Shown in pieces: positions 1 through 41,026 of a DNA stretch of 41,026 nt. Within the stretch, counting starts at the first letter, position 1; the number at the start of each line of letters is the position of its first letter. The notes beneath the pieces were generated by a model. The model saw nothing but the letters and a program-made list of their open reading frames with translations. It ran no database searches and was not told the DNA's origin. A program made the position numbers and the translations under genes. Origin of the DNA: Lawsonibacter sp. (GTDB taxonomy: Bacteria; Bacillota; Clostridia; Oscillospirales; Oscillospiraceae); contig JAAWHL010000016.1 in NCBI GenBank assembly GCA_022795855.1, positions 1 to 41,026 on the forward strand, given 5' to 3'.

Positions 1-264
1 CAGGTGTACGTCCTGTCCAAGGACGAGGGCGGCCGTCACACCCCCTTCTTCAACAACTACCGTCCCCAGTTCTACTTCCGTACCACCGACGTGACCGGCA
101 TCATCACCCTGCCCGAGGGCACCGAGATGTGCATGCCCGGCGACAACGTGGACATGAAGGTGGAGCTAATTACCCCCATCGCCATCGAGAAGGGCCTGCG
201 TTTCGCCATCCGTGAGGGCGGCCGCACCGTGGGTTCCGGCGTCGTCATCGAGATTGACGAGTAA
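1..264 (+). CDS. tuf: Elongation factor Tu, C-terminal end (5' truncated by window)
   Basis: Only the last 87 residues are present; the gene starts before the window. EF-Tu is the GTPase that delivers aminoacyl-tRNA to the ribosome in the cytosol. The fragment is the third beta-barrel domain: the stretch [20 protein letters not shown], then [15 protein letters not shown], and the ending [16 protein letters not shown] are near-universal EF-Tu signatures. The G domain lies outside the window and cannot be checked. A perfect hairpin 19 bases after the stop ends the transcript, so tuf is probably the last gene of a translation-factor operon (rpsL-rpsG-fusA-tuf is the usual order; not visible here). 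Identification is secure. Confidence 0.98.
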
Positions 265-283
265 TCTTTCCCTTCCAACGGCC

Positions 284-321
284 AAAGCGGCCGCGGCGGC
301 TTCTGCCGCCGCGGCCGCTTT
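284..321 (+). terminator. Hairpin terminator after tuf
   Basis: A perfect 17-bp inverted repeat (284-300 with 305-321) closes on a TTCT tetraloop. The A-tract/T-tract flank is short (AAA before, TTTCTGT at the end), so it is GC-driven rather than a classical long U-tract terminator, but the stem is extremely stable and sits just behind tuf. Confidence 0.85.
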
Positions 322-433
322 CTGTCCTTGGATGTGTCCCGCCTCCCCTGAGGCAAAGCGGAATTTTGCCGGGGAAGCTTCCGGCTGCTCCTTTTGCTTT
401 GAAAAGAAAAAGAAGCAGCAGCCAAAGAAAACC

Positions 434-463
434 TTGCAATCCATTGCACGGTTGGTGTAAAAT
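434..463 (+). promoter_or_regulatory. Likely glnS promoter
   Basis: TTGCAA (434-439) and TAAAAT (458-463) are separated by 18 bases, about 45 bases before the glnS start. It follows the tuf terminator, so glnS has its own transcript. No T-box leader was seen. Confidence 0.55.
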
Positions 464-508
464 ATCCCAATCGGAATATCCCGCAAAAGAGACAGGAGGA
501 ACTCAAGT

Positions 509-2218
509 ATGGCTGACGAGATTATCACTGCGGACGGCGGCGCGGAGGCCGCGGAAAGTCAGAACTTCATTCATCAGTTTATTCAGGAGGACATCGCCCC
601 CGGCGGACGGTTTGCCGGGATGCAGGTCCACACCCGGTTCCCCCCCGAGCCCAACGGCTATCTGCACATTGGCCACTGCAAGGCCCTGATTATCGACTTC
701 GGTTCCGCCGAAAAGTTCGGCGGCATCTGCAACCTGCGGATGGACGACACCAACCCGGCCAAGGAGGACACCGAGTTTGTAGACGCCATTCAGGAGGACA
801 TCCACTGGCTGGGCTTTGACTGGGGCGGCCGGTTTTTCTACGGTTCGGACTATTTCGAGAAGACCTACGAGCTGGCCGTGGGGCTGATCCGGAAGGGTCT
901 GGCCTATGTGTGCGAGCTGACCCCGGAGCAGTTCCGGGAGTACCGGGGGGACACCGCCACCCCCGCCCGCTCCCCCTGGCGGGACCGCCCTGTGGAGGAG
1001 AGCCTGGACCTGTTCCAGCGGATGCGCGGCGGGGAGTTCCCCGAGGGGAAGTATACCCTCCGGGCCAAAATCGACCTGGCCAGCGGCAACTTCAACATGC
1101 GCGACCCGGTGCTCTACCGCATCCGCTATATCGAGCACCACCGCCAGGGGACCAAGTGGTGCATCTTCCCCATGTACGACTTTGCCCACCCCATCCAGGA
1201 CGCGCTGGAGGGCATCACCCACTCCCTCTGCTCTCTGGAGTACGAGGACCACAGGCCCCTGTACGACTGGGTCATCGAGCACACCGACGTCCCCTCCAGG
1301 CCCCGGCAGATTGAGTTTGCCCGCCTGGGCATCAACCACACGGTCATGTCCAAGCGGAAGCTGCGCCGGCTGGTGGAGGAGCACTATGTCTCCGGCTGGG
1401 ACGACCCCCGTATGCCCACCCTGTGCGGCCTGCGCCGCCGGGGCTACACCCCCCGGTCCATCCGGAATTTCTGCGAGCGCATTGGCGTGGCCAAGGCCGC
1501 GTCCACCGTGGAGTACGCCTTCCTGGAGCACTGCCTCCGGGAGGATCTGAACGACCACGCCCAGCGGGCCATGGCCGTCCTGCGTCCCATCCTCCTGACC
1601 ATCACCAACTACCCCGAGGGGCAGAGTGAGACCTTCCAGGTGGAGAACAACCCCGGCGACCCCGCCGCCGGAACCCGTCCGGTCACCTTCTCCCGGCATC
1701 TGTATGTGGAGGCGGAGGATTTTCTGGAGACCCCCATTCCCAAGTACAAGCGCCTGTATCCCGACGGCCCCGAGTGCCGCCTGAAGGGGGCCTATCTGAT
1801 TCGCTGCACCGGCTGCGTCAAGGACGGGGCGGGGCGTGTGACCGAAATTCTGGCCGAGTACGACCCGGACTCCCGGGGGGGCAACCCCGCCGACGGCCGC
1901 AAGGTGAAGGGGGCCACCATCCACTGGGTGGACGCGGAGACCGCCGTGGATGCGGAGGTGCGCCTGTACGACAACCTGTTCCGGGACGAGGATCCGGACG
2001 CGGGGGAGAAGGACTTCCTGGAGTGCCTGAACCCCGCCTCCCTGGAGGTGCTGAAGGGCTGCAAGCTGGAGGCCATGCTGGCCACGGCCGCCGCGCCCGC
2101 CCACTACCAGTTCCTGCGCCTGGGGTACTTCTGCGTGGACAATCGGGATTCCCGCCCCGGCAGTCCGGTCTTCAACCGCGCCGTGTCCCTGAAGGACAGC
2201 TTCAAAGCCGGGAAGTAA
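509..2218 (+). CDS. glnS: Glutaminyl-tRNA synthetase
   Basis: Class I aminoacyl-tRNA synthetase that charges tRNA-Gln with glutamine using ATP, in the cytosol. The protein is 569 residues, close to the 554 of E. coli GlnRS. The class I signature HIGH is at residues 53-56 within FPPEPNGYLHIGH, and the KMSKS-equivalent MSKRK is at 280-284. The C-terminal third carries the anticodon-binding beta-barrels. The start is set by AGGAGGA eight bases upstream of the ATG. Many Firmicutes make Gln-tRNA indirectly with GatCAB; a direct GlnRS occurs in a subset of Clostridia, and the family is generally thought to have spread horizontally. It is a single-gene transcript between two terminators. Confidence 0.97.
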   Translation: MADEIITADGGAEAAESQNFIHQFIQEDIAPGGRFAGMQVHTRFPPEPNGYLHIGHCKALIIDFGSAEKFGGICNLRMDDTNPAKEDTEFVDAIQEDIHWLGFDWGGRFFYGSDYFEKTYELAVGLIRKGLAYVCELTPEQFREYRGDTATPARSPWRDRPVEESLDLFQRMRGGEFPEGKYTLRAKIDLASGNFNMRDPVLYRIRYIEHHRQGTKWCIFPMYDFAHPIQDALEGITHSLCSLEYEDHRPLYDWVIEHTDVPSRPRQIEFARLGINHTVMSKRKLRRLVEEHYVSGWDDPRMPTLCGLRRRGYTPRSIRNFCERIGVAKAASTVEYAFLEHCLREDLNDHAQRAMAVLRPILLTITNYPEGQSETFQVENNPGDPAAGTRPVTFSRHLYVEAEDFLETPIPKYKRLYPDGPECRLKGAYLIRCTGCVKDGAGRVTEILAEYDPDSRGGNPADGRKVKGATIHWVDAETAVDAEVRLYDNLFRDEDPDAGEKDFLECLNPASLEVLKGCKLEAMLATAAAPAHYQFLRLGYFCVDNRDSRPGSPVFNRAVSLKDSFKAGK

Positions 2219-2330
2219 CCGGGCGCAGACGGTGCGCGGAACCTAAAATCAGGGCGTAACCGGAATCCATTGCCGCCCCGGCGGAAGGAGCGCAGACGCG
2301 CCCTTCCCGCCGGCCCGAGGACAAACCAAA

Positions 2331-2378
2331 CCCCGCCCGCCGGACAGTTTGAGATACTGTCCGGCGGGCGGGGCGTTT
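2331..2378. terminator. Bidirectional terminator between glnS and the DUF554 gene
   Basis: A perfect 18-bp stem (2331-2348 with 2356-2373) has a 7-base loop and is followed by CGTTTT on the plus strand; on the minus strand the exit side reads T-rich (TTTGGTTTG). It lies between convergent genes and probably serves both. Confidence 0.85.
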
Positions 2379-2387
2379 TGTATCCGG

Positions 2388-3089
2388 TCAGCCGACCAGC
2401 GCTGTCCAGGCGGCGGAGACGAAAAAGGCCAGGATCAGGCCGGGGAGCAGGTTGAGACCCTTGATATCCTCCTTTATCCTGCACAGCCGCAGGCCGGCCG
2501 CCAGGGTGACAATTCCGCCCACGGCGGAGAAGTCGGCAATCATAGTGTCGGTGATGGCCCCCTGCACCACGTGGGCCGCGGCGAACAGGGCCAGGTAGAC
2601 GCACAGCTGGGGGATGCACAGGCAGGGGACGATTTTCCCCAGCAGGGCGGCGAAGATGCAGGCGGTGACGCAGTCCAGTATGGCCTTGGTGACCAGGATG
2701 CTGCCGTCCCCGGTCAGGCCCTCGTTCAGCGCGCCGAACCAGCCGGTCCCGCCGCAGCAGAACAGAATCAGAGCCGCGCTCACCTGGGCCAGATAGGCCG
2801 CGTCCGCTCCGCCGCCCATCAGCCTGCCGGTGACTGCGGTGGCCAGACGGTTGATACGGTCCTCCAGCCGGACCGCCTCCCCCACGCAGGCGCCCAGCAG
2901 CAGGGACAGAATGACGGCGGACAGATTCCTGGCCCGGATAATCAGGACGATGCCCATGACCAGGGCGGCGATGCCCAGCAGGTTGTTCAGCAGCTTTTTC
3001 CAGCTGTCCCCCAGGCGGGAGCTGAGCACACAGCCCAGCAGCGCTCCGCACAGGGTGGCGGAGACGTCGGTCAGAATTCCAACAGGCAT
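2388..3089 (-). CDS. DUF554 family membrane protein
   Basis: A 233-residue hydrophobic protein with about seven predicted membrane segments. It matches the DUF554 (YdfK-like) family: N-terminus MPVGILTDVSA, the LGACVGE segment, and the central pattern LFCCGGTGWFGALNEGLTGD followed by LVTKAILD are typical. Function of the family is unknown; a transporter role is often guessed. It starts 9 bases after the stop of the upstream flavoenzyme gene, with a GAGGTG ribosome binding site, so the two form one transcript. The pairing may mean the membrane protein handles a substrate or product of the reductase, but that is speculation. Confidence 0.85.
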   Translation of the reverse strand: MPVGILTDVSATLCGALLGCVLSSRLGDSWKKLLNNLLGIAALVMGIVLIIRARNLSAVILSLLLGACVGEAVRLEDRINRLATAVTGRLMGGGADAAYLAQVSAALILFCCGGTGWFGALNEGLTGDGSILVTKAILDCVTACIFAALLGKIVPCLCIPQLCVYLALFAAAHVVQGAITDTMIADFSAVGGIVTLAAGLRLCRIKEDIKGLNLLPGLILAFFVSAAWTALVG

Positions 3090-3098
3090 GGCGGCACC

Positions 3099-5045
3099 TC
3101 AGATATCCAGGGCCGCGTGATAGCCCTGATAGACGGCGTTGGTGATGTTGGACACCCGGGCGCAGTCGCCGATTTCCCGCACCCAGGGGGCGCAGGCCCG
3201 CAGGGCAGACACGGTGTCCCGGTCAGGGCGCTGGCCCACGGCGCAGATGACCGTCTCGCCGGGAATCAGTACCTCCCGGCCATCCCGGGCGGTGCAGACC
3301 AGCCCCTCGGGGGTGACCCGCGTGCCGGCGTGCTCCAGGTGGACGCAGGCAAACTCTTCCACCTTCTGCATCAGGATGGGGCGGTGGCGGATGTTGCAGT
3401 CCGCGGCCAGGATATCCCGCATCTCCACCAGATGGACGGCCTTTCCCTCCATCCCCAGGTGGACGGCGCACTCGCAGCCGGCCAGGCCGCCGCCCAGCAC
3501 CACCACGGTGTCCTTTACCTTGTCCTTTTCCAGGTAGTAGTTGTTGACCACCATCACGTTTTCCCCGTCGATGCCGGGCAGGGGCGGCACAATGGGCGTG
3601 CTGCCCACCGCCAGAATCAGGGCCTGGGGGGCCAGCTGCTCCAGCAGCTCCGGCGTGGCGGGGGTGTTGAGGCGCACCTCCACTCCGGCCAGCTCCAGCT
3701 GCCGGGCCAGGGTCAGGCCCAGCTGATACATTTCGCGTTTGAAGGGCAGGGCCTGCTCGCTCTTCAGGATGCCGCCCAGCTCCCCCGTTTTCTCCAGCAG
3801 GGTGACGGTGTGGCCCCGCTGGGCGGCGGTCAGGGCCGCCTTCATGCCGCCCACGCCGCCGCCGGCCACCACAACCCGTTTCTTTACGGCGGCGGGCGTG
3901 ACCTCCGTGCCCCCAATCTCCCGGCCGATGAGGGGATTGACGGCGCACCGGCGGGTGCCGGTGGCGGGCCGCTCGGCCATGCAGGTAAAGCAGCGCAGGC
4001 AGCGGACAATCTCGTCCTCCCGGCCTGCCGTCACCTTGTTGGGCAGCTCCGGGTCGGCCAGCAGGGCCCGGGCCATATAGACCACGTCCGCCTGCCCGGA
4101 GGCGATGATTTCTTCCATCTGGGCCGGGTCGTTCAGCGCGCCGATGGCGGCAACGGGCTTGCCGACGTGCTTTTTGATTTCGGCGGCCAGGCGCACATTG
4201 TCCCCGTGGGGGGCGAACATGGGCAGGTGGGTGCGGAAGAAGCCGAACTGATAGCTCCCGGCGGAGACGTGAATCAAATCCACATACTCCTCCAGCGCAT
4301 GGGCAATCGCACAGCCCTCGGCCAGGCCGTAGCCGCCGTCGAAGAGCTCCGCGCCGCTCATGCGCAGCTCAATGGGGAAACCGGGCCCCACCGCGCTCCG
4401 GACGCTCCGGAGCACCTCCCGGGCAAAGCGCAGGCGGTTTTCAAAGCAGCCGCCGTATCCGTCGGTGCGCCGGTTGAAGGCGGGGGACAAAAACTGGTTC
4501 ACCAGCCAGCCGTGGCCCGCGTGGACCATGACCATCTGAAAGCCCGCCCGCTTGGCCAGGGCGGCGGCGGAGCCGTAGGCCCTGACGATATCGTCAATCT
4601 GTTCCCCGGTCAGGGCCTTTACCGGGATGCCGTCGGGCCTGACCCAGTCGCTGGGGCCGAACTGGGCCAGCCCCTTCTTTTTGTCCTTGTCCACCAGGTA
4701 GGTGCCGGCGTACTGGCCGGAGTGGCTCAGCTCCACGCTGGGCACCGCCCCGTGGCGGGCCACTGCGTCGGCCAGGAAGGCCCAGCTGGCCAGACAGCCG
4801 GGGGTTTTCAGATCCAGGTGGAACATGTGGGAGGCGTCGGTCTCCGGGTGGACCACCAGCTCGCTGGCGGTGACCGCCGCCGCGCCGCCCTTGGCCCGCA
4901 GCTCGTAGAAGCCGGGGGTGCGGGGCCCGACGCAGCAGTCGGCGGTGATGTCGGTGCCGCCCATGGGGGCGGAGAACATGCGGTTGCGGAAGGTCACCCG
5001 CCCCAGGGTGATGGGAGAGCAGAGGTGGGGGTATTTTTGTGTCAT
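3099..5045 (-). CDS. NADH:flavin oxidoreductase with 4Fe-4S cluster (enoate / dienoyl-CoA reductase-like)
   Basis: Old Yellow Enzyme-type reductase of 648 residues with the domain order of 2,4-dienoyl-CoA reductase, BaiCD/BaiH and 2-enoate reductase. Residues 1 to about 340 form the FMN TIM barrel, with the family motif HAGHGWLVNQFLSP followed by NRRTDGYGG. Cysteines 349, 352, 355 and 367 would bind the 4Fe-4S cluster; the spacing is C-x2-C-x2-C-x11-C. Residues from about 392 carry an FAD-binding GGGVGG motif, and a second nucleotide-binding motif GGGLAG near 520 would bind NAD(P)H. Such enzymes reduce activated C=C bonds (cinnamates, enoates, 3-oxo-delta4 bile acid intermediates); the actual substrate cannot be read from sequence. 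The ATG has GAGGAGG upstream and a clear promoter. Confidence 0.9.
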   Translation of the reverse strand: MTQKYPHLCSPITLGRVTFRNRMFSAPMGGTDITADCCVGPRTPGFYELRAKGGAAAVTASELVVHPETDASHMFHLDLKTPGCLASWAFLADAVARHGAVPSVELSHSGQYAGTYLVDKDKKKGLAQFGPSDWVRPDGIPVKALTGEQIDDIVRAYGSAAALAKRAGFQMVMVHAGHGWLVNQFLSPAFNRRTDGYGGCFENRLRFAREVLRSVRSAVGPGFPIELRMSGAELFDGGYGLAEGCAIAHALEEYVDLIHVSAGSYQFGFFRTHLPMFAPHGDNVRLAAEIKKHVGKPVAAIGALNDPAQMEEIIASGQADVVYMARALLADPELPNKVTAGREDEIVRCLRCFTCMAERPATGTRRCAVNPLIGREIGGTEVTPAAVKKRVVVAGGGVGGMKAALTAAQRGHTVTLLEKTGELGGILKSEQALPFKREMYQLGLTLARQLELAGVEVRLNTPATPELLEQLAPQALILAVGSTPIVPPLPGIDGENVMVVNNYYLEKDKVKDTVVVLGGGLAGCECAVHLGMEGKAVHLVEMRDILAADCNIRHRPILMQKVEEFACVHLEHAGTRVTPEGLVCTARDGREVLIPGETVICAVGQRPDRDTVSALRACAPWVREIGDCARVSNITNAVYQGYHAALDI

Positions 5046-5080
5046 ATGGATGCGGCCTCCTCGACAAAAACGTTAAAAAT

Positions 5081-5108
5081 ATTATACTGCGCCCCGGTTT
5101 TTTTGCAA
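5081..5108 (-). promoter_or_regulatory. Promoter of the flavoenzyme-DUF554 operon
   Basis: On the minus strand TTGCAA (5103-5108) and TATAAT (5081-5086) are 16 bases apart, about 35 bases before the start codon. Confidence 0.75.
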
Positions 5109-5151
5109 TCCGGCCCAAACTATGGTACTATGAAAAAAAGGAATAGAGATG

Positions 5152-5191
5152 AAGCGGAGGAGCCGCCGTCCCACACGGCGCTCCTCCGCTT
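5152..5191 (-). terminator. Terminator of the lysR-type gene
   Basis: Inverted repeat 5152-5163 with 5180-5191 (12 bp), extended by 5 bp after a one-base bulge, with a 5-base loop. It lies 38 bases past the LysR stop; on the minus strand the exit side runs into a T-rich stretch (ATTCCTTTTTTT). Confidence 0.7.
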
Positions 5192-5229
5192 GTATTGATA
5201 GGCCGGATTTTGGGCCGGGGTGCGGGGCC

Positions 5230-6162
5230 CTAATCCCGGCTGTCGCCCGGAAGCCGGTAATACTCCAAAAGGAAGTCCCAAAAGTCCAGCGCGCTTTCGC
5301 TGAGAAGCCGCTTTTTCTTCCGCATCATCACCACCGTGCGGTGGGTGCTGCAGTGCTGGATATCGAAGGTGCGCAGGCCGGGGCAGAGCAGCCTCGCCTC
5401 CGCGAGGCAGGACTGGGGCAGGAACGCAACGGCCAGTCCCTCGCGGATGGCGTTCATTTTAATCAGGAAGTCGTCCGTCTGGAAGTAGGTCTGGGGGAAA
5501 AACCCGGCGTTTTGGCAGATGTGATAGGTAAAATCAATGAAATTGCTGCCGATCTGCATGGTGACAAAACGGGTCTGGGCAAATTGGGCCAGGTCGATGC
5601 TCTCCCCGTCCTGGGGGAGCTCTGAAAACTGCGGATGGTTTGGGCCGACCACAAGGAAGACATGTTCCGAGAACAGGGGCTGGGTGACCCAGAACGGGGT
5701 GTTTTGTTCATCGCTGACCTCGTCCTGCGCGGAGGCGAGGATAAAATCATAGTTCTCTCCGTCGGCGGTGCTGTTCAGACGGTGATTGTACTGCAGAATC
5801 TGGACGTTCACCATGGGGTTGAGCTTCATGTACTCGCTGATGCAGGGGAGCAGGATGGGGGCGAAGGACAGGCAGATGATGGAGACATTGCCGGAGGTCT
5901 CGTAAATCAGCTGCTTTGCGGACAGGGCGCCGCTGTCCAGAATCTGCATGGCCCGCTGGGCATGGGTATAAAAGCGCTGCCCGCTGGCGTTGAGGCGGAT
6001 GCGGTTGCCCACGCGGTCGAACAGGGGGACGCCCAGGTCCTTTTCCAGGTTTGCCAGGCTTTTGCTCAAGGTCGGCTGGGAGATGTCCAGGAAGGCTGCG
6101 GTCTGCGAAACGTGCTGCAGCCGCGCCAGCTGGAGGAAATATTCAATCTGCTTCAGTTCCAT
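5230..6162 (-). CDS. LysR-family transcriptional regulator
   Basis: A 310-residue regulator. Residues 1-60 are the LysR winged helix-turn-helix (ending LEKDLGVPLFDRVGNRIRLN) and residues from about 90 to 300 are the periplasmic-binding-protein-like effector domain. LysR proteins act as tetramers on the promoter of a neighbouring gene, responding to a small-molecule co-inducer. It is transcribed divergently from the metallo-hydrolase/esterase/TRAP gene set and shares its promoter region, so those genes are the natural regulatory target. A purine-rich AAAGGGGG lies upstream of the ATG. The effector is unknown; a carboxylic acid or ester taken up by the TRAP system would fit. Confidence 0.93.
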   Translation of the reverse strand: MELKQIEYFLQLARLQHVSQTAAFLDISQPTLSKSLANLEKDLGVPLFDRVGNRIRLNASGQRFYTHAQRAMQILDSGALSAKQLIYETSGNVSIICLSFAPILLPCISEYMKLNPMVNVQILQYNHRLNSTADGENYDFILASAQDEVSDEQNTPFWVTQPLFSEHVFLVVGPNHPQFSELPQDGESIDLAQFAQTRFVTMQIGSNFIDFTYHICQNAGFFPQTYFQTDDFLIKMNAIREGLAVAFLPQSCLAEARLLCPGLRTFDIQHCSTHRTVVMMRKKKRLLSESALDFWDFLLEYYRLPGDSRD

Positions 6163-6221
6163 AAGCCGAGGCCCCCTTTCCGCCGTTCCGGACCGCCCGG
6201 GAGGATGATTGCCTGAAGGCT

Positions 6222-6250
6222 ATTATACAATAGCTTGTGCAAAATTGCAA
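6222..6250 (-). promoter_or_regulatory. Promoter of the lysR-type gene (shares its -35 with the divergent promoter)
   Basis: On the minus strand TTGCAA (6245-6250) and TATAAT (6222-6227) are 17 bases apart. TTGCAA is self-complementary, and the same six bases serve as -35 of the plus-strand promoter. A short palindrome TGCAA-AA-TTGCA (6238-6249) overlaps it and may be a LysR contact. Confidence 0.8.
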
Positions 6251-6273
6251 ATATCATTTTGATGCGCTATTCT
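6245..6273 (+). promoter_or_regulatory. Promoter of the metallo-hydrolase gene, divergent from lysR
   Basis: TTGCAA (6245-6250) and TATTCT (6268-6273) are 17 bases apart on the plus strand. The -35 box is the same DNA as that of the lysR promoter, so polymerase can occupy only one at a time. Confidence 0.65.
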
Positions 6274-6317
6274 ATCCTTAGTCAAAAGCACGAGGAAGTT
6301 TGGAAGCGTGGTGTTTT

Positions 6318-7232
6318 GTGAAAATGGAGTATATCCGCTTTGGCAATATGTTCCCGCCCCCGGAGGCGTCGGAGCGCCCGTATTTGATTGACCGGGACCC
6401 CTTTCCGATCATTGAGGGGCTCTACTACGTGGGAAATCTGTGGTGCGCCTCCCACCTGATTGACACGGGGGAGGGGCTGATCCTGCTGGACGTCCCCTGC
6501 GCCTCGGGCTACCCGGGCCTGCTCTACAACATCCAGAAGCTCGGGTTCCGGGCGGACGACGTCAAGTACATCGTGGTCTCCCACGCCCATACGGATCATT
6601 ACGGCTGTGTCAATGCGCTGGTCCGCCGCACGCACGCAAAGACCTTCCTGGGGGCGGTGGACGCCCGGGATATGCTGGGCCATCCGGAGCGGACCAAAGC
6701 CCTGGACGCCGGGCTGGGCCCGTATAACGAGCCCTTTGTCCCCGACGTGCTGCTGGAGGACGGGGACGTCATTGAGCTGGGCCGCATTCGGATGCGCTGC
6801 GTGCTCACCCCGGGCCACACCGCAGGGGTCATGTCCCACTTCTGGGATATGGAGGCGGACGGCAGAACGGTCCATGTGGGCATTTACGGCGGCGCGGGCT
6901 ACGGGTCCCTGTCCGCCGAGGGGCTGAAGCGGTTCGGGCAGCCGCTGTCCATGCAGAAGACCTTCCTGGAGTCCATTGAGAAGGTCTGGGACGAGCCGGT
7001 GGACCTGATGCTGGGCAACCACCCCTTCCACAGCGACGAGTACCAGAAGCACCTCCGGAGCCTGACAGAGGAAGGGAACCCCTTCCTTGATTCCACGGAG
7101 TGGCGGCGCTTCCTCCGGGAGCTGCGGGAGGGCTTTCAGAAGTTTCTCACCTACACGCCGGAGCAGATGGACGCGCTGTTCGGCCGCAGCCATCTGATGG
7201 AATATTATGGCGAAGCGGCCGGCTTGCTGTAA
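6318..7232 (+). CDS. Metallo-beta-lactamase-fold hydrolase, subclass B3-like
   Basis: Zinc hydrolase of about 304 residues. The metal motif HAHTDH (residues 89-94) is complete, a further ligand lies in TPGHTAG (His167), and LGNHPFH near 235 supplies the last histidine; the layout resembles subclass B3 enzymes and their non-lactamase relatives. Likely reaction is hydrolysis of an ester, lactone or amide in the cytosol; no signal peptide is seen, which argues against a role in antibiotic resistance. The start is uncertain: GTG at 6318 has GGAAG 11 bases upstream; ATG at 6324 and TTG at 6300 are in frame. It leads a cluster with an HSL-type esterase and a TRAP transporter, opposite a LysR gene. 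Confidence 0.88.
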   Translation: MKMEYIRFGNMFPPPEASERPYLIDRDPFPIIEGLYYVGNLWCASHLIDTGEGLILLDVPCASGYPGLLYNIQKLGFRADDVKYIVVSHAHTDHYGCVNALVRRTHAKTFLGAVDARDMLGHPERTKALDAGLGPYNEPFVPDVLLEDGDVIELGRIRMRCVLTPGHTAGVMSHFWDMEADGRTVHVGIYGGAGYGSLSAEGLKRFGQPLSMQKTFLESIEKVWDEPVDLMLGNHPFHSDEYQKHLRSLTEEGNPFLDSTEWRRFLRELREGFQKFLTYTPEQMDALFGRSHLMEYYGEAAGLL

Positions 7233-7247
7233 AGAAAGGGGAGATAT

Positions 7248-8198
7248 ATGATGGATTTGAAACCGTTTCCCGGCTATGAGCGGCATCTGTCCGGCTATCT
7301 GAGAGACGCCGGCCCGGCGGAGGAGGGCCCCCGCGCGGCGCCGCCTGTGTTCCGGGACTTCCCGGAGGGGATGCGGACCGAGGACCGCGTCATTCCCGGC
7401 GGGGACGGCCAGGAGATGAAAATCCGGCTCTACATCCCGAAGGGCCTGCCGGAACGTCCGCCTGTGGTGCTGGACATCCACGGGGGCGGCTTTGTGGCCG
7501 GGGACCTGGATACCGACAATTACCGCTGCGCCGCCATCGCCGCGCGGGTTCCGGCCATTGTGGCGGGGGTGGAGTACCGGCTCAGCGGGAAGGGGGTCCA
7601 TTTCCCTGCGCCGCTGATGGACTGCCACGCCGCCTGGCAGTGGCTGTGCGGCCACGCCGAAGCCATCGGGGCGGACAGCGGCCGGATGGGCCTGCACGGC
7701 TCCAGCGCCGGCGGAAACCTGGCGGCGGGGCTGGCCCTGTACCTCCGGGACCATAACGAGCAGCCCCCGGCGCTGGCCGTTTTGAACTGCGCCACCTACA
7801 CCCCGGCCATTGAGGAGACCATGTCCTTCCAGCAGCTGAGACAGCTGAGGATGGGGCCGGACAACAAGGCGCTCAACGCGGAGGCGGCCTATCTGGGGGG
7901 CTACGACGGCACCCGGCCCTCCTACTACGCCTTTCCGGCGCTGTCGCCCGACCTGGGCGGCCTGTGCCCCCACTTCATCATCGCCGGGGAGTACGACACC
8001 CTGCGGGATTCCGCGCTGGACTACGCGGGCCGCCTGCTGCGCAGCGCGGTCCCCACGGAGCTGTTTTTGGCGGGCCGCCAGGGGCACTGCTTTACCGCCG
8101 TGTCCCACCCCTTCACAGACCTGACCCACGACCTCATCGCGGCGGCCTTCCGGCGGGAGTTTGGGCTGCTGAACCATTTGAGCGTACAGACGGGTTAG
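7248..8198 (+). CDS. Alpha/beta hydrolase, hormone-sensitive-lipase family esterase
   Basis: Carboxylesterase of 316 residues, cytosolic. The oxyanion-hole motif HGGG is at 78-81, the nucleophile elbow GSSAG at 151-155 gives Ser153, and Asp250 (AGEYD) and His280 (GRQGH) complete the triad, all in family-typical positions. HSL-family enzymes cut short-chain esters. The gene starts 15 bases after the metallo-hydrolase with AAAGGGGAG as ribosome site, so they are co-transcribed. Two unrelated hydrolases in front of an importer suggest uptake and cleavage of an esterified or lactone-type acid; the substrate is not predictable. Confidence 0.9.
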   Translation: MMDLKPFPGYERHLSGYLRDAGPAEEGPRAAPPVFRDFPEGMRTEDRVIPGGDGQEMKIRLYIPKGLPERPPVVLDIHGGGFVAGDLDTDNYRCAAIAARVPAIVAGVEYRLSGKGVHFPAPLMDCHAAWQWLCGHAEAIGADSGRMGLHGSSAGGNLAAGLALYLRDHNEQPPALAVLNCATYTPAIEETMSFQQLRQLRMGPDNKALNAEAAYLGGYDGTRPSYYAFPALSPDLGGLCPHFIIAGEYDTLRDSALDYAGRLLRSAVPTELFLAGRQGHCFTAVSHPFTDLTHDLIAAAFRREFGLLNHLSVQTG

Positions 8199-8430
8199 GG
8201 CCTGCCGGGCACGGCCCGTTCGCCGGGACGGCGGGGCGCCGCCATACCGCCTCGATTTTTCTTGCGGCGCCCCATGGCCCCAGGCGGTTTCCCCGCCCGC
8301 CATGGCGCCCCTTCTGCGGGGACGTCCGGTATTTCCCGGGGAACCGGCCCCGTCCGGCGGCAAAATCCTCCGCGCTTGGTCAGAGTTCCATTTTCCAAGC
8401 AAGACCTAACAGAAAAAAGGGGTTGACAGG

Positions 8431-8907
8431 ATGAAAAAATTGATTCAGTTTCTGGACGAAGACCTGGAAGAGGCCTTGATGGTCGTCTGTCTGGTGATTA
8501 TCACGCTGGTCATCATGCTGAACGTGGTCATGCGCCGGCTGGGGATGACGCTGCCGTGGCCGGAGGAGCTGGCCCGATACTGTTATGTATACTCCGGAAT
8601 GTTCAGCGCGGGCTACTGCGTGCGGCGCAATGTCAACTTCCGGGTGGACCTCCTTTACCAGGTGTTTCCCCGCCCGGTGAAGATTCTGATTGAGTACGCG
8701 GGAAAAATCCTGGTCCTGTTTTTATACGCCTTTATGGCCTGCGCCTCCTTCAACCTGCTTGCCTCCACCACTTCCGTGAGCACGGCAATGCAGATCCCCA
8801 TGAAGTACATCTACCTGTCCATTCCCATTGGCATGACCCTGGGGGTAATCCGCGGGATTCAGGATATCATCCGCTACACGCGGAAGCTGAGAGAGGAGGG
8901 GAAATAA
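8431..8907 (+). CDS. dctQ: TRAP transporter small permease, DctQ type
   Basis: A 158-residue membrane protein with four hydrophobic segments (about 17-37, 52-65, 88-110, 127-145), the length and topology of DctQ subunits. Motifs LNVVMRR and WPEELARY near residues 30-50 are characteristic. It pairs with the large permease whose gene begins 3 bases after its stop. TRAP systems import organic acids, sialic acid or similar compounds driven by an ion gradient. A 232-base gap without a convincing promoter separates it from the esterase gene. Confidence 0.93.
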   Translation: MKKLIQFLDEDLEEALMVVCLVIITLVIMLNVVMRRLGMTLPWPEELARYCYVYSGMFSAGYCVRRNVNFRVDLLYQVFPRPVKILIEYAGKILVLFLYAFMACASFNLLASTTSVSTAMQIPMKYIYLSIPIGMTLGVIRGIQDIIRYTRKLREEGK

Positions 8908-8910
8908 GAA

Positions 8911-10203
8911 GTGCTGGCTCTTGTATTCGGCGCCTTTGTCGGCCTCATGTTTCTGGGCATTCCCATTGCGGCGGCCATCGGCTTTTCCTCATTCCTGCCC
9001 CAGTTCGTTGACCCGGGCTTCATGGGGAACGCCAATTACATCCTGCGGGCCGTGGTTTCCGGACTGGATTCCGCCTCGATTCTGGCCGTGCCGCTGTTTA
9101 TGCTGTCGGGTGCGGTAATGTCCATGGGCGGCGTGTCCAAAAAGCTGTTCGACGTATTTGCCGTGTTCATCGGCGGCTTCCGGGCCGGAATGCCCTGCGC
9201 GGTGGTGGTCACCTGCCTGTTCTACGGCGCGATTTCCGGTTCCGGCGTGGCGACCTGCGCGGCGGTGGGCGGAATGTGCATTCCGGTGCTGCTGGAGCTG
9301 GGCTATGACAAAAAGTTTTCCGGCGCAATTGTCGCCTCCGCCAGCGCGCTGGGCATCATCATCCCGCCGTCCATCCCCTTTGTGCTGTACGGCATCAACA
9401 GCAACGGCAAAGCGTCGGTGGGCGATTTGTTCAAGGCCGGCGTAGTCCCCGGGATTCTCATCGCGGCCTGCCTCATGCTCTACTGCGTCATTTTCTGCAC
9501 CAGAAACGGCGAGGACAAGGTGCGGATTCAGGCACACGTGGCCAAGCTGAGGGCGAACGGCTATCTCAGCGTGCTCCGGGAGGGCATCTGGGCGCTGCTG
9601 GCTCCCGTGGTCATCCTGGGCGGCATCTACAGCGGCCTGTTCACCCCCACGGAGGCGGCTTGCGTCTCGGTGTTCTATGCCCTGTTTGTCTCCATTTTCA
9701 TCTACCGGACCATGAAATTCAGCGACATCCTGGGCCAGCTGAAGGGCGCCGTGGCAAGCTACGCCCCTATGGGGCTGATGGTCGCCTTTGCCGTGGCCTT
9801 CGGCCGGGTGCTGTCCCTGCTGGACGTGCCCAATATGCTGGCGGACATCATTACCGCCTACTGCCACAACGGCGTTATCTTCCTGCTGGTGCTCAATGCG
9901 GTGCTGTTCGTGCTGGGCATGTTTATGGACACCACCTCCGCCATTATTATCCTGACCCCCATGCTGCTGACCACCGCCGTCAGCTTCGGCATCAATCCGG
10001 TCCACTTCGGCGTGGTCCTGATTGTAAACCTGGCGCTGGGGATGATCAGTCCCCCCATCGGCATCAACCTGTTTGTGGCGGCCCCGCTGATTGACGTGTC
10101 CGCAGGCGCTCTGGGCAAGAAAATCATCACCCCCATGCTGTTCTTCATTGCGGCGCTGCTGCTGATTACCTACATTCCCGGCCTCAGCATGGCGCTGGTG
10201 TGA
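8911..10203 (+). CDS. dctM: TRAP transporter large permease, DctM type
   Basis: A 430-residue polytopic membrane protein with about 12 segments, the transport channel of the TRAP system. Typical motifs are FGAFVGLMFLGIPIA at the N-terminus, GAISGSGVATCAAVGG near 110, LGIIIPPSIPFVLYG near 150, and GMISPPIGINLFVA near the end. The start is a GTG with AGGAGGGG overlapping the end of dctQ. Substrate choice is made by the binding protein, not by this subunit. Confidence 0.95.
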   Translation: MLALVFGAFVGLMFLGIPIAAAIGFSSFLPQFVDPGFMGNANYILRAVVSGLDSASILAVPLFMLSGAVMSMGGVSKKLFDVFAVFIGGFRAGMPCAVVVTCLFYGAISGSGVATCAAVGGMCIPVLLELGYDKKFSGAIVASASALGIIIPPSIPFVLYGINSNGKASVGDLFKAGVVPGILIAACLMLYCVIFCTRNGEDKVRIQAHVAKLRANGYLSVLREGIWALLAPVVILGGIYSGLFTPTEAACVSVFYALFVSIFIYRTMKFSDILGQLKGAVASYAPMGLMVAFAVAFGRVLSLLDVPNMLADIITAYCHNGVIFLLVLNAVLFVLGMFMDTTSAIIILTPMLLTTAVSFGINPVHFGVVLIVNLALGMISPPIGINLFVAAPLIDVSAGALGKKIITPMLFFIAALLLITYIPGLSMALV

Positions 10204-10280
10204 AGCGCCGCCTGCAAGGCCCCGGGAAAAGAAACACGTCCCCCGCGCGTCGGACGGGCCGCAGGCCCGTCGGCGATTAG

Positions 10281-10318
10281 AACCTGTATTCACAGCCCCA
10301 AGCGCCCGCCCGGGCGGG
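10281..10318 (+). repeat. Dispersed intergenic repeat, copy 1
   Basis: The 24 bases from 10281 match 15105-15128 with two mismatches (consensus AACCTGTAYTCACAGC followed by CYCAAGCG), and similarity continues through a GCCCGGGCGG block, where the first copy forms the palindrome GCCCGCCCGGGCGGGC. It lies in the dctM-dctP gap, next to a hairpin at 10253-10271, and may limit read-through or stabilise the dctP end of the message. Confidence 0.55.
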
Positions 10319-10412
10319 CCGCTCCCGCCGCGGCCTGTCCGGCGGAAATCCTCCCCACCCGGGCGCCGGCCCGGCTGGGAATACCGGTAAAATGAAAAAG
10401 GAGAATGCTGAA

Positions 10413-11495
10413 ATGAAAAAACTGACCGCTCTTGTCCTTGCCGCGGCCATGACGCTGAGTCTGGCCGCCTGCGGAAGCTCCCCCGCGCCGAATCCGGGCA
10501 GCTCCCCCAGCGCATCCGCCCCCAGCGCTTCCGCCCCCGCGCCCGGCGCCGACGGCGCCCCCGTGCTGACCACCACCGACCCCATCTCCATTGTCTGGTC
10601 CCACAACAACCCCGAGTCCAGCGCCGCCGGCCAGGCCGCCCTGAAATTCAAGGAGGAGATTGAGGCCCGCTCCAACGGGGTCATCTCCGTCAAGGTCTAC
10701 GCCAACGGCGAGCTGGGCACCGTGCCCGAAAACGACCAGGCCCTGCGGGAGGGCACAATCCAGATTGTCTGCGGCGTCTCCGGCGGCCTGGTGGATCCCA
10801 GCCTGTCCTATTTCGACCTGCCCTGCCTGGTGAGCACCTCCGAGGCCTTTGAGACGCTGTTCGGCCGCGGCACCGAGCTGCGGGCCGAGACCGAGCGCAG
10901 ATACGCCGATATGGGGATGCAGGTGCTGTCTCTGGTGGCCGGAGGCTTCAGCATCATCAGCTCCAACAAGGAGGTGCGCAGCTATGAGGATTTGGCGGGC
11001 CTGAATATCCGCACCTCTGAGAACAACATCTTCATGGAGGAGTTCCGCGACTGGGGCTGCAACCCCACGCCTCTGGCCTTCGGAGACCTGTACGTGGCCC
11101 TGCAGCAGGGCCTGGTGGAGGCCCAGAACAACACCCTGGACACCACGGTTTCCTCCCTGCTGTATGAGCAGCAGAAGTACATCATCAACACCAACCACGC
11201 GGTCAGCCCCCTGGGCATCTACATGAACAAGGCCTTCTATGACGGCCTGCCGGAGGACGCCCGCGCCCTGATTGACTGGGTGTGCGAGAATGTGATTGAC
11301 GACTATACCCGCCAGCTGTCCGCCGACGCGGCGGAGGCGGCCCTCAAGACGGTCCGGGACGCCGGCCTGGAGGTGATCGACTTTACCGACGAGGACCGGG
11401 CCCGGATGCGGGAAAACGCGCAGCCGGTCTATGACATGGTGGCCGGTCTTGTGGGGCAGGAGCTCATCGACCGAATCAGCGAGCTTCAGAAGTAA
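10413..11495 (+). CDS. dctP: TRAP transporter substrate-binding lipoprotein, DctP type
   Basis: Extracytoplasmic solute receptor of 360 residues. The ATG at 10413 is preferred over the in-frame ATG 21 bases upstream because AAAGGAG sits nine bases before it and the resulting N-terminus is a textbook lipoprotein signal, with lipobox LAAC and Cys20. A Ser/Pro/Ala-rich linker follows to about residue 50, then the DctP domain (IVWSHNNPESSAAGQAALKF, and NIRTSENNIFMEEF near 200). It is anchored outside the membrane and hands its ligand, usually a carboxylate, to DctQM. It is separated from dctM by a 209-base gap holding hairpins, which could allow higher expression of the receptor. Confidence 0.94.
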   Translation: MKKLTALVLAAAMTLSLAACGSSPAPNPGSSPSASAPSASAPAPGADGAPVLTTTDPISIVWSHNNPESSAAGQAALKFKEEIEARSNGVISVKVYANGELGTVPENDQALREGTIQIVCGVSGGLVDPSLSYFDLPCLVSTSEAFETLFGRGTELRAETERRYADMGMQVLSLVAGGFSIISSNKEVRSYEDLAGLNIRTSENNIFMEEFRDWGCNPTPLAFGDLYVALQQGLVEAQNNTLDTTVSSLLYEQQKYIINTNHAVSPLGIYMNKAFYDGLPEDARALIDWVCENVIDDYTRQLSADAAEAALKTVRDAGLEVIDFTDEDRARMRENAQPVYDMVAGLVGQELIDRISELQK

Positions 11496-11521
11496 GAACC
11501 TGCCGCAAAAGCAGAACAGAT

Positions 11522-11558
11522 GCGGGGCCGAAATCGCCGGCGGCGATTTCGGCCCCGC
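11522..11558 (+). terminator. First hairpin after dctP
   Basis: Perfect 17-bp inverted repeat 11522-11538 with 11542-11558 around a 3-base centre. No U-tract follows, so it is more a stabilising or pausing hairpin than a complete terminator; a second hairpin follows at once. Confidence 0.6.
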
Positions 11559-11572
11559 CCTTGGACGGTACA

Positions 11573-11617
11573 AAAAGCATCCGCATGACGCGAAAGCGCC
11601 AGGCGGATGCTTTTCTA
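11573..11617. terminator. Terminator after dctP, probably bidirectional
   Basis: A 12-bp stem (11573-11584 with 11603-11614) encloses a small GAAA-capped inner hairpin and ends in TTTTC; on the minus strand the exit side is TTTTTG. It can end dctP transcripts and those of the convergent MATE gene. A further imperfect inverted repeat (11616-11626 with 11660-11671) lies between it and the MATE stop. Confidence 0.75.
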
Positions 11618-11732
11618 TCAAGAAGGGGTGGGGGATTTCACCCCAAAAAGGAAATTCCGCCTTCCTTGATAAGCGGTCATAGCAGTGGTAAGCAATGCGC
11701 CGGCAGATACCCGGTGCCGCTTGTTCAGGGGG

Positions 11733-13064
11733 TCAGAAGAGGCTGTACTGTCTGCGGAAGCGGAACAGGCAGGCCGCAGATACCGAGAACATAACGCACT
11801 CCGCCGCGGGCACCGCCAGCCACACGCCCATTACGCCCCAGACGCGGGGCAGCAGCAGAATGCCTCCCGCCAGCAGTCCGAACGTCCGCAGGAAGGAGAG
11901 GGCGGCGGACACCCTGCCGTTGGACAGCGCGGTAAACAGCGCGGAGGTGAACAGGTTCAGGCCGCAGAACAGGAAGCTGTAAGAAAACACCGAGAACCCC
12001 TCCGAGGCGATTTGGCAGACCCGCGCCGACTCCCCGGCGAACAGCCGCGCAATCCAGGGCCCGCCCAGCCGGGCCAGCAGGAAAACCAGGACCGACGCCG
12101 CCGCGAGAAACCGCACGCTGGCGGAAAAAACCTTTTTCTGCCGGGCCCCGTTTTTCCTTCCCCAGTTGAATCCGAAGACGGGCGCGACGCCGATGGAGAA
12201 CCCGATGTACAGGGTGTTCAGCAGGAACTGGGAATAAATGAGAATCGTGATGGCCGCCACGCCGTCCTCCCCCAGCAGCTCCATCATGGCGCGGTTGAAC
12301 AGGAAGGTGGACGCCGCCGCAGCCAGCTGGCCCACCATCTCGGAGGAGCCGTTGAGGCAGCTCTCCCGGACGGCCGGCCGCCGCCACCTGGGCCGGGTAA
12401 AACGCAGCGCTCCCCCGCGCCTCATAAAGTACGCCAGCCCGGACGCTGCGGGGATAAGATACCCCAGCCCCGTCCCCAGGGCGGCCCCGCGGACGCCCAG
12501 CCCGCACAGCGCCATAAAGAACCAGTCCAGCGCGATGTTCGCCGTCCCCGCCAGAACAGACAGCCCCAGGCCAAGCCCCGGCTTTCCGGCGGCCGCGAAC
12601 AGGTTGGAAAACATGGTCTGAAGCATGTTTGCCGGGAGAAACCACAGCAGCACCGCGAGATAGTCCCTGCAATAGGGGAACAGCCGCGGGCTGGCGCCCA
12701 GGGCAAAAATCAGTTCATCCAGCCAGACCGCTCCGGCCAGAAGGAGCAGGAACCCGGCCGCCGCCCCCAGGAGAACGAGCAGGGTGAAGTCCTCCCGGGC
12801 CTCCTGTGTTTCCCCCGCCCCCATTTTCCGGGAGACGACAGCGCTTCCTCCGGCGCCCAGCATGGTCCCCAGCCCTACCGTGAGATTCACCGCCGGGCAC
12901 ACGATGTTGATGGCCGAGAGCGCGTCCGTATTGACAAACCGCGCCGCGAAAGCCGTGTCTACCGCGGTATAGAGCCCCATGAAAATCATCATGGCCACGG
13001 AGGGGAGGGCGAAGCGCAGGAGCGAGCCTGCGGTCCACTCCCGGTCCAGGGCGCTGCCGCTCAT
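11733..13064 (-). CDS. MATE family efflux transporter
   Basis: A 443-residue inner-membrane transporter with about 12 hydrophobic segments arranged as two similar halves. The first half begins with LLRFALPSVAMMIFMGLYTAVDTAF, the classic MATE start, and AINIVCPAVNL and GTMLGAGGSAVVSRKMG follow. MATE pumps expel cationic drugs or metabolites against Na+ or H+. Its ATG overlaps the stop of the upstream AraC-GNAT gene by four bases (ATGA), so translation of the two is coupled, which ties the pump to the regulator and to a possible acetylation-based detoxification. Confidence 0.93.
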   Translation of the reverse strand: MSGSALDREWTAGSLLRFALPSVAMMIFMGLYTAVDTAFAARFVNTDALSAINIVCPAVNLTVGLGTMLGAGGSAVVSRKMGAGETQEAREDFTLLVLLGAAAGFLLLLAGAVWLDELIFALGASPRLFPYCRDYLAVLLWFLPANMLQTMFSNLFAAAGKPGLGLGLSVLAGTANIALDWFFMALCGLGVRGAALGTGLGYLIPAASGLAYFMRRGGALRFTRPRWRRPAVRESCLNGSSEMVGQLAAAASTFLFNRAMMELLGEDGVAAITILIYSQFLLNTLYIGFSIGVAPVFGFNWGRKNGARQKKVFSASVRFLAAASVLVFLLARLGGPWIARLFAGESARVCQIASEGFSVFSYSFLFCGLNLFTSALFTALSNGRVSAALSFLRTFGLLAGGILLLPRVWGVMGVWLAVPAAECVMFSVSAACLFRFRRQYSLF

Positions 13065-13897
13065 ACCTCCGCCTCTCCCCGGACGGGCGGCAGGACAAGC
13101 CGCTGGGTGGGATATCCGAATTCCGTGAGCAGCTCCGATTCGGCAAATCCCAGCCGCCTGTACTCCGCCCGCTGCCCCGTGTCGGCCCGGTCTCCCGCCC
13201 GGAAGGTGGTGACGCTCAGCCCGCGCTCCGCCGGCGTCCCGCGCCTCATCTGCGCAAGAAGCGCCTCCCAGACCCCGCAGCGCCGGTACTGCGGATGCAC
13301 CGCCAGGAAGTCGATGTGCCCCGTCCGGCGGGAAAACGCAGCCGCCCCGATGACGGCGGTTCCGTCCCGCATGAGCAGGGCCTGCCGCCGCTGAATATGC
13401 CCTCTGACCCGCTCCAGATGGGCGGACTCCTCCAGACAGGGGAAGCCGTCAATCACGAGGGCCGTGAAGGACATCCAGTCGGACACATCCCCCGGCGACG
13501 CATAGCAGACCTCCCCCGGCGCGGAGGGGCTTCCGTTCAGCACAAGCGCCAGCTGAAGCGGGTAAAATGCCTGATTCCGCCTGTACTCCAGGGGCGTCCG
13601 CTTGTACATGGACTTGAACACCGCAGAAAACGCCTGCTGGCTCTCATAGCCCGAGGACAGCGCAATCTCCAGAACCGGCGCGTCGGAGAACACCAGCCGC
13701 CGGGCCGCCTCGCTCAGCCGCCGGCGCTGAATGTAGTCGTGGGGCGTGATGCCCACCGTATCGGTGAACATCCGGTGCAGATGGTACTTGGAGTAGCGGG
13801 CCGCGTCCGCGACCGCATCCAGCTCCAGCTTCTCCTGAAGATGGGCCTCGATAAAGGAAATCACGTCTGAAATATGCCTGATTCTGTCGCAGTCCAT
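13061..13897 (-). CDS. AraC-type regulator fused to a GNAT acetyltransferase domain
   Basis: A 278-residue two-domain protein. Residues 8-106 are the double helix-turn-helix of AraC/XylS proteins placed at the N-terminus (YSKYHLHRMFTDTVGITPHDYIQRRRL, then GYESQQAFSAVFKSMYKRTPLEYR), as in Ada/Rob/MarA-like arrangement. Residues about 130-275 look like a GNAT fold, with motif A at 196-215 (FLAVHPQYRRCGVWEALLAQ); the usual final small residue of the R-x-x-G-x-G/A signature is Trp210, so catalysis is not certain. The acetyltransferase-like half may sense a ligand or act on a drug. AGGAGGG precedes the ATG. It precedes and overlaps the MATE gene and is likely its regulator. Confidence 0.88.
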   Translation of the reverse strand: MDCDRIRHISDVISFIEAHLQEKLELDAVADAARYSKYHLHRMFTDTVGITPHDYIQRRRLSEAARRLVFSDAPVLEIALSSGYESQQAFSAVFKSMYKRTPLEYRRNQAFYPLQLALVLNGSPSAPGEVCYASPGDVSDWMSFTALVIDGFPCLEESAHLERVRGHIQRRQALLMRDGTAVIGAAAFSRRTGHIDFLAVHPQYRRCGVWEALLAQMRRGTPAERGLSVTTFRAGDRADTGQRAEYRRLGFAESELLTEFGYPTQRLVLPPVRGEAEV

Positions 13898-13980
13898 GGC
13901 GGTCCCTCCTGTCGCCGCTATTCTAACAGGGCGCGGACGCGCCGGTCTTCCTCATTCTTGCGGCCTTTCCCGCCGGCGGC

Positions 13981-14010
13981 AAAAGAAAGCGGCGCATCTG
14001 CGCCGCTTTC
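13981..14010 (-). terminator. Terminator of the SLH-domain gene
   Basis: Stem GAAAGCGGCGC (13985-13995) with 14000-14010, ATCT-type loop, followed on the minus strand by TTTT (13981-13984). It sits 22 bases past the SLH gene stop. Confidence 0.8.
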
Positions 14011-14031
14011 CAGGCTCTTAGAAACCGCTGT

Positions 14032-15084
14032 TTACTCAATCCGGGCGGGCTCCGCCAGCATCAGCAGGCGGCAGACCACCACCGCCGCCTCCGCCCGGGT
14101 CACGCCGGCATCGCCCCGGAACCCCCCGTCCCCGCCGGAGACCAGCCCGGCCCGGTACCACCGGTAAATCAGCCGCCCCTCGGCGCTGTGCTCGTTCAGG
14201 CCGGGGATGAATCCGTTGGCAATTTGGTTGACAGGGCGGGAGGTGCGCGCCTGACAGCCGGCGGCGTCAAAGACGGCGGCCAGCTCAAAGCGGGTGGCCG
14301 GGCGGCCCATATCCTCCTCCGCAAAGCTCCGCGTGGAAATGATGTTCCATTCCGTGCAGTAGCTGTAGAAGGGGGCGTACCACTCCCCCCGCGCCCGGGG
14401 GATCTCCCGGCCGTAAAAGCCCGCGTTCAGCCGGGCCGCTATGGTCAGCAGCTCGGCCACGGTCAGCGCTCTGCCGGGCCCGAAGTCGTTTTCGCTGACG
14501 CCCTCCATCATGCCCGCCTGCACCGCGCCGGCCACATAGGGCTGGAACCAGTCGTTGTCGGCCACATCCCGGAAGGCCGCCGGCGCCTGAAAGGCAGCCG
14601 GTTCCCACTCCGGTTCCGGATCCAGGGGAATCTCCGACGCGCCGGTGGGGCCGGCCAGACGCAGGCTGACGGTCCAGCCCTCGTACTCCTCCGGGACGGT
14701 CAGGGTGAAGGTGCGCGACAGCTCCTCTGCACTCATCCGGGCGTCGGGAAAGAGCTCGGCGGCCTGAGCCAGCGGGAGAAAGGGAAGCTGCCCGTCAGGG
14801 CCCACCAGGCTGTAGCGGTCGGCGCCGTCCAGGGAGAGATGAACTGCGGCGCACCAGCAGTCCCAGCCGCCCAGGTCCTCGGCGGCGACCGTCACCTCCC
14901 CGCCCGGCGCGGCCTCGCACGCGGTGAGGGAGAACCGCCTGTCCGCAGAGTAAAGGACGACCGGCTCAGCTGCGGATTCCGCCTCTGCCTCCGCCTCCGC
15001 CCCGCGGGCGGAGAGCGCGGCCCCGCTCACGCACAGGGACAGCGCTGCGGCCAGGGACAGCAGGCGTTTTGCAATGTTTTTCAT
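14032..15084 (-). CDS. Secreted protein with C-terminal S-layer-homology motifs
   Basis: A 350-residue exported protein. The ATG at 15084 is chosen because GGGGAGGAG lies seven bases upstream and the N-terminus then forms a clean signal peptide (KR followed by LLSLAAALSLCVSGAALSA, cleavage near residue 28). An acidic Glu/Ala stretch follows, then an unrecognised domain to about 170. The C-terminal half holds three SLH-like motifs: FRDVADNDWFQPYVAGAVQ with GRALTVAELLTIAARL, a weaker middle copy around EWYAPFYSYCTEW, and YRWYRAGLV with VTRAEAAVVVCRLL. SLH motifs bind secondary cell-wall polymers, so the protein is wall-attached. The role of the N-terminal domain is unknown. Confidence 0.88.
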   Translation of the reverse strand: MKNIAKRLLSLAAALSLCVSGAALSARGAEAEAEAESAAEPVVLYSADRRFSLTACEAAPGGEVTVAAEDLGGWDCWCAAVHLSLDGADRYSLVGPDGQLPFLPLAQAAELFPDARMSAEELSRTFTLTVPEEYEGWTVSLRLAGPTGASEIPLDPEPEWEPAAFQAPAAFRDVADNDWFQPYVAGAVQAGMMEGVSENDFGPGRALTVAELLTIAARLNAGFYGREIPRARGEWYAPFYSYCTEWNIISTRSFAEEDMGRPATRFELAAVFDAAGCQARTSRPVNQIANGFIPGLNEHSAEGRLIYRWYRAGLVSGGDGGFRGDAGVTRAEAAVVVCRLLMLAEPARIE

Positions 15085-15104
15085 AGCGTACTCCTCCCCA
15101 AGGA

Positions 15105-15142
15105 AACCTGTACTCACAGCCTCAAGCGGGTGCCCGGGCGGA
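15105..15142 (+). repeat. Dispersed intergenic repeat, copy 2
   Basis: Matches the repeat at 10281-10318 with the consensus AACCTGTAYTCACAGC plus CYCAAGCG and a GCCCGGGCGG block. It lies in the untranslated leader of the SLH gene, between its promoter and start codon, on the opposite strand to the gene. A weaker look-alike (about 12 of 16 bases) is at 16832-16847 upstream of the kinase-like gene. Confidence 0.5.
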
Positions 15143-15164
15143 TTCTGTCCTATCGATATGCTTT

Positions 15165-15193
15165 ATTATACCGGGATTATGAGAAAATGACAA
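15165..15193 (-). promoter_or_regulatory. Promoter of the SLH-domain gene
   Basis: Minus strand TTGTCA (15188-15193) and TATAAT (15165-15170) are 17 bases apart, giving a leader of about 75 bases. Confidence 0.75.
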
Positions 15194-15321
15194 GGAAAAT
15201 CTCCAAAAACGCCGGAGGCGGGCGCAGAAAAAGCGGGTTCAGGCTGCGGGCTGTCAACAGGCGGGCCGAGATCCGCTGTTCTTCCGGAGCAGGCGGGCAC
15301 AGGACAAGCCCAAAGCGCTTA

Positions 15322-15377
15322 AAACCCAAACACCCGAACCCGATTCTTTTCAGAAACAGGTTCGGATGTTTGGGTTT
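15322..15377 (-). terminator. Terminator directly behind tRNA-Leu
   Basis: A 19-bp stem (15322-15340 with 15359-15377) with an 18-base loop. The one imperfect pair is a G-U wobble only in the minus-strand RNA, which fixes the direction; a TTTT run follows on that strand. It begins at the last base of the encoded CCA end. Confidence 0.8.
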
Positions 15378-15463
15378 GGTGCGCGAGGCGGGAGTCGAAC
15401 CCGCACGCCCTTGCGAGCACTGGCACCTGAAGCCAGCGAGTCTACCAATTCCACCACTCGCGC
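15377..15463 (-). tRNA. tRNA-Leu (anticodon CAG)
   Basis: The minus strand reads a complete class II tRNA: acceptor GCGCGAG pairs with CTCGCGC, the D-arm carries GGTGGAATTGGTAGAC, the anticodon loop TTCAGGT gives anticodon CAG (codon CTG), a long variable arm TGCTCGCAAGGGCGT follows, and the T-arm has GGTTCGACTCC. CCA is encoded. The long variable arm and anticodon together assign it to leucine. It is a single-gene unit with its own strong promoter and terminator. CTG is the preferred leucine codon of the surrounding genes. Confidence 0.96.
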
Positions 15464-15496
15464 ATCTCAAAGGCCGTATCGCTTAACGCAAAACGT

Positions 15497-15525
15497 ATGT
15501 TACCATGAGGAGCGCGGTTTGTCAA
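15497..15525 (-). promoter_or_regulatory. Promoter of tRNA-Leu
   Basis: Minus strand consensus TTGACA (15520-15525) and TAACAT (15497-15502) with a 17-base spacer, about 34 bases before the tRNA 5' end. Confidence 0.85.
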
Positions 15526-15770
15526 TAGTTTTTTGCAAAAACAAGCAAATTGTTTTGCCGGGGGGAAACAGGGGATTCCGGGGGCTGCGTTTGGAGGGGC
15601 GGCCCGTTCCGTCCGTCTGCGGGTTTTCGTCCGCCGTGTCCGGCAATGCAGGGGCGCACACTGCGCGCCCGCGGAATACCGGGACTATGGCCGCGCCGTG
15701 CAGAGGGCGGGCTCTGCCCCGCCCTGCCCTTTGCATCCTCCCGCCCGGGGAGCAAACCGCGCCCTCTGCG
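15526..15770. other. Non-coding gap between tRNA-Leu promoter and kinase-like gene
   Basis: No gene is supported here. An inverted repeat (15700-15709 with 15760-15769) encloses a smaller GC hairpin directly behind the stop of the kinase-like gene; it lacks a U-tract on either strand but is the best candidate for that gene's 3' end. Confidence 0.5.
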
Positions 15771-16811
15771 CTAATCCGCGTCGGGCTGGAACAGCTCGGC
15801 GGGCAGCAGGTCGGACAGCCCCACCAGGAAGGGGGAAAGGCCGCCGCCGGTCTCCATCCGGGGGGACTCCAGGGGGAGCTGTCCGGGCAGGGGGCCGGCG
15901 GGCAGCGCCACGGTGAACACCAGCCCGCCCCGGTCGTTCTCCTGGGCCAGCAGGGCCCCCCTGTGGAGGTGGACGATGCGCCGCACCACGTCCAGGCCCA
16001 TGCCCGCGCCGTCCTGCGGGGCGGGGATACCCTCCTCCTGCCGGCGGAGCAGGGCGGCCAGCCCGGAGGCTTCTCCGCCGCTGTCCGATACGGTGAGCAC
16101 CGCCCGGTCCTCCCAGGGGCGCAGATCCAGGCAGACGGTTTTGGCGGATTTGGCGGCGTTGGAGATCAGGTCCAGCAGCATCCGCTGCAAAAGCTCCGGG
16201 TCGCCGGGAATCAGCAGTCCGGCGCACCGGCCGGAGCAGGTGAGCTCCACCCCCGCCTTGCGCAGCAGGGGGGCGGCCTGGCGGGCCGTCTGGGCGCACA
16301 GTCCGGCCAGGTCCATGGTCACCGGGCGAAACTGCGCTTCCGCCTGTTCCAGCGGCACATTGAGGAATTCCAGGTTGTGGATCAGCCGCAGCATCTGGTG
16401 AAAGCTCTGGCTGAACCGGGCCAGGCGGGGGTCGGAGCCGGCCGGCTCGTCCTCCTGGGCGGAGAACAGCTCCAGCTGCTGGAGCAGCCCGCCCATTTTG
16501 TCCCGCATCTGGCGGGAAAAGCCGTCCAGCTGCGGTCCGGTGACGCCGCAGTCCCGGGCGGGGTGGAACAGGACCACCTCCCGTCCGGGGGAGGCAATCC
16601 GGGTGAAGAGGTAGCTCTCCTCGCCCTGGGCGAAGCTGCCCGCCTCCGACCCCAGCTCCAGGGAGCGGGTCAGGCCGGCCGGGGCCGGCGCGCCCACGGT
16701 CAGGTGGGGGAGCTGCCGGCGGGCTGCTCCGTTCATTGCGGTGATACAGCCGCTGCGGATCTCCAGAGCAGCCTGCCCGAACTGCTCCAGATTGTATTCT
16801 TCCTGCGTCAT
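15771..16811 (-). CDS. Histidine-kinase-like ATPase without a clear phosphoacceptor histidine
   Basis: A 346-residue soluble protein. The ATG at 16811 has AAGGAGG five bases upstream; an in-frame ATG 34 codons earlier lacks one. The C-terminal 150 residues are a HATPase domain: N-box LLDLISNAAKSAK (212-224), a degenerate G1 box VSDSGG (241-246) and G2 box GAGMGLDVVRRIV (268-280). The N-terminal 90 residues resemble a small sensor domain. Where kinases carry H-E-L-R-x-P the sequence is GFSRQMRDKMGG, with Arg100 in place of the histidine. No membrane segment and no adjacent response regulator are present. It may be an inactive or partner-dependent kinase, or an anti-sigma/ATPase-like regulator. 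Confidence 0.75.
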   Translation of the reverse strand: MTQEEYNLEQFGQAALEIRSGCITAMNGAARRQLPHLTVGAPAPAGLTRSLELGSEAGSFAQGEESYLFTRIASPGREVVLFHPARDCGVTGPQLDGFSRQMRDKMGGLLQQLELFSAQEDEPAGSDPRLARFSQSFHQMLRLIHNLEFLNVPLEQAEAQFRPVTMDLAGLCAQTARQAAPLLRKAGVELTCSGRCAGLLIPGDPELLQRMLLDLISNAAKSAKTVCLDLRPWEDRAVLTVSDSGGEASGLAALLRRQEEGIPAPQDGAGMGLDVVRRIVHLHRGALLAQENDRGGLVFTVALPAGPLPGQLPLESPRMETGGGLSPFLVGLSDLLPAELFQPDAD

Positions 16812-16847
16812 AATATCCTCCTTGCGCCTTAGAACCTGCGTTTCCAG

Positions 16848-17124
16848 CTCATGACCAGCGTCCGGCGGCGGAACCGGGTTCTTTAGTAATGTGCAGGAAG
16901 GCCGGGGGTTCATACTCCGGCCTCATTCTTTATTTATCTTATGTGAGACGACTGAGTTTTGGCCCGAACCGAGTCAAGCCTAGTATAACAAAAAAGAACG
17001 TCGTCAACAAGCGGAAAAGGTCGATTCCTGGGGAAGAATTGAAAAAAGAGGCGGAAGGGGGGGCCTTGCGGCTCGATAGCTAAAAATCTCCGGAAAAATC
17101 CGGAAAAACTATGCAAAAATAGAC
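16848..17124. other. Non-coding gap upstream of the kinase-like gene and gapdh
   Basis: No gene is supported. It contains the leader of the kinase-like gene (about 160 bases) with a hairpin near 16904-16923 (AGGCCGG with CCGGCCT), which on the plus strand is followed by a T-rich stretch but has no gene before it. Confidence 0.5.
16982..17010 (-). promoter_or_regulatory. Possible promoter of the kinase-like gene
   Basis: Minus strand TTGTTG (17005-17010) and TATACT (16982-16987) with a 17-base spacer. The -35 is weak. Confidence 0.45.
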
Positions 17125-18205
<1,081 letters not shown>

Positions 18206-18231
18206 GCGGCTTTGCCATCCCCCTGACGAGG

Positions 18232-18273
18232 AAGGGCCCCCGGAGAGACCAGGTCTCTCCGGGGGCCCTTTTT
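18232..18273 (+). terminator. Terminator after gapdh
   Basis: A stem of at least 17 bp (18232-18248 with 18254-18270) with a 5-base loop and a terminal TTTTT. It lies between convergent genes; minus-strand exit has little U, so it mainly serves gapdh. Confidence 0.9.
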
Positions 18274-18283
18274 GAGGGGACGC

Positions 18284-18877
18284 CTATCCGTTAAACCGGT
18301 TCATGGCCCTGTCGCAGCCCTCGCCGATGAGGCATTCTACCGCGTCGGCCGCCCGCTTTACGGCCCCTTCCATGGCCTTTTTGTCCTCGCCGGCGAACCG
18401 GCCCAGCACCCAGTCGGCCAGGTCGTAGTCCGGATGGGGCTTTTCGCCCACCCCCACCCGCACCCGGGGGAAGCGGTCGCTGCCCAGGTGCTGGATGATG
18501 CTCTTCAGCCCGTTGTGCCCCCCTGCGGACCCGCTCCGGCGGATCCGCAGGCGGCCCACGGCCAGGGCGATGTCGTCGGATACCACCAGGACCCGCTCCG
18601 GCGGGATTTTGTAAAAATCCGCCGCGGGGCGCACCGCCTCGCCGGACAGGTTCATAAAGGTGACCGGTTTCATCACCAGCACCTTTTCTCCGGAAATTTC
18701 GGCCAGGGCGGTCAGGGCCTTGAATTTCAGCCGCTGGATGGGGAGGTTCCGGCGGGCGCCGATTTCGTCGGCCACCATAAAGCCCGCGTTGTGCCGGGTA
18801 TTCTCGTATTTCTCCCCGGGGTTGCCCAGGCAGACCAGCAGCCAGGACGCCCCGCCGGAGCTTTTCTGAAACAGCAT
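18284..18877 (-). CDS. pth: Peptidyl-tRNA hydrolase
   Basis: Recycles peptidyl-tRNA released from stalled ribosomes by cutting the ester bond. The 197-residue protein has the N-terminal WLLVCLGNPGEKYENTRHNAGF with catalytic His29, the tRNA-contact segment PVTFMNLSG, the conserved VVSDDIAL aspartate, and GSAGGHNGLKSI. An eleven-residue N-terminal extension precedes the usual start. GGGGAGG lies ten bases upstream of the ATG. The gene follows an ABC exporter gene by 21 bases, so it is probably the last gene of the marR-ABC-ABC transcript; it is more often found beside a ribosomal or mfd gene. Confidence 0.96.
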   Translation of the reverse strand: MLFQKSSGGASWLLVCLGNPGEKYENTRHNAGFMVADEIGARRNLPIQRLKFKALTALAEISGEKVLVMKPVTFMNLSGEAVRPAADFYKIPPERVLVVSDDIALAVGRLRIRRSGSAGGHNGLKSIIQHLGSDRFPRVRVGVGEKPHPDYDLADWVLGRFAGEDKKAMEGAVKRAADAVECLIGEGCDRAMNRFNG

Positions 18878-18898
18878 GTTGTCGGCACCTCCCCGGGT

Positions 18899-20974
18899 TC
18901 AGGACAGCTGGAACTGCCCGGTATACAGCCGGTAGTACCGGCCCTTGGCGTCCAGCAGCTCCTGATGGCTGCCCTTTTCCTCAATCTCGCCGTGCTCGAT
19001 GACCACGATACAGTTGGCGTTGCGCACGGTGGACAGGCGGTGGGCAATCACAAAGACGGTCCGGCCCTCCATCAGCGCGTCCATGCCCCGCTGAATCAGG
19101 GCCTCGGTGCGGGTATCGATGGAGGAGGTGGCCTCGTCCAGAATCATCACCGGCGGGTCGGCCACGGCGGCCCGGGCGATGGCCAGCAGCTGGCGCTGGC
19201 CCTGGGACAGGTTGGCCCCGTCCCCGGTGACCATAGTCTGGTAGCCGTCGGGCAGGCGGCGGACGAAGGAGTGGGCGTTGGCGCTTTTGGCGGCGGCCAC
19301 GCACTCCTCGTCGGAGGCGTCCAGGCGGCCGTAGCGGATGTTGTCCATGATGGTGCCGGTGAACAGGTGGGTGTCCTGGAGCACCGCCCCCAGGGACCGG
19401 CGCAGGTCGTCCTTGCGGATGGCGGTCACCGGGATGCCGTCGTAGGTAATCATGCCGCCCTCGATTTCGTAAAAGCGGTTGATCAGGTTGGTGACGGTGG
19501 TCTTGCCCGCGCCGGTGGAGCCCACAAAGGCGATTTTCTGCCCCGGGTCGGCGTAGACCGACACGTCCTTCAAAATCCGCTTGCCGGGGACGTAGGAGAA
19601 GTCCACGCGGCTGAACCGCACCGCGCCCCGCAGCTCGGCCAGGCAGAAGTCCTCCCCGGGGACTCTGCGCACCGCGCCCCGAATCAGGTGGAGGGTCTGG
19701 GCCCCGTCGGGGCCGGGGTACTTCCAGGCCCAGCCGTGGCGGGCGAGACAGGCGGGGTCCGGGACGGACTCCGGGTCGGTGATTTCGGTCAGGGCCTCGC
19801 CCTCCCCCACAAAGACGGGGACCAGCTCCATGCCGCCGCTCCGGGGGACCTTCCAGGCCCAGGTCCGGGGCCGGCCGGGGCCGCTGAACAGGGAGAGGGT
19901 GCCGTTGGCGTCCTTCTCCGCCGCCGCCAGGGTGACGGATCCCCCGTCCGCCTCGGCGGCAGTGTCCATCACCTCAAAAATGCGCTCCGCTCCGGCGATG
20001 GCGGACAGCAGGGTGGTCATCTGCTGGGAAATCTGGTTCAGGGGCTGGCCCACCTGCCGGGAGTAGTTGAGATAAATGGCCAGCCCGCCCAGGTCAAAGC
20101 CCTGGAGGACGGACAGCAGCCCGCCGAAGGCGGCGGTGAGGGCGTAGCTGATGTTCATCAGGTTGCCCGCCATGGGCATAATCATGGTGGAATAGAAGTT
20201 GGCCTTTTGGGCGGCGTCCCGGTAGGCGTTGTTCAGCTGGCGGAATTTGGCCTTGGCCTCCTCCTCGTGGGTGAAGGCCTTGACCACCTTCAGCCCCTCG
20301 ATGGTCTCCTGGATCTCGCCGTTCACCCTGCCCAGGGCGGCCTGCTGCTTCTGATAGAACCGGCGGCTGCGGCCCCCCAGCTTTTTGAAGAGGGCCATGG
20401 TGAGGGCGAGCACCGCCGCGGTGACAAAAAACAGCTTCCAGTTGATGAAGAGCATCAGGCCCACCAGTCCCGCGAACATCAGGCAGCTTTGGAACAGGGA
20501 GACCACGCTCTGCTGGAGGGCCAGCTGCACGTTGTCCGCGTCGTTGGTAAAGCGGCTCATCAGCTCCCCGTGGGGGTGCTGGTCGAAGTAGGACAGGGGG
20601 AGCCGCTGGAGGCTGTCGAACAGGTCCTTGCGCAGGCGGTTGACCCCCCGCTCGGCCAGCCGGACCATCATGGCCGACTGCCCGTAGGTGGCAAGACAGC
20701 CCAGCAGGTAGATGCCCGCCAGCAGGGCGATGCGGACGGCCAGCCCGGACAGCTTCTCGTCCAGGGACAGATCGGGGTTTATCAGCAGGTTGGTGATGGG
20801 GCGCACCAGATAGGAGCCGCCCAGGTTGGAGCCCACCGAGACCAGCAGGCACAGCAGCACAAACAGCAGGGGCAGCTTGCTTCTGGTCAGGTAGCCCACC
20901 AGCCGCACCCCGGTTTTTTTCAGATTTTTGGGCTTAACCGGCCCGGCCTTGAAGGCTTGATGCGGTCCAGGCAT
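18899..20974 (-). CDS. ABC exporter half, catalytically complete subunit with linker insertion
   Basis: A 691-residue fused permease-ATPase of the multidrug exporter type. Six membrane segments occupy about 30-320. The ATPase has Walker A GSTGAGKT (from 485), signature LSQGQ, Walker B VMILDEATSSID with the catalytic Glu, and switch IAHRLS: a complete hydrolysis site. Between the two domains an insertion of roughly 115 residues holds two similar short blocks, RTWAWKVP and HGWAWKYP, each following an acidic/Gly stretch. The ATG overlaps the stop of the upstream half-transporter by one base (TAATG), with a G-rich ribosome site. It forms a heterodimer with that protein. Confidence 0.92.
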   Translation of the reverse strand: MPGPHQAFKAGPVKPKNLKKTGVRLVGYLTRSKLPLLFVLLCLLVSVGSNLGGSYLVRPITNLLINPDLSLDEKLSGLAVRIALLAGIYLLGCLATYGQSAMMVRLAERGVNRLRKDLFDSLQRLPLSYFDQHPHGELMSRFTNDADNVQLALQQSVVSLFQSCLMFAGLVGLMLFINWKLFFVTAAVLALTMALFKKLGGRSRRFYQKQQAALGRVNGEIQETIEGLKVVKAFTHEEEAKAKFRQLNNAYRDAAQKANFYSTMIMPMAGNLMNISYALTAAFGGLLSVLQGFDLGGLAIYLNYSRQVGQPLNQISQQMTTLLSAIAGAERIFEVMDTAAEADGGSVTLAAAEKDANGTLSLFSGPGRPRTWAWKVPRSGGMELVPVFVGEGEALTEITDPESVPDPACLARHGWAWKYPGPDGAQTLHLIRGAVRRVPGEDFCLAELRGAVRFSRVDFSYVPGKRILKDVSVYADPGQKIAFVGSTGAGKTTVTNLINRFYEIEGGMITYDGIPVTAIRKDDLRRSLGAVLQDTHLFTGTIMDNIRYGRLDASDEECVAAAKSANAHSFVRRLPDGYQTMVTGDGANLSQGQRQLLAIARAAVADPPVMILDEATSSIDTRTEALIQRGMDALMEGRTVFVIAHRLSTVRNANCIVVIEHGEIEEKGSHQELLDAKGRYYRLYTGQFQLS

Positions 20975-22707
20975 TATCCCCCCACCCCCTCTTGCTGAGA
21001 CTGATAGATTTCCTGATAGATTCTGCTGCCCGCCATCAGCTCCTCGTGGGTGCCCCGGCCGGCGATGTGGTCGTCGTCCAGGATGAGAATCTCGTCGGCG
21101 TACTGCACGGACGAGATGCGCTGGGCGATGATGATGACGGTGGTGTCCTTCAGATTGGTGTGGAAGGACGCGCGGATGGCCGCCTCGGTGGCCGAGTCCA
21201 CGGCGGAGGTGGAGTCGTCCAGGATGAGAATGGCCGGCTTGCGGAGCATGGCCCGGGCGATGCACAGCCGCTGCTTCTGCCCGCCGGACACGTTGGTGCC
21301 CCCCTGGGTCAGCAGGGTGTCAAAGCCGTCGGGCAGCTGCATGATAAAGTCGTAGGCCTGGGCGTCCTTTGCCGCCTGGACCAGCTCCTCCTCGGAGGCG
21401 CCAGGGCGGCCCCACAGCAGGTTCTCCCGGATGGTGCCGGTGAACAGCACGTTGGTCTGAAGCACCATGCCGATGCGGCCCCGCAGCTCCTCCAGGGGGT
21501 AGTCCCGCACGTCCACCCCGTCGACCAGGACGGTCCCGCCGGTGACGTCGTAGAACCGGGGGATCAGGTTGACCAGGGAGGATTTGCCCGTTCCGGTGCC
21601 GCCCACCACGGCCACGAACCGGCCCGGCTCCACGGTGAAGCTGATGTGGGAAAGCACGTCGTCGCCCGCGCCCTCTGCGGCGTATTTGAAGGACACGTCC
21701 CGGAATTCCACCCGGCCCCTGGGGGCGGGGAGGGGGGCGGCCTGCGCCTGATTCCGGACGGAGGGGACGGCGTCCAGCACCTCGCCGATGCGCCGGGCGC
21801 AGGCCTGGGCCCGGGAGAGCTGAAGCAGGGACATGGCCACCATCATGACGCTCATGAGCACCTGCATGATGTAGCTCAGGAAGGCGTTCAGGTCCCCCAG
21901 CTCGAAGGAGGCCCCCATGACCATCCGGCCCCCGAAGTAGAGCACGGCCAGGGTGGCCCCGTTCATGGCCAGCATCATGATGGGCATAATGGCGATAATG
22001 CGCATCCCCACGGTGAGCCCGGCGGACATCAGCTCGTCGCTGGCGCGGTTGAACTTCTCCCGCTCGTGGTTCTCCCGGACGAAGGCCTTTACCACCCGGA
22101 TAGCCACCAGGTTCTCCTGGAGCACATTGTTCAAACCGTCGATTTTCTTCTGCATCACATCAAAAAGGCGGGTGCAGATTTTCATCAGTACAGCGATGGC
22201 CAGCGCCATCAGGGGGATAATGACCAGCAGCACCAGGGCCAGCCGGGCGTTGAGGCAGAGGCTGACGGCCAGGGCGGCCAGAAGCATCACCGGGGCCCGC
22301 ACCAGCATCCGCAGGCCCATGGCCAGCATCATGGTCATGGCGTTGACGTCGTTGGTCATGCGGGTGATGAGGGAGGCGGAGGAAAAGCGGTCGATGTCGG
22401 CGAAGGAGAACTCCTGCACCTTGTCAAACAGGCACTGGCGCAGGTTTCCGCCAAAGCCCTGGCTGGCGAAGGCGGCGTATTTGGCAGCCAGCACGCCGCA
22501 GGCCATGGACGCGCCGGCCAGCGCCAGCATCACCGCCCCCAGCCGGAAGATATAGCCGGTGTCCCCCGAGGGGATGGCCTCATCCACAATCTCCGCCATG
22601 ACCAGGGGGAGCAGCAGCTCGCAGATGACCTCCAGTACGATGAGGACGGGCGCCTTGACGGCGTCCTTTTTGTAGCCCTCCAAATGGGTAAGAAACAGGG
22701 AAAGCAA
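20974..22707 (-). CDS. ABC exporter half, degenerate-site subunit
   Basis: A 577-residue fused permease-ATPase. Six membrane segments occupy the first 310 residues. The ATPase has Walker A GGTGTGKS and signature VSGGQ, but Walker B reads ILILDDSTSAVD (Asp instead of the catalytic Glu) and the switch is IAQRIS (Gln instead of His). This is the hallmark of heterodimeric exporters such as TM287/288 and BmrCD, where one site is degenerate. The start codon is TTG, ten bases after AAAGGAG. It lies 7 bases behind marR, and with the next gene forms the exporter; substrate is probably an amphiphilic toxin. Confidence 0.93.
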   Translation of the reverse strand: MLSLFLTHLEGYKKDAVKAPVLIVLEVICELLLPLVMAEIVDEAIPSGDTGYIFRLGAVMLALAGASMACGVLAAKYAAFASQGFGGNLRQCLFDKVQEFSFADIDRFSSASLITRMTNDVNAMTMMLAMGLRMLVRAPVMLLAALAVSLCLNARLALVLLVIIPLMALAIAVLMKICTRLFDVMQKKIDGLNNVLQENLVAIRVVKAFVRENHEREKFNRASDELMSAGLTVGMRIIAIMPIMMLAMNGATLAVLYFGGRMVMGASFELGDLNAFLSYIMQVLMSVMMVAMSLLQLSRAQACARRIGEVLDAVPSVRNQAQAAPLPAPRGRVEFRDVSFKYAAEGAGDDVLSHISFTVEPGRFVAVVGGTGTGKSSLVNLIPRFYDVTGGTVLVDGVDVRDYPLEELRGRIGMVLQTNVLFTGTIRENLLWGRPGASEEELVQAAKDAQAYDFIMQLPDGFDTLLTQGGTNVSGGQKQRLCIARAMLRKPAILILDDSTSAVDSATEAAIRASFHTNLKDTTVIIIAQRISSVQYADEILILDDDHIAGRGTHEELMAGSRIYQEIYQSQQEGVGG

Positions 22708-22714
22708 GTCAAAA

Positions 22715-23188
22715 TCACTCCTTTGCTTGGGAATCGGGGTTGGGAGAGCGCAGGTTGTCCAGCATCCGGCGCTGGAACTGGGCCAGCTGCCGGAGCTCGT
22801 CCGGGGAAAAGCCGGACATCATTTGGCCGGAGACCCGGCGGAAGACCTCCCGGCAGCCGGAGACCGCCCGGGAGCCCTTCTCCGTAAGGCTTACCCGGTT
22901 GCGCCGGGCGTCCTTCTGCCCGGGCTCGCGGCGGATGTAGCCGCTCTTTTCCAGGGATTTCAGGGAGCTTGCCACTGCGGCGGGGGAGATGTGCAGCAGG
23001 TCCGCCAGCTCCCGCTGGGCGCGGCACTGCTGCTCCCGGTCCGCGTCTCCCGACTCCAGAATGGTGAGCAGCATGGGGTGCCCCACCGCCCCCAGGCCCG
23101 CGGCGTTCAGCCCGGACTGGATGGCCGACCGGTGGGCCTGATTCAGGCTGCGGGACAGCAGCTCCATCTCGCGGAACGTCTCGTCCAC
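22715..23188 (-). CDS. MarR-family transcriptional regulator
   Basis: A 157-residue winged-helix repressor. The GTG at 23188 is chosen because AAGGAGG lies seven bases upstream; an in-frame ATG ten codons earlier has no ribosome site and would fall inside the operator region. The DNA-binding core is LADLLHISPAAVASSLKSLEKSGYIRREP with the wing DARRNRVSLTEKG. MarR dimers bind palindromes and release them on binding phenolic or lipophilic ligands. It is the first gene of the exporter operon and most likely represses itself and the exporter. Confidence 0.93.
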   Translation of the reverse strand: MDETFREMELLSRSLNQAHRSAIQSGLNAAGLGAVGHPMLLTILESGDADREQQCRAQRELADLLHISPAAVASSLKSLEKSGYIRREPGQKDARRNRVSLTEKGSRAVSGCREVFRRVSGQMMSGFSPDELRQLAQFQRRMLDNLRSPNPDSQAKE

Positions 23189-23214
23189 GGAAAAACCTCC
23201 TTCCGGAATAATGA

Positions 23215-23241
23215 TCAAGGGGTTAATTATTAATGCCTTGA
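23215..23241. promoter_or_regulatory. Palindromic operator, probably for the MarR regulator
   Basis: A 27-base imperfect palindrome with arms TCAAGG and CCTTGA and an inner TTAAT-T-ATTAA. It starts three bases after the -10 box, covering the transcription start and early leader, the right place to block the promoter. Confidence 0.7.
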
Positions 23242-23243
23242 CT

Positions 23244-23271
23244 ATTATACCGTCCCCTCCGGCGATGTCAA
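23244..23271 (-). promoter_or_regulatory. Promoter of the marR-ABC-ABC-pth operon
   Basis: Minus strand consensus TTGACA (23266-23271) and TATAAT (23244-23249) separated by 16 bases. A near-perfect promoter, as expected for one held down by a repressor. Confidence 0.85.
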
Positions 23272-23377
23272 GAGAAAGCCTCCCCGGTTCAAAAATTGTT
23301 TACATCTCCGGGCGGCCCGCCGCCCTGCGCGGGACGGAGCCCGGGGGCACATTTTGAAGGCCAGAGGCACTCCCCTC

Positions 23378-23406
23378 TTGCCAGCGCCGCCGGGACATGG
23401 TATGCT
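23378..23406 (+). promoter_or_regulatory. Promoter of ridA
   Basis: TTGCCA (23378-23383) and TATGCT (23401-23406), spacer 17, thirty bases before the start codon. Confidence 0.75.
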
Positions 23407-23435
23407 GTAGGCATCAAGGAAAGGAGCTGTTTTTC

Positions 23436-23813
23436 ATGAAAGAAGCCGTGTTCACCGACCAGGCCCCCGCCGCCATCGGCCCCTACTCCCAGGCCGTCCG
23501 GGCCGGAGAGCTGCTGTTCATCTCCGGCCAAATCCCCGTGGACCCCGCCGCCGGCACGATTCCCGAGGGCATCGCCGCCCAGACCCGGCAGTCCCTGCGC
23601 AACATTAAGGCAATTCTGGCCCAGGCGGGCCTGGACCCCTCCTCCGTGGTGAAGACCACTGTCTTTCTCCGGAGCATGGAGGACTTCGCCGCCATGAACC
23701 AGGAGTACGCCGAATTTTTCCAGGGGACCGTCTACCCTGCCCGCTCCGCCGTGGAGGCAGCCCGCCTGCCCAAGGACGTGCTGGTGGAGATTGAGACCAT
23801 CGCCCATTTCTGA
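23436..23813 (+). CDS. ridA: RidA family reactive intermediate (enamine/imine) deaminase
   Basis: Small cytosolic trimeric enzyme that hydrolyses 2-aminoacrylate and related enamine/imine intermediates produced by PLP enzymes, releasing ammonia. The ATG at 23436 has AAAGGAG nine bases upstream, giving 125 residues, normal for the family. Conserved motifs are AIGPYSQAV (13-21), LLFISGQIP (27-34), [10 protein letters not shown] and [13 protein letters not shown], which carries the substrate-binding Arg103, and LVEIETIA with the acidic partner. It is a single-gene unit with its own promoter and terminator. Confidence 0.95.
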
Positions 23814-23833
23814 CCAGCCCCTGTTGACACTCT

Positions 23834-23867
23834 GCCGCCGCCGGAGGCCGTCCGGCGGCGGCTTTTT
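23834..23867 (+). terminator. Terminator after ridA
   Basis: A perfect 12-bp stem (23834-23845 with 23851-23862), 5-base loop, then TTTTT. Confidence 0.92.
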
Positions 23868-23908
23868 GCCCGATTTTCCAAAAATATGCAGGCGGGGCCC
23901 TCCCTGGA

Positions 23909-23937
23909 TTGCAATTTCCCGGCCGCTGTGCTACACT
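23909..23937 (+). promoter_or_regulatory. Promoter of the esterase/ATP-grasp operon
   Basis: TTGCAA (23909-23914) and TACACT (23932-23937), spacer 17, about 63 bases before the first gene. Confidence 0.7.
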
Positions 23938-24000
23938 GTAAAGAAACGGAACGGCCCTGCCGCCCCGCAAGTTTTGAAACAGGCAAAGAGGAACAGCGGT

Positions 24001-24765
24001 ATGATTGAAAAATGGGAGCTTACCATACCGGAGCTGACGGGGGACGCCCCCCGCCGGGCCTACGTCTACCTGCCCGACTCCTGGCAGGAGGACCAGTCCC
24101 GGCGCTATCCGGTGCTTTACATGTTTGACGGACACAATGTTTTCTTTGACGGGGACGCCACCTACGGCAGAAGCTGGCGGATGCTGGACTACCTGGAGGG
24201 GACCGGGACCCAGCTGATTGTGGCGGCGGTGGAGTGCAGCCGCGACCCCAGGGGGGGGCGGCTGTCGGAATACTCCCCCTTCACCTGCCGGATGCCCGGC
24301 CACGGACAGATTCACGGCCGGGGGCGGCTCACCATGGACTGGCTGCTGCGCACCTTCAAGCCGCAGATTGACGCGGAGTGGCCCACCCTCCCCGGCCGGG
24401 AGCACACCTTCATCGCGGGCAGCTCCATGGGCGGGCTGATGAGCCTGTACGCCGTCACCGAGTACAACCGGTACTTCTCCCGTGCGGCCTGCCTCTCCCC
24501 CTCCATCTGGTTCGCCACGGGGAAGCTGCGGGAGCTGCTGCGCTCCGTCCCCCTGGCGCCGGACACGGTGATTTACATGGATTACGGCTCCCGGGAGCTG
24601 AGCTTCCACCCCAATATGGCCGCTCAGTTTGCCGCCACGGCCTCCCTGCTGCTGGAGCGGCGGGTCCATCTGGACTGCCGCATCGTCCCCGGGGGCAACC
24701 ACAACGAGGCCAGCTGGGAGCGGCAGATCCCCTTCTTTATGAACACCCTGCTCTATGAATTTTGA
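24001..24765 (+). CDS. Alpha/beta hydrolase, esterase D-like (first of pair)
   Basis: A 254-residue cytosolic hydrolase of the PF00756-type esterase family (esterase D, enterobactin esterase, mycolyltransferase relatives). It opens with a beta-strand region ending RAYVYLPDSW, then PVLYMFDGHNVFFD, the nucleophile elbow GSSMG at 140-144 (Ser142), and GGNHNEASW with the probable catalytic His234. The ATG is preceded by GAGGAA and follows a good promoter. It leads an operon with a second hydrolase, an ATP-grasp protein and a DUF624 protein. Substrate unknown; a siderophore- or peptide-ester is possible in view of the ligase. Confidence 0.88.
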   Translation: MIEKWELTIPELTGDAPRRAYVYLPDSWQEDQSRRYPVLYMFDGHNVFFDGDATYGRSWRMLDYLEGTGTQLIVAAVECSRDPRGGRLSEYSPFTCRMPGHGQIHGRGRLTMDWLLRTFKPQIDAEWPTLPGREHTFIAGSSMGGLMSLYAVTEYNRYFSRAACLSPSIWFATGKLRELLRSVPLAPDTVIYMDYGSRELSFHPNMAAQFAATASLLLERRVHLDCRIVPGGNHNEASWERQIPFFMNTLLYEF

Positions 24766-24783
24766 TACAGGAGGACATGCTTC

Positions 24784-25554
24784 ATGGAAACGCAGTATTT
24801 CAGGCAGTACAGCCCGTCCCTGGGGCGGGACATGGAGTGCAAGGTCTACGGCCACGCCGGCCGGCCGGTGCTCTATATCCCCTGCCAGGACGGCCGGTTT
24901 TTCGACTTCGAGGGCTTCCACATGGCCGAGACCTGGAGCCCCTGGATTGAGTCGGGCCAGGTGAGCGTGTTCGCCATCGACACCCTGGACGCCGAGACCT
25001 GGTCGGACAAGGAGGGCAACCCCTACTGGCGGGCCCGCCGCCACGAGCAGTGGATCAACTACATCACCCGGGAGCTGGTCCCCTTCATCCGGGAGACCAC
25101 CAACCGGCGCAACGGCTGGACGGGCTATCCGGGCATCCTCGCCTTCGGGTGCAGCCTGGGGGCCACCCACGCCGCCAACCTGTACTTCCGCTTCCCCGAC
25201 CTGTTTGACGGCCTGCTGGCCCTCAGCGGCATCTACACCGCCGACTACGGCTTCGGCGGCTATATGGACGAGACCGTCTATCTCAACTCCCCCGTCCACT
25301 ACCTGGCCAATCTGGCCCCCGACCACCCCTTTATCGCCCAGTACAACCAGCACCGGGGGGCCATGTGCGTGGGCCAGGGCGAGTGGGAACAGCCCGAGAC
25401 CACCCGCCGCGTGGCCCAGCTGTGCCGGGAGAAGGGGATCAACCTGTGGGTGGATTTCTGGGGCTGCGACGTCAACCACGACTGGCCCTGGTGGCACCGG
25501 CAGGTGCAGTACTTCGTCCCCTGGCTGCTGGGCGGCGAGCCGGACCGGCAGTAG
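24784..25554 (+). CDS. Alpha/beta hydrolase, esterase D-like (second of pair)
   Basis: A 256-residue protein of the same broad family as its upstream neighbour, but clearly diverged. The nucleophile elbow is GCSLG (122-126, Ser124) and the likely catalytic histidine is His232 in NHDWPWW. The sequence is rich in Trp and Tyr, including the motif DTLDAETWSDKEGNPYWRARRHEQW, which suggests an aromatic-lined pocket. AGGAGGA lies eight bases before the ATG and only 18 bases separate it from the first esterase, so they are co-translated. Two related hydrolases in a row may form a heteromer or act on successive bonds. Confidence 0.87.
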   Translation: METQYFRQYSPSLGRDMECKVYGHAGRPVLYIPCQDGRFFDFEGFHMAETWSPWIESGQVSVFAIDTLDAETWSDKEGNPYWRARRHEQWINYITRELVPFIRETTNRRNGWTGYPGILAFGCSLGATHAANLYFRFPDLFDGLLALSGIYTADYGFGGYMDETVYLNSPVHYLANLAPDHPFIAQYNQHRGAMCVGQGEWEQPETTRRVAQLCREKGINLWVDFWGCDVNHDWPWWHRQVQYFVPWLLGGEPDRQ

Positions 25555-25616
25555 TGCCGCAGCGTGGGCCGGCGGCGCACCGGGCCCGGCGCGGGTGAAC
25601 AAAAGGAGAGAGAGCT

Positions 25617-26810
25617 ATGAAAAACGCGGTCTTCATTTCCCCCAATTTCCCCACCAACTACTGGCAGTTCTGCCGGGAGCTGAAAAACAACGGGCTGAAC
25701 GTGCTGGGCATCGGGGATCAGCCCTATGACGAGCTGACGGCCGAGCTGAAGGACAGCCTGAACGAGTACTACAAGGTGTCCAGCCTGGAGAACTACGACG
25801 AGGTATACCGGGCCGTGGCCTTTTTCATCTTCAAGCACGGGCGGATTGACTGGCTGGAGTCCAACAACGAGTACTGGCTGGAGCGGGACGCCCGCCTGCG
25901 CACCGATTTCCGCATCGGCTCCGGCTTTCAGACGGAGGATATCCCCCGGATAAAGTACAAGTCCAAAATGAAGGAGTTCTACCAGGCCGCAGGCATTCCC
26001 GCCGCCCGCTATCACCTGGTGGAGGGCCTGAAGGACTGCCGGGCCTTTATCAGGCAGGTGGGCTGGCCCGTGGTGGTCAAGCCGGACAACGGGGTGGGGG
26101 CTTCGGATACCCACAAGCTGACCTGCGACCGGGAGCTTCAGGACTTCCTGGCCGGCCGCGTGGAGGGCGTGCCCTATATTATGGAGGAGTTTGTCCACGC
26201 CGAGGTCAACTCCTACGACGCCATTATCGACTCCAGCGGCAGCCCCATTTTTGAGACGGGCAACGTCACCCCCATGTCCATTATGGACATCGTGAACAAC
26301 GAGGACAACTCGGTATACTATATTGTCAAGGACCTGCCCGCGGACACCCGCCGGGCGGGCCGGGCCGCTGTCAGGAGCTTTGGGGTCAGGAGCCGGTTTG
26401 TCCACTTTGAGTTCTTCCGCCTGACTCAGGACCAGGAGGGGCTGGGCAAAAAGGGGGACGTGGTGGCCCTGGAGGTCAACATGCGCCCCTGCGGCGGGTT
26501 CAGCCCCGACATGATGAACTTTGCCAACGGCACCAACGTGTATAAAATCTGGGCGGACATGATTGCCTTCGACCGCTCCACCGTGCCGGAGGGAGAGCAC
26601 GCCTTCTGCGCCTTTGCCGGGCGGCGGGACGGCAAGAACTTTGTGCTCAGCCACCGGGACATCCTGGACAAGTACGGCGCCCAGATGCGGATGGTGGAGC
26701 GCATCCCCGACGTGCTGGCCGGGGCCATGGGCAATCAGATGTACGTGGCAGTGTTCCCCACCCGGCGGGAGATGGACCGGTTCTACCGGGACGTGCTGAA
26801 GTGCCGCTGA
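25617..26810 (+). CDS. ATP-grasp domain ligase-like protein
   Basis: A 397-residue ATP-grasp protein. The N-terminal 110 residues are a Rossmann-like pre-ATP domain (AVFISPNFPTNYWQF). The ATP-grasp core follows: YKSKMKEFYQAAGIPAARYH, GWPVVVKPDNGVGASDTHKL with the nucleotide-contacting Lys, and YIMEEFVHAEVNSYDAI, then VVALEVNMRPCGG with the metal-binding Glu and Asn. Such enzymes form an acyl-phosphate and join a carboxylate to an amine or thiol (peptides, D-Ala-D-Ala-like ligases, carbamoyl-phosphate-type). AAAGGAG precedes the ATG. It follows two hydrolase genes by 62 bases with no promoter or terminator in between. The product is unknown. Confidence 0.88.
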   Translation: MKNAVFISPNFPTNYWQFCRELKNNGLNVLGIGDQPYDELTAELKDSLNEYYKVSSLENYDEVYRAVAFFIFKHGRIDWLESNNEYWLERDARLRTDFRIGSGFQTEDIPRIKYKSKMKEFYQAAGIPAARYHLVEGLKDCRAFIRQVGWPVVVKPDNGVGASDTHKLTCDRELQDFLAGRVEGVPYIMEEFVHAEVNSYDAIIDSSGSPIFETGNVTPMSIMDIVNNEDNSVYYIVKDLPADTRRAGRAAVRSFGVRSRFVHFEFFRLTQDQEGLGKKGDVVALEVNMRPCGGFSPDMMNFANGTNVYKIWADMIAFDRSTVPEGEHAFCAFAGRRDGKNFVLSHRDILDKYGAQMRMVERIPDVLAGAMGNQMYVAVFPTRREMDRFYRDVLKCR

Positions 26811-26832
26811 CACAGCCGCCGGGGAGTCAGGC

Positions 26833-27474
26833 ATGAATTTCAACTCTTTCTTCCGGGGGGACAACCTCCTGTTCCGCTGGTGCAACAAAATTATGTACAC
26901 CGCGCTGCTGTCCGTCCTGTGGGTGTTTTTCTCCCTGCCGCTGGTTACCGCCGGGCCGGCGGCGGGCGCGCTGTACTTTGCGGTCTTCAAATGCCTGCGG
27001 GGGGACGAGGACCGGGTTTTCCTGTGCTTCTGGCGCTCCTTCGCGGGCAATCTCCGGGTGGGGATTCCGGCCACCCTGCTCTCCGCCGCCGCCCTGGGGC
27101 TGCTGAGCATCGGCCTGGAACAGCTGGCCCTGCTGTCCCGGGCGGGGGCCGTCCCGGCCTGGCTCTACGTGGCCTATTACGTGGCCGCCGTGGTGCCGGT
27201 GGGCATCATCTTTTGGGTGTTCCCCCTGCTGGGGCGGTTCTCCTTCTCCCTGAAGGAGTTGTTCTCCACGGCAGGGCAGCTGGCCCTGCGCCACCTGCCC
27301 TCTACGGTGGTGGTGGTGCTGCTGGTCATCCAGTCGGTGAATTTCTGCCTGAACCGCCCCATGGCCATGTTCCTGTTCCCCTCCCTGACCATGCTGCTGT
27401 GCTCCCTGTTTTTCGAGCGGGTCTTTCAGAAGTACCTTCCCCCGGCACAGCCCGGGGAGGAACCGGAGGAATAG
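26833..27474 (+). CDS. DUF624 (YesL-like) membrane protein
   Basis: A 213-residue protein with five or six hydrophobic segments. The start NFNSFFRGDNLLFRWCNKIMYTALLSVLWVFFSLPLVTAG is typical of DUF624/YesL proteins, which in other Firmicutes usually sit beside carbohydrate ABC transporters; their function is unknown. Here there is no sugar transporter: it follows the ATP-grasp gene by 22 bases with a modest GGGGAG ribosome site, so it appears to be the last gene of that operon. No clear terminator was seen behind it. Confidence 0.82.
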   Translation: MNFNSFFRGDNLLFRWCNKIMYTALLSVLWVFFSLPLVTAGPAAGALYFAVFKCLRGDEDRVFLCFWRSFAGNLRVGIPATLLSAAALGLLSIGLEQLALLSRAGAVPAWLYVAYYVAAVVPVGIIFWVFPLLGRFSFSLKELFSTAGQLALRHLPSTVVVVLLVIQSVNFCLNRPMAMFLFPSLTMLLCSLFFERVFQKYLPPAQPGEEPEE

Positions 27475-27974
27475 CCTTTCGCGCGGATGGAGCCGGGCGC
27501 CGGCGGTTTCATGCACCGCAGCTGGAAAGCAAAAATCAGCTGCGCCGTCGGCAAACGCTGAATTGGAACAGGGGGCGGCAAAATTCCCTGCCATTCGGCA
27601 TACTTCGAGAGATTAAACAGGCTCTGAGATGAAGAGGAGTATGGCAGCCGGGAAAGCCTTGGGGATATGCGAGGGGAATTTTTGAAGAACACACAGGAAA
27701 TGCCGAGGACATGGGATTTGATTTAGCAGAAGCACAGCAAGAATTGGCGAACCGTTTAGGTGTCGAGAAGAAAACTGATGTGATAGATATACTAGTACGG
27801 TTTTGCCAATGCACAAAACGTGAACCTCGCTTTATCTCAACCTATAGGGAAAATGATGGCAGTATGCACAGTGGAACAGGATCATTGTTTGACCGCGAAA
27901 AGCAGTCACTTCCGGTTTATTGCGCTCCCCTGCGGGCACTTTCCCCGGAAGTGCCATAGCGGGTGATACAGTAT
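27475..27974. other. Intergenic island with AT-rich, foreign-looking stretch
   Basis: About 500 bases without a convincing gene. From about 27640 to 27900 base and codon composition change sharply to AT-rich (TTA, ATA and AAA-type codons), unlike all neighbours. A frame at 27711-27959 encodes 82 residues beginning MGFDLAEAQQELANRLGVEK, but its ATG has no properly spaced ribosome site and its last third overlaps an inverted repeat (CACTTCCGG near 27907 with CCGGAAGTG near 27945). I recognise no family. It looks like the remnant of a transferred gene or mobile element. Confidence 0.5.
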
Positions 27975-28013
27975 AAAAGGGCAAGACAGGCCGCAGCGGC
28001 CTGTCTTGCCCTT
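27975..28013 (-). terminator. Terminator of the zinc-ribbon membrane protein gene
   Basis: A perfect 17-bp stem (27977-27993 with 27997-28013) with a 3-base loop; on the minus strand it ends in CCCTTTTATAC. It lies 42 bases past the stop. Confidence 0.88.
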
Positions 28014-28055
28014 AACTGCTTCATGAAGCCTCGCCCTCTGGCGGGGGGCCGTTTT

Positions 28056-28451
28056 TCAGCATTTCTCCTGGAACATAGCGCCGCAGCTGCGGCAGGTGAC
28101 GGTGATTTTCCCCTTTCCCCGGGGGACGCGGAGCTGCTGGCCGCAGCTGGGGCACTTGAAATACATATGGTCCTTATCCCGGCGGATGGTGCGGCGCAGG
28201 CGGAGCCAGCTCAGCACCGGGCCGGCTAGCTTCATAAATCTGGCGTTTTCCTCCCGGCGGCGGGCGTAATTCCGGGAGAGCATCCGGTAGAGCACCGCCG
28301 CGAAGACCGCCAGAGACAGCCAGTACAGGAGGGGGAGATTGGCCAGCCAGGAGATGAGATAGAGGACCAGATAGAGGCCCAGCAGGAAAATATTCAGCTG
28401 GTCGCCGCCGTACCGTCCGTACATCAGGCGCTGAATCGCGTTGCGGATCAT
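28056..28451 (-). CDS. Small membrane protein with C-terminal zinc ribbon
   Basis: A 131-residue protein. The ATG at 28451 has AGAGGAGG nine bases upstream; longer in-frame starts lack a ribosome site. Two hydrophobic segments (about 19-37 and 39-57) are followed by a basic region (RNYARRREE, RLRRTIRRDK) and a C-terminal zinc ribbon CPSCG ... CRSCG (four cysteines) ending a few residues before the stop. Similar proteins are widespread in Clostridia and uncharacterised. The basic cytosolic tail plus zinc ribbon could bind nucleic acid or ribosomes at the membrane. It is a single-gene transcript with its own promoter and terminator. Confidence 0.85.
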   Translation of the reverse strand: MIRNAIQRLMYGRYGGDQLNIFLLGLYLVLYLISWLANLPLLYWLSLAVFAAVLYRMLSRNYARRREENARFMKLAGPVLSWLRLRRTIRRDKDHMYFKCPSCGQQLRVPRGKGKITVTCRSCGAMFQEKC

Positions 28452-28477
28452 GAAAAATGCCTCCTCTGACGGGCCCT

Positions 28478-28496
28478 GCCCGCACGCCGTGCGGGC
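28478..28496. other. Leader hairpin upstream of the zinc-ribbon gene
   Basis: An 8-bp inverted repeat GCCCGCAC with GTGCGGGC around a 3-base loop lies in the 5' leader of the zinc-ribbon gene, between promoter and ribosome site. On the plus strand it is followed by GTCATTTTTT but has no gene before it. Confidence 0.4.
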
Positions 28497-28518
28497 GTCA
28501 TTTTTTCGGTATTGATAT

Positions 28519-28547
28519 ATCATAACGCGGGAATGGGGCGGGGTCAA
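28519..28547 (-). promoter_or_regulatory. Promoter of the zinc-ribbon membrane protein gene
   Basis: Minus strand TTGACC (28542-28547) and TATGAT (28519-28524), spacer 17. Confidence 0.75.
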
Positions 28548-28673
28548 GGAATCAAACGTAAATAAAATGTAAATTCGCTTCCAAATCCGGGGGGGCGCAT
28601 TCCGGCGCTTTTAGCGTTTCCCCGCCCGGGGCGGGGCGCAGAATGGATTTCCGCCCCGGCGGGCTGAAAAATC

Positions 28674-28702
28674 TTGCCTTTTCCTCCAAACGGCATTATA
28701 AT
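28674..28702 (+). promoter_or_regulatory. Promoter of the dCMP deaminase gene
   Basis: TTGCCT (28674-28679) and TATAAT (28697-28702), spacer 17, with a short leader of about 25 bases. Confidence 0.8.
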
Positions 28703-28734
28703 GTCTGCATCCTGAAAAACACGGGGAGGCGCGC

Positions 28735-29232
28735 ATGATGGGCCGCATTGACAAGGAAAACTATTACCTGGACATCGCCGAAACGGTGCTGGAGCGCTCC
28801 ACCTGCCTGCGCCGCTGCTACGGGGCCATTCTGGTGCAGCACGACGAGATTGTCTCCACCGGCTACAACGGCGCGCCCCGGGGCAGGAAAAACTGCATGG
28901 ACCTGGGCCGCTGTACCCGGGAGGAGATGAACATCCCCTCCGGCGAGCGGTACGAGCTGTGCCGCTCGGTCCATGCCGAGGCCAACGCCATCATCTCCGC
29001 CGCCCGCAGCGAGGTGCTGGGGGCCACCCTCTACATGGTATGCAAAGACCCCAAGACGGGGGAGCTCATCTCCGGATCCACCTCCTGCTCCATGTGCCGC
29101 AGGCTGATTATCAACGCGGGCATCAAGCGGGTGGTAATCCGGGAGACCAAGGACCGGTACAGCGTGGTCCTCGTGGAGGACTGGGTGCGGGAGGACGACT
29201 CGCTGCCCCGGCATCTGCGGGGGCAGGGCTGA
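28735..29232 (+). CDS. Deoxycytidylate (dCMP) deaminase family protein
   Basis: Zinc enzyme that converts dCMP to dUMP for thymidylate synthesis, or a close relative (ComEB type). At 165 residues it fits the family. The zinc/catalytic motif is HAEANAI in CRSVHAEANAIISAA; the second motif is TSCSMCRRLI, where Ser takes the position of the usual Pro in P-C-x-x-C. The N-terminal CYGAILVQHDEIVSTGYNGAPRG is highly characteristic, as is the Cys-rich NCMDLGRCTREE that can bind a second zinc. GGGGAGG lies upstream of two consecutive ATG codons; the first is used here, the second is equally possible. Confidence 0.92.
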   Translation: MMGRIDKENYYLDIAETVLERSTCLRRCYGAILVQHDEIVSTGYNGAPRGRKNCMDLGRCTREEMNIPSGERYELCRSVHAEANAIISAARSEVLGATLYMVCKDPKTGELISGSTSCSMCRRLIINAGIKRVVIRETKDRYSVVLVEDWVREDDSLPRHLRGQG

Positions 29233-29322
29233 GGGCCTGGATTTGCCTTGCTTCACGCGCCCGCCGGCCGGTGTGCAAGGGAAGTTAAGCAGGCGCTGGG
29301 ACCGCCGCCTGCGGAGGGGGGG

Positions 29323-29368
29323 CGGGGCCGCGGGGCGGGCATCCGGGCCCTCTGCGGCCCCGTTTTTT
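29323..29368 (+). terminator. Terminator after dCMP deaminase gene
   Basis: Stem CGGGGCCGC (29323-29331) with 29354-29362, a 22-base loop that can form inner pairs, then TTTTTT. About 90 bases after the stop. Confidence 0.75.
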
Positions 29369-29564
29369 CGGAAACGGACCGTTTTTCCGCCCCCGGGCGG
29401 AAAACTTTTTTCCTGGGCGGGAAAAGATGAAAATTTGTTCTTTTTCAGGAAAACATATATTTTGTATGATATGCCGCCGGAATCCACAAGATGAAGTGGT
29501 CCGGGCCCCTGCGGAGGCCGGACCCGGGCCCGGGTCCGCCTCCGGAGACAAATGTGAATAAATC
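29369..29564. other. Non-coding stretch upstream of the rny promoter
   Basis: No gene is supported. There is a possible promoter TTTTCA-17-TATGAT ending at about 29470 and a strong GC hairpin at 29512-29545 (16-bp stem with one bulge). The pair could delimit a short RNA, but no U-tract follows the hairpin. A 15-base direct repeat GGTCCGGGCCCCTGC occurs at 29498 and 29651. Confidence 0.35.
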
Positions 29565-29593
29565 TTGACAGAAAAGCAGGTTGCCTTTACAAT
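29565..29593 (+). promoter_or_regulatory. Promoter of rny
   Basis: Consensus TTGACA (29565-29570) and TACAAT (29588-29593) with a 17-base spacer. It lies about 340 bases before the start codon, giving rny a long, GC-rich untranslated leader. Confidence 0.82.
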
Positions 29594-29941
29594 AGTGTCA
29601 GGACAAAATGAAAAACTTAGAATCTGGATCCCCGGCCGAACATGACGTCCGGTCCGGGCCCCTGCCGCTGCCGGCAGTGCCCGTTTTCGCGGAAATCCCC
29701 GGCGTTTTTCGGGAAAACAGGGCGCGGCACGGCGGAGCGGGACCCGCCCGGCGCGTTGGAGGCTGAGGATCAGGCTTCGGGGATGTTTTTCACTTGTCGC
29801 AGGATGCCGCTCCCCTGGCGGGCGGCGTCTTGCGGTTGATTTTTGCTGTGCCGCTCACGGGACGGCGCGGCTGTGCCGTCGTCCCCCCGGGGGCGGCGGT
29901 TCCCTGCGGGAAATGAATATTTTTGGAGGTGTCGAAACCAA

Positions 29942-31486
29942 ATGCTACCCTATATCATCGGCGCAGCAGTCGCGGTGATAACCTTTTTCCTGGGCGCCTT
30001 TCTGGGATACCAGCGGCGCAAGTCCTATGCCGAGCGGGAGATCGGCTCAGCGGAGGAGGAGGCCAAGCGCATTGTCAACGAGGCGTACAAGAGCGCCGAG
30101 AGCAAGAAGCGCGAAGCCCTGGTAGAGGCCAAGGAGGAGATCCTGAAGGCGAAGAACGAGCACGAGCGCGAGGTCAAGGAGCGCCGCGGCGAGCTTCAGC
30201 GCCAGGAACACCGTCTCCTGCAAAAAGAGGAGACCTTGGACCGGAAAATGGAAAACATCGAGAAGAAAGAAGAGCAGCTCACCGGCCGGCTGGCCAAGCT
30301 GGAGCAGACCCAGGCCGAGGCCGAGCGGCTGAAGGACAGCCAGCTGGAGACCCTGGAGCGCATCTCCGGCTTTACCACCGAGGAGGCCAAGCGCTATCTG
30401 CTTGACCAGCTGGAGGCCGACGTGACCCACGAGTCGGCCATGAAAATCAAGGAAATCGAGGCCCGCTGCAAGGACGAGGCCGACACAAAGGCCCGGGAGA
30501 TTATCTCCCTTGCCATTCAGCGCTGCGCGGCCGACCACGTGGCCGAGGCCACCGTCTCCGTGGTTCCCCTGCCCAACGACGAGATGAAGGGCCGCATCAT
30601 CGGCCGGGAGGGCCGCAACATCCGCACCCTGGAGACCCTGACCGGGGTGGACCTGATTATCGACGACACGCCGGAGGCCATCACCGTCTCCTGCTTTGAC
30701 CCCGTGCGCCGGGAGATTGCCCGGCTGGCCCTGGAAAAGCTGATTCTGGACGGCCGCATCCACCCCGCCCGCATCGAGGAGATGGTGGAGAAGGCCAAGC
30801 GGGAGGTGGACGCCACCATCAAGGCCGAGGGCGAGCGGGCCATCTTCGAGACCAACGTCCACGGCCTGCACCCCGAGCTGGTCAAGCTGCTGGGCCGGAT
30901 GCGCTACCGCACCAGCTACGGGCAGAACGTGCTCAACCACTCCATCGAGGTCAGCCACGTGGCCGGCCTGCTGGCCGCCGAAATCGGGGCCAACGTCACC
31001 GAGGCCAAGCGCGCCGGCCTGCTCCACGACCTGGGCAAGTCCATTGACCACGAGGTGGAGGGATCCCACGTCACCATCGGCGTGGAGCTGGCCCGGAAGT
31101 ACCGGGAGAGCGAGAACGTCATCCACGCCATCCACGCCCACCACAACGATATCGAGCCCAAAACCGTGGTGGCCTGCCTGGTCCAGGCGGCCGACGCCAT
31201 CTCCGCCGCCCGCCCCGGGGCGCGGCGCGAGAATCTGGAAAACTATATCAAGCGCCTGGAGATGCTGGAGGATTTGACCTCCTCCTTCGAGGGCGTGGAG
31301 AAGTCCTTTGCCATTCAGGCCGGCCGCGAGGTGCGGATTATGGTCAAGCCCGAGGTGGTCAGCGAGGACCAGATGGTCCTGCTGGCCCGGGACATCGCCA
31401 AGAAGATTGAGGACGAGCTGGAGTACCCCGGACAGATTAAGGTCCATCTTCTCCGGGAGACCAAGGCCATCGAGTACGCGAAATGA
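29942..31486 (+). CDS. rny: Ribonuclease Y
   Basis: Membrane-anchored endoribonuclease that starts mRNA decay in many Gram-positives. The ATG at 29942, eleven bases after GGAGGT, puts the membrane segment (residues 4-22) at the N-terminus as in all RNase Y proteins and gives 514 residues, the normal length; a longer in-frame start adds 33 non-homologous residues. A long charged coiled coil occupies about 25-190. The KH RNA-binding domain ([17 protein letters not shown]) begins near 215, and the HD catalytic domain includes [10 protein letters not shown] near 334 and [10 protein letters not shown] near 360. The leader of about 340 bases may allow autoregulation of its own mRNA. Confidence 0.97.
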
Positions 31487-31496
31487 CAGAACGCCC

Positions 31497-31534
31497 CCCC
31501 GGAACAGGGTATCCCCTGTTCCGGGGATTTTTTC
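31497..31534 (+). terminator. Terminator after rny
   Basis: A perfect 13-bp stem (31497-31509 with 31514-31526), loop TATC, then ATTTTTT. Confidence 0.93.
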
Positions 31535-31706
31535 TCCGGGGCCCCTGGCGTGTCCTGTGCGGCCGCCCTGCGCAGGAGGCGGAAGCCGTGATTTTGCCCT
31601 GGGTGTTCCCGCGCCGGGGGCGTCCCGCCGGAGCCGGGCCGGGACGGCCGCCCGCCGCCCGCAGGTGCGCCCGCCGGACCGGATGCGCTCCGCGCCGGCG
31701 GGGCAG

Positions 31707-31735
31707 TTGACGTTTTTCCGAAAATGTGGTATTTT
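31707..31735 (+). promoter_or_regulatory. Promoter of the pgs (poly-gamma-glutamate) operon
   Basis: TTGACG (31707-31712) and TATTTT (31730-31735), spacer 17, about 70 bases before pgsB. The rest of the 31487-31805 gap is GC-rich and holds only the rny terminator and the palindrome described next. Confidence 0.7.
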
Positions 31736-31748
31736 ATACCTGCTTCAA

Positions 31749-31766
31749 AAGGGCCGGCCGGCCCTT
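31749..31766. promoter_or_regulatory. Perfect palindrome in the pgsB leader
   Basis: AAGGGCCGG-CCGGCCCTT is an exact 18-base palindrome starting 13 bases after the -10 box, covering roughly +6 to +24. It could be a repressor site or a leader hairpin. Confidence 0.5.
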
Positions 31767-31805
31767 CCGGCGGGCGACAATCGAACATGGGGAGGAGGAA
31801 CGGTC

Positions 31806-32927
31806 ATGACAGCACTGATTTTGATTCTGGCGCTGGCGTGGCTGTTCTATCTTTTCCGGGAGGCGCGGCAGGTGCGCCGGGCCCGGGCGGCGCTGGCCCA
31901 CGTGGTCCACGTCAACGGGACCCGGGGCAAGTCCACCGTCAGCCGGCTGATTGAGGCCGGCCTGCGGGCGGGGGGGCTGCGGGTCTTCTGCAAGACCACA
32001 GGCACCGACCCGATGACCATCGACGTGTCCGGCCGGGAGGAGCCCGTCCGCCGCCGGGGCCGGGCCAACATCAAGGAACAGGCCGTCATTCTGAGGCGGG
32101 CGGCCGCCCAGGGGGCCCAGGTGCTGGTGGCGGAGTGCATGGCGGTGCAGCCGGAGCTCCAGTGGACCGCTCAGCACCGGATTCTCCGTGCGGATATCGG
32201 GGTCATCACCAACGTCCGCCGGGACCACACCGACGTGATGGGGGACACCCTGGCGCAGATTTGCGCCTCGCTGTGCAATACCGTCCCCCGGAACGGGGTG
32301 CTGTTCACCGCGGAGGAGGGCCAGGCGGAGCGGATGTCCCAGGCGGCCCGGGCGCTGGAGTGCCGGTTTGTCCCCGTCCGCCCCGACGGCAGCGAGCCGG
32401 ACTTTGACTTTGCCGAGAACATTGCCCTGGCACTGGCCGTCTGCCGGGAGCTGGGGGTGGACCGGGAGACCGCGCTGCGGGGGATGGCGGACTTCCGCCG
32501 GGATCCCTACGCCCTGTCCCTCCACCGCCTGGGACAGGGGTTGTTTATCAACGGCCTGTCCATCAACGACATTCAGTCCACCTGCGCGGTCTGGGCGCGG
32601 CTCAGGGCGGAGCGGGGCCTGGAGGGCAGGGAGCTGACCCTTCTGGTGAACAACCGGCCCGACCGGGGCAGCCGCACCCGGGACATGCTGGCCCTGTGCC
32701 TGGAGCTGAGGCCCGCGCAGGTCTGGCTGATGGGGGCGGCCCAGGGCTATATGCGCCGGGGGCTGAGGCGGGGCCTGCCCCTGTGCCGGGTGCGGGGCCT
32801 GAGGAGCCCCCGGGAGGCGGAGCTGGAGGGGCTCAACGCGGACCAGGTGGTGTTCGCCGTGGGCAACATTGCCGGCGGCGGCCGGGAACTGATGGCATTG
32901 GTAAGGGAGGCGGGAGAGCTTGTATAA
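31806..32927 (+). CDS. pgsB: Poly-gamma-glutamate synthase subunit PgsB (CapB)
   Basis: ATP-dependent amide ligase of the Mur-ligase superfamily that polymerises glutamate through its gamma-carboxyl on the cytoplasmic face of the membrane. The 373-residue protein (393 in Bacillus subtilis) has an N-terminal membrane anchor (2-17), the P-loop NGTRGKST (37-44), KTTGTDPMTIDV, the family-typical ECMAVQPELQW, GVITNVRRDHTDVMG, FINGLSINDIQST, and the ending VFAVGNIAGGGRELM. Every conserved block of PgsB is present. GGAGGAGG precedes the ATG. It is the first gene of the operon and overlaps pgsC by eight bases. Whether the polymer is D-, L- or mixed glutamate cannot be told. Confidence 0.95.
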   Translation: MTALILILALAWLFYLFREARQVRRARAALAHVVHVNGTRGKSTVSRLIEAGLRAGGLRVFCKTTGTDPMTIDVSGREEPVRRRGRANIKEQAVILRRAAAQGAQVLVAECMAVQPELQWTAQHRILRADIGVITNVRRDHTDVMGDTLAQICASLCNTVPRNGVLFTAEEGQAERMSQAARALECRFVPVRPDGSEPDFDFAENIALALAVCRELGVDRETALRGMADFRRDPYALSLHRLGQGLFINGLSINDIQSTCAVWARLRAERGLEGRELTLLVNNRPDRGSRTRDMLALCLELRPAQVWLMGAAQGYMRRGLRRGLPLCRVRGLRSPREAELEGLNADQVVFAVGNIAGGGRELMALVREAGELV

Positions 32928-33348
32928 CCAGATTATTCTGGCCGGCGTGCTGGTCAGCCTGCTGTTCACCGAGGCCACCGGCCTGTCCGCCGGACTGGTG
33001 GTCCCCGGCTATCTGGTCCTCAGCCTCCACGCCCCCTGGCGGCTGGCCTACACCCTGGCCGTGGCCGCAGCCGCGGCGGGGCTGTGCCGCCTGCTGTCCC
33101 GGGCGGTCATCCTCTACGGCCGTCGGAGGTTTGCCCTGCTGCTGGCGCTCACTTTCCTGCTGGACCTGGTTTTGGGGCGGTCCGGCCTGCTGCCCGTCCG
33201 GCTCAGCCTGGTAGGACTGCTGATTCCCGGGATTATCGCCCGGGAGATGGACCGGCAGGGGTTCGGGGACACGCTGCTCAGTCTGGCCGCCGTCACCGCC
33301 GTTCTGGCGCTGCTGGCGGCGCTGATGGGCTACCCCGTGTTCCGGTGA
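32920..33348 (+). CDS. pgsC: Poly-gamma-glutamate synthase membrane subunit PgsC (CapC)
   Basis: A 142-residue membrane protein (149 in Bacillus) with about four hydrophobic segments, the partner that PgsB needs for polymerisation and probably for export. Family motifs are LLFTEATGLSAGLVVPGYLVL near the start, ILYGRRRFALLLALTF in the middle, and VGLLIPGIIAREMDRQG. The start is a TTG inside the last codons of pgsB (eight-base overlap), with GGGAGG upstream, so the two subunits are made in a coupled, near-equal ratio. Confidence 0.94.
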   Translation: MYNQIILAGVLVSLLFTEATGLSAGLVVPGYLVLSLHAPWRLAYTLAVAAAAAGLCRLLSRAVILYGRRRFALLLALTFLLDLVLGRSGLLPVRLSLVGLLIPGIIAREMDRQGFGDTLLSLAAVTAVLALLAALMGYPVFR

Positions 33349-33359
33349 GGGGGAGCGGC

Positions 33360-34421
33360 ATGAGGAAGATTTCCCGCGTCTCCCTGGCCGGGGCGGCGCT
33401 GATCCTGATTCTGGCGGCGGCGCTGACCTTCGCCGGCGGCCGCCGGGCCCGGGCGGCGGATTACGAGCGGAAGCTGGCCGCCGCGGAGCTGATGCAGATC
33501 TGCATGGACCGCATCAAGGTCTACAAGGAGGAGGCCGGGGTGGGGCTCACCCCGGAGGATTTCCACGGGACGGGGCTGGTCGGTTCGGAGTACACCCTGG
33601 TGACCACCACCAACGGCGTGGCGGAGGCCAAGCGCACCACAGCCAATTCCGACATGGCGGCCCTGGCCGTGCAGCTGCTGGAGGAGGCGGGGATCCGGCC
33701 CGGGGACCGGGTGGGGGCGGCCTTCTCCGGGTCCTTTCCCGGGCTGAATCTGGCGGTGCTGTCCGCCTGCGCGGTGATGGAGGTGGATTTGGCGTACATC
33801 TGCTCCGCCGGGGCCTCCACCTACGGGGCCAACCAGCCGGAGATTACCTTCCCCGAGATGGCCTGCCGGCTGGTGGAGGAGGGCCTGCTGCCCCAGGACG
33901 GAATCGCGGTGTCCATGGGGGGCGACTTTGACTGCGGCGGGGAGATGTACCCCGACCTGCGGGACGGTATCCTGGAGCGGCTGGAGGCCCTGGGCCCGGA
34001 GCTGATTTGGGAACCGGACTATCAAAAAAACCTGCTCCTGCGGCAGGAGCTTTACAGCCGGGGCGGCCCCATCCGGTGCTTTATCGGCGTGGGGGGCAGC
34101 GTCACCACCCTGGGGCTGGCGGAGGACCGGCTGGGGTGCGGGGTGACCCCTCCGGACGTCATCCGCACGCTCAACAAAAACAGCGGCCTGATGGAGATTT
34201 ACAACGCCCGGGGCCTGCCGGTGATTCACCTGCTGAACGTCAAGCGGCTGGTGGCCGACTACGGCCTGCCCTTTGACCCCCCGCGCCTCCCCGCCCCGGG
34301 GGAGAGCGCCGTTTACTTTACCGTCCGCTACCCCTGGCACTGGGCGGCCGGCGGACTGCTCGGGGCGGCGGCGCTGCTGCTGGAGGGCCGCCGGAGGGCC
34401 CGGAGGGAGGAGGGGCCATGA
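33360..34421 (+). CDS. pgsW: Poly-gamma-glutamate system protein, PgsW type
   Basis: A 353-residue protein with an N-terminal signal anchor (about 5-25) and a second hydrophobic segment near the C-terminus (about 322-340), so its 300-residue middle probably faces outside. It resembles the family annotated as poly-gamma-glutamate system protein, found beside PgsB/PgsC in genomes without CapA. Conserved-looking blocks are YTLVTTTNGVAEAKRTT, GVGGSVTTLG and GLPVIHLLNVKRL. Biochemical role is unknown; by position it could replace CapA/PgsA in polymer export or elongation. It begins 11 bases after pgsC and overlaps the next gene by four (ATGA). Confidence 0.82.
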   Translation: MRKISRVSLAGAALILILAAALTFAGGRRARAADYERKLAAAELMQICMDRIKVYKEEAGVGLTPEDFHGTGLVGSEYTLVTTTNGVAEAKRTTANSDMAALAVQLLEEAGIRPGDRVGAAFSGSFPGLNLAVLSACAVMEVDLAYICSAGASTYGANQPEITFPEMACRLVEEGLLPQDGIAVSMGGDFDCGGEMYPDLRDGILERLEALGPELIWEPDYQKNLLLRQELYSRGGPIRCFIGVGGSVTTLGLAEDRLGCGVTPPDVIRTLNKNSGLMEIYNARGLPVIHLLNVKRLVADYGLPFDPPRLPAPGESAVYFTVRYPWHWAAGGLLGAAALLLEGRRRARREEGP

Positions 34422-35302
34422 GACGCGTATCCGCGCTGATTTCCGTTCTGCTCCTGCTGGCCGGGTGCGGGGCCCCGGAGCCGGCCCCCGCCGCCCCTCA
34501 GGCGGAGACCCCGCCCGCCGTCTCCCGGGCGGAGGACCCCCCTGCCGCCTATCCTGCGGAGCTTCTGCCCCGGGAGGGGCTGGAGCCGCCGGACTGGACC
34601 CTGGCCGACTTCCCCGGGCTTTTTGAGGGGGGCGGGCCCGTACAGCGGGAGGCGCGCCTTCTGCTGGAGGGCACCGAGCTGGAGAACACGGTGACCGTCC
34701 TGCGGGGGGAGGAGGAGGGCCCCGCCGTCTACGTGGTGGCCGGGGTCCACGGGGACGAGACCGCCGGCTGGATGGCGGGCGGGCTGCTGAAGCGGGCGGC
34801 GCTGCGGGCGGGGACGCTGTATATCCTCAGCCCCGCCAACCCCTACGGGGCGGAGCACGACCGGCGCAATACCAAATCGGACCGGGACCTGAACCGGAAC
34901 TTCCCCGGCGACCCGGAGGGCTGGGACGCCGAGCGCATAGCCGCCGCCCTCTTTGCCCACATTGAGGAGAGCACACCCGTCCTGGTGCTGGACCTCCACG
35001 AGGCCCGGGTGCACCAGGGGGAGCGGGACAATCTGGGCAACTCGGTCATCTGCCAGTCCCTGGACGGGGTGGGGGAACTGGTGCTGGACATCCTGCTGGA
35101 GAGCGAAGCGGGGGGGCTGTGCGCCGCCCCCATCACCCTGTACGGCTCGCCGCCCCCGGGCAGCCTCAACCGGACCGTGACCCTGGAGCTGGGCGTGCCT
35201 GTGATTACCGTGGAGACCAGCCGGGCCGAGCCACTGGCCCAGCGGGTGCGGACCCAGTTGGAGCTGGCGGAGTTTGTCCTGGAGAACTGCGGTCTGCTGT
35301 GA
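34418..35302 (+). CDS. M14-fold zinc carboxypeptidase/deacylase lipoprotein
   Basis: A 294-residue exported lipoprotein: signal with lipobox LLAGC (Cys17), a Pro/Ala linker to about 45, then an M14-type domain close to the succinylglutamate desuccinylase/aspartoacylase branch. Zinc ligands are His111 and Glu114 (GVHGDETAG) and His194 (LDLHEA); DLNRNFPG supplies substrate-binding Asn/Arg, and Glu266 (VITVETSR) is the likely catalytic base. This branch acts on C-terminal or N-acylated glutamate/aspartate, and phage PGA hydrolases (PghP) share the fold. Locked into the pgs operon by a four-base overlap, it may trim gamma-glutamyl chains at the cell surface. Substrate is inference. Confidence 0.85.
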   Translation: MRRVSALISVLLLLAGCGAPEPAPAAPQAETPPAVSRAEDPPAAYPAELLPREGLEPPDWTLADFPGLFEGGGPVQREARLLLEGTELENTVTVLRGEEEGPAVYVVAGVHGDETAGWMAGGLLKRAALRAGTLYILSPANPYGAEHDRRNTKSDRDLNRNFPGDPEGWDAERIAAALFAHIEESTPVLVLDLHEARVHQGERDNLGNSVICQSLDGVGELVLDILLESEAGGLCAAPITLYGSPPPGSLNRTVTLELGVPVITVETSRAEPLAQRVRTQLELAEFVLENCGLL

Positions 35303-35317
35303 AAAGGAGGGGAGCTT

Positions 35318-36742
35318 GTGGCGGAAAAGAAGCCGCTGCCTGTCCGGGTGGAGTCGGTGGATACCCGGGAGCTGTCCATCGGCGCGGGGCTGGTGCTGTT
35401 CAGCTTTCTCATGCCCCTGATGTTCAATGTGGACAACTTTTTTGTCCTGCGCTCCCTGAGCCGGGCGCTGCGCCTGGGGGAGAAGACCGACCTGATGGTG
35501 GCCGCCGTGCAGCTGGTGGCCCTGAACTCCATCCGGGGCATTCCCCACTACGTGGGGGCCTACTTCATCGGGGAGTCCGTCGAGTTCCGGATAGAGGGGC
35601 GCGGCGAGGGGCGCAGCGCGTGGCTGATTAACTCCCTGCTGATTATTCTGACCCTTCAGGTGACCTACTGGGGCATTGGGGAGGTCCACCGCATCCACTA
35701 CGATTTCGGCCTGCCCGCCTTTCTGGTGTGCAGCTTTGTGCTGCTCTTCCGGCGGCTGGATTACCAGTACATCGCCCTGTATAAAAAAGCCCTGCTGATT
35801 GTCCTGTTTCTCACCAGCTTTCAGTTCCTGGACGTCATGCCCGCCCTGGTGGGCCTGCCGGTGGGCCGGGGGGAGACCTCCTGGGACATCAAGATGGCCT
35901 CCGCCGTGCTGGAGGGGGAGATGGTGCTCAACGCGGTGGCCCTGGTGGGGGCGGCGCTGTTCCTGCTGTTCGGGCTGCTGATTTTCTCCCAGCTGAAGGA
36001 CGAGAACACCCTGCGGGAGCTGAGCTTTCTCCGGGAGCAGAACCAGGCCATCCGCACCCAGGCCCAGCTGAACGAGATGAAAAACCGCACCTATCAGGAG
36101 ATGCAGTATCTGGTCCACGACCTGAAATCCCCGCTGACGGCGGTGCAGACCCTGGTGGGGGTCATCAAGATGGAGTGCGAGATGGAGCAGCGGGCCCAGG
36201 ATGTGGAGTACCTCACCCGCATCGAGGGGGCGGTGGAGCAGATGAGCGGCATGATTTCCGACATCCTCTACGAGGACCAGCGCACCCTGGTGTCCACCCA
36301 GTCCCTGCTGGGGGTGGCCCTGGCCCAGAGCTCCGTCAGCGGCTACGCCCTGTATATCCATGTGGACAACCGGGTGCCTGAGGCCCTGGTCAGCGCCAAC
36401 CGTATCCTGTTTCCCAGGGCGCTGGTCAACCTGATGCAGAACTCCGCCCAGGCCATCCCGGAGGGGCGGGAGCCGGCGATTTGGCTGAAGGTGGACCGGG
36501 AGCAGACCCCTGAGGGGAGCGCGGTGGTGTTCACCGTCTCGGACAACGGCACGGGAATCCGGGAGGAGGACCGGCAGGAAATCTGGGGCAGGGGGGTCTC
36601 GGGACGGAGATCCAGCGGGCTGGGCCTGGCCTTTGTGGGAAGCGTGGTAGAGAAAATGGGCGGGGAGATACGCGTGTGCAGCAAGGCGGGGAAGGGAGCC
36701 GCCATCTCCATCGTCGTGCCCGAGGGAGGAACAGAGAGATGA
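35318..36742 (+). CDS. Membrane sensor histidine kinase of the pgs operon
   Basis: A 474-residue sensor kinase. About six hydrophobic segments fill the first 225 residues with no large extracytoplasmic domain, so it may sense the membrane state or a partner membrane protein. A short coiled coil (226-258) leads to the HisKA box YLVHDLKSPLTAV with phosphoacceptor His267. The ATPase domain has N-box LVNLMQNSAQAI, G1 VSDNGTGI, and G2 SGLGLAFVGSVVEKMGG. The start is GTG after AAAAGGAGG, 15 bases behind the M14 gene; its stop overlaps the response regulator by four bases. The kinase is therefore made with PGA enzymes and probably reports on polymer synthesis or wall state. Confidence 0.92.
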   Translation: MAEKKPLPVRVESVDTRELSIGAGLVLFSFLMPLMFNVDNFFVLRSLSRALRLGEKTDLMVAAVQLVALNSIRGIPHYVGAYFIGESVEFRIEGRGEGRSAWLINSLLIILTLQVTYWGIGEVHRIHYDFGLPAFLVCSFVLLFRRLDYQYIALYKKALLIVLFLTSFQFLDVMPALVGLPVGRGETSWDIKMASAVLEGEMVLNAVALVGAALFLLFGLLIFSQLKDENTLRELSFLREQNQAIRTQAQLNEMKNRTYQEMQYLVHDLKSPLTAVQTLVGVIKMECEMEQRAQDVEYLTRIEGAVEQMSGMISDILYEDQRTLVSTQSLLGVALAQSSVSGYALYIHVDNRVPEALVSANRILFPRALVNLMQNSAQAIPEGREPAIWLKVDREQTPEGSAVVFTVSDNGTGIREEDRQEIWGRGVSGRRSSGLGLAFVGSVVEKMGGEIRVCSKAGKGAAISIVVPEGGTER

Positions 36743-37356
36743 AAAAAGAGACCGCCATTTTAGTGATTGACGACGACGGGCAGATCTGCTTTGCCCTGGG
36801 GGAGCTGTTCAAGTTCCAGGGCTGGCGGGCCTGTTCAGCCCAGGACGTGGACAGCGGGCTGGCCGCCTTCAAGGCGGAGCGGCCGGACCTGGTGCTCATC
36901 GACTACCACCTGCCCCGCATCAACGGGGTGGAGGGCGTGAAGCGCCTGCGCCGGCTGTCCCCCGACGTGCCCATTCTGGTGTTCACCATCGACGAGAGCC
37001 AGGAGGTAGCCGACGCCTTCCTGGAGGCGGGGGCCACCGACTTTGCCCTGAAGCCCATCAAGGCCCCTGACATCGTCAGCCGGGTCAAGCTCCATCTGCG
37101 CCTTCTGCAGAAGGCGCAGGAGCACCGGGAGCCGGTGCTGGCCAAGGGGCTGTCCCAGGGGACCCTGAAGCTGATTGGGGACTTCCTGGAGGGGCAGAGC
37201 GACTACCTCACCGCCAACGACATCGCCGAGGGCACCGGGCTGGCCTATCAGACGGTGTACCGCTATCTCCAGCACATGACCCAGGAGAACCGGGTGGAGA
37301 TGCTCAGCATCTACGGCAAGGTGGGCCGGCCCAAGCAGGTCTACCGGAAGCTCTAG
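36739..37356 (+). CDS. Response regulator with receiver and CitB/DcuR-like HTH domain
   Basis: A 205-residue regulator. Residues 5-118 are the receiver: acidic pocket Asp11-13, phosphoacceptor Asp55 (LVLIDYHLP), Thr83 and Lys105. A linker leads to a helix-turn-helix at about 155-185 (LTANDIAEGTGLAYQTVYRYLQHM) ending in YGKVGRPKQVYR, the arrangement of CitB/DcuR-type regulators rather than OmpR or NarL. The ATG overlaps the kinase stop (ATGA) and both form one two-component pair. Likely targets are the pgs promoter and the promoter region of the following gamma-glutamyltranspeptidase genes. A terminator follows. Confidence 0.92.
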   Translation: MKKETAILVIDDDGQICFALGELFKFQGWRACSAQDVDSGLAAFKAERPDLVLIDYHLPRINGVEGVKRLRRLSPDVPILVFTIDESQEVADAFLEAGATDFALKPIKAPDIVSRVKLHLRLLQKAQEHREPVLAKGLSQGTLKLIGDFLEGQSDYLTANDIAEGTGLAYQTVYRYLQHMTQENRVEMLSIYGKVGRPKQVYRKL

Positions 37357-37373
37357 CGCGCTCCCAGCGTTTC

Positions 37374-37400
37374 AGGCACAGCCGGCGGCTGTGCCTTTTT
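37374..37400 (+). terminator. Terminator of the pgs operon
   Basis: A 10-bp stem (37374-37383 with 37387-37396), GGC loop, TTTTT at the end, then TCTTT. It separates the pgs operon from the transpeptidase genes. Confidence 0.88.
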
Positions 37401-37683
37401 CTTTATGCAGGATTTCTGTGATAGACTTTCATTTAAGCGCCCCGGAGGCGGCGAAACGGGGCATTTTTCGGGAATCCGGGGGGAAATTTGAAAGTGCGCC
37501 ATTCTCAGGGTGAATTTTTGAACAGATTTTGAACGCATGTAAAATCCGGCAAAAATCGACGGGTTTTCACCGGGGGCTTTGTGCTAAAATGAGAGAGAAA
37601 TGAGAAAAAATTTTGGTTCATGAAAAAAATAAATGGACCTATCGAAAAAGCGCAGGATTCGCCAATATAAATATGAGAAGAAA
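37401..37683 (+). other. AT-rich regulatory gap before the transpeptidase genes
   Basis: No gene is supported. Unlike the rest of the window this gap is AT-rich. It holds direct repeats (described separately), two further TAAAAT boxes (37540-37545 and 37585-37590) that could be -10 elements, the first with TTGAAC 16 bases upstream, and ACTTTCATTT/AAATTTGAAAGT-like inverted matches. It reads as a regulated, possibly multi-promoter region. Confidence 0.5.
37516..37534 (+). promoter_or_regulatory. Direct repeats TTTTGAAC, candidate response-regulator site
   Basis: TTTTGAAC occurs at 37516-37523 and again at 37527-37534, an 11-base period (one helical turn), so a dimer could bind both on the same DNA face. 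A near match on the other strand (TTTTGAA) lies at 31744-31750 just behind the pgs -10 box. Confidence 0.45.
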
Positions 37684-37712
37684 TAGACAGGAGGATTTGC
37701 ATCGAATATAAT
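37684..37712 (+). promoter_or_regulatory. Promoter of the first gamma-glutamyltranspeptidase gene
   Basis: TAGACA (37684-37689) and TATAAT (37707-37712), spacer 17. The leader of about 110 bases contains two hairpins (37727-37744 and around 37765-37785). Confidence 0.7.
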
Positions 37713-37828
37713 TTTAACATTCAGAAGGCCGGACAGGTCCGGCCCCCAGCCCCTCCGGTGCGATTCCGGCGCGGCGGAGCGCCGGTTTGCAAATAGAATG
37801 TGTTCATCAAAAAGAAGGAGGAAACACA

Positions 37829-39658
37829 ATGAACGTGAGAAAAAGCCTTGCACTGTTCCTCACGGTGGGTATGACCCTCTCTCTGGCGTCCTGCGGTCAG
37901 AAGACCCCGCCCGCCCAGAGCACGCCCCCCGCCCAGAGCACCCCGGCGGCCAGCACGCCCGCCGCCCCTGAAAAACCGGTCCTGACCCCCGCCTACTCGG
38001 TGGAGGGCTTTGAGACTGTGGACTCCGACGGCAACCGCATCACCACCGGCCGGGACGCCACCGCCAGCCGGGCTATGGCCACCGCCTCCAAGTACGAGGT
38101 GTCCCAGGTGGGCGCCGAGATTATGGAGAAGGGCGGCAACGCGGTGGACGCCGCCGTGGCCATGGGCTTTGCCATCGGCGTGTGCGAGCCCTTCACCTCC
38201 GGCCTGGGCGGCGGCGGCCTGGCCACCATCCACACCGCCGACGGGCAGGACTTCTTCGTGGACTTCCGCGAGATTGCCCCCGCCGCGGCTACCCTGGACC
38301 TGTACCTGGACGCCGAGGGCAAGAGCAACGGCAATACCGTCACCGGCGGCCTGGCCTCCGGCGTGCCCGGCGACGTGGCCGGCCTGCTGTACCTGCTGGA
38401 GAACTACGGCACCATGAGCCGCCAGGAGGTGATGGAGCCCGCCATCCGCATCGCCACCGAGGGCTTCACCGTCTCTCAGTACTGCGCCAACGCCATCTCC
38501 GACGCCTATGAGAAGGCCGTGCAGTTCCCCGAGATGCAGGAGGTCTACTGGAATGACCTGGGCCTGCCCTACGAGGTGGGCGACGTCATCACCAACCCCG
38601 ACCTGGCCAAGGCCCTGCAGAAGATTGCCGACGAGGGCAAGGACGGCTTCTACAAGGGCGAGATTGCCCAGGCCCTGGTGGACACCGTCAACAAGTACGG
38701 CGGCGTCATGACCCTGGACGACCTGGCCGCCTACGAGGTCCAGGTCCACACCCCCGTTACCAGCACCTACCGGGGCTACAAAATCATCTCCTCGCCTCCC
38801 CCCTCCTCCGGCGGCACCCATCTGATTGAGATTCTGAACATTCTGGAGAACTTTGACGTGGGCTCCATGAAGGTCAACTCCGCCGAGTATATGCACCTGT
38901 TTGCCGAGGCCTTCAAGCTGTCCTATGCCGACCGCGCTCAGTATATGGCCGACACCAACTTTGTCCCCAACGTGCCCCTGGACGGCCTGACCAGCAAGGA
39001 GTACGCCAAGACCCGCGCCGAAATGATTGACCTGGACAAGGCCCAGGAGTTCTTCTACGGCGACCCCACCCTGTTTGAGCACACCGATACCACCCACTTC
39101 TCCGTGGCCGACGTGGACGGCAACTGCGTGGCTATCACCAAGACCATCAACTACTACTTCGGCTCCGGCGTGATGGTCGGCGGCTGGGGCTTTATGATGA
39201 ACAACGAGATGGACGACTTCTCCACCAACCCCGAGTCGGTCAACAAGGTCGAGCCCGGCAAAAAGCCTCTGTCCTCCATGAGCCCCACCGTGGTCCTGAA
39301 GGAGGACGGCAGTCCCTTCATGGTGCTGGGCACCCCCGGCGGCGCCCGCATCTTCGCCTCCGTGGCGCAGATTATCAGCCGCGTGATTGACAGCGGCATG
39401 TCCCTCCACGACGCCATCTCCGCCCCCAAAATCTGGAACAACGGCGGCGCCAACAACCTTCAGTACGAAAACGCCCTGAAGGGCTACGAGGAGTACGCCG
39501 TCACCGAGGAGACTCTGGCCAAGCTGGGCGAGATGGAGCACGGCGACATCACCACCGCCGCCTCCGGCGCGGTCCAGGCCATCCAGTTCATGGACGACGG
39601 CACCCTGTACGGCACCGCTGATCCCCGCCAGGACGGCAAGGCCGTGGGCTGCAACTGA
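37829..39658 (+). CDS. Gamma-glutamyltranspeptidase family lipoprotein (first of tandem pair)
   Basis: Extracytoplasmic Ntn-hydrolase that cleaves and transfers gamma-glutamyl groups; CapD of Bacillus anthracis, which cuts PGA and links it to the wall, is a member. The ATG at 37829 follows AAGGAGG and gives a lipoprotein signal with lipobox LASC (Cys22) and a repetitive Pro/Gln/Ser/Thr linker to about 55. The 609-residue precursor should self-cleave before Thr422 (DTTHFSVADVDGN), releasing a small subunit with MMNNEMDDFS and PLSSMSPTVVL; GLGGGG near 133 is also typical. Lipid anchoring keeps it at the surface, near the PGA locus products. Glutathione hydrolysis is the alternative role. Confidence 0.93.
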   Translation: MNVRKSLALFLTVGMTLSLASCGQKTPPAQSTPPAQSTPAASTPAAPEKPVLTPAYSVEGFETVDSDGNRITTGRDATASRAMATASKYEVSQVGAEIMEKGGNAVDAAVAMGFAIGVCEPFTSGLGGGGLATIHTADGQDFFVDFREIAPAAATLDLYLDAEGKSNGNTVTGGLASGVPGDVAGLLYLLENYGTMSRQEVMEPAIRIATEGFTVSQYCANAISDAYEKAVQFPEMQEVYWNDLGLPYEVGDVITNPDLAKALQKIADEGKDGFYKGEIAQALVDTVNKYGGVMTLDDLAAYEVQVHTPVTSTYRGYKIISSPPPSSGGTHLIEILNILENFDVGSMKVNSAEYMHLFAEAFKLSYADRAQYMADTNFVPNVPLDGLTSKEYAKTRAEMIDLDKAQEFFYGDPTLFEHTDTTHFSVADVDGNCVAITKTINYYFGSGVMVGGWGFMMNNEMDDFSTNPESVNKVEPGKKPLSSMSPTVVLKEDGSPFMVLGTPGGARIFASVAQIISRVIDSGMSLHDAISAPKIWNNGGANNLQYENALKGYEEYAVTEETLAKLGEMEHGDITTAASGAVQAIQFMDDGTLYGTADPRQDGKAVGCN

Positions 39659-39691
39659 CCAAAATTTTCCGCTGTGCGAACCTCACGCCGT

Positions 39692-39719
39692 GTTCCGCCG
39701 CATACTTCTGCGGCGGAAC
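39692..39719 (+). other. Intercistronic hairpin between the two transpeptidase genes
   Basis: An 11-bp perfect stem (39692-39702 with 39709-39719), 6-base loop, no U-tract. It probably stabilises the upstream message or reduces read-through to the second gene. Confidence 0.55.
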
Positions 39720-39758
39720 GCGGCGGAGTATGAAAGACAGGAAAGGAAATGGAAAAGC

Positions 39759-41026
39759 ATGAGCATGAAACAGATCTCCGCACTTCTTCTGGCAGGCGCC
39801 ATGACCTTCTCACTGGCCGCCTGCAACACCAGCACCCCCAACCCCCCGGCGGTCACCAACCCCCCCGCCCCCGCCGTCTCCTCTCCTGCGGACTCCGCCC
39901 CTGAGGAGCCCCAGGGCGACGGCGTGTGGCGTCCCTTCAACGAGAAGGGCGAGACCATCCGCACCGACCGCGACGCCACCGGCCAGAACGGTATGGTGGC
40001 CACTTCCAACGTCTACGCCACCATGGCCGGCCAGACGATCCTGGAGCAGGGCGGCAGCGCCGTGGACGCGGCCATCGCCGTGTGCTACGCCCTGGGCGTG
40101 GCCGAGCCCTTCACCTCCGGCCTGGGCGGCGGCGGATTTATGGTCATCCATACCGCCGACGGAGAGAACAGCTTCATCGACTACCGCGAGGTGGCCTCCT
40201 CCGGGCAGACTGCCGAGACCTGGCTGGACTCCAGCGGCGAGCTGATTCAGAACGCCAACAGGGTGGGCGGCCTGGCCGTGGGCGTCCCCGGCGAGGTGGC
40301 CGGGCTGGAGCTGGCCCTGTCCGAGTTCGGCTCGGGCAAGCTGACCCGCCAGCAGATTATGCAGCCGGCCATCGACCTGGCCAACAACGGCTACGTGGTC
40401 AGCCCCACCATGTACGGCGCCATTTCCGACGAGTATGAGCGGATGATCGGCGAGTACAGCGAGCTGGGCGCCTACTACCTGAAGGACGGCCTGCCCTACG
40501 AGGTAGGCGACACCGTCACCAACCCCGACCTGGCCAAGACCCTGCAGCTGATTGCCGAGGGCGGCGCGGACGCCTTCTACAAGGGCCCCGTGGCCGAGGC
40601 TGTCGCGGCCGCCGTCCAGAAGCACGGCGGCGTGATGACCACCGACGACCTGGCCGCCTACAAGCCGGAGGAGCGGGTGCCCGTCACCGGAACCTACCGG
40701 GGCTATCAGATTATCTCCGCGCCTCCTGCCTCCTCGGGCGGCACCCACATCATCGAGGCGCTGAACGTGCTGGAGAACTACGACATCGGCGCTATGCAGG
40801 TCAACTCCGCCGAGTACATCCACCTGCTTTCTGAGACCTTCAAGGCCTGCTTTGCCGACCGCGCCGCCTACATGGCCGACACCGCCTTTGCCGAGGTGCC
40901 CCTGGCCGGCCTGACCAGCAAGGACTACGCCAAAACCATTTACGAGAAAATCACCGACCAGAGCCAGGACTGGACCGCCGGCAATCCCGCCCAGTATGAG
41001 GGCAACTCCACCACCTCCTTCTCCAT
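39759..41026 (+). CDS. Gamma-glutamyltranspeptidase family lipoprotein (second of pair, cut by window end)
   Basis: The first 422 residues of a second family member, clearly paralogous to the previous one. Lipobox LAAC (Cys22), then a Pro/Ala/Thr linker. Shared blocks include EPFTSGLGGGGFMVIHTADGE, GLAVGVPGEVAGLELAL, GLPYEVGDTVTNPDLAKTL and TYRGYQIISAPPASSGGTH. The window ends within the predicted autocleavage site, which reads STTSFS where its neighbour has DTTHFS: the histidine after the nucleophilic Thr is replaced by Ser. AAAGGA lies upstream; an ATG two codons later is possible. About 100 bases and a hairpin separate it from the first gene, with no promoter seen, so the pair is probably co-transcribed. 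Confidence 0.92.
   Translation, partial: MSMKQISALLLAGAMTFSLAACNTSTPNPPAVTNPPAPAVSSPADSAPEEPQGDGVWRPFNEKGETIRTDRDATGQNGMVATSNVYATMAGQTILEQGGSAVDAAIAVCYALGVAEPFTSGLGGGGFMVIHTADGENSFIDYREVASSGQTAETWLDSSGELIQNANRVGGLAVGVPGEVAGLELALSEFGSGKLTRQQIMQPAIDLANNGYVVSPTMYGAISDEYERMIGEYSELGAYYLKDGLPYEVGDTVTNPDLAKTLQLIAEGGADAFYKGPVAEAVAAAVQKHGGVMTTDDLAAYKPEERVPVTGTYRGYQIISAPPASSGGTHIIEALNVLENYDIGAMQVNSAEYIHLLSETFKACFADRAAYMADTAFAEVPLAGLTSKDYAKTIYEKITDQSQDWTAGNPAQYEGNSTTSFS

What the first reader, a model, noticed from the sequence alone, without database searches (positions are those of the whole stretch)
31707..41026. Poly-gamma-glutamate locus with built-in peptidase, two-component system and tandem transpeptidases, lacking CapA
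pgsB, pgsC, a PgsW-type gene, an M14-fold lipoprotein, a sensor kinase and a response regulator are packed with overlaps of 8, 4 and 4 bases and gaps of 11 and 15 bases, then two lipoprotein GGTs follow. Known Bacillus systems have CapA (a metallophosphatase-like protein) and a small CapE, and B. anthracis adds one CapD. Here CapA is absent, PgsW takes its position, and polymer processing and signalling are in the same cluster. This suggests a self-monitoring surface gamma-glutamyl polymer system in a gut anaerobe. Family identities are strong; the joint function is inferred.
Basis: partly seen in the sequence, partly recalled or inferred. Interest (0 to 1): 0.82.

Follow-up and report, generated by a model that had tools for sequence, protein, structure and literature searches.

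The report
Poly-gamma-glutamate make-and-recycle gene system
A gut anaerobe carries genes that appear to build a glutamate polymer at the cell surface, to sense something connected with it, and to switch on enzymes that probably take it apart again; related sets recur in other anaerobes, but nobody has yet tested what they do.

Summary
In detail: pgsB, pgsC, a TIGR04332 gene ("PgsW"), an AstE/AspA-type M14 lipoprotein, a sensor kinase and a regulator are packed as described. Two gamma-glutamyltransferase (GGT) lipoproteins follow as a separate unit after a terminator, with their own promoter. CapA is absent from the cluster, but two PF09587 genes lie elsewhere in the genome; 9 of 37 PgsW genomes have none. 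The set is conserved and larger than the window shows: in relatives the GGT operon continues with DUF6305, a DctM-like permease and a second M14 protein. That protein is in 24 of 398 phylum genomes, all 24 with PgsW. A conserved operator abuts the -35 box of the GGT/DUF6305 promoter: 40 of 69 loci with kinase or regulator (33 used to train it), 0 of 52 without; one site in this genome. Most likely this is a make-sense-degrade-reimport cycle for a gamma-glutamyl polymer in which the two-component system controls degradation and uptake, not synthesis. Polymer, ligand and substrates are untested. New variant of a known kind.

The parts
31707..31735 (+). promoter-like site of the pgs operon (TTGACG-17-TATTTT, TG before the second hexamer)
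   Evidence: 9 of 12, consensus match only; no operator hit here at 20 bits
31806..32927 (+). pgsB (CapB-type Mur-ligase-like poly-gamma-glutamate synthase)
   Evidence: TIGR04012 319.9 bits over cut-off; PF08245
32920..33348 (+). pgsC (CapC-type membrane partner)
   Evidence: PF14102 over cut-off; TIGR04011 93.8 bits, just under its cut-off of 96.45
33360..34421 (+). PgsW: helices at both ends (6-25, 326-350, taken as TM) with a Rossmann-like alpha/beta domain between, in CapA's position
   Evidence: TIGR04332 304.6 bits; AlphaFold model pLDDT 91.8, pTM 0.90; no credible PDB sequence relative; a hydropathy scan flagged the first helix but not the last
34418..35302 (+). M14 (AstE/AspA-type) lipoprotein, putative gamma-glutamyl zinc hydrolase (M14A)
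   Evidence: PF24827 61.3 bits; H111, E114, H194, R150, N159, R160, E266 invariant in 31 of 31 aligned; LLLLAGCG lipobox read by eye (a lipobox-like pattern in 14 of the 31)
35318..36742 (+). sensor histidine kinase; residues 1-245 are a conserved membrane-rich sensor region without a Pfam match over cut-off
   Evidence: HisKA + HATPase_c; sensor alignment A1; distribution
36739..37356 (+). response regulator, receiver plus C-terminal HTH
   Evidence: PF00072 84.9 bits; PF09339 HTH_IclR 20.5 bits, just under its cut-off of 22
37374..37396 (+). terminator-like hairpin ending the pgs operon
37662..37691 (+). conserved operator (consensus AGATAAATAAGAGAAAAAATtGA), inferred binding site of the response regulator
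   Evidence: 31.6 bits (the window was one of the 33 training regions); only site in 2.5 Mb of the own genome at up to 3 mismatches of 21
37684..37712 (+). promoter of the GGT operon (TAGACA-17-TATAAT), overlapped by the operator
   Evidence: 11 of 12 consensus matches
37829..39658 (+). GGT1 lipoprotein, gamma-glutamyltransferase without lid loop
   Evidence: PF01019 547.4 bits; lid segment 13 residues against 23 in E. coli 2e0w; Thr421 kept
39759..41026 (+). GGT2 lipoprotein, cut by the end of the contig
   Evidence: PF01019 329.9 bits, profile 2-332 of 512

Best explanation
The locus is the biosynthetic and regulatory half of a conserved PgsW-type gamma-glutamyl polymer system. PgsB and PgsC polymerise glutamate through gamma-amide bonds at the membrane (inferred from family); PgsW, an alpha/beta domain probably held outside the membrane by a helix at each end, stands in CapA's place in export or assembly (inferred). 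The kinase reads a signal tied to the polymer or its breakdown products, possibly through the lipoprotein DUF6305 that accompanies it elsewhere (inferred). The phosphorylated regulator binds an operator abutting the -35 box of the GGT operon and activates it (site shown, binding inferred). Lid-less GGT lipoproteins and M14 zinc hydrolases then trim the polymer outside the cell, and the DctM-like permease takes up glutamate or gamma-glutamyl fragments (inferred). The result would be a surface polymer that can be made, sensed, taken down and recovered.
For: PgsB over its curated model, PgsC over Pfam's. Neighbourhood: of 80 named PgsW loci, many cut short by contig ends, 79 have PgsB, 62 permease, 59 DUF6305, 59 M14B, 40 GGT, 38 RR, 36 HK within 10 kb; of the 40 with at least 7.5 kb on both sides, 35, 35, 34, 25, 21 and 19 have DUF6305, permease, M14B, GGT, RR and HK. 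M14B at E 1e-20: 24 of 398 genomes, all 24 with PgsW, 24 of 26 PgsW genomes, 0 of 372 others; 9 of the 24 had given sequences to the profile. Sensor: all 10 hits of at least 200 bits stand beside PgsW, but 7 of these 10 were in the profile (new: G620, G662, G665); of the 8 hits of 140-194 bits, 5 are in genomes with PgsW elsewhere. Operator: 40 of 69 HK/RR loci, 0 of 52 others, 0 of 121 dinucleotide shuffles; held-out HK/RR loci 11 of 36; 35 of 41 sites stand before GGT or DUF6305. Single site in the own genome. All 59 GGTs aligned lack the lid loop and keep Thr421; B. subtilis GGT, also lid-less, is described as a gamma-PGA hydrolase (PMC9073855, passages). PgsW and M14A share one reading frame in L026 (same contig as L128) and L140; DUF6305 and M14A in L056. 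In PgsW-less genomes DUF6305 stands within 1 kb of the kinase in 12 of 15 loci, and in L123, L124 and L125 the operator lies between the regulator and an oligopeptide-importer ATPase (PF08352).
Against: No polymer, ligand, transport or DNA-binding data. In clusters without HK/RR the DUF6305-permease-M14B genes stand upstream of PgsB on the same strand, within 1.1 kb, in 18 of 24 named loci, which fits a part in synthesis or export as well as in uptake. GGT is missing from 15 of the 40 well-flanked loci. 29 of 69 HK/RR loci show no operator at 20 bits; 11 of these have no PgsW and 5 have PgsW at another locus, but others hold a full set (for example L074, L133, L204, L205). The sequence-reversed control scored in 7 of 121 loci at 20 bits and 1 of 121 at 25, all of them HK/RR loci. 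The independent-pairs test of HK against operator has only 6 pairs and is not significant (median p 0.25). 23 of the 38 genomes with the sensor lack PgsW. In the own genome DUF6305 was not sought, the permease was not found and only an M14B fragment at a contig end was seen.
Confidence: 0.55

Rival explanations
1. DUF6305, the DctM-like permease and the M14B protein are parts of the synthesis, export or attachment machine (doing the work of CapA and CapE), and the GGTs are CapD-like anchoring enzymes, so the locus makes a regulated wall-attached capsule and does no recycling.
For: M14B is present in 24 of 26 PgsW genomes and in none of 372 without PgsW, as an indispensable partner would be; in clusters without HK/RR these genes stand upstream of PgsB on the same strand in 18 of 24 named loci. 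CapD is a GGT-family protein (3g9k matches GGT1).
Against: GGT1 is closer to ordinary GGTs than to CapD: large chains 2dbu_A 293.6 bits against 3g9k_L 149.9. The permease resembles DctM/CitMHS transporters, known to me as importers. With HK/RR present the operator is on the GGT/DUF6305 operon (35 of 41 sites), and in L123, L124 and L125, without PgsW, it stands before peptide-import genes.
Confidence: 0.27
2. PgsBCW does not make a long polymer here but adds short gamma-glutamyl tags to another surface molecule, which the GGT and M14 enzymes trim.
For: PgsB belongs to the Mur-ligase/FolC superfamily, whose members often add one or a few glutamates (one search lists FolC and Mur models as weaker matches); none of the papers found names the product of a PgsW system. 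Fusobacterium nucleatum is listed as a gamma-PGA producer (PMC3815933, passages), but its third gene was not checked here.
Against: PgsB scores far over the PgsB equivalog cut-off, PgsC is with it in 79 of 80 loci, and the lid-less GGTs resemble the type said to accept polymeric substrate.
Confidence: 0.13
3. The GGT pair is an ordinary gamma-glutamyl peptide scavenging operon that happens to lie next to a pgs locus.
For: Separate transcription unit; a third GGT lies elsewhere in the genome (C89); PF01019 is widespread (8 of 14 control genomes).
Against: GGT is within 10 kb of PgsW in 40 of 80 named loci in varied orders, and the kinase-linked operator stands on its promoter.
Confidence: 0.05

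Closest known systems
Bacillus subtilis pgsBCAE / B. anthracis capBCADE
   Same: PgsB (CapB) and PgsC (CapC) adjacent and first in the operon; a membrane protein as third gene; a GGT-family enzyme, CapD, in B. anthracis (its place in the locus recalled).
   Different: No CapA in the cluster; TIGR04332 PgsW instead. B. [quoted passage not shown] Here a two-component system is in the operon and the GGT operon carries a conserved operator linked to it.
Francisella capBCA
   Same: Third gene, called capA, is listed as 'Hypothetical poly-gamma-glutamate system protein' in one paper's table (PMC5362203, passages), which is the NCBIfam name of TIGR04332; so a PgsW-like third gene may have a precedent there. 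Its sequence was not compared.
   Different: No kinase, M14, DUF6305 or permease link known to me (recalled); sequence not fetched; the capBCA paper PMC3128946 is not held.
B. subtilis / B. licheniformis lid-less GGT
   Same: Lid segment of 13 residues as in B. licheniformis 4y23; B. subtilis GGT, also lid-less, accepts gamma-PGA (PMC9073855, passages).
   Different: Here lipoproteins, in tandem, linked to pgs and to a two-component operator.
AstE/AspA (M14) deacylases and phage PghP
   Same: AstE/AspA catalytic domain with its conserved H-x2-E...H and further charged residues (their roles recalled). PghP, a gamma-PGA endo-hydrolase, is also a carboxypeptidase-A-like zinc enzyme (PMC4497714, passages).
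   Different: No chain named PghP is among the 13 PDB sequence matches of the M14 protein; its kin are AstE/AspA, DoeB and MpaA types; substrate untested; M14A fold not predicted.

Membership tests
Poly-gamma-glutamate synthase (PgsB/PgsC) | PgsB equivalog model over its cut-off | tested here: met
   TIGR04012 319.9 bits, cut-off 222.7
Poly-gamma-glutamate synthase (PgsB/PgsC) | PgsC equivalog model over its cut-off | tested here: inconclusive
   TIGR04011 93.8 bits against 96.45; PF14102 CapC over its cut-off
Poly-gamma-glutamate synthase (PgsB/PgsC) | makes a gamma-linked glutamate polymer | not testable with these tools
   needs extraction and linkage analysis
Bacillus-type pgsBCA/capBCA operon | CapA (PF09587) as third gene | tested here: not met
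   third gene is TIGR04332 with no Pfam match at E 0.001; PF09587 genes lie on other contigs
TIGR04332 poly-gamma-glutamate system protein | score over the curated cut-off | tested here: met
   304.6 bits, cut-off 100
Gamma-glutamyltransferase (PF01019), lid-less type | catalytic Thr kept; no lid loop | tested here: met
   GGT1: Thr421, lid segment 13; all 59 aligned GGTs: Thr, lid segment 12-16 residues, against 23 in 2e0w. GGT2 is cut before this part
CapD (capsule-anchoring GGT) | closest kinship to CapD among solved GGTs | tested here: not met
   large chains: 2dbu_A 293.6 bits; CapD 3g9k_L 149.9 bits
AstE/AspA M14 domain (PF24827) | score over cut-off and zinc ligands H-x2-E...H (ligand roles recalled) | tested here: met
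   61.3 bits, cut-off 25; H111, E114, H194 in 31 of 31
PghP-type gamma-PGA hydrolase | fold and activity of PghP | tested here: inconclusive
   not among sequence matches; fold job for the M14 protein was not accepted
Known sensor domains | sensor region matches a Pfam model | tested here: inconclusive
   only HisKA and HATPase_c over cut-off, plus one match under cut-off in the sensor region; no PDB sequence match up to E 10; fold not predicted

The most novel reading that the evidence does not exclude
PgsW-type loci encode a complete extracellular glutamate bank: a polymer made outside the cell by PgsBCW and drawn down on demand by a dedicated two-component system with a membrane sensor of a new kind and an operator that recurs across families of the phylum, using lid-less GGTs, M14 zinc hydrolases and a DUF6305/DctM-like importer, with PgsW replacing CapA. 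The core (PgsB, PgsC, PgsW, DUF6305, permease, M14B) is one functional unit not described before.
Probability: 0.35. Interest if true: 0.88.

Novelty: new variant of a known kind. Interest (0 to 1): 0.72.

Why it matters
Gamma-PGA is known mainly as a capsule or slime polymer of Bacillus. A conserved set with synthesis, sensing, hydrolysis and uptake, found by record title in gut, rumen and sediment anaerobes, would make the polymer a managed resource rather than a coat, would give functions to DUF6305, TIGR04332 and two M14 families, and offers a concrete operator and an apparently single-site two-component system to test. It also bears on whether CapA is needed for gamma-PGA synthesis.

Tried and rejected
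Rejected: 'CapA is missing from the genome' (two PF09587 genes). Rejected: 'the GGTs belong to the pgs operon' (terminator-like hairpin, own promoter and operator). Rejected: 'GGT1 is a CapD'.

Rows dropped: of 38 other genomes with TIGR04332 I fetched wide flanks for 33; one search tested 37 of 39 (own included; G533 and G625 left out). In some searches, 134 loci were reduced to 121 by identical PgsW or HK DNA. In one search, rows cut short next to PgsW and without HK/RR were left out (84 of 101 kept). In one search only distinct GGTs over 450 aa and 300 bits were kept. The operator PWM was trained on 33 upstream regions of HK/RR loci, so its 29 of 33 there is not independent; held-out HK/RR loci scored 11 of 36 and loci without HK/RR 0 of 52. 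One search's scan for fused frames did not flag the DUF6305-M14 protein of L056; that rests on Pfam.
Full report
WHAT IS THERE. PgsB 31806-32927 and PgsC 32920-33348 overlap by 8, PgsW 33360-34421 follows after 11, M14 34418-35302 overlaps by 4, the kinase 35318-36742 follows after 15, the regulator 36739-37356 overlaps by 4. Curated models support the names, with one reservation: PgsC is just under the NCBIfam cut-off (93.8 against 96.45) although well over the Pfam one. The M14 protein belongs to PF24827 (AstE/AspA catalytic domain). After the regulator come a terminator-like hairpin (37374-37396) and a strong promoter (37684-37712, 11 of 12), so GGT1 and GGT2 form a second unit. The contig ends inside GGT2.

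CAPA. PF09587 is absent from the cluster but two genes over the cut-off lie on contigs C80 and C119. Of 37 genomes with PgsW that I tested (of 39 found), 28 have a PF09587 match at E 0.001 (26 over the cut-off) and 9 have none, among them G662 and G434, both 99% complete. So a PgsW cluster can exist without CapA. Near the clusters themselves, CapA-like frames were found by phmmer with the own CapA proteins in 2 loci, L164 and L189 (E 8.7e-10 and 1.6e-10), within 2 kb upstream of pgsB; remote CapA genes may be missed by that search.

CONSERVATION. TIGR04332 occurs in 2 of 295 genomes of the order sample, 13 of 61 of the genus sample and 26 of 398 of the phylum sample, own genome included each time, so it is patchy. 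I fetched 33 of the 38 other genomes' loci with wide flanks and 80 named loci, the best of 349 relatives in a scan; several of the two sets are the same contigs. PgsW is followed by HK or RR within 3 kb on the same strand in 38 of the 68 named loci with at least 1.5 kb after it. The cluster extends beyond what the window shows: DUF6305 (PF19823) lipoprotein, a DctM-like permease (PF06808) and a second M14 protein, M14B. Of the 40 named loci with at least 7.5 kb on each side of PgsW, 35 have DUF6305, 35 the permease, 34 M14B, 25 GGT, 21 RR, 19 HK and 13 M14A; 5 have PgsBCW alone. M14B, sought at E 1e-20 in the same 398 genomes, is in 24, and all 24 have PgsW; 9 of the 24 had given sequences to the profile, 15 had not. 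The two PgsW genomes without it are G533 (a partial PgsW match under the cut-off) and G620 (pgs on a 6970-base contig). A Fisher test gives p 1.6e-36, but the genomes are not independent. M14A shares one frame with PgsW in L026 (the same contig as L128) and in L140; both are metagenome assemblies, so a frame error is possible. It is fused to DUF6305 in L056 (Pfam); L057 and L059 look alike by place and length only.

THE TWO-COMPONENT SYSTEM. The first 245 residues of the kinase are membrane-rich and conserved (15 invariant columns among 15 sequences down to 19% identity), with no Pfam match over cut-off and no PDB match. In the 398 genomes, 38 have a match; all 10 with at least 200 bits are beside PgsW, but 7 of the 10 were in the profile (the new ones are G620, G662, G665); of the 8 with 140-194 bits, 5 are in genomes that have PgsW at another locus; 23 of the 38 lack PgsW. 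In 12 of 15 fetched loci of genomes without PgsW, DUF6305 stands within 1 kb of the kinase. Of the 10 such loci that I printed, 9 seem to have oligopeptide-importer genes nearby by eye; of eight neighbouring proteins that I ran against Pfam, seven, from L113, L114, L118, L121, L123, L124 and L125, matched families of such importers (PF00005 with PF08352, PF00496, PF00528) and one, from L116, is DUF3798. A tree of 101 PgsW proteins needs about 12 changes of the HK label (at least 9 on well-supported branches), so the link was gained or lost many times.

THE OPERATOR. Upstream of the first gene of the GGT/DUF6305 operon I found a repeat-like motif, consensus AGATAAATAAGAGAAAAAATtGA, its 3' end on the -35 box. 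In the window it is at 37662-37691 (31.6 bits); a weaker repeat lies at 37593. At 20 bits it is in 40 of 69 unique loci with HK or RR and in 0 of 52 without; dinucleotide shuffles gave 0 of 121 and reversed sequence 7 of 121, all HK/RR loci; at 25 bits the counts are 30 of 69, 0 of 52, 0 of 121 and 1 of 121. The PWM was trained on 33 of these loci: training loci 29 of 33, held-out 11 of 36, loci without HK/RR 0 of 52. Of 41 sites, 35 stand before GGT or DUF6305. In L123, L124 and L125, which have no PgsW, the site lies between the regulator and an oligopeptide-importer ATPase gene; in L116 it precedes a DUF3798 gene. In the own genome the 21-base core occurs once at up to 3 mismatches, with a backward control of 0. 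On the PgsW tree, 36 rows have HK/RR and operator, 13 HK/RR only, 0 operator only, 35 neither, but the independent-pairs test has only 6 pairs and is not significant: the link of operator and regulator is strong in counts but not proven free of kinship.

ENZYMES. All 59 GGTs aligned, GGT1 included, have a lid segment of 12-16 residues, against 23 in E. coli 2e0w and 13 in B. licheniformis 4y23, and keep the catalytic Thr421. Lid-less B. subtilis GGT is reported to accept polymer and to be a gamma-PGA hydrolase (PMC9073855, passages). M14A keeps H111, E114, H194, R150, N159, R160 and E266 in 31 of 31. That these act on gamma-PGA is inference.

OWN GENOME. The permease was not found in the assembly (best match 34.4 bits, 25% identity), DUF6305 was not sought, and M14B is seen only as a C-terminal fragment at the end of contig C125 (86% identity to L026). 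In L026 the stretch between the two breaks would be about 3.3 kb (my estimate coordinates). I take the missing genes to lie in that gap; it is not shown.

READING. PgsBCW, M14A and the two-component system form one operon without the operator; the operator is on the degradation/uptake operon. The simplest account is that synthesis and sensing are set together and the system turns on removal and recovery. The main rival is that DUF6305, permease and M14B belong to synthesis or export, since in clusters without HK/RR they stand upstream of PgsB on the same strand in 18 of 24 named loci and since M14B follows PgsW so strictly. Deletions would separate the two.

NOVELTY. PgsB, PgsC and TIGR04332 are named families; the larger set, the sensor, the operator and the M14B-PgsW link were not met in the papers searched. 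A table in PMC5362203 (passages) gives Francisella capA the TIGR04332-type name, so PgsW in third place may be known there under another name.

Noticed in passing
window 8431-11495: A complete TRAP transporter: DctQ (8431-8907), DctM (8911-10203) and DctP (10392-11495); the DctM-like permease of the pgs clusters matches the same Pfam family only weakly.
   Followed up: partly
window 23791-25554: Two adjacent putative esterases (PF00756) behind a RidA-like protein (PF01042) at 23397-23813.
   Followed up: no
window 13061-13897, minus strand: An AraC-type HTH fused to a GNAT acetyltransferase domain.
   Followed up: no
L185, L186, L187, L192, L200: Lachnospiraceae loci with two PgsW genes in tandem behind PgsBC and no DUF6305, permease or M14B found in the stretch held.
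   Followed up: no
L106, L107, L108, L109: In four genomes whose PgsBCW has no adjacent kinase, HK-RR stands at a second locus with M14B-like genes, DUF6305, GGT and a permease.
   Followed up: partly
L164, L189: A CapA-like (PF09587-type) frame lies within 2 kb upstream of pgsB in Fusibacter paucivorans and a Clostridiales MAG, E 8.7e-10 and 1.6e-10.
   Followed up: no
G000 contig C89:6730-8229: A third GGT in the own genome, away from the pgs locus.
   Followed up: no
L116, about 1955-1984, minus strand: In a genome without PgsW the operator motif (29.3 bits) precedes a DUF3798 gene rather than GGT or DUF6305.
   Followed up: partly
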